Below are positions 1 to 64,000 of a stretch of 64,000 nt of DNA, piece by piece. The notes beneath the pieces are model-generated. The model had not been told where the DNA came from. It did not search any database and saw nothing but the letters and a program-made list of their open reading frames with translations. Each line of letters opens with the position of its first letter. Within the stretch, counting starts at the first letter, position 1. The stretch is from an uncultured Bacteroidales bacterium. GTDB taxonomy: Bacteria > Bacteroidota > Bacteroidia > Bacteroidales > F082. Made by a program: the position numbers and the translations under genes. The DNA is taken from NCBI GenBank assembly GCA_905234275.1, contig CAJOHD010000001.1, positions 204,519 to 268,518 of the forward strand, given 5' to 3'.

Positions 1-1037
1 TCGGTAGCTCTGTTTTGATTTGATACATCCAAAGGATGAGTCACGCCCAATGTCTCGAAGCCTCTGGTTCCCAAGATGTTATGGTCGTTAACGGCCTGCA
101 TCGAGATGATGGTCTCAAGAACGCCTGCAGCACCCATAGTGTGACCGTAATATCCTTTCAATGAGTTGACGGGAACGCCAGCTAAACCTGCTCTTTCGAT
201 GGCTATCGACTCCATTTCGTCGTTGTATGGCGTCGCCGTTCCGTGTGCGTTGATGAATGCCAGTTTCTCAGGATTAAGGTCGCCTAAAGCGATTCTCAAA
301 GCTCTGAAACTGCCTTCACCCACTCTCGACGGTCCCGAGATGTGGTTGGCGTCGTTTCTAATTGCTCCACGACATGCAACCCACTCATTATCATTGACTT
401 TGTCTTTTTTAGTATAAATAATCGTTGCAGCAGCATCGCCAAGATTCAATCCGCAACGATGAGCATCGAAAGGCTTGCATTCGTCAGGCGATAATGCCTT
501 AAACGACTGGAAACCAGACACAATGAACGCCGACTGCACATCGACACCGCAAACGATGACGTAATTGTATTCGCCGCTTTCGAGATATCGCATTGCCTCG
601 ATTTGTGCGCAAACACCTGAGATACAAGCATTTGAAACCACGATAGGCTCGTTAGGATTGCCAAAATGTTTGGTAACCTCTCTCGCCATCATTCCGAGAC
701 GAACTCTATCTTGCGGGTAACCGTTCTCGTTTTTGTCAAGCAAAAACACATTGCCTTTTGTTGTCGAAAGTATGAACAGCACTTTTGACGACTTAGTATC
801 GATATTTGTATTTTCTAAAGCCTTTGATATTGAGGCAATTACGATTTGTTCGTCGATGGTATATCTTTCGTCTTTGTAAGCGTTTCTGTCAAGCAATGAT
901 GCCACGAAAGGCTCTGGCAGACCCCAAAGTCCGTCGTATTTCTTCAACGCCGACATGCCCGACTTCACTGCCGCGTAGTTTTCCGCAGAGGTGCTGCCGA
1001 GTGGCGAGATGATGTTATGTGCTACACAGACTATCAT
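1..1037 (-). CDS. beta-ketoacyl-ACP synthase (aryl polyene/flexirubin cluster), truncated by window edge
   Basis: Condensing enzyme predicted to elongate an ACP-bound polyene chain in the cytoplasm. About 345 residues are visible; the C-terminus lies beyond base 1. It begins MIVCVAHNIISPLG at an ATG at 1037, 3 nt after the dehydratase stop. The thiolase-fold catalytic triad is complete: Cys in VSNACISGVC, His in INAHGTATP, His in KGYYGHTMGAAG. Last visible gene of a same-strand operon with dehydratase, acyltransferase, ACP, methyltransferase, a second ketosynthase, ketoreductase and ammonia-lyase. Such clusters usually carry two or more ketosynthases (family knowledge). The precise role, initiating or elongating, cannot be told from sequence. 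Confidence 0.85.
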   Translation of the reverse strand, partial: MIVCVAHNIISPLGSTSAENYAAVKSGMSALKKYDGLWGLPEPFVASLLDRNAYKDERYTIDEQIVIASISKALENTNIDTKSSKVLFILSTTKGNVFLLDKNENGYPQDRVRLGMMAREVTKHFGNPNEPIVVSNACISGVCAQIEAMRYLESGEYNYVIVCGVDVQSAFIVSGFQSFKALSPDECKPFDAHRCGLNLGDAAATIIYTKKDKVNDNEWVACRGAIRNDANHISGPSRVGEGSFRALRIALGDLNPEKLAFINAHGTATPYNDEMESIAIERAGLAGVPVNSLKGYYGHTMGAAGVLETIISMQAVNDHNILGTRGFETLGVTHPLDVSNQNRAT

Positions 1038-1039
1038 TG

Positions 1040-1477
1040 CTAATCCTTTGATTCTTTATCAGTTAACGCTATCTTCATGCTGGCTCGGACTATCGCTTCG
1101 CCATTGATTTTTACCACAGCTTCAACTAAGGTCATCTGGAAGACTTCGCTAATCAGTTCTATCGTTGTCTCAAGTTTTTCGCCAACTTTCGGAGTTCTTA
1201 CAATGTCGAGGTTGCTAATCGCTCCGATGACCCCGATTTTTACTGTGCCACCGGCATTCAGGTTGAGATAACCGATTCTCGCAGCGCACGTCTGAGCGAT
1301 GTTTTCTATCAGTCCCGATGATGTAAGTCGTTCATCCTCAACGAAAATGTTATCCTCACGAATGGTCAACTCAGTCACGGCAAACACTTCGTCGCACGAC
1401 ACCAACCTGTCGATCATCACGAAAGGCGGGCGCTGCGGCAACAGCTCGTTTAGCGTTATGTCCTCGATTTTTCTCAT
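1040..1477 (-). CDS. FabZ-like 3-hydroxyacyl-ACP dehydratase, hotdog fold
   Basis: Small hotdog-fold protein of about 145 residues, predicted to dehydrate 3-hydroxyacyl-ACP intermediates so that a conjugated polyene forms. The FabZ-like stretch is LLPQRPPFVMIDR near residues 12-24, followed by SSGLIENIAQ, which holds the conserved acidic residue. The His that precedes the Arg in FabZ (HRYPF) is Gln here. I chose the ATG at 1477 because it overlaps the acyltransferase stop as ATGA, implying translational coupling; an in-frame ATG at 1486 would add METrich residues MET. It sits between acyltransferase and ketosynthase genes of the polyene operon. Confidence 0.8.
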   Translation of the reverse strand: MRKIEDITLNELLPQRPPFVMIDRLVSCDEVFAVTELTIREDNIFVEDERLTSSGLIENIAQTCAARIGYLNLNAGGTVKIGVIGAISNLDIVRTPKVGEKLETTIELISEVFQMTLVEAVVKINGEAIVRASMKIALTDKESKD

Positions 1478-2367
1478 TGTTTCCAAAAATCAAAATAGTT
1501 GAACCATTGTGTCGGGTATTTTTTTACGATTTCCTCGAGATTAGTGGCGAAATTTTGCGCCAACTGATTCATCTGCTCACGTATCTTTGCCTCTCTATCG
1601 CATTGAATCTCACGTACATAGGCGTGATAAGTGCTGTAACTTTCTTTCATCACGAAGACTGCCAGCATCGCCACGTTTTTCTGTGCAGCCAAGGCGAACG
1701 CTCCCAATGGGAATCTTGCTTTCTCACCAAAGAACTGGCATTCAGCTGCTTTCTGCGAGCCGAAGATTCTGTCAGCTGGCATGCTCACAATCTCGCCGTT
1801 ATCGATGGCTGTGTTGAGCTCGAACAGATGCGACATGTCTTCTTTCACCAAAATCATGCTCATGTTGTTCTGCGAAAGCATTTTCTGACGGTTTTCCATC
1901 ACTGTGGCGGTCTCGCCGGCATACACTAAAGCATTGAATCTCTTTGATTTAGGCTTTAATGAATAACCAGCAATCTCGTAGTTTCCAACATGACTGCTCA
2001 AGTTGACAAAACCTTCCGGATGTTTCTCCAATTCATCCATAAGTTCTTGACCTTCAGTGATGAAGCGGTATTTTTTGCCTGCATACACGCCGAAACGGTC
2101 TAAAATGATCTGGCCGAAACGGAAATGGTTGGCGTAGACCTTCCAAAACGATTTCCAGCGTCCAAAATGAAACCTCTCGCGGAAGAAACGATACATCGCC
2201 CTGTAGCCTTTCCTGTTGAAAATCATGTAGAAAGGCACTACCAACGCCATTATGCCGTAAGGCAGCCACAATGGCACCACACGGAACATGGTGATGAGCG
2301 AACGCTGCATCCACGGCATTCCGCCAGTCTTGCCCGACCATTCGTTATGTTGCAGAGCGTCAGCCAT
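1474..2367 (-). CDS. LpxL/HtrB-type acyltransferase of the polyene cluster
   Basis: Membrane-associated acyltransferase of 297 residues in the lipid A lauroyl/myristoyl transferase family. It has an N-terminal hydrophobic segment (about 30-50) and the HX4E active-site motif in SSHVGNYEIAG near residue 125. In aryl polyene and flexirubin clusters this enzyme is thought to move the finished polyene from ACP to a lipid or resorcinol acceptor in the membrane (family knowledge; acceptor unknown here). The gene starts 3 nt after the ACP stop and overlaps the dehydratase start by 4 nt. It could be a general lipid A acyltransferase, but the context argues for polyene tailoring. Confidence 0.8.
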   Translation of the reverse strand: MADALQHNEWSGKTGGMPWMQRSLITMFRVVPLWLPYGIMALVVPFYMIFNRKGYRAMYRFFRERFHFGRWKSFWKVYANHFRFGQIILDRFGVYAGKKYRFITEGQELMDELEKHPEGFVNLSSHVGNYEIAGYSLKPKSKRFNALVYAGETATVMENRQKMLSQNNMSMILVKEDMSHLFELNTAIDNGEIVSMPADRIFGSQKAAECQFFGEKARFPLGAFALAAQKNVAMLAVFVMKESYSTYHAYVREIQCDREAKIREQMNQLAQNFATNLEEIVKKYPTQWFNYFDFWKQ

Positions 2368-2370
2368 CTG

Positions 2371-2613
2371 TTAGACGGTCTTTTCCTCGATATAATCGCA
2401 GAACTGACTGAATGTCTTGACGTTAGCCATCTCTTCGGTCTTGATCTTGAAACCGAATTTGCGCTCGACGATGACCACGATGTCAACGAAATCGAGGCTG
2501 TCGACGCCGATGTCTTCCTTCAGACGTGCCTCCGGTTTGATTTTTGCCTCATCAAGTTCAAGGTCTTCAACCATAAACTCTTTAACTTTTGCTTCAATTT
2601 CCTGTCTATTCAT
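2371..2613 (-). CDS. acyl carrier protein
   Basis: Acyl carrier protein of 80 residues with the phosphopantetheine attachment motif GVDSLDFVD (Ser near residue 39) and the expected acidic composition. It would carry the growing polyene between the ketosynthases, ketoreductase and dehydratase encoded around it. It lies between methyltransferase and acyltransferase genes and is almost surely dedicated to this pathway rather than being the fatty-acid ACP, because every neighbour is a polyene-type enzyme. A 72-nt spacer with short direct repeats separates it from the upstream methyltransferase. Confidence 0.93.
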   Translation of the reverse strand: MNRQEIEAKVKEFMVEDLELDEAKIKPEARLKEDIGVDSLDFVDIVVIVERKFGFKIKTEEMANVKTFSQFCDYIEEKTV

Positions 2614-2620
2614 ATCTTAT

Positions 2621-2690
2621 AAACTTTTAACTTTCAACTTTTAACTTTCAACTTAAAAACTACTCTAAACTCTCAACTCTAAACTTTACA
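2621..2690. repeat. short degenerate direct repeats in a spacer
   Basis: The spacer between ACP and methyltransferase contains repeated copies of aacttttaactttcaac and variants (ctctaaactctcaactct). Similar low-complexity spacers made of short words are found at 43774-43838, 45254-45328 and 62796-62831. No function is evident. Confidence 0.5.
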
Positions 2691-3783
2691 CTTTCTTGCA
2701 AATCATAATGCTGTGTCCATGTCCCAATCCGTCATGAATCATCTCAACTTCCAATCCTGCCTTCTTCACGAGGCGTTCCATATCGTCGGAATGGTACATC
2801 TTGCTGTTTCCATTAGCTAAAGCTGTGAAATACAACGATGTCATCGTCAATGCGAAGGCGGCGGCAGGGTAGTTTTGGCGATCCCAGAATGTCTCCATGA
2901 TGCACAAACGGCTGTCTTTATCCATGATTTTCGCAGCTCTTGAAACTATGCTCAAAATCTCGTCTTCGCCAAAGCAGTCAAGGAACTGACTCATCCAGAT
3001 GATGTCGTAATGTTTGTTTGTCGGGAACTGCTGAACGTTATCCAACAGATTGATTCCGTAGCCGTCGATGCGCTCGAAGCCTTTCTTGCCTTTGGTGAAT
3101 TCCTTCATCATCTCAAGTTGTTGTGGCAGATCCATGATGGTGACGTTGACATTTTCGTCGAAATCGACGCAACGAAGTGCCCAACGACCGGTGTTTCCGC
3201 CGACATCGAGCAAGGTCTTCGGCTTGCTGCTGAACACAATCTGCAATGCCTGGTCAAACGAGTGGTCTGAATAGAAATGGTCGAAGCCAAACCAGCTTTT
3301 CTGCACGTCGGCAGGCAGCTGCGAGAGACCTTCGTAGATCGTCGGCCAGTCTCCGAAATGCTCTAAACCTGCAGGTTTTCCTTCTTTCAGAGCCTCTTCA
3401 AGCTTGAACCATCCCTCGTAGTTGACGTCGTGATTGAAGTCGATATTTACGCGGATGGCAGGGTCGGTGAGGAGAAAGAAACCGGTCTTCGACATGGTGA
3501 AACGGTCGGTGTCTTTGTCCAAAATTACCAAACCGATGCAGAGCGAGCCTTCCATCAAGACTTTTACTGCGTAGTCGGAAAGTCCAGTCTTTGCTGCTAT
3601 CTCAGCCATCGTCATGCCTTTCTCGCTGTCACGGAGCATGTCGAGGATGCCGAATTTAATCATCAGTCGTCCGACTTGGAATATTATAGGTCCGAAAGCG
3701 ATGAAATATGCCATCTCCTGGGCTTCACCAGCGCGTTTATGCTCTTTCGTATATGCCTTCTCGAGGCCTGGAAACAGTTTCAT
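2686..3783 (-). CDS. SAM-dependent O-methyltransferase (dimerisation winged-helix type)
   Basis: Methyltransferase of 365 residues with an N-terminal winged-helix dimerisation region (about 20-110, with the helix-turn-helix-like MTMAEIAAKTGLSDYAV) and a C-terminal Rossmann domain. The SAM-binding motif I is LLDVGGNTGRW near residue 190, followed by the acidic position in IMDLPQQ. It resembles small-molecule O-methyltransferases. In this operon the likely substrate is the aryl head group or a ring methylation site of the polyene, which is an inference from position. The stop is separated from the ACP start by the repeat-rich spacer, and its own start lies 2 nt after the ketosynthase stop. Confidence 0.82.
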   Translation of the reverse strand: MKLFPGLEKAYTKEHKRAGEAQEMAYFIAFGPIIFQVGRLMIKFGILDMLRDSEKGMTMAEIAAKTGLSDYAVKVLMEGSLCIGLVILDKDTDRFTMSKTGFFLLTDPAIRVNIDFNHDVNYEGWFKLEEALKEGKPAGLEHFGDWPTIYEGLSQLPADVQKSWFGFDHFYSDHSFDQALQIVFSSKPKTLLDVGGNTGRWALRCVDFDENVNVTIMDLPQQLEMMKEFTKGKKGFERIDGYGINLLDNVQQFPTNKHYDIIWMSQFLDCFGEDEILSIVSRAAKIMDKDSRLCIMETFWDRQNYPAAAFALTMTSLYFTALANGNSKMYHSDDMERLVKKAGLEVEMIHDGLGHGHSIMICKKV

Positions 3784-3785
3784 TT

Positions 3786-5012
3786 TTAATGTATTTTCTT
3801 GATTATCAATGCACTATTCGTTCCACCAAAACCGAATGAGTTGGAAAGGATAGTCTCTAATTCTTTGTTTGTCGTCTTGTTGATGATGTTCAAACCTTCC
3901 GAATATTCATCTGGATGCTCGAAGTTGATGTTCGGGGCGATGAATTTGCCTTTCATCATGAGGATGGAATAGACGATTTCGCTTGCGCCCGCCATCCAGC
4001 ATTCGTGGCCAGTCATTGATTTTGTTGATGAAATCGGGGTTTGAGTAGGACCGAAGAGTCGTTTCAGTGCCATTGCCTCAAACATGTCGCCTTGCGGTGT
4101 CGAAGTGGCGTGAGCGTTGACGTAGTCGATGTCTTTTGCCTCGACTCCAGCTTCTTTCATGGCACGTGTCATAGCACGGAAGCAGCCGTCTTCGCTTGGT
4201 TGCGAGATGTGGCTCTCGCCGTTTGAGGAGAATCCGTAGCCGCATACTTCAGCTAAAATCGTAGCACCACGAGCGACTGCGTGGTCGTAGTCTTCAAGCA
4301 CCAATGCTGCTGCACCGCCACTTGGCACGAGTCCGTCGCGGTCGCGGTCGAATGGGCGAGAGGCTTTTGTCGGCTCGTCGACTCTTGTCGAGAACGCGCT
4401 GATGCCGTCGAAGCTGCCCATCGAGAGGTAGTTGGTTTCCTGAGCGCCACCGCAAAGCACCATGTCCTGTAAGCCGTTGCGGATCAACAAAGCGCCTAGA
4501 CCTATTGAGTGTGAGCCACTTGCACAGGCAGCGCTGATGGTCATGTTGATGCCTTTAAGATGGAATATCGTCGAGAGGTTCATCGTCACGGTGGAGTTCA
4601 TCGACTGGAATATGGCTGACGAGCCAATCAAAGTGGTGTCTTTCTTCTCCAAGGCGATTTCATGCGACTCGATGACAGCTTTTGCCGATGAGTCGTTGCC
4701 GAAAAGCACGCCTATTTCGTTGTTCAACAGGTATTCCTCAGTGATTTTTGCCTGCTCGAAAGCCTCCAACGTCGCCATGTAAGCATATTCGCCTTCCTCG
4801 GCGAGGTACATGCGGAGTTTGCGGTCGAGTTTGCCTTTCAGCTGTGGCTTCTCCACTATGCCTGTCAGAGGCGAACGATAGCCGTATTCGATGCGCTGTG
4901 GGTCGATGCCGATGCCCGACTTGCCTTCGCGCAGCGCCATGCTGACTTCTTCCTTATTTTTTCCCAGACATGACCAGATGCCCATGCCGGTGATGACTAC
5001 TCTTCTTGCCAT
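3786..5012 (-). CDS. beta-ketoacyl-ACP synthase II-like (FabF family), polyene cluster
   Basis: Full-length ketosynthase of 408 residues, the usual size for FabF. It begins ARRVVITGMGIWSCLG. The active-site Cys is in ISAACASGSHS (near residue 165), and the two catalytic His residues are in VNAHATSTPQGD and MTGHECWMAGASE. It would perform decarboxylative malonyl condensations onto the ACP-bound aryl starter. It differs strongly from the other ketosynthase at the window start, so the two likely act as separate enzymes or as a heteromeric pair (inference). It lies 2 nt from the methyltransferase gene and 13 nt from the ketoreductase gene. Confidence 0.9.
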   Translation of the reverse strand: MARRVVITGMGIWSCLGKNKEEVSMALREGKSGIGIDPQRIEYGYRSPLTGIVEKPQLKGKLDRKLRMYLAEEGEYAYMATLEAFEQAKITEEYLLNNEIGVLFGNDSSAKAVIESHEIALEKKDTTLIGSSAIFQSMNSTVTMNLSTIFHLKGINMTISAACASGSHSIGLGALLIRNGLQDMVLCGGAQETNYLSMGSFDGISAFSTRVDEPTKASRPFDRDRDGLVPSGGAAALVLEDYDHAVARGATILAEVCGYGFSSNGESHISQPSEDGCFRAMTRAMKEAGVEAKDIDYVNAHATSTPQGDMFEAMALKRLFGPTQTPISSTKSMTGHECWMAGASEIVYSILMMKGKFIAPNINFEHPDEYSEGLNIINKTTNKELETILSNSFGFGGTNSALIIKKIH

Positions 5013-5025
5013 AAATGCTTGAAAA

Positions 5026-5754
5026 TTAAGTGTATAATCCTCCGTTGATTGAAATAGCTTGTCCAGTTATGTAGGATGCCTCATCAGAAGCTAAGAACGA
5101 CACCAGACTCGCGACTTCCTCAGGTTTTCCGAAGCGTCCCATCGGGATGAGTTTCTTGAGCTCGTCTTCGTTGAGTTCTTTTGTCATATCCGTTGCGATG
5201 AAGCCCGGTGCGATGGCGTTGACGGTGACTTTTCGTGCTGCCACTTCCTGTGCCAATGCTTTCGTTGCTCCTATGAGCGCTGCCTTAGCCGCGGAGTAGT
5301 TGGCTTGTCCCGGAAGCCCTTTGATTCCTGACAACGACGCTATGTTGATGACGCGACCGTTACGATGCATCATCATGTCTTTAAGCAGACGTCGGGTTAT
5401 GTAGAAGAATCCGTTCAGGGTGGTGTCAATAACCTTGTGCCATTCCTCATCCTGCATGAAAACCATGAGGTTATCCTTGCGGATTCCGGCGTTGTTCACC
5501 AAAACGGAGATGTAATCATCTGGATGCGCGGCTTGCCATGCCTCCAGAGCTGTTTCAATCGCCTTAGGATCGGACACATCAAAAGGCATGAGTTCGCCAA
5601 AGCCGCCTTGTTCCTGCACCTGCTTGAGGGTGTCTTCCGCAGCCTCTTTATTCGACTGGTAGTTGATAATCACCGCAAAGCCGTCTTTGGCGAGCCGCAA
5701 GGCTACCGCCTTGCCCAAGCCGCGCGAGGCACCGGTGATGAGAGCGTATTTCAT
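5026..5754 (-). CDS. FabG-like 3-oxoacyl-ACP reductase
   Basis: Short-chain dehydrogenase of 242 residues. It has the Rossmann glycine motif ITGASRGLGKA at residues 6-16, NNAG in VLVNNAGIRKD, and the catalytic Ser/Tyr/Lys set in NIASLSGIKGLPGQANYSAAKAA. The C-terminal ITGQAISINGGLYT is typical of FabG. It would reduce 3-oxoacyl-ACP to 3-hydroxyacyl-ACP with NADPH before dehydration. The start codon overlaps the stop of the ammonia-lyase gene by one base, so the two are translationally coupled. Polyene-cluster membership is inferred from neighbours; the sequence alone would also fit housekeeping FabG. Confidence 0.9.
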   Translation of the reverse strand: MKYALITGASRGLGKAVALRLAKDGFAVIINYQSNKEAAEDTLKQVQEQGGFGELMPFDVSDPKAIETALEAWQAAHPDDYISVLVNNAGIRKDNLMVFMQDEEWHKVIDTTLNGFFYITRRLLKDMMMHRNGRVINIASLSGIKGLPGQANYSAAKAALIGATKALAQEVAARKVTVNAIAPGFIATDMTKELNEDELKKLIPMGRFGKPEEVASLVSFLASDEASYITGQAISINGGLYT

Positions 5755-7292
5755 TATTTCAGATTCAATTTATTGGTTTTCAAATAGTTTTCAACGTTTG
5801 CGATGTCCTTGTAGAACGGCGTGTCTTCGATGAAGAGCGGCACCATCTCACGGATCTTGTCGTAAACCTTACGTGAAGTAGGAGCGAGCTTGTCGGCAAT
5901 CTTCAGGCAGTCTGTTGCCTGCGCCAACGCGATGTACTGTATCGCCATCACTTGGAAGCAGTTTTCGACCACCTGCTTGCAAATCAAGGCTGTGTTGGTG
6001 CCCATACTCACGATGTCCTGATTATCGTTGTTGTTCGGGATGCTGTGTACGTAGTTCGGCATCGCAAGTGTCTGACATTCAGCGGTTGTCGAGGTGGCGG
6101 TGAACTGACACGCCTGCATTCCGTAATTCAAGCCGAGTGTGCCTAAGTTAAGGAACGGTGGCAAAATGCCATTGATTCTGTCGTGGAACAGATAGTTTAG
6201 CTGTCGTTCAGCTGTCATGCAGAGACGTACGAGTGCGATTTTAACCTTGTCTTCCTCGAGCGAGATGTAGTCGCCGTGGAAGTTTCCGCCATGATAAACG
6301 TATTGTGATTCCGGGTCGACGATAGGGTTGTCGCATGCCGAATTCAACTCGTCTTCGATGATATTGCGGGCGTTTTGCAAGGTGTCGTAGATAGGGCCGA
6401 GGATCTGCGGAGTGCAACGCAACGAGTAATATGCCTGAACCTTATGCTCGAAAACTTTCACGTCTTTATGACCGTAGTCGTAAAGCTCATGCGCACGTTT
6501 CTTCAAGCATTGCGAGCCTTTCGAGAGTTCGCGCATCCTGCGTGCCATAACCTGCTGCCCCTCGTGACGACGGCAGCTGTTTTCGCCTTCCGACATATAA
6601 TCGTCAAACGAAGCGGCAATCTCGTTCATCCACACTGCTGCCAATGTAGCCCAGTCGAGCAGATTCTCAGCATACAGCTGATTCACCACGCTGATGCCGG
6701 TCATCACTGATGTTCCGTTGGTGATGCTCAAGCCTTCGCGGATGTGCATCTTCAGCGGAGTGAGTCCGAGTTGTTTCATCACGTCGGCCGACTTACGCCA
6801 TTCGCCTTTGTAGTGGACCTCGCCCTCGCCAATCAAACAGAGCGCTATGTGTGCCAACTGCACCAAATCGCCGCTAGCACCCACGCTGCCGTGCATCGGG
6901 ATGAAAGGGTAGATGCCCTCGTTGATGAACGAAATCAACAGGTTGGCGACGTCGACATGAACTCCCGAACGGCATTGTAACACCGTGCCCAAGCGTGCAA
7001 TCATTGCTGACTTGACATAAACATCGTCGAGTGGCTCGCCAGCACCAGTGGCATGACTGCGGATGATATTATATTGCAAATCAGTGAGATAACGGTCGTC
7101 AACGCGCCATTGTGCCATAGGACCGAAGCCTGTGTTGATGCCGTAAATCACCTTTTCGGCGGCGAATTTCTCCAAAAAACGGTAGCAAGCTTCCACACGA
7201 GCCTTCCAATCGTCGGAAACCTCAATGTTTTCGCCAGAATACAAAACTTTTTCTACTTCGCTGAGAGTTATTCTGTCCTTAAAAGTTATCAT
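5754..7292 (-). CDS. tyrosine (aromatic amino acid) ammonia-lyase, MIO-dependent
   Basis: Ammonia-lyase of 512 residues, the usual family length. The MIO cofactor forms from ASG in GSVGASGDLVQLAH. Other signatures are YGINTGFGPMAQ and NPIVDPESQYVYHGGNFHGD. The residue pair governing selectivity reads Ser-His (YNIIRSHATG), the pair usually linked to histidine lyases. I recall that the flexirubin-cluster tyrosine ammonia-lyase of Flavobacterium johnsoniae also reads RSH in a closely similar context, so tyrosine is the better guess for substrate. The product, 4-coumarate, would prime the polyene. First gene of the operon, with a promoter-like site upstream. Confidence 0.85.
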   Translation of the reverse strand: MITFKDRITLSEVEKVLYSGENIEVSDDWKARVEACYRFLEKFAAEKVIYGINTGFGPMAQWRVDDRYLTDLQYNIIRSHATGAGEPLDDVYVKSAMIARLGTVLQCRSGVHVDVANLLISFINEGIYPFIPMHGSVGASGDLVQLAHIALCLIGEGEVHYKGEWRKSADVMKQLGLTPLKMHIREGLSITNGTSVMTGISVVNQLYAENLLDWATLAAVWMNEIAASFDDYMSEGENSCRRHEGQQVMARRMRELSKGSQCLKKRAHELYDYGHKDVKVFEHKVQAYYSLRCTPQILGPIYDTLQNARNIIEDELNSACDNPIVDPESQYVYHGGNFHGDYISLEEDKVKIALVRLCMTAERQLNYLFHDRINGILPPFLNLGTLGLNYGMQACQFTATSTTAECQTLAMPNYVHSIPNNNDNQDIVSMGTNTALICKQVVENCFQVMAIQYIALAQATDCLKIADKLAPTSRKVYDKIREMVPLFIEDTPFYKDIANVENYLKTNKLNLK

Positions 7293-7326
7293 AAAACACT
7301 CGTTATTGCAAAATTGTTAAAACTTG

Positions 7327-7334
7327 CAAAAATA
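7327..7334 (-). promoter_or_regulatory. promoter -7 box of polyene operon
   Basis: On the minus strand the site reads TATTTTTG, a match to the Bacteroidota -7 consensus TAnnTTTG, with a TTTG about 21 nt upstream. It lies 35 nt before the ammonia-lyase start, in the gap after the CotH gene. Confidence 0.6.
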
Positions 7335-7415
7335 ACAAAAAAATCAACAGATTTCCAAAAATATATAAAAATAAAAAACACGCAACCTTTAAGATGGTCT
7401 GGTTAAGAAGAAGTA

Positions 7416-9404
7416 TTAGTTTTTAATAACTTTATAGTATTGGAATAAACTATCTGAGAATTGTAATTTTAAAATGTATATTCCAGAAATCAGATTATTG
7501 ATGTCGATTGACGAAAAATTATCTGATAAAACATTATCAATCAATAAATTACCTTGTAAATCGAATAATTGGCAGCGACAGAGCTCTTTGTTTGTTGAAA
7601 TATTCAAGATCCCATTGCTCGGATTAGGGTAAATCGTGGCGTTATGTTCCGAAATCTCATCAACAGCATCAAAGCAATAACGGTATGTCCAGTTTTCTGC
7701 TAATGAGTTATCTAAATCTAAATCAATAAGTTGCAGATATGGACCGTTGCCATCTGGCTCAGTAGGCCACGGCTCTGAATCTGCATAATGCACCTCGTCG
7801 ATGACGTTGCCCCAAGCGTCTGCAATAACGATTTTTTCGGATTTGTTGGAAAGCTTCCGCTGATATTCTCCAAAAGGAATATTGTTATAGTATTGAATAT
7901 ATGTCAAGGAGTCAGAACATAATACTAACGAGTCGCGGGCTGCGAGATTAGAACCGTTTGGGAACTGGTATGTGATACCCAACTCGCGGAGATAGATGCC
8001 GGTTAAATCGACATCCTCATCGCCGTTGTTGTTGATCTGGATAAACTCGAGCTGATTGCCGTTAATAGTAGTGTCTACATCCATCGGATGATAGTGAATC
8101 TTGGAAATCACGAGTGGTGGCAGATCAATAACATCACAGTTGTCGTACGAACCGATATGCTGGTTTAACCAATTGATTCTCTGTTGAATCCATGTCTTCA
8201 TCGACTGTAATTCTGACGCATGAGAATTCATCTGATGCCATCTCTGGTTGTCACGAACTACAGCTTCTGAAATCCAGGAGTCAATCTCGTCCATTCGGTC
8301 GCATAACCTGTTGTAATCCAATACATTGCCATCTGAAGTTACCTCAAACCAACGTTTGGCTAAATAGCAGTGGAATTCGTCAGTGTCGAACAGGTCTTTC
8401 CAGAATTTAGGACCGGTATTGTCGTGATTGTCGAACTGCCACACGTCGTATCGACTTCGATCCCCAAACTCATCGTGACCATACGCGAGGTTATAGTCCC
8501 AGATAGGACCGGCACGCAACTTGCCTCTGTTGTCCTTATGGAAAAACGTACTCAAATGATACACATCGACATTTGATGAGAATTCTGCCATAATCATGAA
8601 ATCCACAAAAGAGGATACATCAATGATGCTTGGGATGCCGTTATCTATTGAAACATTGTGACTTTCTGCTTTATCTGCAAGGTCGAAGAACACATTTTTT
8701 ATATAATTGTGTTGTGCTGCCGTTATATTTCCAGGTTTGGGATATTCATGAATAAAAACTGCAGGTTGAGGCCACCAGTTACCGTTGTTGCTTTCCATTT
8801 CCCATTCATAATAATCGCCATTCGACCTGTCTGTTTGGACGATATGTCCGCCGTCTTTATCAATGTTTACACGGTTGTCGTCAGCCTTGATCTTCTCCAT
8901 GAAGACATAAAGTCCCTTGTAATCGTCGTTGATGATAACCTCGCAATAAACGCGTCTGGAAGCATATTGCCCAAGTTGTTCGAAAAGTTCGTATGACAAC
9001 ACATCACGTAAACCTGTCTGGTCGAAAGCCAAGGAGTTGAGCACCCAGTCATTCTCTTTCGGCATGCCTAACAGACTGACATTGTTATTCGTAATGTCAT
9101 CATCCATCAGTGTTTCAAGTCCGTAAGGCTTTTTAGCCGGCATCTGCGACGAGCTTCCACGTCTTTCTATGCCGATGCGACCGTCATAATTCAAAAACTC
9201 GGGGTTGTTGATGTCTGAGAGATGGTTCCTCGATCCGTCCTGATGCCATATTATCTTCATGGTTCCCAACACCTTAGGCTCGTCGGGAATGTTGACGTGG
9301 CCGTCGGTTTCGATAACCACAATAGGAAGGTTGCTGTCGGTGAAGGTTTGTGCCACCGACAGGATTGGAATCCAAAATAATAATATAACAAATAGTTTTT
9401 TCAT
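7416..9404 (-). CDS. CotH-like kinase-fold protein with lamin-tail domain and T9SS sorting signal
   Basis: Secreted protein of 662 residues. A Sec signal peptide (MKKLFVILLFWIPILSVAQ) is followed by a CotH kinase-fold region at about 30-420 (GIERRGSSSQMPAKKPYGLE, LLGMPKENDWVLN, YKGLYVFMEKIK, RAGPIWDYNLAYG). A lamin-tail-like beta domain follows at about 430-560 (ISKIHYHP, LEFIQINNNG, DLTGIYLRE), then a T9SS type A tail (IYPNPSNGILNIS ... SGIYILKL). CotH proteins of spore formers phosphorylate coat proteins; the substrate here is unknown. It is transcribed toward, but probably separately from, the polyene operon. Confidence 0.85.
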   Translation of the reverse strand: MKKLFVILLFWIPILSVAQTFTDSNLPIVVIETDGHVNIPDEPKVLGTMKIIWHQDGSRNHLSDINNPEFLNYDGRIGIERRGSSSQMPAKKPYGLETLMDDDITNNNVSLLGMPKENDWVLNSLAFDQTGLRDVLSYELFEQLGQYASRRVYCEVIINDDYKGLYVFMEKIKADDNRVNIDKDGGHIVQTDRSNGDYYEWEMESNNGNWWPQPAVFIHEYPKPGNITAAQHNYIKNVFFDLADKAESHNVSIDNGIPSIIDVSSFVDFMIMAEFSSNVDVYHLSTFFHKDNRGKLRAGPIWDYNLAYGHDEFGDRSRYDVWQFDNHDNTGPKFWKDLFDTDEFHCYLAKRWFEVTSDGNVLDYNRLCDRMDEIDSWISEAVVRDNQRWHQMNSHASELQSMKTWIQQRINWLNQHIGSYDNCDVIDLPPLVISKIHYHPMDVDTTINGNQLEFIQINNNGDEDVDLTGIYLRELGITYQFPNGSNLAARDSLVLCSDSLTYIQYYNNIPFGEYQRKLSNKSEKIVIADAWGNVIDEVHYADSEPWPTEPDGNGPYLQLIDLDLDNSLAENWTYRYCFDAVDEISEHNATIYPNPSNGILNISTNKELCRCQLFDLQGNLLIDNVLSDNFSSIDINNLISGIYILKLQFSDSLFQYYKVIKN

Positions 9405-9412
9405 AATTTGTT

Positions 9413-9518
9413 GTCATTTCGAGCTTGTCGAGACCTGAGCTTGCGAAAGCATTCACCTTGGTGAATAAGTCCGTTAAACAAGGATTTCTCCATTTCGCTT
9501 CGCTCCAGTCGAAATGAC
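9413..9518. repeat. intergenic inverted repeat, family A copy 1
   Basis: A 106-bp element bounded by GTCATTTCGA and its complement TCGAAATGAC. Inside are the words gcgaagcg, atttctcc and related. Two more copies are at 25459-25558 and 39485-39572. All are intergenic, which suggests a dispersed non-coding repeat able to fold as a long hairpin. Confidence 0.8.
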
Positions 9519-9526
9519 GGAGAGCG

Positions 9527-10519
9527 TTATTCTTCAGGATACTCCGGAATCTCGATGATTTTCAGAGATTCTGCGAGGTATGCCGATGCAGTAAGTTGCG
9601 GGTAGTTGAGCAGTACCGAGATGGCATCTTGGTGCTCTGCGCGAATCTTCACCATCTCTTCTTCAATCTCCATAGCTATCGGGAGCTGCTCTTTGAAACG
9701 AATCTCACCGGCTCTGTCGACAGCGTCGCGGATGATAGGAGCCACCTCCTCATAATATTTCAGAAGCACCTTGTTGCGAGCTTCCTCGTCTTCAGTGTCA
9801 AGCTTTGCTGCATATTTCTTGTAAATGGCAGCGCACTGCTCGTCGGATTCCTGAAACACATTATCGACTTTATCGCCAATGGCTGTCCATCTGTCGATAG
9901 TAGGCTGCAATGGCTCAAGGTATTTGCTGGCTTCCACTGCTGCTTCCATCATCGCTGCCTCGGCCTGACCTTCGTTATAATGTGCCTGGAGATACGCCTC
10001 TTGCTCTTCCTCGCTCATCTGCGAGAGCATGTCGATTTCCTCTTTGCTGAGGCCTGTCGTCATCTCGGCATAATTATACGCTGCTGCCATTATCTGTGCA
10101 GAATCAGCATTCTGATAAGGCACCTCTAACACTTTGCCGGTGAGGTCGAGGACCTTCATCTGGAACTTCATGACCTCGCTCGACAGCATCTTCAGACCCT
10201 GTCCGCTAAGCTCGGCCTTTTTATAGCTGACCATCTGTTGCACCGACGGAATCGGCTTGAGCTGGCGCATGATACCTTCGTAGGTGAGAGGCTCGTCGCT
10301 TTCCTCAACAGCCTGTTCTTCTACTTCAACATCAGGAATCTGGTCGACGATGGCATCTGATACCTTGTCGGCTGCTTTTTCCGATGTCTTCTCAATGATT
10401 TTGTCCTCAGTCTTTTGTTGCGCTTTCTTTGCAGCTTTTTCAAGAAAACCGCCAATCTGCGCGTTGGCAGTGAAAGTGCCGATGATTACGGCAATTATCA
10501 ACAAAACAAGTTTTTTCAT
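9527..10519 (-). CDS. exported helical protein of unknown function
   Basis: I do not recognise this 330-residue protein. It has a clear signal peptide (MKKLVLLIIAVIIGTFTANAQ) and a Lys/Glu/Ala-rich segment at 22-75 (FLEKAAKKAQQKTEDKIIEK) that looks amphipathic and possibly coiled-coil. The remainder is largely helical and acidic. No lipobox and no T9SS tail are seen, so a soluble periplasmic location is likely. It is 28 nt upstream of the family A repeat and follows a lipoprotein gene on the same strand; a shared envelope role is possible but unproven. Confidence 0.7.
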   Translation of the reverse strand: MKKLVLLIIAVIIGTFTANAQIGGFLEKAAKKAQQKTEDKIIEKTSEKAADKVSDAIVDQIPDVEVEEQAVEESDEPLTYEGIMRQLKPIPSVQQMVSYKKAELSGQGLKMLSSEVMKFQMKVLDLTGKVLEVPYQNADSAQIMAAAYNYAEMTTGLSKEEIDMLSQMSEEEQEAYLQAHYNEGQAEAAMMEAAVEASKYLEPLQPTIDRWTAIGDKVDNVFQESDEQCAAIYKKYAAKLDTEDEEARNKVLLKYYEEVAPIIRDAVDRAGEIRFKEQLPIAMEIEEEMVKIRAEHQDAISVLLNYPQLTASAYLAESLKIIEIPEYPEE

Positions 10520-10546
10520 GGTATAATATTTTTAAGGTTAATTAAA

Positions 10547-11137
10547 TTATTGTAACACTTTGTTTAAAGTTATATAATCAGGATATGCAAGTTGTTGACC
10601 GCCAACGGTGATATATGGTTTTATCTTAATTCCCACGTTGACAGGATCGCTGCTCGCACCGGCTAATTTGAATGCCAAATTGACGATGGCGTCAGCCGAT
10701 TCGCCGCCAAACAGCTGGAAAAGGTCGGTGGAAACCGGTATGGTGACGGTGTTGCTGGCATTTGCAGGCACACTGATGGTTTGGTCTAATGTGGTGGCAA
10801 TCACTCTTTTATCGTTGAGCGTCAGGATATAGTCCATCTTTGTCATCGAAGCCGGACTGGAATTCGGGTTGGTGACGTCAAGGTTGACGTTGAAAGTGAC
10901 AGGCAGCGACTTGTTGACCAAAGCTCTGGTGAGCGCAATGGCCTGATTTACATTCAAATCACTCCTTGTCATGCCTTTTCTCAGATTCAAGCCGAGCATC
11001 TCAACGCTGTTGACACTGTTGAAATCAAAGGTACATTTGGCAAAATTAGCCATCTGTGACATCTGTTGAAGCACATCGCACGACGTCAATCCGATGGTGA
11101 CGAGGACGATTAAAAATATTCTTTTGATTTTTGACAT
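10547..11137 (-). CDS. LEA type 2 (WHy)-like lipoprotein
   Basis: Lipoprotein of 196 residues with a lipobox (GLTSC, Cys near residue 20). The rest is a beta-rich domain resembling late-embryogenesis-abundant type 2 / WHy domains: FNVNLDVTNPNSSPASMTKMDY, ILTLNDK, and a final part with paired strands (VNVGIKIKPYITVGG). Such domains are found in stress-related and envelope proteins of many bacteria; the bacterial function is poorly defined. It lies 28 nt upstream of the helical exported protein gene and could be co-transcribed with it. Confidence 0.7.
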   Translation of the reverse strand: MSKIKRIFLIVLVTIGLTSCDVLQQMSQMANFAKCTFDFNSVNSVEMLGLNLRKGMTRSDLNVNQAIALTRALVNKSLPVTFNVNLDVTNPNSSPASMTKMDYILTLNDKRVIATTLDQTISVPANASNTVTIPVSTDLFQLFGGESADAIVNLAFKLAGASSDPVNVGIKIKPYITVGGQQLAYPDYITLNKVLQ

Positions 11138-11158
11138 GATAGAAAAAATTTATCCGTT

Positions 11159-12226
11159 CTATTTAACAATAAGTTTTTCAGACAATCTGTCGTTCATTTT
11201 AACAAAATAAACACCTTTTTCCAGCGTAACTGTCTCTTTCTCAACGATTTCTTTTTGCAAAACTATCTGCCCGAGCATATTTGTGATTGTCACAATCCCA
11301 CTGCCTTCTATCGTGACATTTCCGCTTGAAGGGTTAGGGTAGATGTTTAGCGTCGTGATGTTGCATTCATCGATCGATTCATATCCTGCTGTTGCCCATA
11401 GTGTAAGCATCGTTGTGGCACAATCGCAATCGAGGGTAAACAAGATGTCGACAAAGCCCATTTCACCGACTGTGATGTTAGGAGTCAATGTTGCTACTCC
11501 GGTAAACTCAACTGATTCGTCAGGTTCAACATGAAATGTGGTACATGCCTCTCCATCTTTGTAGAGATGAACATCGGTGAAATACTCGCTAATGCAGTTG
11601 ATGCGGACACCTGACGGCTCATATCCCAAGTTGGTGAACACGCAGTCGAATTCGACTTGTGAGCCTGGAGCTGCCAGTGTGTAATAGTTTGCAGGCTCCA
11701 CGATAATGTCGTATTTTCCGACCATATCGACAATAACGTCGTCGATTGTAAGAACATAATCACCATAACTTGATACCGCGTGAATGCCGATATATGTGAA
11801 ATCGGATGTCATCTCTTCTATGTAAGCCGAGAATTTCTCATAGCTGCCGCTGCTGACAATCTCGTTGAGCATTATTTGGGTCATTGCGCTTGGATTTGCT
11901 CCGTTGCCAGCCCAAATCTCCAACTGGTAGCCGCCGTCTGATACTGCCCAAAGTGAGAAGCGATATTTCAACTGTTCGCTCAAATACATGGGCATAAACA
12001 TCCACGATTCGGTGCTGTTTGTGTAGGCGTACCAATTGCCGTTGTGTGGTATGCGGTTGTGGTCTTGTTCAAGATATCCGGCGAGCCAGGTGTCGTTGGC
12101 GACCTCCCATCCCACAGGCGTTTCGCCATCGTGGTTGCCATATTCGAACCCTTCGATGAGCACGCTGTCGGCAAATGCAAATCTTGTTATGAACAATATT
12201 AATAAGGTGATAAAAAGTTTTTTCAT
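11159..12226 (-). CDS. secreted choice-of-anchor/cleaved-adhesin domain protein with T9SS tail
   Basis: Protein of 355 residues: signal peptide (MKKLFITLLILFITRFAFA), a cleaved-adhesin or choice-of-anchor J-like jelly-roll domain at about 22-170 (IEGFEYGNHDGETPVGWEV, GNWYAYTNSTESW, TIDDVIVDMVG), an Ig-like region, and a T9SS type A sorting tail (IYPNPSSGNVTIEG ... GVYFVKMN ... EKLIVK). It is predicted to be secreted across the outer membrane and anchored on the surface. It points away from the CsgG-array region, with the candidate RNA lying between. Confidence 0.8.
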   Translation of the reverse strand: MKKLFITLLILFITRFAFADSVLIEGFEYGNHDGETPVGWEVANDTWLAGYLEQDHNRIPHNGNWYAYTNSTESWMFMPMYLSEQLKYRFSLWAVSDGGYQLEIWAGNGANPSAMTQIMLNEIVSSGSYEKFSAYIEEMTSDFTYIGIHAVSSYGDYVLTIDDVIVDMVGKYDIIVEPANYYTLAAPGSQVEFDCVFTNLGYEPSGVRINCISEYFTDVHLYKDGEACTTFHVEPDESVEFTGVATLTPNITVGEMGFVDILFTLDCDCATTMLTLWATAGYESIDECNITTLNIYPNPSSGNVTIEGSGIVTITNMLGQIVLQKEIVEKETVTLEKGVYFVKMNDRLSEKLIVK

Positions 12227-12272
12227 AGTTATTTATATATCAACATGCAAAAATACAAAAAATTTAATCTTT

Positions 12273-12304
12273 TTTGTAATTAATTCAAAAAATCACTATA
12301 TTTG
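12273..12304 (+). promoter_or_regulatory. promoter of candidate structured RNA
   Basis: TTTG at 12273-12276 and TATATTTG at 12297-12304, separated by 20 nt. This is a near-ideal match to the Bacteroidota -33/-7 promoter pattern. Transcription should start near 12309-12311, about 360 nt upstream of the next start codon. Confidence 0.75.
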
Positions 12305-12309
12305 CAGTG

Positions 12310-12582
12310 TCATTAGTCATAACGACTTTTGGCGGACATATTGGAAAGACGTTGATCTAACGTTTTATCTGCGGCTTGTAGAATCTGGTAAATTCAATAG
12401 TCATCAGCAAGATAAAGCAATAGACGACGTCCATGCGAATTGTTATATAATGGTGTTGCCCAACACCTACTTATATATAACTTTCCAGCGTGGGCTTCGG
12501 CGTTGCTTATCCTCTGATGATGGGCATTACCAGAGCCTTACAAGCGGGATAGGCATAGTTCAGACTCCCGCGCTTTTCTTTT
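12310..12582 (+). ncRNA. candidate structured RNA or regulatory leader
   Basis: No convincing gene fills 12310-12671. The first 273 nt follow a good promoter and end in a terminator. Helices found by eye: ACGTT/AACGT around 12350-12363; a long hairpin (GTTATATAA with TTATATA, capped by GGTGTT-GCCC-AACACC) at 12442-12481; CAGCG/CGTTG with a TTCG loop near 12486-12505; and GCTTATCC (12505-12512) with GGATAGGC (12547-12554). The last helix shares bases with the terminator stem, so the two exclude each other, as in attenuators. It could be a stand-alone RNA or a leader for the following operon. I cannot assign a known family. Confidence 0.5.
12544..12582 (+). terminator. intrinsic terminator of the candidate RNA
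   Basis: GCGGGA (12544-12549) pairs with TCCCGC (12566-12571) and is followed by GCTTTTCTTTT. The upstream arm overlaps an alternative helix, and the CAGACTCCC at 12561-12569 can alternatively pair with GGGAGTCTG at 12617-12625. Confidence 0.65.
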
Positions 12583-12596
12583 ATGTTTCATGATTT

Positions 12597-12604
12597 TATA
12601 TTTG
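12597..12604 (+). promoter_or_regulatory. second -7 box, likely promoter of the LPP20/CsgG operon
   Basis: TATATTTG lies 15 nt after the terminator and 67 nt before the lipoprotein gene. No clear TTTG is seen at -33, so it may be weaker or regulated. Confidence 0.5.
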
Positions 12605-12671
12605 TTATTCGGCATTGGGAGTCTGCCGGAAGTAAGAATTTACTATTCAATAACTATAAATTATTAAAATC

Positions 12672-13295
12672 ATGAAAAAGTTAAATTTACTTGGAATGAC
12701 AATGCTTGGAGCATTGGTATTGGTAAGCTGTGGAAGTTCAAAAAACATGGCTGTACAGTCAAACATTGAAAAACAAACAAGTCTTGAAGGGGAAAAAGTT
12801 GTTGTTGAAACAACAAAACTTACTGGCTACGAAATGTCAGAGGGTCTTAGTGAAGACGGTACTAAACTTGTTACAATCGCTTATAAGTGGTTCGCAGGTA
12901 TTGGTAAAGCTAACGATAAACAAACAGCTATCGAGATGGCTGAACTTGAGGCAAGAGCAACAATTTCTAGGGTTATAGAAAATGCAGTCATGGCTCAGTC
13001 AGAGCGTGGTAGTTTGGTAAACAACGGAGAAGTTCAGAAGGCATTAAAATCACATTGGCAACAGGTTAGTATGAGCATTCAGAATGCATGTGAGCCTTTT
13101 GGAGACACCAAAATCGAATATAATCCAACCACAAAGATGTATACAGCGACTCAGAAAGTTGCTTGCCGTGGTGACAAATACCAGCAAATGCTCAACAATG
13201 CAGGAAATTACAAGCCTAACAACCTTAGTGGTAAAGACCTTGATGATTTCGTAAAAGTAAATCAATCAATTATTGATGCAGCAAGAGGAAATTAA
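12672..13295 (+). CDS. LPP20-like lipoprotein
   Basis: Lipoprotein of 207 residues with lipobox LVSCGSS (Cys near residue 20). The body has the segment DKQTAIEMAELEARATISRVIENAV, resembling the LPP20/FlgP-type fold in which a helix rich in Ala follows a KANDKQ turn. It ends DAARGN. A close paralogue without a lipobox is encoded two genes downstream (14303-14863) and shares RPYRWFAG/AYKWFAG, ALKSHW and ACEPFGD. First gene of an operon of five exported proteins. LPP20 and CsgG-like proteins often act together in outer-membrane assemblies (family knowledge); the assembly here is unknown. Confidence 0.75.
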   Translation: MKKLNLLGMTMLGALVLVSCGSSKNMAVQSNIEKQTSLEGEKVVVETTKLTGYEMSEGLSEDGTKLVTIAYKWFAGIGKANDKQTAIEMAELEARATISRVIENAVMAQSERGSLVNNGEVQKALKSHWQQVSMSIQNACEPFGDTKIEYNPTTKMYTATQKVACRGDKYQQMLNNAGNYKPNNLSGKDLDDFVKVNQSIIDAARGN

Positions 13296-13298
13296 TCC

Positions 13299-14306
13299 AT
13301 GAAAAGAATATTAACTATAGTATTGCTGCTGTTTGTTGGATATGTTGCAAAGACGCAGAATTATCCGTCGGAATGGGTGAAATATACCTCCGACGGATAT
13401 TTCCATGATATAGAGAATGCAAAGGACAAACAAACAGCCTTGGATCTGGCTCGCTCAAATCTTGCAAAACAGATTCAAGTTCAAGTACAAGAGCAGAGCC
13501 AAATTGATAAGCAAGCAATTAATGGCAAGACCAATATCCTTTATTCTTCACAGAAGAACTTTTCTACAGATGTCGATATGGATCTTGCGCAGACTCTTAG
13601 CTATTATGATGCAAACACTTCAAAGTATTATGTTATTGCATATATTAATAAACAAGAAGCTTGCAATTACTATGAAAACGATGTGAAAATGTTTATCAGC
13701 AATGTGAATAATATCATAACAATTGCTGATAATTACACAAACTCAGGATTTAAGTCAAGGGCGAAGGAAGAACTTCAAAGAGCCTTGGACATGTTTGATG
13801 GTAGAATAGGTAAGCCTTTCTTTTGGCTGAATGTTTTTGGCTTAGATGAGTATGATATCAAACAATATCTTAATAAGGTAAACAAACTTGAACAGACTGT
13901 TAAATCGAAACTCGCAGATTTGGAATATGGTACTACATATTGTATTGTGTGTACCGCAGATAATTTCGGGCGCAAGTATTTCAAATTGGCTAATGAGATA
14001 AAGGGTGATTTAGCAGAATCTGGCTGTAACTTTGTTGATGATCCGAGTATGGCGGATTATGTGATTTATATTGATGCTTCAGCGAGGGAATATAATAAAG
14101 TCGTAACAGGTAATGTGACGGCATATTATACTTTCGTTGACGCTGCAATTGCAATTGACAAAGTGGCGACCAATCAGAGAATATTCGAAGACGAGATTTC
14201 GTTAAAGGGCTCTCATACATTGAGTTTTGACGAAGCTGGTCGTGACGGATACAAAAAGATTCGCAAAGAAATAAGCTCAATATTAAAGGAGAATATTAAA
14301 TTATGA
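13299..14306 (+). CDS. exported LPP20-like protein
   Basis: Protein of 335 residues with a signal peptide (MKRILTIVLLLFVGYVAKTQ) and no lipobox. The N-terminal part (about 22-130) matches the LPP20-type pattern: YPSEWVKYTSDGYFHDIENA, DKQTALDLARSNLAKQIQVQ, and YYVIAYINKQEA. A helical middle (about 130-200) is followed by a beta/alpha domain at 205-335. It starts 3 nt after the upstream lipoprotein stop and overlaps the next gene by 4 nt. Likely periplasmic; the function is not known. Confidence 0.7.
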   Translation: MKRILTIVLLLFVGYVAKTQNYPSEWVKYTSDGYFHDIENAKDKQTALDLARSNLAKQIQVQVQEQSQIDKQAINGKTNILYSSQKNFSTDVDMDLAQTLSYYDANTSKYYVIAYINKQEACNYYENDVKMFISNVNNIITIADNYTNSGFKSRAKEELQRALDMFDGRIGKPFFWLNVFGLDEYDIKQYLNKVNKLEQTVKSKLADLEYGTTYCIVCTADNFGRKYFKLANEIKGDLAESGCNFVDDPSMADYVIYIDASAREYNKVVTGNVTAYYTFVDAAIAIDKVATNQRIFEDEISLKGSHTLSFDEAGRDGYKKIRKEISSILKENIKL

Positions 14307-14863
14307 AGAAAGAGTTATTAACAGTTATTATGCTGTTGCTTGTTATGACAATAACAGCACAAAACACTACAACAAAAACCATAAAGACAAATGGTTATGA
14401 AATGATCGAGACCATGAATGACGATGGTACGGATATGATCAAAAGACCTTATCGCTGGTTTGCAGGTATGGCAGAAGCTGATGTTGAATCAGTTGCTGTT
14501 GAAATGGCGCAGCTTGAGGCTTATGCGACGGTTTCACGTGTTATAGAAAATGCAGTGTCAACTAATGCAGAGCGTTCTACATTAACAGTTGACGGAAAAG
14601 TTGCAAAAGCTTTGAAATCACATTGGGATCAGATGAGTTTTAGCATACAGAAAGCATGCGAGCCTTTTGGCGATGCTATTTCAACATATAATTCTCAGAC
14701 AGGATTATATGAGGTAATAGCAAAGGTCGGCATTCGTGGCGATCGTTATGTTAAAATTCTTGACGGTGCTAAAAAGGTACAACCAGAAGGCCTTTCAAAA
14801 GAAGAGTTGCAGGAGTTTATAGAAGTTAACGATGCGATCATTGATGCTGCAAAAGGCAATTAA
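14303..14863 (+). CDS. exported LPP20-like protein, paralogue of 12672-13295
   Basis: Protein of 186 residues with signal peptide MKKELLTVIMLLLVMTITAQ. It is closely similar to the first lipoprotein of the operon (shared GYEM, YRWFAGMAEAD, ATVSRVIENAV, ALKSHWDQMSFSIQKACEPFGDA, IIDAAKGN) but lacks the lipobox Cys. The pair would place one copy in a membrane and one free in the periplasm. The start overlaps the previous stop (ATGA). Confidence 0.75.
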   Translation: MKKELLTVIMLLLVMTITAQNTTTKTIKTNGYEMIETMNDDGTDMIKRPYRWFAGMAEADVESVAVEMAQLEAYATVSRVIENAVSTNAERSTLTVDGKVAKALKSHWDQMSFSIQKACEPFGDAISTYNSQTGLYEVIAKVGIRGDRYVKILDGAKKVQPEGLSKEELQEFIEVNDAIIDAAKGN

Positions 14864-14897
14864 TGAAAGGATTTATCAATTGAATTAAAATATTTAT

Positions 14898-15956
14898 ATG
14901 AAAAATTTATTATTTTTTGTCTTGCTACTTTCGTTGTCGTTGGGGTTGTATTCTCAAGATAAAAAAGTTGCTGTAATGGAAACTAAAGCAGGTCAAGGAG
15001 TCACTGCATTTCAAAGTAATATGATTCGAGGCGGAATGGAGACGGCCATTGCTAATGCTAAAGGATATGAGGGATTTGACCGTTCTGCTTTTGATGTCAT
15101 TATGCAGGAGCAGAATTTCCAACGTTCTGGCGCTGTTGATGAAGCTCAGATTAAAGAATTAGGTCAGATGGCTGGTGTTCAATACATTTTAGTGACCGAA
15201 GCTGAATCTGAAGATGGATATTTATATATTCTAGCAAAACTTCTTGATGTGGAAACAGGTAAATATGGTAAAGCATATGATAAACTTTGTGAATCAAATC
15301 CTGCTGCTATACGCCAAGCTTGTCTTGAATTAGGCGAACGTTTGTTTGATGTTACAATGTCTTATCACAATGTGGCGACCCCTCCTAAACCAAATTATAA
15401 CAATACACAAACAAAAACTACTGAAGGACAGTCCTATATGTCTGGTTCAAATAGTAAAGTTGGTGATGTGATAGCTTTTCAGGATGGAACACAAGGCGTT
15501 GTTTTTTATATAGACAACGGGCAAGGTTTGGCTGTTTCACTTACAGAGAGAGAGTTAAAATGGGATGGTAGTCGCAAACTTGAAGATATTGTATCACTTA
15601 ATAATACTGATGAAAACAACCATCCATTTGTATATGGTCAAGGTAAAACAAATACACAAGCAATTATACAACAATTGGGAACAAATGCAGAAGCAGCAAA
15701 TTGGTGTACAAGAATGGGTGAAGGATGGTACTTACCAAGTGCAGGAGAGTTGTATTGTTTAATGATGGCATCTAAAAAAGGTACAGTATTGAACAATAAA
15801 CTTAATTCTAGTGGAGCAAGATTGAGCGGATGGTATTGGGCAAGTACCGAGAATAGTAGAAAAGAGGCCATTAATATAAGTGATGGGGGATCTGTATTTA
15901 CTGAAGACAAGAATTCAGAAGTTAAAGTTAGAGCTATAAGGGCTTTTACAGAATAA
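14898..15956 (+). CDS. CsgG-like protein with DUF1566-like C-terminal module
   Basis: Exported protein of 352 residues. Signal peptide 1-19; CsgG-like domain about 22-155 (KKVAVMETKAG, MIRGGMETAI, FDRSAFDVIMQEQNFQRSGA, MAGVQYILVTEAE, AKLLDVETGKYG); then a C-terminal region ending in a DUF1566-like module (MGEGWYLPSAGELYCLM, SGWYWASTEN, VKVRAIRAF). The CsgG domain of curli exporters builds a periplasmic ring, but there is no lipobox and no barrel hairpin here, so a pore is unlikely. First of six relatives with nearly constant N-terminal and changing C-terminal parts. Confidence 0.75.
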   Translation: MKNLLFFVLLLSLSLGLYSQDKKVAVMETKAGQGVTAFQSNMIRGGMETAIANAKGYEGFDRSAFDVIMQEQNFQRSGAVDEAQIKELGQMAGVQYILVTEAESEDGYLYILAKLLDVETGKYGKAYDKLCESNPAAIRQACLELGERLFDVTMSYHNVATPPKPNYNNTQTKTTEGQSYMSGSNSKVGDVIAFQDGTQGVVFYIDNGQGLAVSLTERELKWDGSRKLEDIVSLNNTDENNHPFVYGQGKTNTQAIIQQLGTNAEAANWCTRMGEGWYLPSAGELYCLMMASKKGTVLNNKLNSSGARLSGWYWASTENSRKEAINISDGGSVFTEDKNSEVKVRAIRAFTE

Positions 15957-15995
15957 TGAGTTAAAATTTTTATTAACATTTAAAATTTTAGTATA

Positions 15996-16964
15996 ATGAA
16001 AAGATTATTTACGTTAGTTTTAATGATGTTAGTGACATCATTTATTATGGCACAAACCCCTGTGAAAAAGGTGGCAGTTATGGAAACTAAAGCATCTGCA
16101 GGTGTTTCAGATTTTCAAAGCCAGATGGTTCGTGGTGCTATGGAAGCTGCTGTCGTAACAGCAAAAGGATACGAAGGTTACGATCGTACAGCTTTCGATG
16201 TTATCATGCAAGAGCAGAATTTTCAACGTTCAGGAGCTGTTGATGAGTCTCAAATCAAGCAGTTGGGACAGATGGCAGGCGTTCAATATGTTTTGGTAAC
16301 TGAAGCATCGCAGGAAGATGGCTATTTCTACATTCTTGCTAAACTTCTTGATGTGGAAACTGGAAAGTATGGTAATGCCTATGATGTTCTTTGTAAACAA
16401 TCACCAACGGACATAAAGGAATCTTGTGCTGAATTGGGTTCTAATTTATTTGGCAACGGTAAAGGCCCTTCCAAAAAAAGCAATGTTAATATGATTCCTG
16501 TTGACCAGGTTGCTGAAGTTTCAGCTGTTAATACACAACCATCAGAAGAAGTGGATCCTGTAAAACGCATTAAAAGGGTTTGGATGGCTTATTATATGGA
16601 TGGGAAACGTTTGACCAATGAACGTTATATGGATTTAATAAATGGTTGTAGTGAAGCAAAAGCGACATATGATAGAGGAAAAAAGATAAAAACAGCTGGT
16701 TATATTACATTGGGTTGTGGCGCTGCATTGCTTGCAGTTGGAATAGCAAATTATGCTGGTGGTTCAGATTATGGTGACAATGGTATTAATGAACCAGCGG
16801 TAATTGGAGCCGCAGTATGCTTGGCGTCAATTCCGGTGTTTATTTGGGGTAAAAACGTAAGAAATAGCGCCTATAAAGACTATAATGACTATTGTGCTAA
16901 ACCTGCAACTAATTTAAGTTTAAATGTTAAAAACAATAGTGTTGGTATTAGTTTGAATTTCTGA
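15996..16964 (+). CDS. CsgG-like protein with C-terminal membrane hairpin
   Basis: Protein of 322 residues with signal peptide 1-19 and a CsgG-like domain at about 24-155, very similar to that of the upstream gene (FDVIMQEQNFQRSGAVDESQ). The C-terminal part is unlike its relatives: a linker, then VWMAYYMDGKRLTNERYMDL, then two hydrophobic stretches (GYITLGCGAALLAVGIANYA and AVIGAAVCLASIPVFIWG) that look like a membrane hairpin. It may tether the group to the membrane (inference). A strong terminator follows, so it closes the first transcription unit of the array. Confidence 0.75.
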   Translation: MKRLFTLVLMMLVTSFIMAQTPVKKVAVMETKASAGVSDFQSQMVRGAMEAAVVTAKGYEGYDRTAFDVIMQEQNFQRSGAVDESQIKQLGQMAGVQYVLVTEASQEDGYFYILAKLLDVETGKYGNAYDVLCKQSPTDIKESCAELGSNLFGNGKGPSKKSNVNMIPVDQVAEVSAVNTQPSEEVDPVKRIKRVWMAYYMDGKRLTNERYMDLINGCSEAKATYDRGKKIKTAGYITLGCGAALLAVGIANYAGGSDYGDNGINEPAVIGAAVCLASIPVFIWGKNVRNSAYKDYNDYCAKPATNLSLNVKNNSVGISLNF

Positions 16965-16985
16965 TGTTTTTTTAATATTTAACAT

Positions 16986-17027
16986 AACAACAAGAGAACG
17001 CCAAACTGGGTGTCTCTTGTTGTTTTC
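16986..17027 (+). terminator. intrinsic terminator between the two halves of the CsgG array
   Basis: AACAACAAGAG pairs with CTCTTGTTGTT, extended after a bulged base by ACGCC/GGTGT, loop aaactg, then TTTTC. It separates 12672-16964 from the genes starting at 17101. Confidence 0.75.
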
Positions 17028-17100
17028 ATAGTTATTTAGATAAACGATGCCATTATAGGTTCGGCAAAAGGTAACTGATATATACGATCATTAATTTTAT

Positions 17101-18018
17101 ATGATAAGAAAACTCCTTGTTCTCACGCTTGCGCTAATTATCACTGCATCAGTCGTGGCGCAGAAAAAAGTCGCTGTTTTGGAAACCAAATGCACCGACA
17201 ATAGTATTACGTCGTTCCAGAGTACTATGGTGCGAGGCGGTATGGAAACTGCAGTGGGAAATACACCCGGGTATAAGGTTTACGACCGGAGTTCGTTTGA
17301 CGCAATTATGAAAGAACAGAATTTCCAACGCTCAGGAGCCGTTGATGACCAGCAAATCCGCCAATTGGGTGTTATGGCTGGAGTACAGTATATCATTGTG
17401 CCTGAAGCTACTGCTGCTGGTAATGAGTTTTACATCTTGGTGAAAATGCTTGATGTGGAAACCGGTGAATTCGGTGCCGTTTATGAAGAGTTGTGCGGCC
17501 CATCAGGCTCTGAAATAAGGCAAGCATGCTCTAATCTTGGTGTTCAGCTGTTTGGCTCAACTGGTGGTACTAGAAGTAGTGTTTCTAATAGTAGTATATC
17601 GAAGTCTTATAATAATACGATACAAGAGTACATTGATTTGGGACTTAGCAGCGGCACTAAGTGGAAACGCACTAACGAATCTGAATTGATGGATTATCAT
17701 ACAGCTTATAGCAACTACGGTAGTTCAATACCAACAATTAGCCAGTGGGCGGAATTAAAAAATCATTGTACCTGGACATGGACGGGTAACGGTTATAAAG
17801 TGACGGGTCCCAACGGGAACTACATTACATTACCGGCCGATGGTTTTCGTGAGTTCAAAGATGGTATTATTTACGGTAAAGACACTTCAGGCTATTATTG
17901 GATGTTTGATAACGGTAAAGATCAGGGCAATGCACAGTGCCTATTAATCACATCTTCTCTGGCAAAATATGAGAAGTTAGGTGCCGTTTATGGTTTCTCT
18001 GTAAGGTTAGTTAAATAA
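17101..18018 (+). CDS. CsgG-like protein with FISUMP-like C-terminal module
   Basis: Exported protein of 305 residues: signal peptide 1-20, CsgG-like domain about 21-155 (KKVAVLETKCTDNSITSFQS, SFDAIMKEQNFQRSGAVDDQ, EFYILVKMLDVETGEFG), a Ser-rich linker, and a C-terminal module starting EYIDLGLSSGTKWKRTN, typical of the Fibrobacter succinogenes major paralogous (FISUMP) domain. The CsgG part is closest to that of 18992-20224, including the shared SITSFQSTMVRGGMETAVGN. First gene after the internal terminator. Confidence 0.75.
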   Translation: MIRKLLVLTLALIITASVVAQKKVAVLETKCTDNSITSFQSTMVRGGMETAVGNTPGYKVYDRSSFDAIMKEQNFQRSGAVDDQQIRQLGVMAGVQYIIVPEATAAGNEFYILVKMLDVETGEFGAVYEELCGPSGSEIRQACSNLGVQLFGSTGGTRSSVSNSSISKSYNNTIQEYIDLGLSSGTKWKRTNESELMDYHTAYSNYGSSIPTISQWAELKNHCTWTWTGNGYKVTGPNGNYITLPADGFREFKDGIIYGKDTSGYYWMFDNGKDQGNAQCLLITSSLAKYEKLGAVYGFSVRLVK

Positions 18019-18038
18019 GGATTTAATAATGAATTAAT

Positions 18039-18929
18039 ATGAAACGATTATTATGTATTGCCATGTTAATGGCATTGAGTTTTACGCTTTTTGCACAAAC
18101 AAAAAAGGTTGCAGTTTATGTGACAGGAGAGCAAACTGGTATTAATAAGGTACTAGGTGACCAACTTGTAGAAGCATTTACACGTAGTGGTAAATATGTA
18201 GCTATTGAACGTACGGCTAGTTTTTTAGCAGAGATTAGTAGAGAGCAGAGTTATCAACGAACAGGAGCTGTTAGTGATAATGAAATAGCCAGTTTGGGTA
18301 ATCAATTTGGCGTACAATATGTTTGTGTCGCAGATGTTTCTGAAGTTTTTGGAGAGAAATATATTTCGGCGAGACTGATAGATGTTGAAAGCGTAGTTGT
18401 TATTAATACTGCTAATACAAGTAGCAAGCTACAAAATATGGATGATTTGATAAAAGCGTGTTCGTCAATAGCGACCAAATTGTCCGGAAAAACAGCAAAA
18501 GAGGCGGCTGCCGAAGCTGCTGCAAAAGCTGCAGAAGAAGCACGCTTGGCTAAAGAACGTGAAAATTTCTTCAAACAAGCTATGGAAGCAGGTTATATTC
18601 GAGTGTCAAATCTATATGTTGTCTGTGATATTAATTCTGGCGGAGGTTTTGATGCAGCAAAGTATTGTACAATTGGAGGTTACAAAGATTGGAGAATTCC
18701 CACACCTTCAGAACTTTCAATGATTAAAAGGCAATATTGTGATTGGGCAAATGAAGCATATAAATATTCTTCAAGCGTTTCATCTTTCTTAAATAACTTA
18801 TGTTCTCGAATGAGCGAAAAGCCATTTTATGTTGATGGAGGTAATGTGAAATACTTCTTGACACCGGAAGGTAGACAAGCTAACGGTTGGGAGACTATTT
18901 ATAATTTATTTGTTAGGGATATTAAATAG
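18039..18929 (+). CDS. CsgG-like protein with Ala-rich helix and DUF1566-like end
   Basis: Protein of 296 residues and the most divergent CsgG-like member: signal peptide 1-19; domain about 22-150 (KKVAVYVTGEQTGINK, EISREQSYQRTGAVSDNE, FGVQYVCVADVSE); a charged Ala-rich helix about 155-180 (KEAAAEAAAKAAEEARLAKE); and a short DUF1566-like module (GGYKDWRIPTPSELSMI). The helix could be a rigid spacer or coiled coil. It lies 20 nt after the FISUMP-type gene. Periplasmic location inferred. Confidence 0.7.
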   Translation: MKRLLCIAMLMALSFTLFAQTKKVAVYVTGEQTGINKVLGDQLVEAFTRSGKYVAIERTASFLAEISREQSYQRTGAVSDNEIASLGNQFGVQYVCVADVSEVFGEKYISARLIDVESVVVINTANTSSKLQNMDDLIKACSSIATKLSGKTAKEAAAEAAAKAAEEARLAKERENFFKQAMEAGYIRVSNLYVVCDINSGGGFDAAKYCTIGGYKDWRIPTPSELSMIKRQYCDWANEAYKYSSSVSSFLNNLCSRMSEKPFYVDGGNVKYFLTPEGRQANGWETIYNLFVRDIK

Positions 18930-18991
18930 ATGATATTGCAGATGGTGATATATGAAATTTGCAATTATAGCATCTATTAAAAAATATAAAT

Positions 18992-20224
18992 ATGAAGCGT
19001 TTTTTATTTCTTACAATCATTGTCGTAATTATTGGGTTGACTGTTGCAGCACAAAACACAAAGAAAGTGGCAGTGTGGGAGACCAAATGTTCAGACAACA
19101 GCATAACGTCGTTCCAGAGTACTATGGTGCGAGGCGGAATGGAGACTGCGGTAGGCAACACTCCTGGTTATGAGGTTTACGACAGGAGTGCGTTTGATGC
19201 CATTATGAAAGAGCATAATTTCCAACGCTCAGGAGCCGTTGATGACAAGCAAATCCGCCAATTGGGTGTTATGGCAGGAGTTCAGTATATCATAGTGCCT
19301 GAAGCCACTGTTGATGGCAATGAGTTTTACATCTTGGTGAAAATGCTTGATGTGGAAACTGGCAAATTCGGTGCCGTTTATGAGGACCTATGCGGACCAT
19401 CCGGAGCGGAAATACGAAAAGCCTGCTCAAATCTTGGAGTACAGCTTTTTGGCTCTTCGGGCAACACTGGCGGCAGTTCCACAACCCGACCATCAAACAG
19501 CAACACCTCAACCAGCCGTGGTGCTTCTTCTTTGAACTTCAGCGTTAATGGTGTTAACTTTGAAATGATAAAAGTTGAAGCGGGCAGCTTCACTATGGGC
19601 TGTACCTCAGAGCAGGGCGGCGATTGTTATGATTGGGAGAAACCTTCGCATCGTGTTACAATTACACAAGACTATTACATCGGTAAGTTTGAGGTGACAC
19701 AGGAATTGTATAAGGCTGTCATGGGCACTAACCCGAGCTATTGGAAAGAATATAATCGTCCAGTTGAAAATGTCAGTTGGAACGACGCTATGGAATTCTG
19801 TGCAGAGCTTAGCCGTCTGACAAGCCGCCAGTTTACACTTCCCACTGAGGCGGAATGGGAATACGCCGCACGTGGCGGTAAAAAGAATGAATGCACAAAA
19901 TATGCAGGAGGATGGAGCATTGGCTATGTGGCATGGTACTCCGATAACAGCGGTAGCTCCACACATGTCTGCGGAACGAAACGAGCCAATGCGTTGGGTA
20001 TTTACGACATGAGCGGCAACGTTTGGGAATGGTGTCTAGATAGGTATGGTAACTACAGCAGTGCAAGTCAGACCGACCCTATGGGGTCGTCATCAGGCTC
20101 GAACCGCGTGTATCGGGGCGGTGGCTGGGGCCACGACGCTGAGAACTGTCGAGTCTCGTATCGGCGCGGCTACACTCCTGACTACCGTTACCGCAATCTG
20201 GGCTTCCGCGTTGTGCTCCATTAG
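18992..20224 (+). CDS. CsgG-like/FGE-sulfatase fusion with a DGR-like variable C-terminus
   Basis: Protein of 410 residues: signal peptide 1-21; CsgG-like domain about 22-150 (SITSFQSTMVRGGMETAVGN); Ser/Gly/Thr linker 152-180; formylglycine-generating-enzyme-type domain about 183-410 (MIKVEAGSFTMGCTSEQGG, YYIGKFEVTQELY, LPTEAEWEYAARGGKKNE, ALGIYDMSGNVWEW, GFRVVLH). FGE-type domains have a C-type-lectin fold and are recurrent targets of diversity-generating retroelements (family knowledge). Residues about 367-410 are encoded by the variable repeat. Probably a binding protein rather than an enzyme. The start at 18992 gives a normal signal peptide. Confidence 0.8.
   Translation: MKRFLFLTIIVVIIGLTVAAQNTKKVAVWETKCSDNSITSFQSTMVRGGMETAVGNTPGYEVYDRSAFDAIMKEHNFQRSGAVDDKQIRQLGVMAGVQYIIVPEATVDGNEFYILVKMLDVETGKFGAVYEDLCGPSGAEIRKACSNLGVQLFGSSGNTGGSSTTRPSNSNTSTSRGASSLNFSVNGVNFEMIKVEAGSFTMGCTSEQGGDCYDWEKPSHRVTITQDYYIGKFEVTQELYKAVMGTNPSYWKEYNRPVENVSWNDAMEFCAELSRLTSRQFTLPTEAEWEYAARGGKKNECTKYAGGWSIGYVAWYSDNSGSSTHVCGTKRANALGIYDMSGNVWEWCLDRYGNYSSASQTDPMGSSSGSNRVYRGGGWGHDAENCRVSYRRGYTPDYRYRNLGFRVVLH
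20088..20224 (+). repeat. candidate DGR variable repeat 1
   Basis: Aligns without gaps to 21492-21628. Twenty substitutions are seen (20102, 20103, 20111, 20136, 20141, 20142, 20145, 20159, 20165, 20166, 20168, 20169, 20171, 20172, 20184, 20189, 20190, 20192, 20193, 20195). All are at codon positions 1 or 2, and 16 have an A in one of the two copies. Identity resumes at 20198 and continues past the stop codon to 20237. No reverse transcriptase or template repeat was found in the window. Confidence 0.8.
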
Positions 20225-20268
20225 TTTTTCTATGGCGATATCAGTCCTCATATTAAGCTGAAAAAGAA

Positions 20269-20343
20269 GCCCTGTATAGCTTGGATTGAGCGCGACGCAG
20301 GCGAGGGACGAGCAGCGTCGGTGAATGGAAAGGAATACAGGGC
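20269..20343. repeat. nested inverted repeat downstream of variable repeat 1
   Basis: GCCCTGTAT (20269-20277) is matched by ATACAGGGC (20335-20343), and inside it CGACGC (20293-20298) by GCGTCG (20315-20320). It lies 45 nt after the stop codon. DGR targets often have a hairpin or cruciform just after the variable repeat; this one is larger and more distant, so the link is only suggestive. Confidence 0.6.
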
Positions 20344-20371
20344 GGGAAAGGAAATAAATAGAAAAAATTAT

Positions 20372-21628
20372 ATGAAAAGAACTTTTATTATCACAGTTTT
20401 ACTAATGCTTTCGGCATTTGTAATGGCTCAAAACACAAAAAAAGTAGCAATCCTTGAAACAGTTGACAAGGAGAACAAAGTTGAATATGGAGTTGAGTTG
20501 CAATTGCGCGGTTATTTGACCGATGCCATTAACAGGACACCTGGCTATGAGGGTTATGATCGTGTTGATATGTCATCTATTTTGGGCTAACACAACTTCC
20601 AGAGAACTGGTTATGTGAGTGACGCGCAGATTAAAAAACTCGGTGAGATGACGGGAGCAAGCTCAATAATTGTGGCAGAAGCGGCTTTGTACGGCTCAGA
20701 CAGAATTATTGTGACAGCTAAGATTATTGATGTTGAGACAGCACGTATTGAGAACACATCTAGACCTAAAGTGGCCAGTACCAGTGATGACGGCATGGCG
20801 AAAGCATGCGCGGAACTTGCCATAGAGCTTCTTGGAATGACAAGAAACACTGGTAGTTATACTTCTGGTGGATCAAGTGCCAATAGCTATTCATCTGGCC
20901 AGGACTTCACCGAGACAGCCTTTGGCATAAACATGAAGATGGTTTATGTTGAAGGTGGCAGCTTCACCATGGGCTGTACTGGTGAACAGGGTAGCGACTG
21001 CGATGATGATGAGTCGCCGAACCGCTATACAAAAGTGAACTCTTTTTATATCGGCATGCTTGAGGTGACACAAAGCCAATGGGAGAAGGTGATGGGAACA
21101 ACAATTTACCAGCAAAAATCAAAAGCAGGTGCTTCAAACACTTATGGCACTGGTCCTGACTATCCTATGTACTATGTGAGTTGGGAGGAGACGAAGGAGT
21201 TTTGTGCGAGACTGAGCCGTCAGACAGGAAAGAACTACAGTCTTCCTACCGAAGCCGAATGGGAATACGCCGCACGTGGCGGTAAAAAGAATGAAGGCAC
21301 AAAATATGCAGGAGGATGGAGCATTGGCGATGTGGCATGGTACTCCGATAACAGCGGTAGCTCCACACATGTCTGCGGAACGAAACAAGCCAATGCGTTG
21401 GGTATTTACGACATGAGCGGCAATGTTTGGGAATGGTGTGAGGACTGGTACGGCCCATATCTGTCATACGACACCGACAACCCTAAAGGCGCGTCATCAG
21501 GCTCGTGCCGCGTGAATCGGGGCGGTGGCTGGGGCCACGGCGCTAGGATCTGTCGAGTCTCGGATCGGAACTACCTCACTCCTGACTCCCGTGGCAACTA
21601 TCTGGGCTTCCGCGTTGTGCTCCATTAG
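20372..21628 (+). pseudogene. CsgG-like/FGE-sulfatase fusion interrupted by an in-frame stop
   Basis: Reading from the ATG at 20372 gives a signal peptide (MKRTFIITVLLMLSAFVMAQ) and a CsgG-like start (KKVAILETVDKENK). A TAA at 20588-20590 then falls exactly where relatives have the Gln/Glu of KEQNFQRSG. The same frame continues (HNFQRTGYVSDAQIKK, ASSIIVAEAA) to the end of an intact FGE-type domain (VYVEGGSFTMGCTGEQGSD, LPTEAEWEYAARGG, GFRVVLH). One base change from CAA or GAA explains the stop. A GTG at 20615 could restart translation, but without a signal peptide. Most likely a recently broken gene, or a sequencing error. Confidence 0.7.
21492..21628 (+). repeat. candidate DGR variable repeat 2
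   Basis: Partner of 20088-20224 at a constant offset of 1404 bp. The 3' boundary block CTGGGCTTCCGCG through the stop codon and the following TTTTTCTATGGCG is identical in both copies. Variable codons include tgc, aat, ggc, agg, atc, gat, aac, tac, ctc and tcc, all but agg reachable from AAC or AAT by changing A only. Confidence 0.8.
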
Positions 21629-21687
21629 TTTTTCTATGGCGCAATCCGAACTCATATTAAGCTGAAAAAACGGTTTATTATAATGAA

Positions 21688-21715
21688 GTAGAGACGCACG
21701 GCCGTGCGTCTCTAC
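21688..21715. repeat. REP palindrome, copy 1
   Basis: Perfect 28-nt palindrome GTAGAGACGCACGG plus its complement. Lies upstream of the transposase gene and is matched by copies at 22119, 22433, 40766 and 62832. Confidence 0.9.
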
Positions 21716-21818
21716 GTGTTTTATATCGCCTTTTGTTAACAAATTTTAACACAGTTTTCATTTTTCTGCAAGTTATGTTAAAAATTGTGAAAAACGATAA
21801 CTGTATTGTTTTTAGCGT

Positions 21819-21826
21819 TATCTTTG
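21819..21826 (+). promoter_or_regulatory. -7 box of transposase gene
   Basis: TATCTTTG, a match to TAnnTTTG, 25 nt upstream of the ATG at 21852. No clear -33 element. Confidence 0.5.
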
Positions 21827-21851
21827 CCACAAGTTTCTAAAAATTAGAATT

Positions 21852-22436
21852 ATGGAATCTGTTTTTCAAAACAAATACAAAATTGCATCAAATCGTTTGT
21901 GCGGATGGAATTACGCTAGCGACGGGCATTATTTTATAACAATTGTAACCGCAAATAGAGAGAATCATTTTGGGAAAATAATGGATGACAAAATGATAAT
22001 GAACGATTGGGGACAAATCGTTTATGATGAATTTTTTAAATCATTTGAAATGCGGCAAGAATTGTATTTAGGAGGATTTGTTTTAATGCCCAATCATATT
22101 CATGCAATTGTTTCAATCGTAGAGACGCACGGCCGTGCGTCTTCACCAAAATCAAATGACGGACCAAAATCAAATAATACAACCAAACAATTAATCAGGC
22201 AACCACAATCAATATCATCATTCATTGCTGGTTTTAAATCGGCAACGATAAAACATATAGACGATTGGATCGATATAAACAATCCCAATATGCCAAAATT
22301 TAACCGACGTAATCCATTATGGCAACCAAATTATTATGACCATATTATTCGGTCAGAAAAAGAATATATGCAAATATCAGGATATATTGTTGATAACCCA
22401 TTGCATTGGGAGAAGGATAGGAATAAAACAATGTAG
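21852..22436 (+). CDS. REP-associated tyrosine transposase (RAYT, Y1_Tnp family)
   Basis: Transposase-like protein of 194 residues. The HUH metal-binding motif is MPNHIHAIV (His82, His84). The N-terminal strand is DGHYFITIVTANRENHF, and the catalytic Tyr lies in the YYDHIIRSEKEYMQISGYIV region followed by DNPLHW. RAYTs are single-copy, domesticated relatives of IS200/IS605 enzymes that act on REP palindromes (family knowledge). Here REP palindromes sit on both sides, a third lies inside the gene and encodes ETHGRAS at residues 91-97, and the downstream copy supplies the stop codon TAG at 22434-22436. The internal insertion falls between conserved blocks, so the protein may stay active. Confidence 0.9.
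   Translation: MESVFQNKYKIASNRLCGWNYASDGHYFITIVTANRENHFGKIMDDKMIMNDWGQIVYDEFFKSFEMRQELYLGGFVLMPNHIHAIVSIVETHGRASSPKSNDGPKSNNTTKQLIRQPQSISSFIAGFKSATIKHIDDWIDINNPNMPKFNRRNPLWQPNYYDHIIRSEKEYMQISGYIVDNPLHWEKDRNKTM
22119..22146. repeat. REP palindrome inside the transposase gene
   Basis: GTAGAGACGCACGGCCGTGCGTCT followed by an imperfect end (TCAC instead of CTAC). In frame it encodes VETHGRASS. Confidence 0.9.
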
Positions 22437-22460
22437 AGACGCACGGCCGTGCGTCTCTAC
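22433..22460. repeat. REP palindrome overlapping the transposase stop codon
   Basis: Perfect 28-nt copy. Bases 2-4 of the palindrome (TAG) are the stop codon of the transposase gene. Confidence 0.9.
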
Positions 22461-22504
22461 GATCAATCATATGATTCTACATCATTTGATGTGTGGTATG
22501 GACA

Positions 22505-25414
22505 TTATAATTTTCTTGAAACTTCTTTCTCCGTATAACCTTCAATAATATCTCCAACCTTGATGTCGTTGAAGTTCTCGATGTTCAAACCGCATTCGAA
22601 GCCTGCGGAAACCTCCTTCACGTCGTCTTTGAAACGTTTCAGAGAGCCGAGTGTGCCTTGGTGAACCACGATGCCGTCGCGGATGAGACGTATCTTCGTC
22701 TGACGGTTGACCTTTCCGTCGAGCACCATACATCCTGCGATATTTCCAACCTTGCTGATGTGAAACACCTCACGGATCTCGATGTTGCAGGTGACGACCT
22801 CTTGGATCTCAGGAGCCAACATACCTTCGATAGCTGACTTGATTTCCTCGATAGCAGTGTAGATGATTGAGTACAGACGGATATCGATCTGCTCTTTCTC
22901 GGCAATCTTTCTGGCTTGCATTGTAGGACGCACGTTGAAGCCAACGATGACAGCGTTGGATGCTGATGCCAGCATGATATCGGCCTCGCTGATGGCACCC
23001 ACTGACTTGTGGATGATGTTGACCTGTACCTCTTCTGTCGAAAGCTTCAGCAATGAGTCGGACAATGCCTCCACAGAGCCGTCAACGTCAGCTTTGACGA
23101 TGATGTTGAGCTCTTTGAAGTCGCCGATGGCGATACGACGTCCGATCTCATCCAAAGTGATGTGTTTCTGGGTTCTGATACCCATCTCACGCTGCAGCTG
23201 CTGACGACGGTTGGCGATGGTCTTAACCTCGCGTTCGTCGGTCATGACGTTGAAGTTATCGCCTGCCTGAGGAGCGCCGTTCAAACCTAACAGCAGCAAT
23301 GGGGTAGAAGGACCTGCTTCTTTCAACGGCTGGTTACGCTCGTTGAACATAGCCTTCACCTTGCCGTATGTCGTGCCTGCGAGAACCATGTCGCCCACAT
23401 GCAATGTGCCTTCCTGAACGAGGAGTTTTGCCACATAGCCACGTCCTTTGTCGAGAGCCGACTCGATGACAGTACCCTTGGCTAATTTGTTTGGATTACC
23501 CTTGAGGTCGAGCATCTCAGCCTCGAGAAGCACCTTCTCAAGAAGCTCGTCGACGCCGATACCTTGTTTTGCTGATATCTCCTGTGACTGCACCTTGCCG
23601 CCCCATTCCTCGACGAGGATGTTCATGTCGGCAAGCTGACGGTAAATCTTCTGTGGGTCAGCTGTTGGCTTATCGATCTTGTTGATAGCGAAGACGATAG
23701 GCACGTTAGCAGCATGTGCGTGGTTGATAGCCTCGACGGTCTGCGGCATCACGTTGTCATCAGCGGCGATGACGATGATGGCGACGTCGGTGATCTTAGC
23801 ACCACGGGCACGCATAGCGGTGAACGCCTCGTGACCAGGAGTATCCAAGAAGGTGATCTTCTTGCCAGTGCTGGTCTTCACCTCGTAAGCACCGATATGC
23901 TGGGTGATACCGCCAGCCTCGCCAGCCACCACGTTGGTGCTTCTGATGAAGTCCAACAACTTGGTCTTACCGTGGTCGACGTGACCCATGACGGTGACGA
24001 CAGGAGCTCTTGGGACGAGGTCTTCCGGATTGTCAGGCTCGTCGGCTTCTGCGATGGCTTCCTGCACGTCCATGCTCTGGAACTCGACTTTGAAGCCGAA
24101 CTCCTCTGCTACGACTTGCAGAATCTCAGCGTCCAGACGCTGGTTGATGCTGACGAACATTCCGAGACTCATGCAGGTGGCGATGACCTTGGTCACAGGG
24201 ATGTTCATCAAGGTTGCCAACTCGTTGGCGGTGACGAACTCCGTGACCTTGAGGACTTTCTGTTCCTCCATTTCGTGCATTCTTTCCTCCTCAAGCTCGT
24301 TCTGGATGTTGTGACGTTTCTCACGACGGTGCTTTGAAGTCTTAGATTTTCCTAATGGCGACAGTCTAGCGAGAGTCTCCTTGATCTGTTTCTGGATTTC
24401 TTCATCCGAAAGCTCTGGTTTCTCTTCGAAGATAGGCTGTTTACCCTTCTTGAAGCGGTCTTTCGAGCGTTTCTCATCCTTGCCAGGTTTTCCACCTTGG
24501 CCTTGCTGCTTGCCACCTTGTTGTGGCTTACCACCTTTATCTTTTGGCTTGTCTGCACCTGCTATCTCGTTAGGGTTGACAGGTGAGTTGCCTATACGTT
24601 TGCGTTTTTTCTTCTTGTCCTTCTTGTCTTCACCAGATGTCGCTACAGGTTTGCCTTTGCCTTTATGCTCCACAGGAAGCTCGATCTTATCGACAATCTT
24701 AGGGCCTTCCAGCTTTGTGAACTTAGTCGGGATGAAGTTGTCCTCAGCTTCATCTTTAGGTTCAGGCTGAGCTGGCTTCTCAGGCTGTGCCGGTTGTACT
24801 GGTTGTACCGGTTTTGGCTGTGGTTTTGGCTGAACCGGCTTCGGTGCCTCGACAGGTTTTGCCGGTTGTGCTGGCTTTTCTTCCTTCGGCGCACTATTGG
24901 GCTGTCCGTTACCCTTAGGCTCCTTGGCTTTCTTTCCGCCGTCCAAATCAATCTTTCCGACCACATTCAGCTTGATGGCGTCTTTCACACTGTCATCTTT
25001 CGGTTTTTCCGCCTTTGGCTTCTCTTCAACCGTCTTCTCCTCTGTTATCTTTTCTCTATTATCTGTTATCTCCTTCTTCTCCTCTTTATCCTTCTTATCG
25101 TTAACGAGGATATTCGATTTAATAGAGACAATTTCCTCCTCCTCTTCAACGACTTTCGGCTTCTCCGTCGTCTCAACGGTGATGGTTTTGCCTTTGAAAG
25201 CGATGTTTCCGAGCTGGTCGGCATTTTTCTTCACTTCTTTTTCGCCCTGATATTCCTTCACGACGAGGGCATACTGCTCCTCTGTGAGCTTGGTGTTTGG
25301 CGATGGGTCGATGTTTTGACCTTTCTTGGCAAGAAATTCCACAATTGTCGAGGTGCCTACGTTAAACTCCCTCGCAGCCTTTGATAATCTGATGTTTTTA
25401 ACTTCTTCGGACAT
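22505..25414 (-). CDS. infB: translation initiation factor IF-2
   Basis: GTPase of 969 residues that brings initiator tRNA to the 30S subunit. IF2_N motif at the start ([21 protein letters not shown]); a long low-complexity Lys/Pro/Gln/Glu-rich linker about 100-340 with [17 protein letters not shown]; a second IF2_N-like stretch about 390-450; then the G domain with G1 GHVDHGKT, G3 DTPGHEAF and G4 NKIDKP; and domains II-IV to the end. Last gene of tRNA-Gln, rimP, nusA, infB. A 151-nt gap holding a family A repeat separates it from nusA, which may affect co-expression. Confidence 0.98.
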
Positions 25415-25458
25415 AATTTTTTATTTAAAACAGATTCTAATCTTTATTGTTTTGTTTC

Positions 25459-25558
25459 GTCATTTCGAGTGAAGCGAAGCGGAATCGAGAAATCTCCTGC
25501 AATTAAGCAGTATTATTTGTCGGAGATTTCTCCGCTTCCTGCGGTCGGTCGAAATGAC
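25459..25558. repeat. intergenic inverted repeat, family A copy 2
   Basis: Bounded by GTCATTTCGA and TCGAAATGAC like the copies at 9413 and 39485, with arms containing GAAATCTCC and GGAGATTTC. It sits inside an operon, between nusA and infB. Confidence 0.85.
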
Positions 25559-25565
25559 GGGTGTG

Positions 25566-26810
25566 TTATTCAGCGAACTCCGCCTGCAAAATCTTGAACA
25601 CCTCATTCACTGTCTCAATCTCGAGGTCAGCACGTGATGCCACTTCCTCAGGGGTGTAGGCGAGGACGTTCTTAGCTGTGTCGCAGCCCATTCTTCTGAG
25701 TGAGTCGATGATCCAGTCTTCGATTTCGTCGTTGAATTCCTTCAGGTCGACGTCGTCTTCCATGTCGACTTCATCGCTGTTACGGTAAACGTCGATGTCG
25801 TAGCCTGTGAGTTTGCCTGCGAGCTTGATGTTATAGCCGCCCTTACCGATGGCGAGGCTCACCTGGTCGTTCTCCATGTAAACTTCAGCGAGTTTCTTTG
25901 CCTCGTTGATGTTGATCGATGTGATCTTAGCCGGGCTCAAAGCTCTGCTGATGAACAGCTCAGGTTTTGTTGTGAAGTTGATGACGTCGATGTTCTCGTT
26001 GCGGAGCTCTCTCACGATGCCGTGGATACGTGAGCCCTTCATACCGACGCAAGCGCCAACAGGGTCGATTCTGTCGTCGTATGACTCGACGGCGATCTTT
26101 GCTCTCTGTCCTGGCTCACGCACGATCTTTCTGATGGTGATCAAGCCATCGTAAACTTCCGGAACCTCTTGTTCGAACAAGCGCTGCAGGAAGATTTCAG
26201 ATGTTCTTGACAAAGTGATGACAGGAGTGCCGTTTTTGTTCTCAACGCTCTTCACGATAGCGCGGATTGTCTCACCTTTCTTATAAACGTCGGCTGGAAT
26301 CTGCTCGATTTTCGGTAAAACGAGCTCGATGCCGTCTTCGTCAACAGCGATGATTTCCTTGCGCCATGCCTGTGATACCTCGGCAGTCACAATCTCACCA
26401 ACTTTATCTTTGTATTTCAGATAGATGTTTTCCTTTTCGTATTCCATGATTTTGGTCTGGAGGTTCTGGCGGATTGCCAAGATCTCTCTTCTGCCAAAGC
26501 TATGGATATCAACGACTTCCGCCACATCGTCACCGACTTCGAAGTCCGGCTCGATTTTTATTGCGTCGGAATATGCAATCTCTGCGAGCTCATCCTCGAC
26601 AGCGCCGTCCTCAACCACAGTGCGGTTGTGATAAATCTCAAGGTCTCCCTTGTCGATGTTGACGATGATGTCGAAATACTCGTCGCTGCCGTATTTCTTG
26701 GCAAGCATAGCCTTGAACACGTCGCTGAGGATGTGCATCATGGCTTCACGGTCGATGTTCTTAAACTCCTTAAATTCGGAGAAGGTGTCGATTAAGTTAA
26801 GTGTGTCCAT
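25566..26810 (-). CDS. nusA: transcription termination/antitermination factor NusA
   Basis: Protein of 414 residues binding RNA polymerase and nascent RNA. N-terminal domain about 1-125 (MHILSDVFKAMLAKKYG), S1 domain about 130-200 (KVGEIVTAEVSQAW, GIELVLPKIEQIP), KH1 with VGACVGMKGSRI, KH2 with LAIGKGGYNIKLAGKLTGYDI. A short C-terminal acidic and helical part follows (WIIDSLRRMGCDTAKN); the two long acidic repeats of E. coli NusA are absent, as in most non-proteobacterial forms. It starts 1 nt after the rimP stop. Regulation by a terminator upstream of rimP is discussed under the findings. Confidence 0.97.
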   Translation of the reverse strand: MDTLNLIDTFSEFKEFKNIDREAMMHILSDVFKAMLAKKYGSDEYFDIIVNIDKGDLEIYHNRTVVEDGAVEDELAEIAYSDAIKIEPDFEVGDDVAEVVDIHSFGRREILAIRQNLQTKIMEYEKENIYLKYKDKVGEIVTAEVSQAWRKEIIAVDEDGIELVLPKIEQIPADVYKKGETIRAIVKSVENKNGTPVITLSRTSEIFLQRLFEQEVPEVYDGLITIRKIVREPGQRAKIAVESYDDRIDPVGACVGMKGSRIHGIVRELRNENIDVINFTTKPELFISRALSPAKITSININEAKKLAEVYMENDQVSLAIGKGGYNIKLAGKLTGYDIDVYRNSDEVDMEDDVDLKEFNDEIEDWIIDSLRRMGCDTAKNVLAYTPEEVASRADLEIETVNEVFKILQAEFAE

Positions 26811-26811
26811 T

Positions 26812-27273
26812 TTAAAATTTAATATATGGTCTGACTTCTTTTAATTTATTGATTTCCAATGTTGTAGCATCGTGATAGATGACTTTGGTCAACTTGCCGT
26901 ATTTCTTCGCTTCGGCTTCCTCGACTTCAAGCTGCTCGTCGTTGAATGATAACAGCTTATACATCTTTTTCACGCCTTCTATATCGGTGATAATCAAATC
27001 CTTACCGATATACTTTTTATATTGTCTCATCTTCAGAAGAGGCTCGTCAATGCCGGCCGACGACACGTTGAGCTCATAATCTTCAACGTCTCTGTCGAGT
27101 TTTTCATTGATATAATTGCTCACCGCAACACAGTCGTCGATGGTCACAGAGCTGTCAGCGTCAAGGAAAAGCTCGATGACGTTGCTCTTGCTAATCGTCA
27201 CGTTTACGACGTAACGGTCGGTGTCTTTCATGGCTTCTTCCGCCAAACTGATGATTTGTTCTTTCGTTATCAT
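26812..27273 (-). CDS. rimP: ribosome maturation factor RimP
   Basis: Protein of 153 residues that assists 30S assembly. RimP N-terminal domain shows VNVTISKSNVIELFLDAD and SVTIDDCVAVSNYINEKLDR, then LNVSSAGIDEPLLKMRQYKKYIG, matching the family pattern VSSPGLDRPL with Ala in place of Pro. The C-terminal SH3-like part follows. The gene starts 12 nt after the A-run side of the tRNA-Gln terminator and lies 1 nt before nusA. Confidence 0.93.
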   Translation of the reverse strand: MITKEQIISLAEEAMKDTDRYVVNVTISKSNVIELFLDADSSVTIDDCVAVSNYINEKLDRDVEDYELNVSSAGIDEPLLKMRQYKKYIGKDLIITDIEGVKKMYKLLSFNDEQLEVEEAEAKKYGKLTKVIYHDATTLEINKLKEVRPYIKF

Positions 27274-27285
27274 TGCTTTAACAAT

Positions 27286-27313
27286 AAAAAAACCTGTTAC
27301 ATTCCGTAGCAGG
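27286..27313 (-). terminator. terminator/attenuator between tRNA-Gln and rimP
   Basis: On the minus strand CCTGCTAC-GGAAT-GTAACAGG is followed by TTTTTTT. It ends 12 nt before the rimP start. No promoter-like box lies between the tRNA and rimP, so rimP-nusA-infB expression would need read-through. Confidence 0.75.
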
Positions 27314-27333
27314 CCTTCAACTCTTTCCTAATG

Positions 27334-27404
27334 TTGTCGAGCAAGGATTCGAACCTTGACAGGCAGAACCAAAATCTGCAGTGCTGCCATTACACCACTC
27401 GACA
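27334..27404 (-). tRNA. tRNA-Gln (anticodon TTG)
   Basis: Cloverleaf on the minus strand: acceptor TGTCGAG with CTCGACA, discriminator A, anticodon loop TTTTGGT, T-loop TTCGAAT. CCA is not encoded. It is the first gene ahead of rimP-nusA-infB. Confidence 0.95.
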
Positions 27405-27428
27405 TCATTCCAATTCTGAATGCGGGTG

Positions 27429-27436
27429 CAAAAATA
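27429..27436 (-). promoter_or_regulatory. -7 box of tRNA-Gln/rimP operon
   Basis: Minus strand TATTTTTG, 24 nt upstream of the tRNA 5' end. Confidence 0.6.
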
Positions 27437-27480
27437 CACAATTTTTCAATATAAAATACTTTTTTATGAAAATTTTTAAT

Positions 27481-27488
27481 TATTTTTG
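27481..27488 (+). promoter_or_regulatory. -7 box of GT117 gene
   Basis: TATTTTTG followed by GC. Transcription would start near 27493, giving a 5' leader of about 19 nt to the ATG at 27512 or 4 nt to the ATG at 27497. Confidence 0.55.
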
Positions 27489-27511
27489 CAGTCCAAATGA
27501 AATTAGGAAAA

Positions 27512-30500
27512 ATGGATTTTAAAAAGTTTAACAACATTGTTGGATGGTGTGTTTTCGCCATTGCGACAATTGTCTATTTCCTCACCATGGAGCCTACTGT
27601 CAGCTGGTGGGACTGCGGTGAGTACATTTCAACAGCAAACAAACTGCAAGTCGGTCATCCGCCAGGAGCACCTACATTCCAGCTCATCGGCCGTTTCTTC
27701 ACATTGTTCGCCTTCGGTGACGTCACCAAGGTGGCAATGATGATAAACGTGATGTCCTGTCTCTGCTCGAGTTTCACGATTTTGTTCCTTTTCTGGACTA
27801 TCTCCATGCTCGCACAGAAGATTTGGATGCGCGACGGCGAAAAGGCTTCGGATAACAACAAACTAGCAGTACTTGCAGCATCTGCGATAGGTGCATTGGC
27901 ATACACATTCACCGATTCGTTCTGGTTCAACGCAGTGGAAGGCGAGGTGTATGCGATGTCGTCACTCATGACGGCCATCACATTCTGGGCTATCCTAAAA
28001 TGGGAAAAGGTTTCCGACGAACCAAACCATTATTGTTGGATAATTCTGATAGCCTATCTTATTGGCTTGTCAATAGGCGTGCACCTGCTGAATTTGTTGA
28101 CGATTCCGGCCATAACATACATCGTTTATTTCAAAAAATACAAGTTCTCTTGGAAAGGCTTCATCTGGGCTGGCATCATCGCAGTAGCTCTCACAGGCTT
28201 CATCCAGGTGATACTGATTCCGGCTATCGTTTCGCTCGCAGGCAAGTTCGAGCTGTTCTTCGTTAACGCTCTCGGTATGCCGTTCAATTTCGGAACGATA
28301 TTCTATTTTGTATTTATTATCGCATTGATAGTGTGGGGATTATGGTATACGACAAAGAAAAACAAACCGATTTGGAATACTATTATCCTGTCGTTCATGT
28401 TCATCCTCATCGGCTATTCGTCATTCTTTATGTTGGTGATTCGCGCCAATGCAAACACTCCTATCAACGAGAATGAGCCGAAGGATGCCATTTCCATGCT
28501 TTCTTACCTGAAACGTGAGCAATACGGCAGTTGGCCTCTGCTTTACGGACCTTATTATACGGCAAAACCTTACGATATGAAGGAAGGTACACCTATTTAT
28601 TATAAGGATCGCAAGAAAGGGAAATATGTCGTAGCAGGTAAAAACCCTGGCGAATGTATCTATGATGACAATGTTCAGACGCTTTTCCCACGTATGTGGA
28701 ACGGCACAAAGAAAACATATACAAAGACTTACGAGCGTTACATCGACAAGACCAATATGCGTGTCACCACTCAGATGACCCCAAGAGGCACCTCTGAACG
28801 TGTGATGATTCCGACTTTTGGTCAGAACCTGCGTTTCTTCATTGATTATCAATGCGGTTGGATGTTTTGGCGCTATTTCATGTGGAACTTTGTCGGTCGT
28901 CAGAACGACACTGAAGGACAAGGCGAGTTGGAGCACGGCAACTGGGTCAGCGGCATAGGATTTATTGATAATCCGCGACTTGGCAACCAGAGCGACCTCC
29001 CGAGAAGCATGCAGAACCCGGCTCATACCGAGTATTATTTCTTGCCGTTGATTCTCGGTCTCGTAGGTTTGTTCTATCAGCTGAAATATGACTCGAAAAA
29101 CTGCTGGGTGGTGTTCCTGCTGTTCTTCATGACCGGTGTCGCCATCATCGTATACCTTAACCAGACGCCTTATCAGCCGCGTGAACGTGACTATTCGTAT
29201 GCCGGCGCCTTCTATGCTTTCGCGATTTGGATGGGCTTCGGCGTGCTCGGTATCATCAACGGACTGAGGAAGGTTGTTGGTAATCAGCGTGTTGCGACAT
29301 ATATCGCTACAGTATGCTGCCTGTTTGTACCGATTCTCATGGCGGCTCAAGGTTGGGAAGGCCATAACCGTTCAGGTAAGACCTCGGCACTCGACTGGGG
29401 CAAGAACTACCTCACGGCATTGCCTGAAAACGCTGTGATTTTCACACGTGGTGACAACGACACATTCCCTCTTTGGTACGTTCAGGAGGTTGAAGGCTAT
29501 CGTACCGACGTCCGCGTGTGTAATTTCATGCTGTCTGGAGGTTATTGGTATGTGCATCAGATGGGTAGGAAAATCTATGACTCTGAGAAGTTGCCTCTAT
29601 CGCTGACACCTGCCCAGTACGACAACGGAATCCATGAAAATGTAAAAATTGAAAACGTTATCGAGGGTCCTGTCGAGCTTAAAGATGCCATCGATTTTGT
29701 CAGAAGCGACAATCCGCGCACCAAAGCTACCACTATATCTGGTGAAAAAGTTGACTATTTCCCGGCAAGGAAGTTGAAAATCACTGTGGATAAAGAGAAA
29801 GTCGTGAAAAACGGCATCGTGCCTGAAAGCATGAAAGACCAGATCGTCGATGAAATCGTCTGGACCATCTCTGATAAGATCGATTATCTCTCCAAAAATG
29901 AGTTGATGTTGCTCGATTTCTTTGCTACAAACGACTGGGAAAGATGCGTTTATTTCACCAGCTTGAGCGATATAGCCGATGTCCTTGGTATTGACAAATA
30001 TCTGCATCAGCAGGGACTTTCACATCGTTTCATGCCTGTTGTGGCTCCTGATTATTATAAAGGTGCGGGTGGTGTCTTTGTTGACGGCTCTTATGACCTT
30101 CTCGTGAATAATTCGCGCTGGGGCCGTCTCAATGAGCCTGATGTCACCGTTGACCCTGAAAGCTTGCGTAACACTTCGTTCATCAAGATGGCGTATATGC
30201 GTCTCGCTCAAGCGTTTGTAAATCGTGAGAGATATGACGAGGCTGTCGCAGTGATGGATAAATGCCAGTATTTCTTCCCGGATGAGAAGATTCCGTACGG
30301 TTTCTACTATGAAGGCTATTTCCCTGAGCTTTATTACAAGGCAGGAGCAATGGAAAAAGGCGATGATATTTTGATGAAACTCTCGGAAAATAGTATCGAT
30401 GATCTTCGCTATTACAAATCTTTAAAGCCGAAATTCATTGAGTATTATAAAGATGATGTCCATTCAGCTTTGTCGCTGGTCAACACCATGGCAGATTGCG

Positions 30501-30586
30501 CCAAACGCTATAGACGCTACGATATCCAGCAGTATCTTGACGAGAAAGTGAATGAATATCTTGACTTTTTCATACCTTATCTGTAA
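27512..30586 (+). CDS. GT117 (DUF2723) multi-pass membrane glycosyltransferase-like protein
   Basis: Protein of about 1024 residues. The N-terminal half has about ten or more membrane segments with the DUF2723 signature: WWDCGEYISTANKLQVGHPP, GAPTFQLIGRFF, SFWFNAVEGEVYAMSSL. The invariant acidic residues (Asp of WWDCGE, Glu of EGEVY) suit a GT-C type active site. The C-terminal half is soluble and helical, TPR-like. Human TMEM260 in the same family is a protein O-mannosyltransferase (family knowledge), so O-glycosylation of exported proteins is a reasonable guess. I chose the second ATG (27512) because of leader length; 27497 would add MKLGK. Confidence 0.85.
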   Translation: MDFKKFNNIVGWCVFAIATIVYFLTMEPTVSWWDCGEYISTANKLQVGHPPGAPTFQLIGRFFTLFAFGDVTKVAMMINVMSCLCSSFTILFLFWTISMLAQKIWMRDGEKASDNNKLAVLAASAIGALAYTFTDSFWFNAVEGEVYAMSSLMTAITFWAILKWEKVSDEPNHYCWIILIAYLIGLSIGVHLLNLLTIPAITYIVYFKKYKFSWKGFIWAGIIAVALTGFIQVILIPAIVSLAGKFELFFVNALGMPFNFGTIFYFVFIIALIVWGLWYTTKKNKPIWNTIILSFMFILIGYSSFFMLVIRANANTPINENEPKDAISMLSYLKREQYGSWPLLYGPYYTAKPYDMKEGTPIYYKDRKKGKYVVAGKNPGECIYDDNVQTLFPRMWNGTKKTYTKTYERYIDKTNMRVTTQMTPRGTSERVMIPTFGQNLRFFIDYQCGWMFWRYFMWNFVGRQNDTEGQGELEHGNWVSGIGFIDNPRLGNQSDLPRSMQNPAHTEYYFLPLILGLVGLFYQLKYDSKNCWVVFLLFFMTGVAIIVYLNQTPYQPRERDYSYAGAFYAFAIWMGFGVLGIINGLRKVVGNQRVATYIATVCCLFVPILMAAQGWEGHNRSGKTSALDWGKNYLTALPENAVIFTRGDNDTFPLWYVQEVEGYRTDVRVCNFMLSGGYWYVHQMGRKIYDSEKLPLSLTPAQYDNGIHENVKIENVIEGPVELKDAIDFVRSDNPRTKATTISGEKVDYFPARKLKITVDKEKVVKNGIVPESMKDQIVDEIVWTISDKIDYLSKNELMLLDFFATNDWERCVYFTSLSDIADVLGIDKYLHQQGLSHRFMPVVAPDYYKGAGGVFVDGSYDLLVNNSRWGRLNEPDVTVDPESLRNTSFIKMAYMRLAQAFVNRERYDEAVAVMDKCQYFFPDEKIPYGFYYEGYFPELYYKAGAMEKGDDILMKLSENSIDDLRYYKSLKPKFIEYYKDDVHSALSLVNTMADCAKRYRRYDIQQYLDEKVNEYLDFFIPYL

Positions 30587-30593
30587 AATTTTT

Positions 30594-30624
30594 ATTGCGT
30601 ATCAAAAAAATATCTGTATATTTG
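30594..30624 (+). promoter_or_regulatory. promoter of acyl-CoA synthetase pair
   Basis: ATTG near 30594-30597 and TATATTTG at 30617-30624, spaced by 19 nt. About 42 nt upstream of the ATG at 30667. Confidence 0.65.
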
Positions 30625-30666
30625 CAACTTTGAAAACGAACGGATTTTTATTGAAAAGTATTGAAA

Positions 30667-32433
30667 ATGGAGAATATTAAGAGAGTTTTTGACCTCTTGC
30701 CACATTATAAACAGTGTTTTCCTGACCAGAAAGTGGCGTTTGCTGCTAAAGTCAATGGACAATGGCGAGAGTATAGCGTCGATGAGTATATTGAGCTCAC
30801 CAATATCATGAGCGGCGCTTTGATCGAACTCGGCATACAGAAACAGGATAAAATCGCTGTCATCAGCAACAACCGTCCGGAGTGGAACATCCTCGACATG
30901 GCAATCACACAGATCGGAGCCGTCATGGTGCCGATTTATCCAACCATCAGCGAGGCGGATTATAAGATTATCCTCAACAACTGCGAGGCTAAGATCTGTA
31001 TTTTGGAAGGCGTTGCCGTTATGAACAAAATAGAGGCGATTTGGCCGGAGACACCGACACTTAAGGAAATCTACACTTTCATCGACAGAGGGGAATACGG
31101 TTATTTCGACACACTTCTTGAACTTGGCCGTCAGCATCCGCATACTGAAGAGATTGAGAAACGCAAGTCTGAAGTTGATGAAAACGACTGTGCTACAATT
31201 ATTTATACTTCAGGAACTACAGGTGTGCCGAAGGGCGTGATGCTTTCACACCGTAACCTGATGAGTCAGTGGAAGGGCGTGCAGCATTCGGTGGCACCGT
31301 GGTCGAACAAGGCGTTCAGCTTCTTGCCGATATGCCATGCTTACGAACGCGCTTTGAGCTATGTGTATCAATATCGTGGAATGTCGGTTTATTATGCTGA
31401 AAGCATTGCCACATTGGGCGAAAACCTTCAGGAACTCAGACCAACGATGATGTGCGCAGTGCCGCGTGTCCTCGAAAAGGTGTATGATAAGATTTATGAC
31501 TCCGGAAGAAGCATGAAGGGCATCTCAAAGATGATATTTTACTGGGCTGTCCGTCTTACTGAGCGTTATAAAGTGGTCGGCAATAACTGCATTTATAACC
31601 TTAAGTTGAAAATCGCCGACAAGTTGGTTTACAGCAAGATCCGTCAGAAAGTCGGTATCGACAATATCGATGTCATCGTGTCGGGAGCGGCTGCAATTCC
31701 TAAGAAAGTTTGTCGTTTCTTCAATGCCATCGGTATCACAATATTTGAAGGTTATGGTCTTACTGAGACATCGCCGGTTATCGCTGTTTCCACAAGAAAT
31801 AAATATGGTCGTGAAGTCGGTTATGTTGGCGAGCCGTTGCCGGGAGTCGAGGTGAAACTCACCGACGACAACGAAATCATCTGCCGCGGACATAACGTGA
31901 TGATGGGCTACTACAGACAGCCTGAGCTCACAGCTGAAGTCATCGACAAAGACGGCTGGTTCCACACTGGTGACCTCGGTCGTTTCAACGAGCACGGACT
32001 GTTGAAAATAACAGGTAGAAAAAAGAATATCTTCAAGACATCATTCGGAAAATATATCAACCCTGATTTCATTGAGAGCAAGTTCATCTTGTCAGGATTT
32101 ATTGAGCAAATCGTGGTTCTCGGCGAAAATCAGAAATATGCGGCGGCACTCATCCGTCCGGACTTCGTTTTCCTGAAAGAATGGTGCAGACGTCATGAGA
32201 TTCCTTTCACAACCAACGAGGAGATGATTAAGAATCCTGATGTTGTGAAACGTTATGGCAAGGAAGTGAAGAAACTCAACCACGACCTCGGCGATGTCGA
32301 GAAAATCAAGAATTTTGCACTCGTTGCCGACGAATGGTCCATCGCGACAGGCATCGTCACCCCGACACTGAAAGTCAAGAGAAACGTGGTGATGAGACGT
32401 TATGCGGATTTGATAGAGACTCTTTTTAAATAG
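30667..32433 (+). CDS. long-chain acyl-CoA synthetase, copy 1
   Basis: AMP-forming synthetase of 588 residues that activates fatty acids to acyl-CoA. ATP-binding P-loop YTSGTTGVPKGVMLSH; A5 motif EGYGLTETSPV; A7 motif WFHTGDLGRFNEHG; A8 region TGRKKNIFKTSFGKYINP; C-terminal Lys context in VTPTLKVKRNVV. No signal peptide, so cytoplasmic or peripheral. The first ATG in frame is 30667; an upstream TTG is less likely. The next gene is a close paralogue 7 nt downstream. Confidence 0.92.
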   Translation: MENIKRVFDLLPHYKQCFPDQKVAFAAKVNGQWREYSVDEYIELTNIMSGALIELGIQKQDKIAVISNNRPEWNILDMAITQIGAVMVPIYPTISEADYKIILNNCEAKICILEGVAVMNKIEAIWPETPTLKEIYTFIDRGEYGYFDTLLELGRQHPHTEEIEKRKSEVDENDCATIIYTSGTTGVPKGVMLSHRNLMSQWKGVQHSVAPWSNKAFSFLPICHAYERALSYVYQYRGMSVYYAESIATLGENLQELRPTMMCAVPRVLEKVYDKIYDSGRSMKGISKMIFYWAVRLTERYKVVGNNCIYNLKLKIADKLVYSKIRQKVGIDNIDVIVSGAAAIPKKVCRFFNAIGITIFEGYGLTETSPVIAVSTRNKYGREVGYVGEPLPGVEVKLTDDNEIICRGHNVMMGYYRQPELTAEVIDKDGWFHTGDLGRFNEHGLLKITGRKKNIFKTSFGKYINPDFIESKFILSGFIEQIVVLGENQKYAAALIRPDFVFLKEWCRRHEIPFTTNEEMIKNPDVVKRYGKEVKKLNHDLGDVEKIKNFALVADEWSIATGIVTPTLKVKRNVVMRRYADLIETLFK

Positions 32434-32440
32434 ATAGTTT

Positions 32441-34204
32441 ATGGAAGTCAGAAGAGTATTTGATCTGCTGGCGCATTACAAGGAAAAATTTCCCGACCAG
32501 AAGGTCGCATTAGCCGGCAAAGTAAACGGAAAATGGCGCGAATACAGCATTGACGAGTATATCGAGCTGACGAACATCATAAGCGGTGCTTTGATAGAAC
32601 TCGGCGTTCAGCCGCAGGATAAGGTGGCTGTTATCAGCAACAACCGTCCAGAATGGAACATCCTCGACATGGCGATCACCCAGATTGGCGGCGTCATGGT
32701 GCCTATTTATCCGACAATCAGCGAAGGCGATTATAAGATAATCCTCAACAACTGCGAGGCTGGGATCTGTATCGTGGAAGGCATCGCCGTGATGAACAAA
32801 ATTGAGGCTATCTGGCCGGAGACGCCATCTCTCAAACAGCTGTTTACTTTCATCGACAGAGGAAAATACCAGTATTTCGACAATCTTATCGAACTCGGTA
32901 AAGAGCATCCGCATACCGAGGAGATTGAGAAACGCAAGGCTGAAGTCGATGAGATGAGCTGTGCCACAATCATTTACACTTCTGGAACGACAGGCGTGCC
33001 GAAGGGTGTCATGCTCTCGCATCATAACCTGATGAACCAGTTCAAAAACTTCTGCCAGACACCGTCACCATGGTCGAAGCGGGCATTCAGCTTCCTGCCG
33101 GTGTGTCACGCCTACGAGCGCGCCCTCATCTACATGTATCATTATCTCGGAATGTCGATTTATTATGCCGAAAGCATAGCGACGATAGCCGACAACATGA
33201 AAGAGGTGCATCCGACGATGATGTGCGCCGTGCCACGTGTTTTGGAGAAATTCTACGATAAGATCTACAGTTCAGGCAAGAACATGAAAGGTCTTTCGAA
33301 GAGCATCTTCTACTGGTCGATGAAAATCACAGAAGATTACAAGATTGAGGGACGTTCATGGTTCTATAATCTGAAACTGAAAATAGCTGACAAGCTGGTT
33401 TACAGCAAGATTCGTGAGAAACTTGGAGCCGAGAACTTCGATATCATTGTGTCAGGAGCCGCCTCTATCACAAAGAAAATCAGCGGATTCTTCTCAGCCA
33501 TCAAGATGCCGGTGTTTGAAGGCTACGGTTTGACTGAGACATCGCCTGTCATCACTGTCAGTAATCGTGACAAATACGGTAGGGAAGTGGGCGCCGTTGG
33601 ACAGCCGCTGCCAGGCGTGGAGGTGAAGATCGCCGACAATGGCGAGATCATCTGCCGCGGCCACAACGTGATGATGGGTTATTACAAACAACCGGAACTT
33701 ACAGCCGAAGTCATTGATAAAGACGGCTGGTTCCATACTGGTGACCTCGGAAAGTTCAACGAACACGGACTTTTGCAGATTACTGGTCGTATGAAGAACC
33801 TGTTCAAGACATCATTAGGAAAATATGTCAATCCGGATGTTGTTGAAGGTAAGTTCAATACTTCAGGCTTTATTGAGCAGATTGTGGTTCTCGGCGAAAA
33901 TCAGAAATTCGCGGCAGCGCTCATCCGTCCAGACTTCGCATTCCTCAAAGATTGGTGCAATAATCATAACATTACTTTCACTACCAATGAGGAAATGATT
34001 CAGAATGAAGAAGTTAAGAAACGTTACGATAGAGAAGTGAAAAAACTGAACGAAGGTCTCGGCGAGGTTGAAAAGGTGAAGAAATACCAGCTCATCGCCG
34101 ACGAATGGACCATCGGTAACGGAATCCTGACGCCTACTTTGAAAGTGAAGAGAAAAGTGGTGATGGAACGCTATTGTGACACGATTGACAAGCTGTTTGC
34201 CTAA
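32441..34204 (+). CDS. long-chain acyl-CoA synthetase, copy 2 (tandem duplicate)
   Basis: AMP-forming synthetase of 587 residues, aligning end to end with copy 1 (by eye roughly three quarters identical). P-loop YTSGTTGVPKGVMLSH, EGYGLTETSPV and WFHTGDLGKFNEHG are kept. Differences cluster in the middle, for example NQFKNFCQTPSPWSKRAF against SQWKGVQHSVAPWSNKAF, and ITKKISGFFSAIKMP against IPKKVCRFFNAIGIT, a region that shapes the acyl-binding tunnel in this family. This suggests different chain preferences. An intrinsic terminator lies just downstream within the convergent chromate-transporter gene. Confidence 0.92.
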   Translation: MEVRRVFDLLAHYKEKFPDQKVALAGKVNGKWREYSIDEYIELTNIISGALIELGVQPQDKVAVISNNRPEWNILDMAITQIGGVMVPIYPTISEGDYKIILNNCEAGICIVEGIAVMNKIEAIWPETPSLKQLFTFIDRGKYQYFDNLIELGKEHPHTEEIEKRKAEVDEMSCATIIYTSGTTGVPKGVMLSHHNLMNQFKNFCQTPSPWSKRAFSFLPVCHAYERALIYMYHYLGMSIYYAESIATIADNMKEVHPTMMCAVPRVLEKFYDKIYSSGKNMKGLSKSIFYWSMKITEDYKIEGRSWFYNLKLKIADKLVYSKIREKLGAENFDIIVSGAASITKKISGFFSAIKMPVFEGYGLTETSPVITVSNRDKYGREVGAVGQPLPGVEVKIADNGEIICRGHNVMMGYYKQPELTAEVIDKDGWFHTGDLGKFNEHGLLQITGRMKNLFKTSLGKYVNPDVVEGKFNTSGFIEQIVVLGENQKFAAALIRPDFAFLKDWCNNHNITFTTNEEMIQNEEVKKRYDREVKKLNEGLGEVEKVKKYQLIADEWTIGNGILTPTLKVKRKVVMERYCDTIDKLFA

Positions 34205-34744
34205 TCAGTAAACGAAATATCCCACAAGACCCGATGCTAAAATCAATAGTATCGGGTTTATTTTTGCAAAGAAAACAGCAATGAATGATACGATGCAGAT
34301 TATCACGCTGATGTTGTTCTGATGAAGTCCGAAATCTGTGAAGTTGTTGGCGTTCATCATCTGGAGTGCTGCCACGAATATAAGTCCTGCAATGACTGGT
34401 TTCATTGATGAAAGCGTGGTTTTTATGATGTAATTCTCTTTGTTTTTAAATAAGAATTTCAGGACAATCATAAACAGTATCAACGCTGGTAGGACAAGCG
34501 AAAATGAAGCAAGGAGGGAACCCCAGAATCCGCCTACGGTGTAGCCTGTGAACGTCGCGATGTTGATGGAGAACGGTCCCGGCGTCATCTGCGAAAGCGC
34601 CACCATGTCGGTGAACTCCTCGAGCGACATCCATTGGTAATGATCTACAATCTCAAATTGAATCATCGAGAGCATGGCATATCCGCCGCCGAAACCGAAG
34701 ATTCCAATCTTTAAATAAGCCCAAAACAGTTGCAGATATATCAT
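34205..34744 (-). CDS. chromate transporter (CHR family), half-size subunit B
   Basis: Membrane protein of 179 residues with about six helices. CHR signatures are GFGGGYAMLSMIQFEIV near the start and LSQMTPGPFSINIATFTGY. Short CHR proteins act as pairs encoded by adjacent genes, each equal to one half of a full ChrA (family knowledge). It overlaps the partner gene by 4 nt (ATGA). Real substrates in anaerobes are uncertain; chromate export is the family name rather than a proven role. Confidence 0.88.
   Translation of the reverse strand: MIYLQLFWAYLKIGIFGFGGGYAMLSMIQFEIVDHYQWMSLEEFTDMVALSQMTPGPFSINIATFTGYTVGGFWGSLLASFSLVLPALILFMIVLKFLFKNKENYIIKTTLSSMKPVIAGLIFVAALQMMNANNFTDFGLHQNNISVIICIVSFIAVFFAKINPILLILASGLVGYFVY
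34229..34266 (+). terminator. terminator of acyl-CoA synthetase pair, inside the antisense coding region
   Basis: ACCCGATGCTA pairs with TAGTATCGGGT (11 bp, one G-U), 7-nt loop, followed by TTATTTTT on the plus strand. It lies within the 3' end of the convergent chrA-like gene. Confidence 0.75.
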
Positions 34745-35298
34745 GATTTAGACTTATTTAAACGGTTTTGTGAATAAAAAGCGAATGCTACGCTGCCGAT
34801 TATGGTGGCGATGATGATATAGACTGGCGAGACGCGGAAAAAGTAGATTAGGCAGACGGTTGCGATAGGGAAGATGGCGGTTTTCCAGTTCACTTTGGCG
34901 TTGATGAGCATCTTGATGGCTGGCGAGAGGATGAGCGCCACCACGCATGGACGGATGCCGCGGAAGATACGTTCTACGACAGGATTATCTTGATAATCAA
35001 CGAATAATATCGCGATGAGCAGTATTATTACTATTGAAGGGATGATTGCACCGAGGCAGGCGGCGATGGCGCCACGGATGCCTTTGATTTTATAGCCTGT
35101 ATAAAGTGCAGTGTTGACGGCGAAAACGCCAGGAAGCATCTGCACTATCGTTATCATGTCCCAAAATTCATCTTTCCCAATCCAGTGGCGTTTGTCGACG
35201 ACGGCTTTCTCCACCATGTCGAGCATAGCATAGCCGCCACCGAGGGTGAACGCCCCGATATTGAAAAACGTGAGGAAAAGCTGGAACACTGTTTTCAT
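34741..35298 (-). CDS. chromate transporter (CHR family), half-size subunit A
   Basis: Membrane protein of 185 residues with TLGGGYAMLDMVEKAVVD and VQMLPGVFAVNTALYTGY, the same two signature regions as its neighbour. The start overlaps the GH92 stop by 4 nt and its stop overlaps the next start by 4 nt, so all three genes are translationally coupled. The pair together would form one antiparallel transporter. Confidence 0.88.
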   Translation of the reverse strand: MKTVFQLFLTFFNIGAFTLGGGYAMLDMVEKAVVDKRHWIGKDEFWDMITIVQMLPGVFAVNTALYTGYKIKGIRGAIAACLGAIIPSIVIILLIAILFVDYQDNPVVERIFRGIRPCVVALILSPAIKMLINAKVNWKTAIFPIATVCLIYFFRVSPVYIIIATIIGSVAFAFYSQNRLNKSKS

Positions 35299-37577
35299 TT
35301 TGTCATTTCAAATTCTAAAATGCCACCTTGCATAAGCTCACTATGCGTGATATAACGGTTGGTGATTTCCTTGCCGTTTAATGTGATTTTATTAATATAT
35401 CTGTTTTCGTCGCTGACATTTGGAGCCTTGATTTCCAATGTCTTGCCGTTACCGAGGCGAACTTTCATGTATGGAAGATATGGTGCACCGAACATGTATT
35501 GGTCGCTGCCAGGGCAGACAGGGTAGAAGCCCATGGCGCTGAAGATGTACCACGCCGACATCTGTCCGCAGTCGTCGTTGCCACACAGACCGTCGATGTT
35601 GTTTTTGTACATGCGGTTCATGATTTCGCGCACCCAATATTGAGTTTTGTAAGGCTGCGATGTCCAGTTGTACAAGTATGCGATGTGGTGGCTCGGCTCG
35701 TTACCGTGAACATAGTTGCCCATGAGACCTTCCTCGGTCACGTCTTCGGTGTTTTCGAAGAACTCGGGTGGCAGTTTCATCACAAAGATGGAGTCGAGGT
35801 TGGCGATGAACTTTTCTTCGCCGCCCATGGCTTCGATAAGACCTTCCACGTCGTGCGGAACATAGAATGAGTAGTTCCATGCATTACCTTCTATAAAGCC
35901 TTCATCATCGGTGTTGAGCAGACTAAATGGCTGTTTCCAAGTGCCGTCGCTGTAACGTGGACGTGCGAAACCGATACTGGTATCGAAAGTATTACGCCAG
36001 TTTTGAGAGCGTTTCTTATAGATTTCGGCAAGTTGAGAGTCGCCGAGTTTTAATGCAGTTTGATAAATAGTCCAGTCGTCGTAGGCATATTCGAGGGTGA
36101 GTGAAGCGCTGCTGCCGTTATGATCATAAGGGACATAGCCAAGGCTGATATATTCGGGAATATCAGTGTAATAAGGTAAAGTGGCGCTGCTGTTCATCGC
36201 CTCGAGAATCTCGTGAGTTGGTTTCACTGTGCCTTTTGCGACAGCGTCGGCAAGCACTGAGACGGCGTGATAGCCAATCATGCACCAGTTCTCGTTGCCC
36301 ATGTGTGACCACACTGGAAGCGCGTGGTGCACGCTTTGCTCGTAATGTTTCAGCATCGACTGCACGAAGTCGGCATTGCGCTGTGGTTGCAGCACGTTCA
36401 TCAGCGGATGGAAGGCGCGATAGGTGTCCCAAAGCGAGAATACGGTGTAGTTGGTGAAGCCGTCGGCATGGTGGATGTTGTGGTCGAGACCGCGATAGCT
36501 GCCGTCGACGTCCATGTAAACCGAAGGATTTATCATTGTGTGATACAACGAGGTGTAAAGCATAGCCTTTTGATCCTCAGTGCCTTGTGCCTCGATGACT
36601 GACAATTCTTTATTCCATTTTTGCTGTGTTTCTGCTAAAAGTTGGTCGAAATTTTTGCCGTCGGTTTCTGCATGGAGATTTTTCAAAGCACCGTCAGTGC
36701 TGACTGCAGAAAGAGCCACTTTCAGCTCTAAAACCTCAGGATTTTCGAAGGTGAAATAAGCCACGAGCTTGCGTCCAGTCATTTCCGGAAAGTTGTGATA
36801 CTGATAGAACTTGCCCCAGCCGCCACCGTAAGGAATCGGAGCCTTCTCCACATAGCCGTAATCTTTGATTTTCTGGTTGAAAGAAATCGCAAAAAACGTG
36901 TAATTCGTTCTCGCCCAGCCATTTGTGATGCGATATCCGGTTATGAGCGTGTCGTTTTCTACTCGAATATTTGCGAAAAGCACCTTGCCGTCGTAGTTGT
37001 ATATTCCATGAATCAAATCGAGAATGATATTGCCATCAGTATTTTCCGGGAATGTATATCTATGAATACCAACGCGTTCCGTTGCAGTTAGTTGTGCTTT
37101 GATGTCATAATCTGAAAGCACTACTTCATAAAAACCGGGTTTTGCAATCTCTGAGTCGTGTGAAAAACGTGAACGATATCCGCAATCAGGATTGGTTTGA
37201 GTACCAGGATTGAACTGAACTTTGCCAGTCGTTGGCATTATCAAGATATCGCCCAAATCGGAATGCCCCGTTCCGCTGAAATGAGTGTGGCTGAAACCAA
37301 CGATGGTGCTGTCTTTGTGCTGATAGCCGGCACAATACTCATAAACGCGCGGCTGATAATGACCGTCTTTTACAACAGGGATTGTATCTGTATCAGGGCT
37401 GAGCTGCACAATTCCGTAAGGCGCACAAGCTCCAGGGAAAGTATGTCCCATGCCGTTTGTCCCGATAATCGGATTGACGTAATCGATATAATTTACAGCG
37501 GTTCCCGAAGAATCATTTCTCTTGGAAGTACAAGAAAACAATAGAATTGCTGCAATGAAGTACAGTATTCGTCTCAT
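35295..37577 (-). CDS. GH92 alpha-mannosidase, lipoprotein
   Basis: Exo-alpha-mannosidase family protein of about 760 residues. Signal peptide with lipobox LLFSC near residue 12, so it is predicted to be lipid-anchored. The GH92 N-terminal beta-sandwich begins NYIDYVNPIIGTNGMGHTFPG; the (alpha/alpha)6 domain carries SLWDTYRAFHPLM, GFIEGNAWNYSFYVPHD, GNEPSHHIAYLYN and GLCGNDDCGQMSAWYIFSA with the acidic catalytic region. GH92 enzymes are calcium-dependent inverting mannosidases. I chose the ATG at 37577 because it gives a proper signal peptide; the ATG at 37613 does not. Confidence 0.93.
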   Translation of the reverse strand: MRRILYFIAAILLFSCTSKRNDSSGTAVNYIDYVNPIIGTNGMGHTFPGACAPYGIVQLSPDTDTIPVVKDGHYQPRVYEYCAGYQHKDSTIVGFSHTHFSGTGHSDLGDILIMPTTGKVQFNPGTQTNPDCGYRSRFSHDSEIAKPGFYEVVLSDYDIKAQLTATERVGIHRYTFPENTDGNIILDLIHGIYNYDGKVLFANIRVENDTLITGYRITNGWARTNYTFFAISFNQKIKDYGYVEKAPIPYGGGWGKFYQYHNFPEMTGRKLVAYFTFENPEVLELKVALSAVSTDGALKNLHAETDGKNFDQLLAETQQKWNKELSVIEAQGTEDQKAMLYTSLYHTMINPSVYMDVDGSYRGLDHNIHHADGFTNYTVFSLWDTYRAFHPLMNVLQPQRNADFVQSMLKHYEQSVHHALPVWSHMGNENWCMIGYHAVSVLADAVAKGTVKPTHEILEAMNSSATLPYYTDIPEYISLGYVPYDHNGSSASLTLEYAYDDWTIYQTALKLGDSQLAEIYKKRSQNWRNTFDTSIGFARPRYSDGTWKQPFSLLNTDDEGFIEGNAWNYSFYVPHDVEGLIEAMGGEEKFIANLDSIFVMKLPPEFFENTEDVTEEGLMGNYVHGNEPSHHIAYLYNWTSQPYKTQYWVREIMNRMYKNNIDGLCGNDDCGQMSAWYIFSAMGFYPVCPGSDQYMFGAPYLPYMKVRLGNGKTLEIKAPNVSDENRYINKITLNGKEITNRYITHSELMQGGILEFEMTK

Positions 37578-37592
37578 TTCAATAATTTTTGG

Positions 37593-37600
37593 CAAAAATA
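37593..37600 (-). promoter_or_regulatory. -7 box of GH92/chrA operon
   Basis: Minus strand TATTTTTG, 15 nt before the ATG at 37577. It lies within 14 nt of the opposite-strand -7 box, so the two divergent promoters overlap. Confidence 0.6.
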
Positions 37601-37613
37601 ATAAAAAATCCAC

Positions 37614-37621
37614 TATCTTTG
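37614..37621 (+). promoter_or_regulatory. -7 box of ABC-F gene
   Basis: TATCTTTG ends 4 nt before the ATG at 37626, predicting a leaderless or nearly leaderless mRNA. Confidence 0.6.
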
Positions 37622-37625
37622 CAAT

Positions 37626-39482
37626 ATGAATTATTTGTCAGTCGATAACATTTCAAAGGCGTTCAGTGATAAGCTGCTGTTCGAGAACATCTCCTTCGGC
37701 ATCGAGAAGGGGGAGAAGACCGCTTTGATTGCCGCCAACGGTACTGGAAAAAGCACCATGATGCGAATCCTTGTCGGAAAAGAGGAAGCCGACAGCGGAA
37801 AGGTGACGTTTAATGAAAATGTGCGTGTCGGTTATCTTGAGCAGTTGCCGCAATTCGACCCGAATCTTACCATAGAAGATGTTATTGCGACAGGTCACAC
37901 TGACGTGATGCGAGTCATCAAACGTTATGAGGAAGCACTTGTAAATCAAGTGGATTTGGATAAGGCGACAGCGGCGATGGACGCGATGCAGGCTTGGTCG
38001 TATGAACTTAGACTGAAACAGCTGCTTTCGACATTCGAAATCAATGACTTATCGCAGAAAATTGGAACGTTGTCTGGTGGACAGGTGAAACGACTGGCAT
38101 TGGCTTTGGTTTTGTTGGACGACCCCGACATGCTTTTTCTCGACGAGCCGACCAACCACCTCGACATGCAGATGGTGGAGTGGCTTGAGAACTACCTCAC
38201 GCAGTCGAATGTGACGCTGTTTATGGTGACGCACGACCGCTATTTCCTCGACCGCGTGTGCAACAAGATTCTCGAGATGTATCACGGCACGATTTATACC
38301 CATAACGGCAATTTTGATTATTATGTGAAGAAAAGCCGTGAGCGTGAGGAAAACAAACGCATCGCTGCGGAGAAGGCCGGACAGCTGATGAAACACGAAC
38401 TCGAATGGATACGCAGCACTCCGCAGGCACGAACAGGCAAGGCGAAAGCAAGAATTGACGCTTTCTACGACCTGAAAGAGAAAGCGAAGATGATTCGTGA
38501 CAACACAGAGATTCAGTTTGGACTCGACATGCAACGTCTTGGCGGCAAGATTCTCGAGATGAAAGGCGTCACCAAGAAATGGGATGACTTGTATCTGCTC
38601 AAAGACTTCGATTATATCTTCAAAAAAGGCGAACGCATCGGCATCGTCGGCAAGAACGGCGTCGGTAAATCCACCTTCTTAAATATGATAACCGGCCACG
38701 AGGCGCCTGATTCGGGCACTATCGTTACCGGCGAGACCGTCGTGTACGGCTATTACACCCAAGGCGGCATCAAATTCGATGAAAACAAGACCGTCCTCGA
38801 CACCATCCGCGACATTGCCGAGGTGGTTTATTACGGCAAGGACATGGTTTACACCGCCGACAAGCTGCTGGCGCATTTCATGTTTCCGTATTCGATGCAC
38901 CGCCAGCCGGTTGCGTTGCTGAGCGGCGGTGAGAAACGCAGGCTTTATCTGCTCACGATTCTCATCAAAAACCCGAACTTCCTGATTCTTGACGAGCCAA
39001 CTAACGACTTGGATATCTTGACGTTACAGAAACTCGAGGACTTCCTGCAAGGTTACAAAGGCTGCCTGATTGTGGTCTCTCACGACCGTTATTTCCTTGA
39101 CCAGACTGTTGACCAGCTCTTCGTTTTCGAAGGCGACGGTGCGGTGAAAGGCTTCATGGGCAACTATTCGCAGTATCACGACTGGCTTGACGAGAAAAAC
39201 AAGGAGCTTCATAAAGCGCAAGTCGCGGAACGTGTCGACACTCGTGAAAACCGTCCGAAAGCTACCGAACGCAACAAAAAACGCTCATTCAAAGAGCAAA
39301 GAGAATACGAACAGCTCGCCATCGACATCGAAAATCTTGAAAAAGAAAAGAAAGAACTGACATCACAGCTCGAAAATCAGACTGATTATCAAGAAATTGA
39401 CCAAATTGGAAAGCGCTTGACTGAAATCAACGATTTGCTTGACGAGAAAGAGATACGGTGGCTGGAACTGGATGAGATATGA
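37626..39482 (+). CDS. ABC-F family ATPase
   Basis: Soluble protein of 618 residues with two ABC modules. First Walker A GTGKSTMM near residue 40, signature LSGGQVKR, Walker B MLFLDEPTNHLD; second Walker A GKNGVGKSTFL, signature LSGGEKRR, Walker B FLILDEPTNDLD. The linker between the modules is Lys/Arg-rich and helical, and the C-terminus is a coiled coil (EKEKKELTSQLENQ), as in Uup-type members. ABC-F proteins act on the ribosome. There are no membrane segments. Whether it is housekeeping or resistance-related cannot be decided; the wide spacing from any antibiotic gene favours housekeeping. Confidence 0.93.
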   Translation: MNYLSVDNISKAFSDKLLFENISFGIEKGEKTALIAANGTGKSTMMRILVGKEEADSGKVTFNENVRVGYLEQLPQFDPNLTIEDVIATGHTDVMRVIKRYEEALVNQVDLDKATAAMDAMQAWSYELRLKQLLSTFEINDLSQKIGTLSGGQVKRLALALVLLDDPDMLFLDEPTNHLDMQMVEWLENYLTQSNVTLFMVTHDRYFLDRVCNKILEMYHGTIYTHNGNFDYYVKKSREREENKRIAAEKAGQLMKHELEWIRSTPQARTGKAKARIDAFYDLKEKAKMIRDNTEIQFGLDMQRLGGKILEMKGVTKKWDDLYLLKDFDYIFKKGERIGIVGKNGVGKSTFLNMITGHEAPDSGTIVTGETVVYGYYTQGGIKFDENKTVLDTIRDIAEVVYYGKDMVYTADKLLAHFMFPYSMHRQPVALLSGGEKRRLYLLTILIKNPNFLILDEPTNDLDILTLQKLEDFLQGYKGCLIVVSHDRYFLDQTVDQLFVFEGDGAVKGFMGNYSQYHDWLDEKNKELHKAQVAERVDTRENRPKATERNKKRSFKEQREYEQLAIDIENLEKEKKELTSQLENQTDYQEIDQIGKRLTEINDLLDEKEIRWLELDEI

Positions 39483-39484
39483 TC

Positions 39485-39572
39485 GTCATTTCGACTGAAG
39501 CGAAGCGTAATGGAGAAATCTCATTCAATCAGAGGAGATTTCTCGACTACACTTCGTTCCGCTCGAAATGAC
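39485..39572. repeat. intergenic inverted repeat, family A copy 3
   Basis: 88 bp from GTCATTTCGA to TCGAAATGAC with arms ggagaaatctc and gagatttctc. Intergenic between the ABC-F and acid phosphatase genes. Confidence 0.85.
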
Positions 39573-39605
39573 AGTTGTGTTAGGCGACCTAAAAAAAGAA
39601 AAAAT

Positions 39606-40340
39606 ATGAAAACAAAAAGCAAATTTTTAAGCGTGTTGTTGTTGGCAACATTGTTGCTGACTGGAATTATTGTAAAGGCACAGAATGCCGACGATTTGTA
39701 TCTTAATGACAAGGAAGTTCCAAACGCCGTTTATTGGCTTCCTGCGCCGCCAGTTCCAGGTTCGTCGCAGTTTATGTACGACATCTCGCAGTATTACTGG
39801 GGAAAAGAGCAGCGACAGGATACCTTGCGCGCTCAAAAAGCCATCCGAGAGGCGGCTTATGAGATTGTCGATATGGTGCCTTTGTTCAGTGAAGCTTTCG
39901 GTTTTGAGATATCTGAGGAGAAAACACCGGCCATTTATAAAGTTGTATATCGCGGTGTGGAGACGATAAGGCTGAGCGCCACAGAGCCTAAGGCGACATA
40001 TATGCGCACTCGCCCTTATGTTTATTTCAACGAGCCGACCTTGGTGCCGCAAGATGAAGAGGAGTTGCGTACCAATGGCTCATACCCATCAGGGCATACT
40101 ATAAAGGCATGGGGCATGGCATTGGTGCTTTGTGAAATCAACCCTGATGCTCAGGATGCGCTCTACAAACTCGGATATGAGTGGGGGCAGAGCCGCGTCA
40201 TCGTCGGTTTCCACTGGCAGAGCGATGTCGATGCCTCGCGTTTGCTCGCAGCAGCATGTTACGCCCGCCTGCACACAAACAAGGCTTTCCTTGACGATAT
40301 GAAAGCTGCTCAAAAGGAATTTAAAAAATTGAAAAAATAA
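39606..40340 (+). CDS. class A non-specific acid phosphatase (PAP2 superfamily)
   Basis: Exported phosphatase of about 244 residues. Signal peptide MKTKSKFLSVLLLATLLLTG...VKAQ. The three PAP2 motifs are present: KATYMRTRP (KX6RP), GSYPSGHT (PSGH) and SRVIVGFHWQSDVD (SRX5HX3D). It would hydrolyse phosphomonoesters in the periplasm. I chose the ATG at 39606 because the upstream in-frame extension runs through the family A repeat and lacks a signal peptide at its start. Confidence 0.92.
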   Translation: MKTKSKFLSVLLLATLLLTGIIVKAQNADDLYLNDKEVPNAVYWLPAPPVPGSSQFMYDISQYYWGKEQRQDTLRAQKAIREAAYEIVDMVPLFSEAFGFEISEEKTPAIYKVVYRGVETIRLSATEPKATYMRTRPYVYFNEPTLVPQDEEELRTNGSYPSGHTIKAWGMALVLCEINPDAQDALYKLGYEWGQSRVIVGFHWQSDVDASRLLAAACYARLHTNKAFLDDMKAAQKEFKKLKK

Positions 40341-40346
40341 CTCATA

Positions 40347-40760
40347 ATGGAAGAACTTCAAAAATTTTTACAAACCGTAAACACTAACGGAATCTTATGG
40401 CTCCTTGAAGCTAAACCAGGTCTTTTTGCCATGCTTGAAGACGGCGGCGGAAACTCCTATATCCCAGTGTGGGCAAGCGAAGCCGAAGCCAAGGCCAACA
40501 TCGGCGACGACTGGGAATCATACAACGTCACAACCATGGACATCGCTGAGTTCATCACCTGGACTCGCGAACTTGACGGCGACGACATAGGAATAGCAGT
40601 CTCCACAGGCGATGAAGGTAAAATCCTCCCAATCCCTTCAAAAATCATGCGTCAGATGCTTGGCGGACAGGACAAATCCGACCGCGAGCTGGTAGGCGAG
40701 GAGTTCTACGACGAAGACTGGGCCGAGCCGATGCCAGAGGATTTTGAAGATGAGGAATAA
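40347..40760 (+). CDS. DUF2750 domain protein
   Basis: Acidic cytoplasmic protein of 137 residues. The domain shows ILWLLEAKPGLFAMLEDGGGN, PVWASEAEAKANIGDDWES and FITWTRELDGDDIGIAV, the pattern I associate with DUF2750. The function is unknown. It begins 6 nt after the phosphatase stop. The C-terminus is strongly acidic (EEFYDEDWAEPMPEDFEDEE). A REP palindrome follows the stop. Confidence 0.8.
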   Translation: MEELQKFLQTVNTNGILWLLEAKPGLFAMLEDGGGNSYIPVWASEAEAKANIGDDWESYNVTTMDIAEFITWTRELDGDDIGIAVSTGDEGKILPIPSKIMRQMLGGQDKSDRELVGEEFYDEDWAEPMPEDFEDEE

Positions 40761-40765
40761 AACAC

Positions 40766-40793
40766 GTAGAGACGCACGGCCGTGCGTCTCTAC
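40766..40793. repeat. REP palindrome, remote copy
   Basis: Perfect 28-nt copy between two convergent genes, 18 kb from the transposase. Confidence 0.9.
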
Positions 40794-40821
40794 GTCGTTT
40801 TTAATTGAGAACCAGCGTTAA

Positions 40822-41364
40822 TTACGCCTTTTTCACATTATCCTTACCAACCTTAACGGCTTCCATGTTCAACGGAATCAGCTTGTGAGCACGCTCTGGC
40901 AAGCTGTGGCGAAGACCCTCTTCAACGTTCTTGTCGTCGATGATTGGACGAAGCTTCAAGAATGCGCCGAGGATAATCATGTTGAACACTTTGCTGTTAC
41001 CCATGTCTGATGCCAGCTGTGCACCTTCGATGGTGTAGATGTTGATGTCCTTACGGGTAGGCTTCTTTGTGATGCCGTTTGGATCATAGAGAAGATATCC
41101 GCCAGGTTTTACTTTCGATTCGAACTTGTCGAGTGACTGCTGGTTCAAAATCACTGCTGTGTCGAATGCGTTGATGATAGGAGAGCACACGCGTTCATCG
41201 CTGACGATGACAGTCACGTTGGCGGTACCACCACGCATCTCAGGACCGTATGATGGCATCCAGCTCACTTCTTTGCCTTCCATGATGCCGCTATATGCAA
41301 GGATCTTACCCATTGATAAGACGCCCTGTCCGCCGAATCCGGCAATAATAATTTCTTCTGTCAT
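40822..41364 (-). CDS. 2-oxoacid:ferredoxin oxidoreductase, gamma subunit
   Basis: Subunit of 180 residues of the complex that oxidatively decarboxylates a 2-oxoacid to acyl-CoA and reduces ferredoxin. Signatures are IIIAGFGGQGVLSMGKIL at the start and MPSYGPEMRGGTANV. It is the last gene of a four-gene operon (delta, alpha, beta, gamma). I chose the ATG at 41364; the longer frame to 41511 overlaps the beta gene and has an unrelated N-terminus. Substrate, 2-oxoglutarate or branched-chain 2-oxoacids, cannot be decided from sequence. Confidence 0.92.
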   Translation of the reverse strand: MTEEIIIAGFGGQGVLSMGKILAYSGIMEGKEVSWMPSYGPEMRGGTANVTVIVSDERVCSPIINAFDTAVILNQQSLDKFESKVKPGGYLLYDPNGITKKPTRKDINIYTIEGAQLASDMGNSKVFNMIILGAFLKLRPIIDDKNVEEGLRHSLPERAHKLIPLNMEAVKVGKDNVKKA

Positions 41365-41383
41365 TGCTTTAATTTTTTTTAAA

Positions 41384-42199
41384 TTATTTTTCAACGAGCT
41401 TTCCGTCGACCTTGATATCGCCAAGCGGATATTCAGGAAGCATGTTCTCAACCAACCATTTGTTAGCTGCGACCGGTTCCATCTTCCAGTTTGAGTTGCA
41501 GTTCGATACAATTTCGACGAAGTTTACGCCGCTCTTTCCATTGATCTGATTTTCAAAAGCCTTCTTGATTGCTTTCTTGGCGTTACGTACATGTGCCGGG
41601 TCATAAACAGCCTGACGTGTGACGTATTTTGTGCCAGGAAGACGTGCAATCAGTTCGGTGATGTGGAGTGGATAACCGTTGTTCGGGATACCGTCGAAGC
41701 CAGCGCCTGCAGGTAATGTAGCCTTACGTCCGTAAGGTGTTGTTGCAGTCTTCATGCCTTCGAGTGTGGTAGGTGCCATCTGACCGCCGGTCATACCATA
41801 GATACCGTTGTTCACGAAGATCATGGTGATGTTCTCGCCACGGTTGCATGTGTGGATTGTCTCGCAAGTACCGATAGCTGCCAAGTCACCGTCGCCCTGA
41901 TAGGAGAACACGACTTTGTCAGGCCATACACGTTTGATACCTGTTGCGACCGCCGGTGCGCGGCCGTGTGCTGCCTCGGCGAAGTCAACGTCGAAGTAGT
42001 CGTATGCCATAACGGCGCAACCTACTGGAGAAACGCCGATGGTTTTGTCGCCAACGCCAAGTTCCTCAAGAACTTCAGCGATGATACGGTGGACAGTGCC
42101 GTGACCGCAGCCTGGGCAATAGTGGAAAGGCTTGTTGGTCAATAACTTAGATTTCTGATATACTAAGTTTTCAGGTTTGATAATATCTTGTACTGTCAT
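41384..42199 (-). CDS. 2-oxoacid:ferredoxin oxidoreductase, beta subunit (TPP-binding)
   Basis: Subunit of 271 residues carrying thiamine diphosphate. HYCPGCGHGTVHRII near the start; TPP/Mg motif YQGDGDLAAIGTCETIH with NNGIYGMTGGQMAPTT. This is the KorB/VorA type. It lies 19 nt upstream of the gamma gene and 4 nt downstream of the alpha gene. Confidence 0.93.
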   Translation of the reverse strand: MTVQDIIKPENLVYQKSKLLTNKPFHYCPGCGHGTVHRIIAEVLEELGVGDKTIGVSPVGCAVMAYDYFDVDFAEAAHGRAPAVATGIKRVWPDKVVFSYQGDGDLAAIGTCETIHTCNRGENITMIFVNNGIYGMTGGQMAPTTLEGMKTATTPYGRKATLPAGAGFDGIPNNGYPLHITELIARLPGTKYVTRQAVYDPAHVRNAKKAIKKAFENQINGKSGVNFVEIVSNCNSNWKMEPVAANKWLVENMLPEYPLGDIKVDGKLVEK

Positions 42200-42203
42200 T
42201 TTC

Positions 42204-43289
42204 TTATTCTCCTATAATTTGTTTCTTCATAGCTTCGAGAACTTCCTCTGGTGTGTGGATGATGCCACCGACGCGGCCGAAGTGCTCAGCCTTAACACGA
42301 CCGTTGCAAGCCAGTCTGACGTCTTCGATCATCTGACCACAGCTTAACTCTACTGATAAGAATCCCTTGACGCCTTTCTTGATGAGAGCGTCGATAGCCT
42401 TTGTTGGATAAGGCCACAGGGTGATAGGACGGAGCAAACCGACTTTCAATCCTGCCTCGCGGCCGAGCTGCACTGACTTCTGAGCGATACGTGCGCTTGA
42501 ACCGTAAGCTACGAATACGTATTCTGCATCGTCGCAGTTGATCATCTCGTAACGGACTTCATTCTCTTCGATCTCTTTGTATTTTTTCTGGAGATGGATG
42601 TTGTGCTCTTCCATCTTTGCTGAGTCGAGGTCCAAAGAGGTGATGATGCGGTGTTGTGTGCCGTTCTTGCGGCCGTTGATAGCCCAAGGATATTTAGCTT
42701 TGATCTCCTCGTCGGTCATACGTGGCTTCTGATCTGGAAGGACGACCTTCTCCATCATCTGGCCGATAGCACCGTCAGAGAGGATACATGCTGCCATACG
42801 ATATTTGAATGCCAAGTCGAAGCCGAGTGCCACGAAGTCGCACATCTCCTGCACTGATGCCGGAGCGAGTACGAGGTTACGGTAGTCACCATTGCCACCG
42901 CCTTTGGTGTTCTGGAAATAGTCGGCCTGTGATGGCTGGATTGTACCAAGACCCGGGCCGCCACGGACGACGTCTGCGAAGACGCAAGGAATCTCAGCGC
43001 CTGCGATGTATGCCAGACCTTCCTGTTTCAAGCACACTCCAGGGCTTGATGATGAGGTCATGACGCGCTTGCCTGATGCGCCTGCTCCGTAAACCATGTT
43101 GATGGCTGCCAATTCACTTTCAGCTTGAAGAACGACCATACCGGTGCGTTCATAAGGGTTCTGTTCCGACAGATACTCGATCACCTCTGACTGAGGGGTG
43201 ATAGGATATCCGAAATAAGCATCAGCGCCGTAGCGGATGGCGGCTTCTGCCAATGCCTCGTTACCCTTCATCAGTTTTAATTCTCCCAT
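42204..43289 (-). CDS. vorB: 2-oxoacid:ferredoxin oxidoreductase, alpha subunit (VorB-like)
   Basis: Subunit of 361 residues with the pyrimidine-binding domain: MKGNEALAEAAIRYGADAYF, GYPITPQSEVIEYL, VMTSSSSPGVCLKQEGLAYI, VVRGGPGLGTIQPSQADY. Domain II includes RPITLWPYPTKAI. The length and motifs match the subunit usually named 3-methyl-2-oxobutanoate dehydrogenase subunit VorB in Bacteroidales, but KorA is an alternative. It starts 35 nt after the ferredoxin stop. Confidence 0.92.
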   Translation of the reverse strand: MGELKLMKGNEALAEAAIRYGADAYFGYPITPQSEVIEYLSEQNPYERTGMVVLQAESELAAINMVYGAGASGKRVMTSSSSPGVCLKQEGLAYIAGAEIPCVFADVVRGGPGLGTIQPSQADYFQNTKGGGNGDYRNLVLAPASVQEMCDFVALGFDLAFKYRMAACILSDGAIGQMMEKVVLPDQKPRMTDEEIKAKYPWAINGRKNGTQHRIITSLDLDSAKMEEHNIHLQKKYKEIEENEVRYEMINCDDAEYVFVAYGSSARIAQKSVQLGREAGLKVGLLRPITLWPYPTKAIDALIKKGVKGFLSVELSCGQMIEDVRLACNGRVKAEHFGRVGGIIHTPEEVLEAMKKQIIGE

Positions 43290-43324
43290 TATGATAAATT
43301 TTTAAATGTTTGACAATGATTTGA

Positions 43325-43549
43325 TTACAGTTTTGCTTTGTAAACGGAGATAACTCCATCAGGACATACGATGCCGCAGCTTGCGCAGCCAATGCACTTG
43401 TCAGGTTCCGCCATGTAAGCGTAGTTGTAACCTTTTCCATTAACTTCTTTTGCCAGACTGATGACACCCATTGGGCAGTTGACGACGCACACGCCGCAAC
43501 CCTTACAACGTTCAGTATCAACAGAAATAGCTCCTTTGAAACTTGCCAT
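43325..43549 (-). CDS. 4Fe-4S ferredoxin, delta subunit of the oxidoreductase
   Basis: Protein of 74 residues with two 4Fe-4S motifs: CKGCGVCVVNCP and CIGCASCGIVCP. It delivers electrons from the alpha/beta core to free ferredoxin. First gene of the operon. Confidence 0.93.
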   Translation of the reverse strand: MASFKGAISVDTERCKGCGVCVVNCPMGVISLAKEVNGKGYNYAYMAEPDKCIGCASCGIVCPDGVISVYKAKL

Positions 43550-43660
43550 AATTTTAATTTTTTAGTTAGTTTTATGTTGAATTTTTCTACTTTTTATCTC
43601 GTTAAATAAAAACGTACAAAATTACAAAGGATTTTTTTGAAATGCAAGGATTTTGAAAAA

Positions 43661-43739
43661 TTAATTTTTAATGCCATTTTCGAAATGCTCACAGTACCCT
43701 GTGGTAGGTCGCATTTCTGCAAATGACATTAAAAATTAA
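43661..43739. repeat. long imperfect hairpin of unknown kind
   Basis: TTAATTTTTAATG (43661-43673) pairs with CATTAAAAATTAA (43727-43739). Inside, GAAATGC (43682) pairs with GCATTTC (43711), and CACAG (43690) with CTGTG (43699). The nesting of three perfect stems argues for a mobile or structured element. It sits upstream of the ferredoxin gene on the minus strand. Confidence 0.7.
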
Positions 43740-43773
43740 AAAAGGACCTCGTTAATTACGAAATCCTTTTTTA
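43738..43773 (-). terminator. bidirectional terminator after the aminotransferase gene
   Basis: AAAAAGGA and TCCTTTTTT flank inner TCGT/ACGA pairs, so it is usable on either strand. It serves the minus-strand aminotransferase transcript. Confidence 0.65.
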
Positions 43774-43838
43774 GTCTTTAGTTGTTAGTCTTTAGTCTAA
43801 TTTCTAACGACTAAAGTCTAAGGTCTAAAGTCTAAGGT
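43774..43838. repeat. palindromic array of the word agtctttagt / actaaagtct
   Basis: Several copies of agtctttagt precede copies of gactaaagtctaaggtct, so the stretch is broadly self-complementary. A second array of the same word is at 45254-45328. The gap 43550-43839 holds no gene. Confidence 0.7.
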
Positions 43839-43839
43839 C

Positions 43840-45156
43840 TTACTTCACCGGATGATCCTTTGCAAACATCTGCAGTCTCTCGGCGAGCACCGGAATCTCA
43901 TCGCGTTTGATGAGCGAGGTGCAGGCGCGGATGCCTTGTTTGTCGCTGCCGCAGGTGTCCAAAGAGATAGCTGAGATGCCGTAGTACATCATCTCCTCGA
44001 CGAGGTCGGCACCCTTGAAGCCTGGATAGCAGTAGGTGAAATAGAAACCGTCAGCGATAGGCTCTCCGAGGTCTTCATCGTATGTGATGTAGAAGCCAGC
44101 TGCGAGGAACGCATCCTTCATCATCTTAGCCTTCTTACCGTACTCTAGAACGTCGTCACGGTAGTTGTAGATGCCGTCGTTTACAGCTTTCAAAACGCCT
44201 GTTAAAGCGTACTGTGCTGAGTGCGCAACGCCTGATGTTAGCGGGTGCAGAGCTCCGAAGAGGATGCCGCGCAGGAAGATTTCCTGACCGCAGAAGCCCT
44301 TCAAATCAGGGTAGTGGCGTGCTGCGAGCTTGTCGCTGATAGCGAGGATTGCGCAACGTTCGCCAGCGAAGCTGAATGCCTTTGAGCTGGAAATCATCAG
44401 CATGTAGTTGTCAGCGTATTTTCCGACTGTTGGCTGGTAAGGAGCCTGTCCCGGATGGCTGTAATCTTTACGGAAGTCCATGCCGAAGTAGGCGAGGTCT
44501 TCAAGAACGATGACGTCGTATTTGTTAGCGAGTTCACCGATAATCTTAAGCTCTTCGTCGGTCAAGCACACCCATGTCGGGTTGTTAGGATTCGAATACA
44601 GCATGCTGTGAATTTTGCCTGTCTTGAGGATGCTCTCGAGTTTCTCGCGAAGCTTCTCGCCACGGTAGTTGTAGATGTCGAAATGCTCCATCGGGATGCC
44701 CAAAACCTTGCACTGGAACTTGTGAACCGGGAATCCTGGGTCGATGAACAGCATGGTGTTCTTTTCCTTATTAATATGACCTGTAATCATGAAGGATGCG
44801 AAAGCGCCTTGCATAGAACCCACTGTTGGAATGCAGTTGGCTGGTGCCACGTCGAGGTCAAGGAAGTTTTTGATGAAACGTGAAGCCTCTTTCTTGAGTG
44901 CCGGCACGCCGTCGATTGGCGGATATGTCGCTGCCACACCGCGTTTCACTGCTTCAACCTGAGCGTCGATGCCTGCCTGTGCTGCAGGAAGCCCCGGATT
45001 GCCGAGCTCCATGTGGATAAACTTCACGCCGCTTGCCGCCTCGAGGTCGAAAGCGAGCTTGTTAATCTCACGGATACCGGCTCTGCCGATGCAAGGAAGG
45101 TTGCTATCTGCAAACACTTTTTTCGCTACTTCTACTGGAATTACGTTATTTTTCAT
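43840..45156 (-). CDS. PLP-dependent aminotransferase, class I/II
   Basis: Fold-type I aminotransferase of 438 residues. GNPGLPAAQAG near residue 52, PTVGSMQGAFASF, SNPNNPTWVCLTDEE (Asn binding the cofactor), VLEDLAYFGMDFR (Asp), and the Schiff-base Lys in MISSSKAFSFAGERCA. C-terminal Arg region GIRACTSLI. The amino acid substrate is not evident. It is monocistronic, with repeat-rich spacers on both sides. Confidence 0.9.
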   Translation of the reverse strand: MKNNVIPVEVAKKVFADSNLPCIGRAGIREINKLAFDLEAASGVKFIHMELGNPGLPAAQAGIDAQVEAVKRGVAATYPPIDGVPALKKEASRFIKNFLDLDVAPANCIPTVGSMQGAFASFMITGHINKEKNTMLFIDPGFPVHKFQCKVLGIPMEHFDIYNYRGEKLREKLESILKTGKIHSMLYSNPNNPTWVCLTDEELKIIGELANKYDVIVLEDLAYFGMDFRKDYSHPGQAPYQPTVGKYADNYMLMISSSKAFSFAGERCAILAISDKLAARHYPDLKGFCGQEIFLRGILFGALHPLTSGVAHSAQYALTGVLKAVNDGIYNYRDDVLEYGKKAKMMKDAFLAAGFYITYDEDLGEPIADGFYFTYCYPGFKGADLVEEMMYYGISAISLDTCGSDKQGIRACTSLIKRDEIPVLAERLQMFAKDHPVK

Positions 45157-45253
45157 GATAATATCGTTGATTTTTAATGAATTAGCAAATCAAATTTGAC
45201 TTTGCAAAAATACTAATATTTATTTGAAAAACAAAGGAATATTGAAAATAATT

Positions 45254-45328
45254 TTAGTCTTTAGTTTTTAGTCTTTAGACTTTAGTATTTTGGCGACTGC
45301 TAACGACTAAAGACTAAAGTCTAAAAAC
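45254..45328. repeat. palindromic array of agtctttagt / actaaagact
   Basis: Same word family as 43774-43838, again next to the aminotransferase gene, so the gene is bracketed by the two arrays. The gap 45157-45359 has no gene. Confidence 0.7.
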
Positions 45329-45358
45329 TAAAAAAGAGAGTTTCAGCTCTCTTTTTTT
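45329..45358 (-). terminator. terminator of the tRNA-Val pair
   Basis: AAAAAGAGAG-tttcag-CTCTCTTTTTTT, symmetrical; on the minus strand it lies immediately after the tRNA-Val(CAC) 3' end. Confidence 0.8.
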
Positions 45359-45359
45359 G

Positions 45360-45434
45360 TGGGTCGTACTGGACTCGAACCAGTGACCTCTGCCGTGTGA
45401 AGGCAGCGCTCTAAACCAACTGGGCTAACGACCC
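45360..45434 (-). tRNA. tRNA-Val (anticodon CAC)
   Basis: Minus strand: acceptor GGGTCGT with ACGACCC, anticodon stem CTGCC/GGCAG with loop TTCACAC, T-loop TTCGAGT. CCA not encoded. Confidence 0.93.
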
Positions 45435-45445
45435 AATAAAAAAAG

Positions 45446-45520
45446 TGGGGCGAACAAGGATCGAACTTGTGACCTCATGCCTGTCAAGCATGCGCTCTAA
45501 ACCAACTGAGCTACCGTCCC
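45446..45520 (-). tRNA. tRNA-Val (anticodon GAC)
   Basis: Minus strand: anticodon stem CATGC/GCATG with loop TTGACAG, T-loop TTCGATC. The acceptor GGGACGG pairs with TCGCCCC with one A-C mismatch at the fourth pair. Upstream of tRNA-Val(CAC) in the same transcript. Confidence 0.9.
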
Positions 45521-45531
45521 ATTTGCGGGTG

Positions 45532-45562
45532 CAAAAGTACAACAAATTTTTATTCCACCAAA
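45532..45562 (-). promoter_or_regulatory. promoter of the tRNA-Val pair
   Basis: Minus strand TTTG (45559-45562) and TACTTTTG (45532-45539), spaced by 19 nt, ending 12 nt before the first tRNA. Confidence 0.7.
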
Positions 45563-45586
45563 CTTTTTTTGTAAAAAAATTTTACG

Positions 45587-45594
45587 TATCTTTG
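45587..45594 (+). promoter_or_regulatory. -7 box of DPP IV gene
   Basis: TATCTTTG, 21 nt upstream of the ATG at 45616; divergent from the tRNA promoter. Confidence 0.6.
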
Positions 45595-45615
45595 AATTTT
45601 CAAATCTATAACACA

Positions 45616-47841
45616 ATGAAAAAAGTTAAGTATCTGTTAATCATCGCGTTAGCTTTTGTCATCAACATGACATCATACGCACAAGAGAAGAAAAATTTAG
45701 AACTTTCCGACCTTTATGAGCGTCCAACATTCCAAATGAAAGGCGTTAGAGGCATGAATCCGATGCGCGACGGCGAGACTTACGGCACCATCGAACGCGG
45801 AGAATTCAACATCTATAATTATAAATCAGGAGAGATGGTCAACACCTTGTTTAGCTTCAGAGAGCTGATTCCAGAAGGCGACACTCTTCCGATCCGCGCT
45901 TACAACTATGTCCTCAGCGACGATGAGTCAAAAGCACTCTTTCTCACCAATGTGAATTATATTTATAGACATTCGTTCACGGCAGATTATTACGTTTACG
46001 ACATTGCGACAAAGAAACTTGTTCCGCTTTCAACAAACGGCGGTCAGCGTCTGGCTACATTCTCGCCAGATGGCACCAAAGTTGCTTTTATGCGCGATAA
46101 CAACTTGTTTATCAAAGATTTAGAGAAAAATGTCGAGACACAATTTACATTCGACGGTCTTTACAATAATATAATTAATGGTGCTCCTGACTGGGTTTAC
46201 GAAGAGGAATTCAGCTTCTCACAAGGCTTCTTCTGGTCGCCCGACAGCAAAAAAATAGCCTTCTACAAATTCGACGAGTCGAAGGTGAGAGAATTCCAAA
46301 TGGAGGAGTTCCAAGGCCTTTATCCTGAATGGTATAGCTTCAAATATCCAAAGGCTGGCGAGGACAACTCGGTTGTTGAAGTTTATGTTTATAATCTCGA
46401 AGACAACTCTACAAAGAAGATGGATACTGGCGAGGAAACCGATATCTATCTGCCAAGAATGAAATGGACTAAAAATGCCAATGTGCTTGCTATTCAGAGA
46501 CTTAACCGTCATCAGAATCACATCGAAATTCTTGCTGCAAATGCAGAAACAGGCGAGACAAAGGTGTTTTACGATGAAGAAAATCAGTATTACATTGATA
46601 TTACCGACGACTGGACCTTCCTTGAGGACGGAAAATCATTCCTCATGACAAGCGAGAAATCAGGTTACAACCATATTTATCTTTGCAAACTCGATGGCTC
46701 AGAGGGTAAAGCTCTTACATCAGGCAATTGGGATGTCACCAAGATTTACGGCTTCGACGGCAAAGAGATCTATTTCCAGGCTGCGAAGAATTCTCCTGTC
46801 GAACGTCAGATTTATGCTGTGAATTTAAAAGGTAAAATGAGAGAAATTGTTGGTAATGAAGGAGTTAATAATGCCAGATTTAGCAATACATTCAAATATT
46901 TCATCAATATCAACTCAACAGTTACTCAGCCTTATATTTACACCTTATATAATAATAAAGGAAAAGTTGTGAGAGTTTTGGAAGATAATCATGAGCTTGT
47001 TGAGCGTTTGAAAGATTACAACCTCAGCGAGAAACAGCTTATCAAGATTAGTGATCCTGCTTTCGTGATGCCTGACGGCTCAACTGTTGATGTGGATGGT
47101 TGGCAGATTTTGCCTCCAGACTTCGACCCTAACAAGCAATATCCTGTGTTGATTTACGTATATGGCGGTCCTGGACATCAGACTGTTTTGAACCAGTGGG
47201 ATCACAGCGATTGGGATTGGATGCAACTCCTTGCACAACATGGAATTATCTCTGTTTCCATCAACAATAGAGGTAGCGGCGCTCAGGGTGAGATGTTCAA
47301 GAAGATGACTTATCTCGAACTCGGAAAATACGAGACAGAAGATATGATCACAGTGGCTAAATATATGGCGGCTCAGCCTTATGTAAACCCAGAAAAGATT
47401 GCTATTTACGGCTGGAGTTACGGCGGTTTCATGGCTGCTAACGGTATCACCAAGGGAGCAGATTATATCAGCACGGCTGTTTCGGTCGCGCCTGTCACAA
47501 ACTGGAGATATTACGACAATATCTACACCGAGCGTTACATGCGCACACCACAGGAAAATCCTGAGGGTTACGATGCAAATTCGCCTGTAAGCAACACAGC
47601 GATGATTAAGGGTAACTATCTGCTTTGCCACGGATCAGGCGACGATAATGTACATTATCAGAATGCGATGGAACTCATTAAGTCGATGATTGCCAACGGC
47701 GTTCAGTTCGACCTGATGATTTATCCTAACAAAAATCACGGCATCTACGGTGGCTACGAGGAATACGGTGAAGGAGAGTGCAGAATGCATTTGTTCACAA
47801 AGATTGATAACTTTTTGTTCAAACATTTGTTAGATGAATAA
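45616..47841 (+). CDS. dipeptidyl peptidase IV (S9B family)
   Basis: Exported serine peptidase of about 741 residues that removes N-terminal dipeptides, usually Xaa-Pro. Signal peptide MKKVKYLLIIALAFVINM...YAQ. The beta-propeller domain includes the Glu pair of PDWVYEEEFS that binds the substrate N-terminus. The alpha/beta-hydrolase domain carries the nucleophile in IYGWSYGGFMA, Asp in GSGDDNVHYQNA and His in NKNHGIYGG. I chose the ATG at 45616; the longer frame runs back through the tRNA genes. Confidence 0.95.
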   Translation: MKKVKYLLIIALAFVINMTSYAQEKKNLELSDLYERPTFQMKGVRGMNPMRDGETYGTIERGEFNIYNYKSGEMVNTLFSFRELIPEGDTLPIRAYNYVLSDDESKALFLTNVNYIYRHSFTADYYVYDIATKKLVPLSTNGGQRLATFSPDGTKVAFMRDNNLFIKDLEKNVETQFTFDGLYNNIINGAPDWVYEEEFSFSQGFFWSPDSKKIAFYKFDESKVREFQMEEFQGLYPEWYSFKYPKAGEDNSVVEVYVYNLEDNSTKKMDTGEETDIYLPRMKWTKNANVLAIQRLNRHQNHIEILAANAETGETKVFYDEENQYYIDITDDWTFLEDGKSFLMTSEKSGYNHIYLCKLDGSEGKALTSGNWDVTKIYGFDGKEIYFQAAKNSPVERQIYAVNLKGKMREIVGNEGVNNARFSNTFKYFININSTVTQPYIYTLYNNKGKVVRVLEDNHELVERLKDYNLSEKQLIKISDPAFVMPDGSTVDVDGWQILPPDFDPNKQYPVLIYVYGGPGHQTVLNQWDHSDWDWMQLLAQHGIISVSINNRGSGAQGEMFKKMTYLELGKYETEDMITVAKYMAAQPYVNPEKIAIYGWSYGGFMAANGITKGADYISTAVSVAPVTNWRYYDNIYTERYMRTPQENPEGYDANSPVSNTAMIKGNYLLCHGSGDDNVHYQNAMELIKSMIANGVQFDLMIYPNKNHGIYGGYEEYGEGECRMHLFTKIDNFLFKHLLDE

Positions 47842-47856
47842 TTTTTCAAAAAAATG

Positions 47857-47886
47857 TTTGTCATTTCAAAATAAGTTGTATTTTTG
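47857..47886 (+). promoter_or_regulatory. promoter of rpsU
   Basis: TTTG (47857-47860) and TATTTTTG (47879-47886), spaced by 18 nt; leader of about 55 nt. Confidence 0.65.
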
Positions 47887-47946
47887 CAGCCTCATTTTGA
47901 GACAAGTTTTTAGTTTAACAATTAAAAGAAAGAGAGAGTATTAAAA

Positions 47947-48144
47947 ATGATTATTATTCCTGTAAAAGACGGTGAAAGCATCGATCGCGCTTTGAAACGC
48001 TACAAGAGAAAGTATGAGAAAACTGGTGTTGTGAAAGAATTACGCAACCGCCAAAAATTCACAAAACCATCAGTCATCAAACGTGAAGCGTTGCAGAAAG
48101 CTATCTATGTGCAGAAGCTTCGTCAGGCTGAAGAGAACAACTAA
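47947..48144 (+). CDS. rpsU: 30S ribosomal protein S21
   Basis: Basic protein of 65 residues: IIIPVKDGESIDRALKRYKR, then KYEKTGVVKELRNRQKF and a Lys/Arg-rich helix ending QKLRQAEENN. Length and pattern are those of Bacteroidota S21, which in this phylum hides the anti-Shine-Dalgarno of 16S rRNA (family knowledge). Monocistronic: own promoter and terminator. Confidence 0.96.
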   Translation: MIIIPVKDGESIDRALKRYKRKYEKTGVVKELRNRQKFTKPSVIKREALQKAIYVQKLRQAEENN

Positions 48145-48176
48145 TCGTTGTTTGATTCTGACAAGAATAGAATCAA

Positions 48177-48215
48177 AGAAAAAGTCGCTACGGGAAACCG
48201 CAGCGATTTTTTTAT
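48177..48215 (+). terminator. intrinsic terminator of rpsU
   Basis: AAAAAGTCGCT with AGCGATTTTTTT, inner CGG-GAAA-CCG. A second small inverted repeat TTGATTCT/AGAATCAA precedes it at 48150-48176. Confidence 0.8.
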
Positions 48216-48246
48216 TAATTCTCTTGACTTTTTCAAAATTCCTCCG

Positions 48247-48254
48247 TAACTTTG
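48247..48254 (+). promoter_or_regulatory. -7 box of recombinase/hpf transcript
   Basis: TAACTTTG with TTG about 20 nt upstream; 21 nt before the ATG at 48276. Confidence 0.6.
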
Positions 48255-48275
48255 AAGCGTAATTTGAAGCGGGTT

Positions 48276-49160
48276 ATGATCGAGAGGTTTTTAAGGTATA
48301 TCAGGACGGAGAAACGATACTCAAATCTCACAGTATCAGCGTATGAGAGAGATTTGAAACAGTTTGGGAAATACCTTATTAATATATATGGGATTCACGA
48401 TATCACTGAGGCGACAACCGAAATGGTGCGTTCTTTTATGGTATCGTTGAAAACGGAAAAAGGGGAGGAGAGCCGCTCGATTAACCGGAAAATGTCGGCA
48501 TTGCGCTCTTTTTATAAGTTCTGTCTGCGTGAAGAAGCTATAGAAGTCTCGCCGATGCAGGGTATCAAATCGTTGAAGCAGCCTAAAGAGCTGGCGAAGT
48601 TTGTACCTGAGCACGATATGGAAAAGGTGAGGTTTGAAGGCGACGGCGACTTCAAGGTGGTGCGCGATGAGTTGCTTTTTGAGATGCTTTACCAGACAGG
48701 CATGCGTCAGGCGGAGCTGAGAGGACTGAAAGACAGCGACATCGACAAAATGGCGATGCAGATCAAGGTTCTCGGAAAGAGAAACAAAGAAAGAATCATC
48801 CCGATCAGCAGGCAATTGCTGGAGATGGTGGAGAATTACAAAAAAGTGCGCGACGAACAATTTCCGGAGCGCGGAAACGTTATGTTATTGGTTAACGACA
48901 GGGGAGAGGCGATGAGTCCTGGCTTCGTTTACCGGGTGGTTCATAAGATATTGGAAGGCGTGACAACGCTCGAGCAGAAAAGTCCGCATGTTTTGAGGCA
49001 CACTTTCGCTACCCACATGCTTAACGAAGGTGCAGATATCAGGGCGATACAGAAGATTTTGGGGCACAGCAGTCTCAGCTCGACGCAGATTTACACCCAC
49101 AACACCATCGAACAACTGAAAGAGATATATCAGACTGCCCATCCGTTGGGTGACGAATGA
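48276..49160 (+). CDS. XerC/XerD-like tyrosine recombinase
   Basis: Site-specific recombinase of 294 residues, the normal Xer length. N-terminal SAM-like core-binding domain (IERFLRYIRTEKRYSNLTVSA, YERDLKQF), catalytic domain with Arg in TGMRQAELRGL, Lys in LGKRNKERIIPI, His-x-x-Arg in HVLRHTFATHML, His in LGHSSLSSTQ, and nucleophile Tyr in IYTH. It probably resolves chromosome dimers. The ATG at 48276 (MIERFLRY) is preferred to an upstream TTG, which overlaps the promoter box. Followed 42 nt later by hpf. Confidence 0.92.
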   Translation: MIERFLRYIRTEKRYSNLTVSAYERDLKQFGKYLINIYGIHDITEATTEMVRSFMVSLKTEKGEESRSINRKMSALRSFYKFCLREEAIEVSPMQGIKSLKQPKELAKFVPEHDMEKVRFEGDGDFKVVRDELLFEMLYQTGMRQAELRGLKDSDIDKMAMQIKVLGKRNKERIIPISRQLLEMVENYKKVRDEQFPERGNVMLLVNDRGEAMSPGFVYRVVHKILEGVTTLEQKSPHVLRHTFATHMLNEGADIRAIQKILGHSSLSSTQIYTHNTIEQLKEIYQTAHPLGDE

Positions 49161-49202
49161 TAAAAAATATAATTTTAAACCATTTTAAAATAGGAGGTTA
49201 TT

Positions 49203-49499
49203 ATGAAAGTTACGATTAACGCGGTCCATTTCAAGGCAGACAGCAAACTGGAAGAGTTCATCACGAACAAGATTGAGAAATTGTGCGCCAAAGTTGACGA
49301 CGCGCAGGGTGCGGAAGTGACGTTGAAGTTAGACAATACCGATACGCCTGAAAACAAGATTGCTGACATCAGAATCATGTTAAAAGGCAACGATTTATAT
49401 TCAAGCAAGCAGTGCAAAACGTTTGAGGAGGCTACGGACAAGGCTATCGACGCACTTAAAAACCAGGTTGAAAAGTACAAAAATCGCTTCGATAAATAG
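49203..49499 (+). CDS. hpf: ribosome hibernation-promoting factor, short form
   Basis: Protein of 98 residues in the HPF/RaiA (sigma-54 modulation) family: KVTINAVHFKADSKLEEFIT at the start, then beta strands VTLKLDNT and ADIRIMLKGN, and a C-terminal helix KNQVEKYKNRF. It would bind the ribosome between subunits and inactivate it in slow growth. There is no dimerisation extension, so it is the short form. Co-oriented with the recombinase. Confidence 0.92.
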   Translation: MKVTINAVHFKADSKLEEFITNKIEKLCAKVDDAQGAEVTLKLDNTDTPENKIADIRIMLKGNDLYSSKQCKTFEEATDKAIDALKNQVEKYKNRFDK

Positions 49500-49570
49500 G
49501 CTTTAAGCGTTGATTAACAATACTTTGACAGTCTTTTTGAAAAAAAATTGAAAAATTTTATAAAAAAAGG

Positions 49571-49600
49571 TTGTCGGTATATAAAAAAGTTGTAATTTTG
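49571..49600 (+). promoter_or_regulatory. promoter of the tRNA-tuf-secE-rpo region
   Basis: TTG (49571-49573) and TAATTTTG (49593-49600), spaced by 19 nt. Confidence 0.7.
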
Positions 49601-49637
49601 CACACCATTTCGCAATGAAGGAATGGTGTGCTTTTTT
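49601..49637 (+). terminator. terminator of the hpf transcript, next to the tRNA promoter
   Basis: CACACCATT (49601-49609) pairs with AATGGTGTG (49622-49630), then CTTTTTT. It begins directly after the -7 box of the next promoter. Confidence 0.75.
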
Positions 49638-49660
49638 AGGTACAGTTCTTTGAAATACAA

Positions 49661-49732
49661 GCCGGCATAGCTCAGCGGTAGAGCACGTGATTTGTAATCT
49701 CGGGGTCGGGGGTCCAAATCCCTCTGCCGGCT
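49661..49732 (+). tRNA. tRNA-Thr (anticodon TGT), copy 1
   Basis: Acceptor GCCGGCA/TGCCGGC, anticodon loop TTTGTAA. Oddities: a T-T mismatch in the anticodon stem (CGTGA/TCTCG) and a T-loop TCCAAAT with C where U55 is nearly universal. Confidence 0.88.
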
Positions 49733-49752
49733 CACGGAATCTTAGCACGATT

Positions 49753-49824
49753 GCCGGCATAGCTCAGCGGTAGAGCACGTGATTTGTAATCTCGGGGTCG
49801 GGGGTCCAAATCCCTCTGCCGGCT
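49753..49824 (+). tRNA. tRNA-Thr (anticodon TGT), copy 2
   Basis: Identical over all 72 nt to the copy at 49661, at an offset of 92 bp, including the unusual T-loop and stem mismatch. Confidence 0.88.
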
Positions 49825-49860
49825 CAATGTAGTAGTTTTTTCTAAGTGCTAAGATAAGAA

Positions 49861-49942
49861 GGGGGAGTCGCATAGCGGCAATTGCAACAGACTGTAAATC
49901 TGTCCTCGGATGAGTTCGGTGGTTCGAGTCCACCCTCCCCCA
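49861..49942 (+). tRNA. tRNA-Tyr (anticodon GTA)
   Basis: Acceptor GGGGGAG/CTCCCCC, anticodon stem ACAGA/TCTGT with loop CTGTAAA, a long variable arm, T-loop TTCGAGT. 82 nt, a class II tRNA. Confidence 0.95.
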
Positions 49943-49948
49943 CAAGTT

Positions 49949-50021
49949 GCGGAAGTAGCTCATTTGGCAGAGCGAAAGCCTTCCAAGCTTTAGGTAGCGG
50001 GTTCGAGCCCCGTCTTCCGCT
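49949..50021 (+). tRNA. tRNA-Gly (anticodon TCC)
   Basis: Acceptor GCGGAAG/CTTCCGC, anticodon stem AAAGC/GCTTT with loop CTTCCAA, T-loop TTCGAGC. Confidence 0.95.
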
Positions 50022-50028
50022 CTCGAAA

Positions 50029-50100
<72 letters not shown>

Positions 50101-50165
50101 CATTTGGTATGAATATAAATAAGGAAATTAAATAGAATATTAACCTTAAGTAAACAAAAAATAGT

Positions 50166-51356
50166 ATGGCAAAAGAAAAATTCGAAAGATCTAAACCACA
50201 CGTTAACATTGGTACAATCGGCCACGTTGACCACGGTAAGACAACTTTGACAGCTGCTATTACACTTCACCTGTCAAAGAAGGGTTTGTCGGAAATCAAG
50301 ACATTTGATGCTATCGACTCAGCCCCAGAAGAAAAAGAAAGAGGTATCACCATCAACACAGCTCACGTTGAGTATCAGACAGAGAAACGTCACTATGCTC
50401 ACGTCGACTGCCCTGGCCACGCTGACTATGTTAAGAACATGGTTACAGGTGCTGCTCAGATGGACGGTGCTATCATCGTTGTCGCTGCAACAGACGGTCC
50501 TATGCCACAGACCCGTGAGCACATCTTGCTCGCCCGTCAGGTTGGTGTGCCACGCCTCGTTGTGTTCTTGAACAAGTGCGACCTCGTTGACGATGAGGAA
50601 CTTCTCGAACTCGTTGAAATGGAAGTCCGCGACCTCCTCAGCAAATATGAATTCGACGGTGACAATACTCCTATCATCCGCGGTTCAGCTCTCGGCGCAT
50701 TGAACGGCGAACCACAGTGGGAAGCAAAGATCGACGAACTCATGGACGCTTGCGATACATGGATTCCTGAACCAGAAAGAGCTGTTGATAAACCATTCTT
50801 GATGCCTATCGAGGACGTGTTCTCAATCACAGGTCGTGGTACAGTTGCTACAGGCCGTATCGAGACAGGTGTTATCAAAGTTGGTGATCCTGTTGATATC
50901 ATCGGTATGGGTGCTGAGAAACTCAAATCAACCGTTACAGGTGTTGAAATGTTCCGTAAGATCCTCGACGAAGGTGAAGCTGGCGATAACGCAGGTTTGC
51001 TCCTCCGTGGTATCGATAAAGACGAAATCCGCCGTGGTATGGTTATTGCAAAACCAGGTTCAATCAAACCACACAAACACTTCAAAGGTGAGGTTTACGT
51101 CCTTTCAAAAGAAGAGGGCGGTCGTCACACCCCATTCAGAAACAAATATCGTCCTCAGTTCTACTTCAGAACAACTGACGTTACCGGTGAAATCACCCTT
51201 CCAGAAGGAATGGAAATGGTTATGCCAGGCGACCACGTCACTATCGAAGTGAACTTGATCTCTGAGATTGCTATGGACAAAGGTCTCCGCTTTGCTATCC
51301 GTGAAGGTGGTAGAACAGTCGGTTCAGGCCAGGTCACAGAAATCATCGACGACTAA
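50166..51356 (+). CDS. tuf: elongation factor Tu
   Basis: GTPase of 396 residues that carries aminoacyl-tRNA to the ribosome. G1 GHVDHGKT near residue 19, switch [16 protein letters not shown]3 DCPGHADY, G4 NKCDLVDD, G5 GSALGAL; domain II with [17 protein letters not shown] and domain III with the C-terminal [13 protein letters not shown]. It follows four tRNA species, a common arrangement in Bacteroidota, and precedes tRNA-Trp and secE. Confidence 0.99.
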
Positions 51357-51365
51357 GAATAACTC

Positions 51366-51392
51366 CAGAGTGCTCCTAACACGAGCACTCTG
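51366..51392 (+). other. hairpin between tuf and tRNA-Trp
   Basis: CAGAGTGCTC pairs perfectly with GAGCACTCTG (10 bp, 7-nt loop). There is no T-run, so it is more likely an RNA processing or stability element than a terminator. Confidence 0.7.
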
Positions 51393-51396
51393 ACAC

Positions 51397-51469
51397 ACAG
51401 GCGTAGCTCAATTGGTAGAGTGGTGGTCTCCAAAACCATAGGTTGAGGGTTCGAGCCCTTCCGCCTGTG
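51397..51469 (+). tRNA. tRNA-Trp (anticodon CCA)
   Basis: Acceptor ACAGGCG/CGCCTGT, anticodon loop CTCCAAA, T-loop TTCGAGC, discriminator G. Located between tuf and secE as in many Bacteroidota. Confidence 0.96.
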
Positions 51470-51496
51470 CTAATAAGAAAAACAGTTCAAACAAAA

Positions 51497-51688
51497 ATGA
51501 AAAAGTTCATAAACTACGTAAAAGAATGTTACAACGAGTTGGTCAATAAAGTATCTTGGCCTACTTGGAAAGAACTGCAAAGTAGTGCTGTCGTCGTATC
51601 CATTGCTTCCCTTATCATCGCTTTAGTGGTGTACTTGATGGATAAGTCTTTTGAAACCTTACTTGAGGCGTTCTATCGCATCTTCTAA
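51497..51688 (+). CDS. secE: preprotein translocase subunit SecE
   Basis: Single-span membrane protein of 63 residues: FINYVKECYNELVNKVSWPTW is the conserved amphipathic helix and VVSIASLIIALVVYLMD the membrane segment. It clamps SecY in the translocon. Placed before nusG as usual. Confidence 0.95.
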   Translation: MKKFINYVKECYNELVNKVSWPTWKELQSSAVVVSIASLIIALVVYLMDKSFETLLEAFYRIF

Positions 51689-51744
51689 GGAAATGTTTGA
51701 TCTAAAAAATCATCATTCAACTACTTTATTAAATCACAGATAAG

Positions 51745-52299
51745 ATGAGTGAGCAGAACGAAAAGAAATGGTATGTGATTCGCGCGATAAGCGGCAAAGA
51801 GAAAAAAGTTAAAGAATATCTCGATGCCGAGTTATCACGTAATACCGCATTACAAGATCTGATTTCACAGGTTTTGATCCCGACAGAGAAAGTGTATTCG
51901 GTGAGAAACGGCAAGAAAGTCAGCAAGGAAAGAAATTACCTTCCTGGCTACGTGCTCATTGAGGCTACTTTGGATGCTGAGGTCATGCATCTTATCAAGG
52001 AAACACCGAATGTGTTGGGATTCCTCGGCACACGTGGTGGCGATCCTGATCCGCTCCGTCCATCGGAAGTCAAACGTATCTTAGGAAAAGTTGACGAGAT
52101 GACAGAGGCAGGCGAGGGTTCGGAACTCGAGTTCATTGTAGGCGAGACCGTGACAGTCAACGACGGACCGTTCTCCAGTTTCAGTGGCGTGATCGAAGAA
52201 GTCAACGATGAGAAGAAAAAGCTCAAAGTTATGGTGAAGATCTTCGGTCGCAAGACACCTCTTGAACTCAGCTACTTCCAAGTGAAGAGAGAGAGTTAA
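51745..52299 (+). CDS. nusG: transcription elongation factor NusG
   Basis: Protein of 184 residues. NGN domain with [19 protein letters not shown] at the start and [18 protein letters not shown] domain with [20 protein letters not shown] at about 125-145. It binds the RNA polymerase clamp and couples to S10 or Rho. Between secE and rplK. Confidence 0.97.
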
Positions 52300-52344
52300 G
52301 AATAATGGTTAATGTTTTCATTTAACTTTTTATAAGAAATTCAA

Positions 52345-52782
52345 ATGAAAGAAGTAAGCGGATTAATTAAACTGCAAATCAAAGGAGGAGCCGCTAATCC
52401 TGCACCACCAGTCGGACCAGCATTAGGTTCAAAGGGTGTTAACATTATGGAGTTCTGCAAGCAGTTCAATGCTCGTACACAGGACCAGGCCGGTAAAGTG
52501 TTACCAGTCATCATCACTGTTTACAAAGACAAGAGCTTTGACTTCGTAGTAAAAGCATCTCCAGTAGCTGTTTCTGTGCTCGAGGCTGCCAAAGTCGCTA
52601 AGGGATCAAAAGAGCCTAACCGTTCAAAGGTTGGTTCAATCACTTGGGACGCTGTCCGTGCAATCGCTGAGAATAAGATGAAGGACTTAAACTGCTTCAC
52701 AATTGAATCAGCAATGAGCATGGTCGCTGGTACAGCACGTAGCATGGGTGTTAAGATTACAGGCGAATCACCTTTAAAGTAA
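52345..52782 (+). CDS. rplK: 50S ribosomal protein L11
   Basis: Protein of 145 residues: [37 protein letters not shown], and the C-terminal [12 protein letters not shown]. It binds 23S rRNA at the GTPase-associated centre. Starts the rplKAJL cluster. Confidence 0.98.
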
Positions 52783-52825
52783 GACTAAGTCTTAAGCATT
52801 TGTAGAACAAACAAAAAAATTAAAA

Positions 52826-53521
52826 ATGGCAAAAGTATCTAAAAACAGAAAAGAAGCTTTAGCTAAGTTCGACAAAAGCAAGGCCTACTCCTTGACAGAA
52901 GCCGTTGACATTGTAAAACAAATCACTTACACCAAGTTCGATGCTTCAGTTGATGTTAACGTACGTTTAGGTGTTGACCCACGTAAAGCCAATCAGATGG
53001 TTCGTGGTAGTGTGACACTGCCTCACGGTACAGGTAAAGTTACCCGCGTGTTGGTATTATGTACGCCAGACAAAGCACAGGAAGCTACAGAAGCAGGTGC
53101 TGATTTCGTCGGATTTGAGGACTATGTCCAGAAGATCAAAGACGGTTGGACCGATGTCGATGTAATTATCACAATGCCTTCATTGATGCCGAAAGTTGGT
53201 GCTCTTGGTAGAATCCTCGGTCCTCGTGGATTGATGCCAAACCCAAAGACTGGCACAGTGACAATGGAAATTGGTAAAGCTGTTAAGGAAGTGAAAGCTG
53301 GTAAGATTGATTTCAAAGTTGACAAGTACGGAATCATCGACAGCCGCATTGCAAAAGTGAGCTTCCCAGCTGAGAAGATTGTTGACAACGCTAAGGAGAT
53401 CCTTGGTATGATCATCAAGTTGAAACCAGCAGCAGCTAAAGGTACTTACATCAAGAGTATTTACATCTCAAGTACAATGAGTCCGGGTGTTCAAGTGGAC
53501 GTCAAATCAGTAGCCATCTAA
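52826..53521 (+). CDS. rplA: 50S ribosomal protein L1
   Basis: Protein of 231 residues: [52 protein letters not shown], and the C-terminal [16 protein letters not shown]. It forms the L1 stalk and in many bacteria represses its own operon by binding mRNA; no leader match was checked here. It lies 43 nt after rplK. Confidence 0.98.
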
Positions 53522-53541
53522 ACCCTTAAATAAGTATTGAC

Positions 53542-54063
53542 ATGAGAAAAGAAGATAAAGAAGTTATCATTAACTCGATTGTAGAGAAGTTGAACGCATG
53601 TCCAAACTTCTACCTGACAGACATCGAGGCATTGGATGCCGACAAGACCAGTCAGTTGAGAAGACAGTGCTTCAACAGCCAGGTCAAGCTTGTTGTGGTG
53701 AAGAATGCATTACTGAAGAAGGCCATGCAGAGAGTAGGTAAGGATTACGGTGATCTTTACGACGTCTGCAAAGGTACAACAGCAATGATGTTGTCAGAGA
53801 ATGGCAACGCCCCTGCAAAGCTGATCAAGAAGTTCCGCAAGACCAGTGACAAGCCTATTCTCAAGGGTGCATACATTGAGGAGTGTGTTTATACTGGCGA
53901 CAACATGCTTGACACATTGTGCAGCATCAAGTCGAAGAACGAACTCATCGCCGACGTTATCGCATTGCTCCAGTCACCAGCCAAGAACGTTATCAGCGCT
54001 CTTCAGAGTGGCGGCAACAAGCTCAGCGGCATAGTAAAGACCTTATCCGAGAGACCGGAATAA
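53542..54063 (+). CDS. rplJ: 50S ribosomal protein L10
   Basis: Protein of 173 residues with the RNA-binding N-terminal domain (NFYLTDIEALDADKTSQLRR, KLVVVKNALLKKAM) and a C-terminal helix that docks L7/L12 dimers (NVISALQSGGNKLSGIVKTL). Precedes rplL with a 76-nt gap. Confidence 0.97.
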   Translation: MRKEDKEVIINSIVEKLNACPNFYLTDIEALDADKTSQLRRQCFNSQVKLVVVKNALLKKAMQRVGKDYGDLYDVCKGTTAMMLSENGNAPAKLIKKFRKTSDKPILKGAYIEECVYTGDNMLDTLCSIKSKNELIADVIALLQSPAKNVISALQSGGNKLSGIVKTLSERPE

Positions 54064-54139
54064 TACAGAATGATTATCATTCACAGAAAAGATTAAGAAA
54101 AATAAAAAATAATTGTATAACAAATAAAAACGTAAAAAA

Positions 54140-54520
54140 ATGGCAGATTTAAAAGCTTTTGCTGAACAATTAGTAAACCTTACAGTGAAAGAGGTTAATG
54201 AACTCGCAGCAATTTTGAAAGAAGAATACGGCATTGAACCAGCCGCAGCAGCAGTTGCAGTAGCAGCTCCAGCAGCAGGTGGCGAGGCAGCCGCAGCAGC
54301 TGAAGAGAAGACTTCATTCGACGTTATCCTCAAATCAGCAGGCGCACAGAAACTCGCAGTTGTGAAGCTCGTTAAGGACCTTGCAAGCCTCGGTCTTAAA
54401 GAAGCTAAAGACTTAGTTGACGCTGCTCCTAAAGCTGTTAAAGAAGGCGTGAGCAAAGAAGAAGCTAATGCACTCAAGACTCAACTCGAGGCAGCTGGTG
54501 CAGAAGTTGAAATAAAATAA
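54140..54520 (+). CDS. rplL: 50S ribosomal protein L7/L12
   Basis: Acidic protein of 126 residues: dimerisation N-terminus [19 protein letters not shown], Ala-rich hinge [20 protein letters not shown], and factor-binding C-terminal domain [20 protein letters not shown] ... [14 protein letters not shown]. Followed by a strong hairpin before rpoB. Confidence 0.98.
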
Positions 54521-54540
54521 GTTTATTTCCTGCTACAACA

Positions 54541-54590
54541 GGCATAAATACCTCAGCCCCTCCATATAGACGGGGGTTGAGGTTTGTGCC
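54541..54590 (+). other. hairpin in the rplL-rpoB gap
   Basis: GGCATAAA pairs with TTTGTGCC and, inside, CCTCAGCCCC with GGGGGTTGAGG. No T-run follows. Position matches the attenuator/processing region between rplL and rpoB in other bacteria. Confidence 0.75.
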
Positions 54591-54658
54591 TATATTGTGT
54601 TGTATTCCGCCGTCTATATAATATAATAGCTTTTAGAAACAATTAAAACATAAACACT

Positions 54659-57600
54659 TTGGCAGACATTAAATTAGATAGAATCAGTTTCGCGTCAATC
54701 AAGAAGCCTTTCGACTATCCTGATTTTCTGGATATTCAGCTGAAGTCATTCCGTGATTTCTTCCAGCTCGAGACTAATCCCGACAATCGTAAAAACGAAG
54801 GCCTGTTCAAGGTATTTGCGGAAAATTTCCCTATTACCGACGCCAGAAACAACTTTGTACTCGAGTTTCTCGACTACTACATTGATGCCCCACAATATAC
54901 AATCGCTGAATGTATAGAACGTGGCTTGAGCTATTGCGTAAGACTCAAGGCAAAACTGAAACTCTCATGCAACGACGAGGAACATGAGGATTTCGAAACC
55001 GTCGTCCAAGATGTGTATTTGGGCTTGATACCGTATATGACACCACAGGGTACTTTCGTCATAAACGGCGCAGAACGTGTCGTGGTTTCACAGTTACACC
55101 GTTCTCCGGGCGTTTTCTTCGGATCAAGCGTGCACACCAACGGAACGACGCTGTATTCAGCTCGTATCATCCCGTTCAAGGGCTCATGGATGGAATTCTC
55201 GACCGATATCAGCAACGTGATGTATGCCTATATCGACCGCAAGAAGAAATTGCCTATCACTACATTGCTCCGTGCTATCGGATATGAGACCGATAAGGAC
55301 ATCCTCGACATTTTCAACCTCGCCGAGGAAGTGAAGGTGACAAAGAGCGGCTTGAAACGTGTGGTGGGTCGTCGTTTAGCAGCAAAAGTGTTGCACTCAT
55401 GGTTTGAAGACTTCATCAACGAGGAAACAGGTGAATGCGTGACAATCGAGCGTAACGAAATCGTTATCGAACGCGGTGTCATTCTCGAAAACGAACATAT
55501 CGACAAGATCATCGAGAAAGGCGTTAAGACCATCCTCCTCGACAGAGAAGGTATCAACACCAACGATTACGCCATTATTTTCAACACATTACAGAAAGAT
55601 ACTACAAACTCGGAGAAAGACGCTGTCGAATATATCTATCGTCAGATGCGTAATGCTGAACCGCCAGATGAGGAGACAGCACGCGACATGATCAGAAAGC
55701 TCTTCTTCTCCGATAAACGTTATGACCTTGGTGATGTCGGCCGTTACCGTATCAACCGCAAGCTCGGCTTGAACATTCCGGAAGATGTCAAGGTTTTAAC
55801 TAACGAAGATATAATCGCTATCATCAAGTATTTGATCGAACTGGCTAACCAGAAGGCAGAAGTTGATGATATCGACCACTTGAGCAACCGTCGTATCAGA
55901 ACCGTGGGCGAGCAGCTTTACGCACAGTTCGGCGTGGGTCTTGCACGTATGGCAAGAACTATCCGTGAGCGTATGAACGTCCGTGACAACGAGTCATTCA
56001 CACCAACCGATTTGATCAATGCAAAGACATTGTCATCGGTCATCAACTCGTTCTTCGGCACCAACCAGCTGTCACAGTTCATGGATCAGACCAACCCGTT
56101 GTCAGAGTTAACACACAAACGCCGTATTTCTGCTTTAGGTCCTGGTGGTATCTCACGTGACCGTGCAGGTTTCGAGGTGCGTGACGTTCACTACACACAC
56201 TACGGTCGTCTGTGTACAATCGAGACACCTGAAGGTCCTAACATCGGTTTGATCTCATCTCTCTGCGTGTTTGCTAAGATCAACAACCTTGGATTCATCG
56301 AGACACCTTACCGTGAGGTTAAGGAAGGTAATGTCGACTTCCAGAATCCGCCTGTTTATCTCACCGCAGAAGAGGAAGACAACAAGATCATCGCTCAGGC
56401 ATGCACTCAGATGGATGACGAAGGTCACATCACTGAGGAAATGCTGAAAGCACGTTATGTGGCTGATTATCCTATCGTCACACCAGACCAGCTCGACCTC
56501 ATCGACGTGGCACCTAACCAGATGTCATCAGTCGCTGCATCATTGATTCCGTTCTTGGAGCACGACGACGCTAACCGTGCTTTGATGGGATCTAACATGA
56601 TGCGTCAGGCTGTGCCGTTGATGGCTCCTGAGGCTCCTATCGTCGGAACCGGCATCGAGCATTATGTGGCAAGGGATTCACGTACATTAGTCGAAGCAGA
56701 AGGCGACGGCGAAGTCATCTATGTCGATTCAACAAAGATCACCATCAAGTATGACAGAACCGACAAAGAACGTCTCGTGAGCTTCGATGACGATGTGAAG
56801 ACATATAACCTTATTAAATATATAAGAACAAACCAGAGCACAAGCATCAACCAGAAGCCTATTGTAAGAAAAGGCCAGAAGGTGACCAAGGGTCAGATCC
56901 TTACAGAAGGTTATGCAACACAGGGCGGCGACCTCGCATTGGGCCGCAACTTGAAGGTTGCATTCATGCCATGGAAGGGTTACAACTACGAGGATGCTAT
57001 CGTGATTTCTGAGAAGATCGTCAAGGAAGACCTCTTCACTTCAATCCACATCGAGGAATTCACCCTTGAGGTGCGCGACACGAAACGTGGTTTGGAAGAG
57101 TTGACCAACGATATCCCTAACGTCAGTGCAGACGCAACCAAGGATTTGGACGAGAACGGTTTGATCCGCGTCGGTGCCGATGTCAAGGAAGGCGATATAT
57201 TAATAGGTAAGATCACGCCTAAGGGCGAGACCGATCCAACCCCAGAGGAGAAGCTGCTCCGCGCCATCTTCGGTGACAAGGCAGGTGATGTGAAGAACGC
57301 ATCACTCAAGGCAGGTCCTTCAATGAAGGGTGTCGTCATCGGAAAACGCTTGTTCTCACGCGTGGTTAAAGATCGTAAAGCTAAATCAAAAGATAAGGAC
57401 ATCATCGCTGAACTCGACGCCGAATGCCAGAAAGAGCTCGACGCCTTGAAGGCTCGCATGATGGAGAAGCTCATGTCGATGTTGAACGGCAGAACTTCAA
57501 CAGGTGTTTACAACAACTTCAAGGAGACTATCATCCCTAAGAAGGTGAAATTCACCCAGAAAGCCTTGTCACAAGTCGATTACATGACTGTTAATCCTTA

Positions 57601-58465
57601 TAAGTGGACTACAGACGCTGAGATTAACGACTGCATCGTGAAGTTGGTTAACAACTACAACATCAAGTGCAAGGAAATCAACGGTGTTTACAGCCGCAAG
57701 AAGAACGTGGCAAGCGTTGGTGATGAGTTGCCGAACGGTATCGTCCAGATGGCAAAGGTTTACGTCGCACAGAAACGTAAGCTTAACATCGGTGATAAGA
57801 TGGCAGGTCGTCACGGTAACAAAGGTATCGTTTCAAGAATCGTTCGCGAAGAAGACATGCCGTTCCTTGAGGATGGTACTCCAGTCGATATCGTGTTGAA
57901 CCCGTTGGGCGTGCCTTCACGTATGAACTTGGGTCAGATTTACGAGACAGTGCTCGGTTGGGCAGGTCACGAGCTCGGACTGAAGTTCGCTACACCTATC
58001 TTTGATGGTGCCACATTGGAAGAAATCAACGAATATATGAAGAAGGCTGGTCTTCCTGAAAATGGTAGAGTTCAGCTTTATGACGGTGAGACAGGCGAGC
58101 CGTTCGATCAGCAGGCTACAGTGGGTTACATCTATATGCTGAAGCTGCACCACATGGTCGACGACAAGATGCACGCACGTTCAATCGGACCATACTCGTT
58201 GATTACGCAGCAGCCTCTTGGTGGTAAAGCACAGTTCGGTGGTCAGCGTTTCGGTGAAATGGAGGTTTGGGCACTCGAAGCATTCGGTGCATCTAATGTC
58301 CTTCAGGAAATCTTGACAGTGAAGTCAGACGATGTCGTCGGTCGTGCAAAGGCTTACGAGGCTATCGTCAAGGGCGAGAACATGCCAACACCAGGTATTC
58401 CAGAGTCATTCAATGTTTTGGTTCACGAATTGCGCGGACTCGGACTTGAAATTACGTTTGAATAA
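54659..58465 (+). CDS. rpoB: DNA-directed RNA polymerase beta subunit
   Basis: Subunit of 1268 residues. Conserved blocks: [20 protein letters not shown], the rifampicin pocket [20 protein letters not shown] with [37 protein letters not shown], and the C-terminal [20 protein letters not shown]. The rifampicin pocket is wild-type in appearance. The only suitable start is TTG at 54659 (read as [10 protein letters not shown]); no in-frame ATG lies nearby upstream, so a TTG start is inferred. Followed 26 nt later by rpoC. Confidence 0.98.
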
Positions 58466-58491
58466 AAAAGCTCTTAATATTTTGTAAATCT

Positions 58492-61400
58492 ATGGCTTTA
58501 AATAAGAATAACACATTAAACAGCAACTTTTCAAAGATTACCATCAGCTTGGCATCGCCGGAAAGCATTTCCGACCGTTCATACGGTGAGGTGTTAAAGC
58601 CGGAGACAATAAACTACCGCACCTACAAACCAGAGCGCGACGGTTTATTCTGCGAGAGAATCTTTGGACCTGTGAAAGACTGGGAGTGCCACTGCGGTAA
58701 GTACAAACGCATCCGTTACAAGAACATCGTTTGCGACCGTTGCGGCGTGGAAGTTACAGAGAAGAAAGTCAGACGTGAGCGTACTGGTCACATCCAGTTG
58801 GTTGTGCCGGTAGCACATATCTGGTATTTCCGCTCACTTCCTAACAAAATTGGAGCTTTGCTTGGTATTCCGACCAAGAAACTCGACAGCATCATCTACT
58901 ATGAGAGATACGTCGTGGTTCAGCCTGGTATCATGGCCGAACAAGGCATAAACAAACTCGACCTCCTTTCAGAAGAGGAATATCTCGACATTTTGGAGAA
59001 GCTTCCTATTGAGAATCAGCATCTTCCGGCAGAAGACCCTAACAAGTTCATCGCCAAGATGGGTGCGGAAGCTATCTACGATTTGTTGGTTCAGATCGAC
59101 CTCGAGAAAGAAGCAGGCGAACTTCGCGATAAGGCACATAAAGAGACATCACAGCAGCGTAAAGCTGATGCTTTGAAGCGTTTGCAGGTGTTTGAGGCAT
59201 TCCGCGAGGCTAACAAGCACGTCGAGAACCGTCCAGAGTGGATGATTTTGAAGGTCATCCCTGTGACACCACCTGAGTTGAGACCATTGGTCCCGCTCGA
59301 TGGCGGACGTTTCGCAACATCAGACTTGAACGACCTCTATCGTCGTGTCATCATCCGTAACAACCGTCTTAAGAGACTCATCGAAATCAAGGCTCCAGAC
59401 GTGATTATGCGTAATGAGAAACGTATGCTTCAGGAAGCTGTTGACTCATTGCTCGACAACTCACGTAAGTCAAGCGCCGTGAAGACTGACTCTAACCGTC
59501 CGCTTAAGTCATTGAGCGACAGCTTGAAAGGTAAGCAGGGACGTTTCCGTCAGAACTTGCTCGGTAAACGTGTTGACTACTCAGGCCGTTCGGTTATCGT
59601 GGTCGGTCCGGATTTGAACATGAACGAATGCGGTCTTCCAAAGGATATGGCAGCTGAGCTTTACAAACCATTCGTCATCCGTAAGATGATTGAAAGAGGT
59701 ATTGTGAAGACAGTGAAGTCGGCAAAGAAGATTGTCGACCGTAAAGACCCGGTCGTGTGGGACATCCTCGAGAATATCTTGAAGGGACACCCGATTCTGT
59801 TGAACCGTGCTCCTACATTGCACCGTCTTGGTATCCAGGCCTTCCAGCCTAAGTTGGTTGAAGGTAAGGCAATCCGTCTGCACCCATTGGTATGTACAGC
59901 TTTCAACGCTGACTTCGATGGTGACCAGATGGCTGTGCACTTGCCATTAGGCAACGCGGCAATTTTGGAAGCCCAGATTTTGATGCTCGCATCGCATAAC
60001 ATCCTTAACCCTGCCAACGGAGCTCCTATCACGGTGCCTTCGCAAGACATGGTTTTGGGTCTGTATTATATCACAAAACCACGTAAGAGCACTCCAGACC
60101 ATATCGTCAAAGGTGAAGGCAAGAAATTCTATTCAGCAGAAGAGGTTATCATTGCCTACAACGAGAAGAAAGTCGATATGCACGCCATCATCTACGTGAA
60201 GGTGCCGGTCCGTAAGGAAGACGGCTCAATCGTTGAGGAAATGGTGGAGACAACAGTCGGTCGTGTCAAGTTCAACCAGGTTGTTCCTGCAGGATTTGGC
60301 TACATCAACAAACTGTTGAACAAGAAGGCCTTGCGTGACATCATCGGTGATATGGTGAAACTCCTTGGTACAGCTGTTACAACCAAGTTCTTGGACGATA
60401 TCAAGAACATGGGTTACTACATGGCTTACAAAGGCGGTTTGTCGTTCAACCTCGGCAACGTGTTGATCCCTTCAGTTAAGGAAGAGTTGATCCGTCAGGC
60501 TAATGAGGAAGTGAACGCCATCCGTGAAGAATACAACATGGGTTTCATCACAGGCAACGAACGTTACAACAAGATTATCGATATTTGGGGTCACGTCGTC
60601 ACCAAGTTGACCGACGAGGTTATGAAGCTGTTGCCTCAGGACGACCAGGGATTCAACCCAGTTTACATGATGCTGGATTCTGGAGCTCGTGGTAGTAAGG
60701 AGCAGATTCGTCAGCTTTGCGGTATGAGAGGTTTGATGGCAAAACCGCAGAAATCGACAGCAGCCGGTGGCGCTGAGATTATCGAGAACCCAATTCTTTC
60801 GAACTTCAAGGAAGGTTTGTCAGTGTTGGAGTACTTCATTTCAACCCACGGTGCTCGTAAAGGTTTGGCCGATACCGCTTTGAAGACCGCTGACGCTGGT
60901 TACTTGACTCGTCGTCTCGTTGACGTGGCTCACGATGTTATTATCACTGAGAAGGACTGCGGCACTTTGAGAGGTTTGTCAATCGGTGCTTTGAAACGTG
61001 GTAAGGAGATCGTCGAGTCATTATACGACCGTATCCTCGGCCGTGTTGCTTTGCACGACATCTTCCATCCTCAGACAGGTGAGTTGCTCTGCAACGGTGG
61101 CGCTGAAATCACTGAGGACATCGCAAAGAGAATCTGCGATTCACCATTGAAAGACCAGACCATTGAGATTCGTTCCGTGTTGACTTGCGAATCGAAGAAG
61201 GGCGTTTGCGCCAACTGCTACGGACGTAACCTTTCATCAGGTAAGCTGGTGCAGCGTGGTGAGGCCGTCGGCGTTATCGCAGCACAGTCAATCGGTGAGC
61301 CTGGTACTCAGTTGACACTTCGTACCTTCCACCAAGGTGGTACTGCATCGAGCACATCAGAAGACTCAATGATTAAGGCTGATTACAGCGGTAAGATGAT

Positions 61401-62793
61401 TATCAACGACTTACGTGCTGTTGACTATAAAGATAAAGATGATAACAAGTATCAGGTCGTGGTGAGCCGTGCTGCTGAGATGAAGATTTTGGACCACAAC
61501 ACAGGCGTTGCTCTCGTCACAGAGAACATTCCTTACGGTTCGAAGTTGTACATTCCGGCTGGCAGCGACGTCAACCAGGGCGACATCATCTGCGAATGGG
61601 ATAAGTATAACTCACTTATCATCTCTGAGCACGACGGTAAGGCACGTTTCGACAACATCGTTGAAAACGTCACATTCCGTAACGAATCAGATGAGCAGAC
61701 AGGTTACAACGAGCGCGTTATCATTGAAGGTCGTAAGTTCTCGAAGAACCCATCTATCTCAATCGTTGACAAGAACGGCGATGTTATCAAGTCATACGAC
61801 TTGCCAGTCGGCGCACACGTCATGGTTGAAGACGGCGACAAGATCCATGCTGGTGACATCCTGACCAAGAAGCCACGTGCTACTGGAGGTTTGGGCGATA
61901 TCACCGGTGGTCTTCCACGTGTTACAGAGCTCTTTGAGGCACGTAACTCTTCAGAGCCGGCTATTATCTCTGAAATCGACGGTGAGGTATCATTCGAGAA
62001 GAAGCTTGTCCGTGGTAACCGTGTGTTGGTTGTCACATCAAAGACAGGCGATGTGAAAAAGTATCTCATCCCGACAACGAAAGAGGTTTTGGCTTCAGAA
62101 AACGACTACGTAAAGGCTGGTCAGCCATTGTCAGAAGGTGCTATCACACCTGCTAACATTTTGGCTATCGAAGGCCCTATGAAGGTTCAGGAATATATTG
62201 TGAACAACGTTCAGGAAGTGTATCGTTCACAGGGTGTTACCATCAACGGTAAGCACTTTGAGGTCATCGTTCGTCAGATGATGCGTAAAGTTGAAATCGA
62301 CGATCCAGGTGATACAAGATACCTTGAGGGCGAGCTCGTCAGCAAGATCGCATTCCAGGAGACCAACGACGACATCTTCGGAAAGGTCGTTGTCACCGAT
62401 CCGGGCGATTCAGAGACATTGTTCGTGGGACAGATTATCTCAGCAAGAAGACTGCGTGATGAGAATTCATCATTGAAACGTCGCGACAAGAAGCTTGTTG
62501 AGGCCCGTGACGCACAGCCGGCAACGGCACACCAGGTGCTTCAGGGTATCACCCGCGCTGCATTGCAGACAGACAGCTTCATCTCAGCTGCTTCATTCCA
62601 GGAGACAACGAAGGTCTTGACACAGGCTGCTATCAGCGCAAAGACCGACTATCTCGAGGGTATGAAGGAGAACGTCATCGTGGGTCACAAGATCCCTGCA
62701 GGTACAGGTTTGCGCGAATACGACGATTTGATCGTTGGTTCGAAGGAAGACCTGCAGCCTGAGGTTTTGACGGTTGAACCAGTAGAGGCGTAA
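58492..62793 (+). CDS. rpoC: DNA-directed RNA polymerase beta' subunit
   Basis: Subunit of 1433 residues. Zinc-binding [20 protein letters not shown] near residues 62-82; catalytic [15 protein letters not shown] with the three Asp residues; bridge-helix region [19 protein letters not shown]; second zinc site with [16 protein letters not shown]; trigger-loop region [16 protein letters not shown]. Length is typical of Bacteroidota. A REP palindrome lies 39 nt after the stop. Confidence 0.99.
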
Positions 62794-62831
62794 TAGACCT
62801 TTAGACGTTAGATTTTAGACGTTAGACATTA

Positions 62832-62859
62832 GTAGAGACGCACGGCCGTGCGTCTCTAC
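62832..62859. repeat. REP palindrome after rpoC
   Basis: Perfect 28-nt copy of the palindrome found around the transposase, preceded by a spacer of repeated agacgttagat-like words (62796-62831). Confidence 0.9.
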
Positions 62860-62889
62860 ATTTTAAAAATCATCAAATAATTAATCATT

Positions 62890-63198
62890 ATGGAAAACAA
62901 CAACAAGAAACAATTGAATATTGACATTCCGGAGGCGGTTGCCGACGGTGTTTATTCAAATTTGGCTATCATCAGCCATTCTCCAACAGAATTTGTTATC
63001 GATTTTGCACAGATTGCACCGGCAATGCAGAAGGCTAAAGTGCGCTCGAGAGTCATTATGACTCCTCAGAACGCAAAACGTTTATACAGAGCATTAGCTG
63101 AAAACTTGCAGAAATTCGAACAAAATTTCGGTCCGATTAAGGATGTGAATGATAATATGGCGGCTCCGTTTACAATGGGGTCAGCAGGGGAGGCGTGA
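62890..63198 (+). CDS. DUF3467 domain protein
   Basis: Small protein of 102 residues with the DUF3467 pattern: IDIPEAVADGVYSNLAIISH, TEFVIDFAQIAP, KVRSRVIMTPQNAKRLYRAL. Function unknown. Its location directly after rpoC is common in Bacteroidota as far as I recall, but separate expression is possible because of the REP and spacer between. Confidence 0.85.
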   Translation: MENNNKKQLNIDIPEAVADGVYSNLAIISHSPTEFVIDFAQIAPAMQKAKVRSRVIMTPQNAKRLYRALAENLQKFEQNFGPIKDVNDNMAAPFTMGSAGEA

Positions 63199-63234
63199 TA
63201 TTAGATAATTGATAAAAGATAATAGATAATAGAG

Positions 63235-63269
63235 TAGGGGCGTCATTTGGCGTCCCTATTATTTTTTTG
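63235..63269 (+). terminator. terminator after the DUF3467 gene
   Basis: TAGGGGCG and CGTCCCTA form the stem, followed by TTATTTTTTT. It overlaps the last codons of the convergent gene. Confidence 0.7.
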
Positions 63270-63845
63270 ATCATTACGATAACCATTACGTGCAGCTGCC
63301 ATTCGTTCGCGAATTCCACCTTCAGTAACAAACTCTATTTCTTTCTTTTTTTGATATGATAACATCATTTTATCTACCATTCGGCAAAGTGTTATTGCGA
63401 CATTACAGAACTCTTCTTCGCTCCATTTCCAGAAAAAATTTGTATATTCTTCAAGTCGATTATGATTACGGCAATAATCTAGCATGCTGTTGAATCTTGG
63501 ATGTCCTTGACCCCATTGTTTTAATCCTTTCTTAATAATAAAATCGACATAATCCTCTTGAAGTTCTTGAATGCTAGCTCGAGCGACATTCAGAAGTTTA
63601 AGTTCCATTTCGGTAGAAGTAACACCGTCAGAAGAGCCTTCAATGATATTTTGCTTTCCTGAACGCGCTGCTTGTATCATTTGGTCAACAGTTCTGTCAC
63701 CACATTTTGGTAAAAACCTTTGTGTAAAAATAATTGTCATTTGATATATGACAACGGCTTTTTGATAAAACCATAAGTTTTGCCATATTGCCTGATTTTT
63801 CAGGACCGAAGGAAAACTATGTGAGTGATTTGAGTTGTTTTTCAT
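63243..63845 (-). CDS. four-helix-bundle protein (S23/IVP-like) with C-terminal suffix domain
   Basis: Protein of about 200 residues related to four-helix-bundle proteins encoded in 23S rRNA intervening sequences. Signature parts: LWFYQKAVVIYQMTIIFTQRF, VDQMIQAARSGKQNIIEGSS, ELKLLNVARASIQELQEDY. A C-terminal extension (CNVAITLCRMVDKMMLSYQK and further) is the suffix type that I recall for Bacteroidota. Function unknown. The start at 63845 (MKNNSNHSH) is preferred over the ATG at 63869. Confidence 0.8.
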   Translation of the reverse strand: MKNNSNHSHSFPSVLKNQAIWQNLWFYQKAVVIYQMTIIFTQRFLPKCGDRTVDQMIQAARSGKQNIIEGSSDGVTSTEMELKLLNVARASIQELQEDYVDFIIKKGLKQWGQGHPRFNSMLDYCRNHNRLEEYTNFFWKWSEEEFCNVAITLCRMVDKMMLSYQKKKEIEFVTEGGIRERMAAARNGYRNDQKNNRDAK

Positions 63846-63876
63846 AAATCTATTTTTGGTTAAAAACATATTTATT

Positions 63877-64000
63877 TTTCTAGAGTTTCTAGAGTTTCTA
63901 AAGTTTCTAGAGTTTCTAGAGTTTCTAGAGTTTCTAGAGTTTCTAGAGTTTCTAGAGTTTCTAGAGTTTCTAGAGTTTCTAGAGTTTCTAGAGTTTCTAG
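63877..64000. repeat. 9-bp tandem repeat TTTCTAGAG
   Basis: About 13.8 head-to-tail copies, one variant copy (TTTCTAAAG near 63895), running off the window end. Each unit contains the palindrome CTAG. Non-coding in most frames because of TAG. Likely a variable-number tandem repeat. Confidence 0.95.

Follow-up and report, generated by a model that had tools for sequence, protein, structure and literature searches.

Two neighbouring genes of the 64,000-nucleotide stretch of DNA analysed here (the window, G000:C1:204519-268518) end in variable repeats (VR1 and VR2) of a diversity-generating retroelement (DGR), which a DGR reverse transcriptase (RT) likely rewrote from one template, with the machinery then likely lost from the genome. 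Both repeats lie in FGE domains attached to an N-terminal domain with a predicted LpoB/FlgT/CsgG-like fold. The window's own genome, G000, is a draft assembly of 2,582,266 bases in 27 contigs with its completeness rated 100; L numbers denote loci, and the other G numbers the genomes of relatives. The features are listed in Table 1.

Table 1. Features of the target region, in window positions, with strand and the basis of each assignment
Feature	Position	Strand	Basis
Block of ~10.3 kb with targets, paralogues and partner genes, inserted between infB and the gene at 11159-12226	12265-22520	.	Boundaries by comparison with L117
Three partner genes	12672-13295, 13299-14306, 14303-14863	+	Pfam; also found ahead of targets in L056, L103 and L110
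Four scaffold paralogues lacking a VR	14898-15956, 15996-16964, 17101-18018, 18039-18929	+	Alignment; genome search
Gene 1, exported, predicted LpoB/FlgT/CsgG-like domain plus FGE (PF03781), 410 aa	18992-20224	+	Pfam, models, fold searches
VR1, variable repeat ending gene 1	20088-20224	+	Ungapped pair with VR2; codon-position pattern; relatives' template A
VR-type 3' flank of VR1 (homing-site region)	20225-20266	+	Flank score against L053
Gene 2, 5' piece, with signal peptide and the beginning of the N-terminal domain	20372-20590	+	ORF list; profile match
Gene 2, 3' piece, rest of N-terminal domain and FGE with VR2, 337 aa from GTG	20615-21628	+	ORF list, Pfam
VR2, variable repeat ending gene 2	21492-21628	+	As for VR1
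VR-type 3' flank of VR2	21629-21687	+	Flank score against L053; alignment

Paired Variable Repeats and the Template-Adenine Test

VR1 and VR2 align without a gap over 137 bp, and their identity extends 13 nt beyond the stop codon. Their 20 differences are spread across 13 codons, with 10 at codon position 1, 10 at position 2 and none at position 3 (hypergeometric chance of 0/20 third-position differences, 1.3e-4), one copy carries A at 16 of the 20, and each of the changed codon pairs can be derived from AAC/AAT (one from AAG/AGG) if A alone is altered. Upstream, a near-identical block (19851-20035 and 21255-21439) shows 5 differences over 185 bp, such that divergence jumps to 20 differences in 137 bp inside the repeat; in both genes, a divergent stretch of ~50 bp separates the two blocks. 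In each copy, several of the 20 sites carry a base other than A, and each copy ends its gene in frame.

A stronger test, independent of the codon-position statistic, is provided by the template repeats (TR) of seven relatives, six of them paired with a VR and the seventh, L060, a presumed template. The 20 window sites correspond to A at 20/20 positions in L056, 19/20 in L053, L054, L055 and L060, and 18/20 in L057 and L059, giving one-sided Fisher values from 4e-14 (L056) to 4e-9 across the seven tests, which are not independent because the templates are themselves related. The differences are thus placed at template adenines of relatives, as in DGR variable repeats. As a yardstick, we compared VR pairs over 125 bp: VR1 and VR2 differ at 20 sites (10/10/0 for the three codon positions, A in one copy at 16), the pair that lies beside an intact RT in L102 likewise differs at 20 (10/10/0, A at 15), and a VR pair without RT in G048 differs at 42 (15/11/16). 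Taken together, the match to the relatives' template adenines and the L102 pair, which differs in the same way, identify both blocks as DGR variable repeats. An earlier note on this DNA had described the gap-free pair, with its differences confined to codon positions 1 and 2, and had read it as DGR variable repeats on FGE domains; the pattern was reproduced in all its counts, and the reading is borne out by the templates.

The 3' flanks point in the same direction. The flank of VR1 scores 50 against the VR flank of L053, versus 18 (direct) and 30 (inverted) against the L053 TR flank, and the corresponding scores for VR2 are 74, 14 and 27, such that both window VRs carry a VR-specific homing-site region, and both flanks look intact. 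Since VR2 keeps a VR-type flank, VR-by-TR recombination was rejected for VR2 as the route by which a cassette was lost. Predicted hairpins are weak (-2.7 to -7.2 kcal/mol in 10 VR flanks and -4.4 to -8.5 kcal/mol in 5 TR flanks) and were, for this reason, not used as evidence.

Database proteins show where related sequences vary. Five that are 88-91% identical to the gene 2 piece differ at 55/65 variable codons, at 17/95 other in-block residues and at 101/1485 upstream residues. P0002 and P0003 (84 and 82% identical to gene 1) are identical over the first 368 of 434 alignment columns and then show 24 differing columns; they were not counted as clean VR variants, since some of the differences fall outside template-A codons. 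The gene 1 protein itself occurs as a single sequence in 4 database contigs, which may not be independent and the longest of which has 1,003,889 bases, and the gene 2 piece (326 aa) as 2 sequences in 4 contigs.

Target Genes, Scaffold, and Partner Genes

Both searches with the FGE domain of gene 1 lead to TvpA, which is the best sequence match (7.4e-36) and, as 2y3c, the best match to the predicted fold (3.7e-20, TM 0.71 on the target and 0.49 on the query), with a gap-free alignment within the VR. The VR is therefore found at the 3' end of a gene with a C-type-lectin/FGE fold (PF03781; TvpA fold), where FGE names the fold family only. The full model of gene 1 is of moderate quality (mean pLDDT 75.5, pTM 0.56), and the N-terminal domain modelled alone is better (pLDDT 84.5, pTM 0.77); its predicted fold matches LpoB, FlgT, TolB and PelC, with CsgG from rank 38 onward. 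In Pfam, the paralogue at 17101-18018 is the sole pass for CsgG (PF03783) among the proteins tried (23.5 bits, cut-off 20.8); gene 1 itself reaches 14.0 bits, and two homologues carry PF03783. The models thus suggest that the N-terminal scaffold is CsgG-like in a wide sense, with a predicted fold nearer to LpoB/FlgT/TolB than to CsgG, and it is in this wide sense that the earlier description of the scaffold as CsgG-like holds.

Gene 2 is interrupted inside the N-terminal domain by an in-frame TAA at 20588-20590, to which the earlier note makes no reference. The scaffold profile match spanning this point (G000:C1:224890-225354) contains one TAA, five homologues of gene 2 (415-423 aa) continue through it without a stop, and the stop fits with relaxed constraint. 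There are 6 copies of the scaffold in G000, and at least one match in 28/99 genomes of the genus, G000 included. The scaffold is common to the targets of L053, L056, L059, L102 (two), L103 and L131, and was not seen in those of L054, L055, L057, L106 and L132. As to the partner genes, all three are present in L056, L103 and L110 and none in L053; L102, at the start of its locus, shows the third only, and L059 the second only. The second partner gene matches Pfam LPP20 weakly, at 19.9 bits, below the cut-off of 25.9.

The block that holds these genes is an insertion: infB adjoins the homologue of the gene at 11159-12226 in 14/14 relatives fetched, and no scaffold gene was seen beside infB in these 14, in stretches of up to 15 kb (6.5 kb only in L119). 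The 14 were chosen from the 95 genomes, counting G000, in which infB was matched, and comprise high-ranking ones together with G048, G063, G083, G014 and G042. In G063 and G048, scaffold-FGE genes lie instead between dsbD and an M20 peptidase, a place that holds no scaffold-FGE gene in G000 (contig C4). At this locus, G063 has HRDC, RT and TR; the 193 kb contig of G048 carries two targets there and lacks a cassette, and neither RT nor cassette HRDC was found elsewhere in that genome. That the locus is the same in both is argued from dsbD, the M20 peptidase and, by eye, an apparent remnant of the next gene in G048; gain of the cassette in G063 and its loss in G048 are not separated by synteny alone.

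Search for the Machinery in G000

The earlier note had predicted a template repeat and an RT elsewhere in the genome, and neither was found. No RT was detected in the 27 contigs of G000 by PF00078, by the L053 RT at E values up to 10, or by a profile of 8 RTs, and a search with VR1 for a further copy of the 20088-20224 block returned only VR1 and VR2 at E <= 1e-3, and thus no third copy of the repeat. The HRDC search found no cassette HRDC gene, with one matching stretch inside a 742-aa frame that we take for RecQ; as a positive control, it recovered 8 cassette HRDC genes from a further 6 genomes, and the same kinds of search (repeat, RT, HRDC) do give matches in congeners. The pattern of the template flank is matched once in G000, and its control pattern is matched once as well. 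As the assembly is a draft in 27 contigs, the absence of RT and template from G000 is not proven.

We also considered a phage or plasmid source, which was set aside: no close RT was seen in viral contigs or among the phage and plasmid matches listed. The exact VR/TR pattern had 0 matches in viral contigs, where the L053 RT matched a single contig at 36% identity, and the same RT matched 162 phage records, all at <60% identity, and at least 5000 plasmid records, at <60% identity among the matches listed. Positions 21731-21860 of the window are 81% identical to DNA shortly after the L053 template and were considered as the edge of a cassette-shaped deletion; they were dropped as a scar because the element is dispersed, with 7 matches in G000 and 4-11 in five relatives.

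Intact Cassettes in Relatives

VR1 is matched in 11/149 genomes including G000, and all 11 belong to one genus. Since RT domains as such are widespread (83/149 genomes by PF00078, 52/99 genomes of the genus by the RT profile), RTs were used only where they lie beside HRDC and a repeat. Neighbouring HRDC and RT genes occur in G001, G009, G039, G063 (two), G069 (two) and G151, and a scan of a contig database gave 6 organism-titled loci, namely five Bacteroidales MAG contigs (from red deer, rumen, goat rumen and horse faeces) and one Odoribacter MAG; L100, L101 and L104 duplicate DNA of G063 and G001 contigs. The layout is exemplified by L053, with target (700-1935), HRDC (2070-2540), RT (2503-3489) and template (3504-3625). 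In L102, two tandem scaffold-FGE targets are accompanied by HRDC, RT and template, and all mismatches between VR and template fall at template A (17/17 and 16/16). Intact cassettes with a scaffold-FGE target are L053, L056, L059, L102, L103 and L131, the last outside the family. No A-biased pair was found for L060, and no repeat pair in L105, a short contig with HRDC and RT.

Action in trans occurs within the genus, as indicated by the remote target L063 of G039, which lies on a different contig from the cassette of that genome and has 13/13 mismatches at template A and 0/98 elsewhere, with an intact flank. The second remote target of G039, L067, has lost the right half of its flank and has 4 non-A mismatches to the template. 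We note as a side observation that, in this genome, the VR with its flank kept is the one free of non-A mismatches and the VR with its flank partly lost the one that has them, with one case of each.

Origin of the Repeats and Fate of the Cassette

The reading that we consider probable is that a DGR RT rewrote both VR1 and VR2 from one template and that the machinery was lost thereafter. The first part is suggested by the 20 differences falling on 18-20 template adenines of same-genus DGRs: template RNA would have been copied with errors at A, which is the known DGR mechanism, and the cDNA would then have replaced the VR, yielding a large range of variants of the C-type-lectin-like FGE domain at the C-terminus of an exported envelope protein. 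The HRDC-RT-template cassette would subsequently have disappeared from the genome, leaving its targets stranded. Loss is favoured by the stop in gene 2, by the missing RT, template and HRDC, and by the precedents of G048 and Treponema denticola, and it would be recent, as VR1 and VR2 have no differences at other (non-A) sites. The lack of non-A differences and the intact flanks would equally fit a cassette that is still at work, which could sit in an assembly gap or on an unbinned mobile element and act on the window's targets in trans. This is possible, if rather unlikely: the genome is a 27-contig draft, the remote target L063 shows action in trans within the genus, and trans targets are described in the accessible portion of PMC10907252, whereas 2.58 Mb rated 100% complete yielded neither an RT nor a cassette HRDC nor a third copy of the repeat, gene 2 is interrupted, the gene 1 protein is one and the same sequence in its (perhaps not independent) database contigs, and neither the viral contigs nor the phage and plasmid matches listed include a close RT. 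Of the earlier proposal that these are remote DGR targets, the assignment as DGR targets therefore stands, the cassette expected elsewhere in the genome was not found in this draft, and “stranded targets” fits G000 better than “remote targets”.

It is very improbable that no retroelement was involved, and that the paralogues underwent recent gene conversion followed by strong positive selection on the FGE binding face. Exchange between paralogues does happen, as seen from the near-identical 185-bp block and from a 90% block shared by other paralogues, and G000 has no detected RT; selection gives no reason, however, for the changed sites to coincide with the template adenines of relatives, for the pattern to equal that of the two VRs of L102, or for VR-type flanks to be kept. 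That one of the two blocks is the template repeat itself is scarcely credible, even though AAC or AAT does occur at some codons in one of the two copies, given that in both blocks several of the 20 sites are not A, that both end genes in frame, and that both flanks are VR-type and not of the inverted template type. Summed over the loss of the cassette and its action in trans, a DGR origin of the two blocks is highly probable.

Inverted Template Flank

In 9/10 VR/TR pairs from the genus and the named-MAG set, the template is followed by ~30 nt that repeat, in inverted orientation, the ~30 nt following the VR. L131 and L132, which come from other families of Bacteroidales, show the same, for a total of 11/12 HRDC-type pairs, all 12 pairs tested having HRDC. 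The inverted-flank score was reached by 0-1 of 500-1000 shuffles in positive pairs and by 188/1000 in the sole miss, L055, where a 7-base core can be seen by eye inverted between TTCTTG/CAAGA arms. Among Bacteroidales cassettes without HRDC, the inverted flank was found in 0/7 (L058, L107, L108, L111, L112, L113 and L133), and the comparison of 11/12 with 0/7 gives a Fisher value of 1.6e-4, on related loci. Outside Bacteroidales, neither L146 (HRDC and Avd) nor L147 has an inverted flank. Loci without an A-biased pair were left out of these counts (L060, L109, L148, and 11/14 loci of one set).

A hairpin after the VR and the IMH/IMH* elements are described in the accessible portions of PMC3240598, PMC12875486 and PMC4372165, which do not describe an inverted template flank, in a literature search that was not exhaustive; according to the portion of PMC12875486 (2026) at hand, retrohoming is still incompletely understood. 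If general in HRDC-type systems, the inversion between template and target flanks would be a clue to target recognition and to cDNA priming, and we infer that template RNA paired with the target strand at the inverted flank may act in priming. A more speculative picture, which we think unlikely as a whole, is that HRDC-type DGRs of one branch in Bacteroidales diversify a lectin-like domain on a FlgT/LpoB/CsgG-like, ring-forming envelope scaffold made together with an LPP20-like lipoprotein, that the inverted template flank pairs with the target strand and primes copying, and that genomes like G000 have just lost the cassette, with their repertoire frozen.

Comparison with Known Systems

The closest systems are the HRDC-type cassettes L053, L056, L059, L102, L103 and L131, which share the repeat family and the scaffold-FGE type of target with the window, and which are not annotated as DGRs in the records examined. 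They carry HRDC, RT and template, whereas the window has none of these; in L103 and L056, as in the window, all three partner genes are upstream of the target. The window cluster also differs in place, being beside infB and not between dsbD and the M20 peptidase as in G063/G048.

The DGR of T. denticola (TvpA, 2y3c) resembles the window in its FGE/C-type-lectin target and in having several targets per genome, has an HRDC accessory gene like the cassettes of the relatives, and, in some isolates, has kept targets without RT and template, all according to the accessible portion of PMC4891356. It belongs to a different phylum, however, and that portion mentions no LpoB/FlgT/CsgG-like domain. In Thiohalocapsa PB-PSB1, as far as the available text of PMC10907252 goes, targets likewise lie apart from the RT, FGE is among them, and mobile elements are found at the loci, whereas RT and template are present in the genome and the target architectures are other ones. 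More generally, targets with FGE domains, systems with several VRs, targets acted on in trans and targets lacking an RT are already known from the available portions of PMC3521204, PMC8144416, PMC10907252, PMC3240598, PMC4891356, PMC12875486 and PMC4372165.

Bordetella phage BPP-1 (AY029185) shares the A-specificity of VR/TR differences (17/17) and a 3' flank element after the VR. It differs in its target, a phage tail protein, and in having no clear inverted template flank (a weak score of 28, reached by 2/500 shuffles). Its accessory gene, annotated only as bbp7 in AY029185, we take to be Avd instead of HRDC.

The LpoB/FlgT/TolB N-domain/PelC/CsgG family resembles the N-terminal domain of gene 1 in predicted fold, at 7-15% identity, and differs from the window, where this domain is joined to a VR-bearing FGE domain. 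There is reportedly earlier work on DGRs of gut Bacteroides pili. Our literature search found no paper combining “diversity-generating retroelement” with “CsgG”. The LpoB/FlgT/CsgG-like scaffold with its FGE domain adds a class to the targets of DGRs, and, set beside its relatives, the window offers a natural series of diversified genes with and without their machinery, from intact (L053, L102, L103) through likely recently stranded (the window) to decayed (G048).

Flanks, Targets, and Reading Frames of the Cassettes

In 11 of 12 HRDC-type pairs, the DNA lying 3′ of the template repeat (TR) copies, in inverted orientation, the sequence 3′ of the variable repeat (VR), and such an inverted flank is found in none of the seven pairs without HRDC. 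In the cassette L103, the reverse transcriptase (RT) open reading frame extends through the TR, such that the predicted RT C-terminus reads as the unmutated FGE end. The cassette of the genus relative G039 has two remote FGE targets, one of which (in L063) has an intact flank and changes at A sites only, while the other (in L067) has a truncated flank and four non-A changes.

We note that the genus carries further diversity-generating retroelements without HRDC (L107, L108, L111, L112, L113, and L058), in which the VR lies near the TR with the RT adjoining, and in which the VR/TR pairs show 9–19 mismatches, every one at A. Judged by eye, their long target proteins look phage-like.

Coordinates of the features discussed in this section
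Feature	Position	Remark
Dispersed element, up to ~130 bp	window 21725–21865	
22-bp palindrome copies	window 21691–21712, 22122–22143, 22436–22457, 40769–40790, 62835–62856	
IS200-like (Y1_Tnp) gene	window 21852–22436	adjoins VR2
Inverted flank	L053, L054, L056, L057, L059, L102, L103, L106, L131, L132	after VR and TR
Remote FGE target of G039 cassette	L063 5721–5852	other contig than cassette
Remote FGE target of G039 cassette	L067 3042–3173	other contig than cassette
RT reading frame	L103 6001–7122	

Paralogous and Repeated DNA in the Window

Two scaffold genes with unlike C-terminal parts have a 278-bp stretch in common (17209–17486 and 19106–19383, 90% identity), which may reflect scaffold reuse or gene conversion. 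In a second paralogous pair of stretches (30826–32159 and 32597–33930, 71–88% identity in five pieces), the differences are ordinary and without bias.

The dispersed element has seven matches in its own genome and 4–11 in each of five relatives. The 22-bp palindrome occurs in five copies, one with a mismatch, against zero expected, placed around the IS200-like gene and farther out. Together, palindromes and gene look like a REP/RAYT pair.
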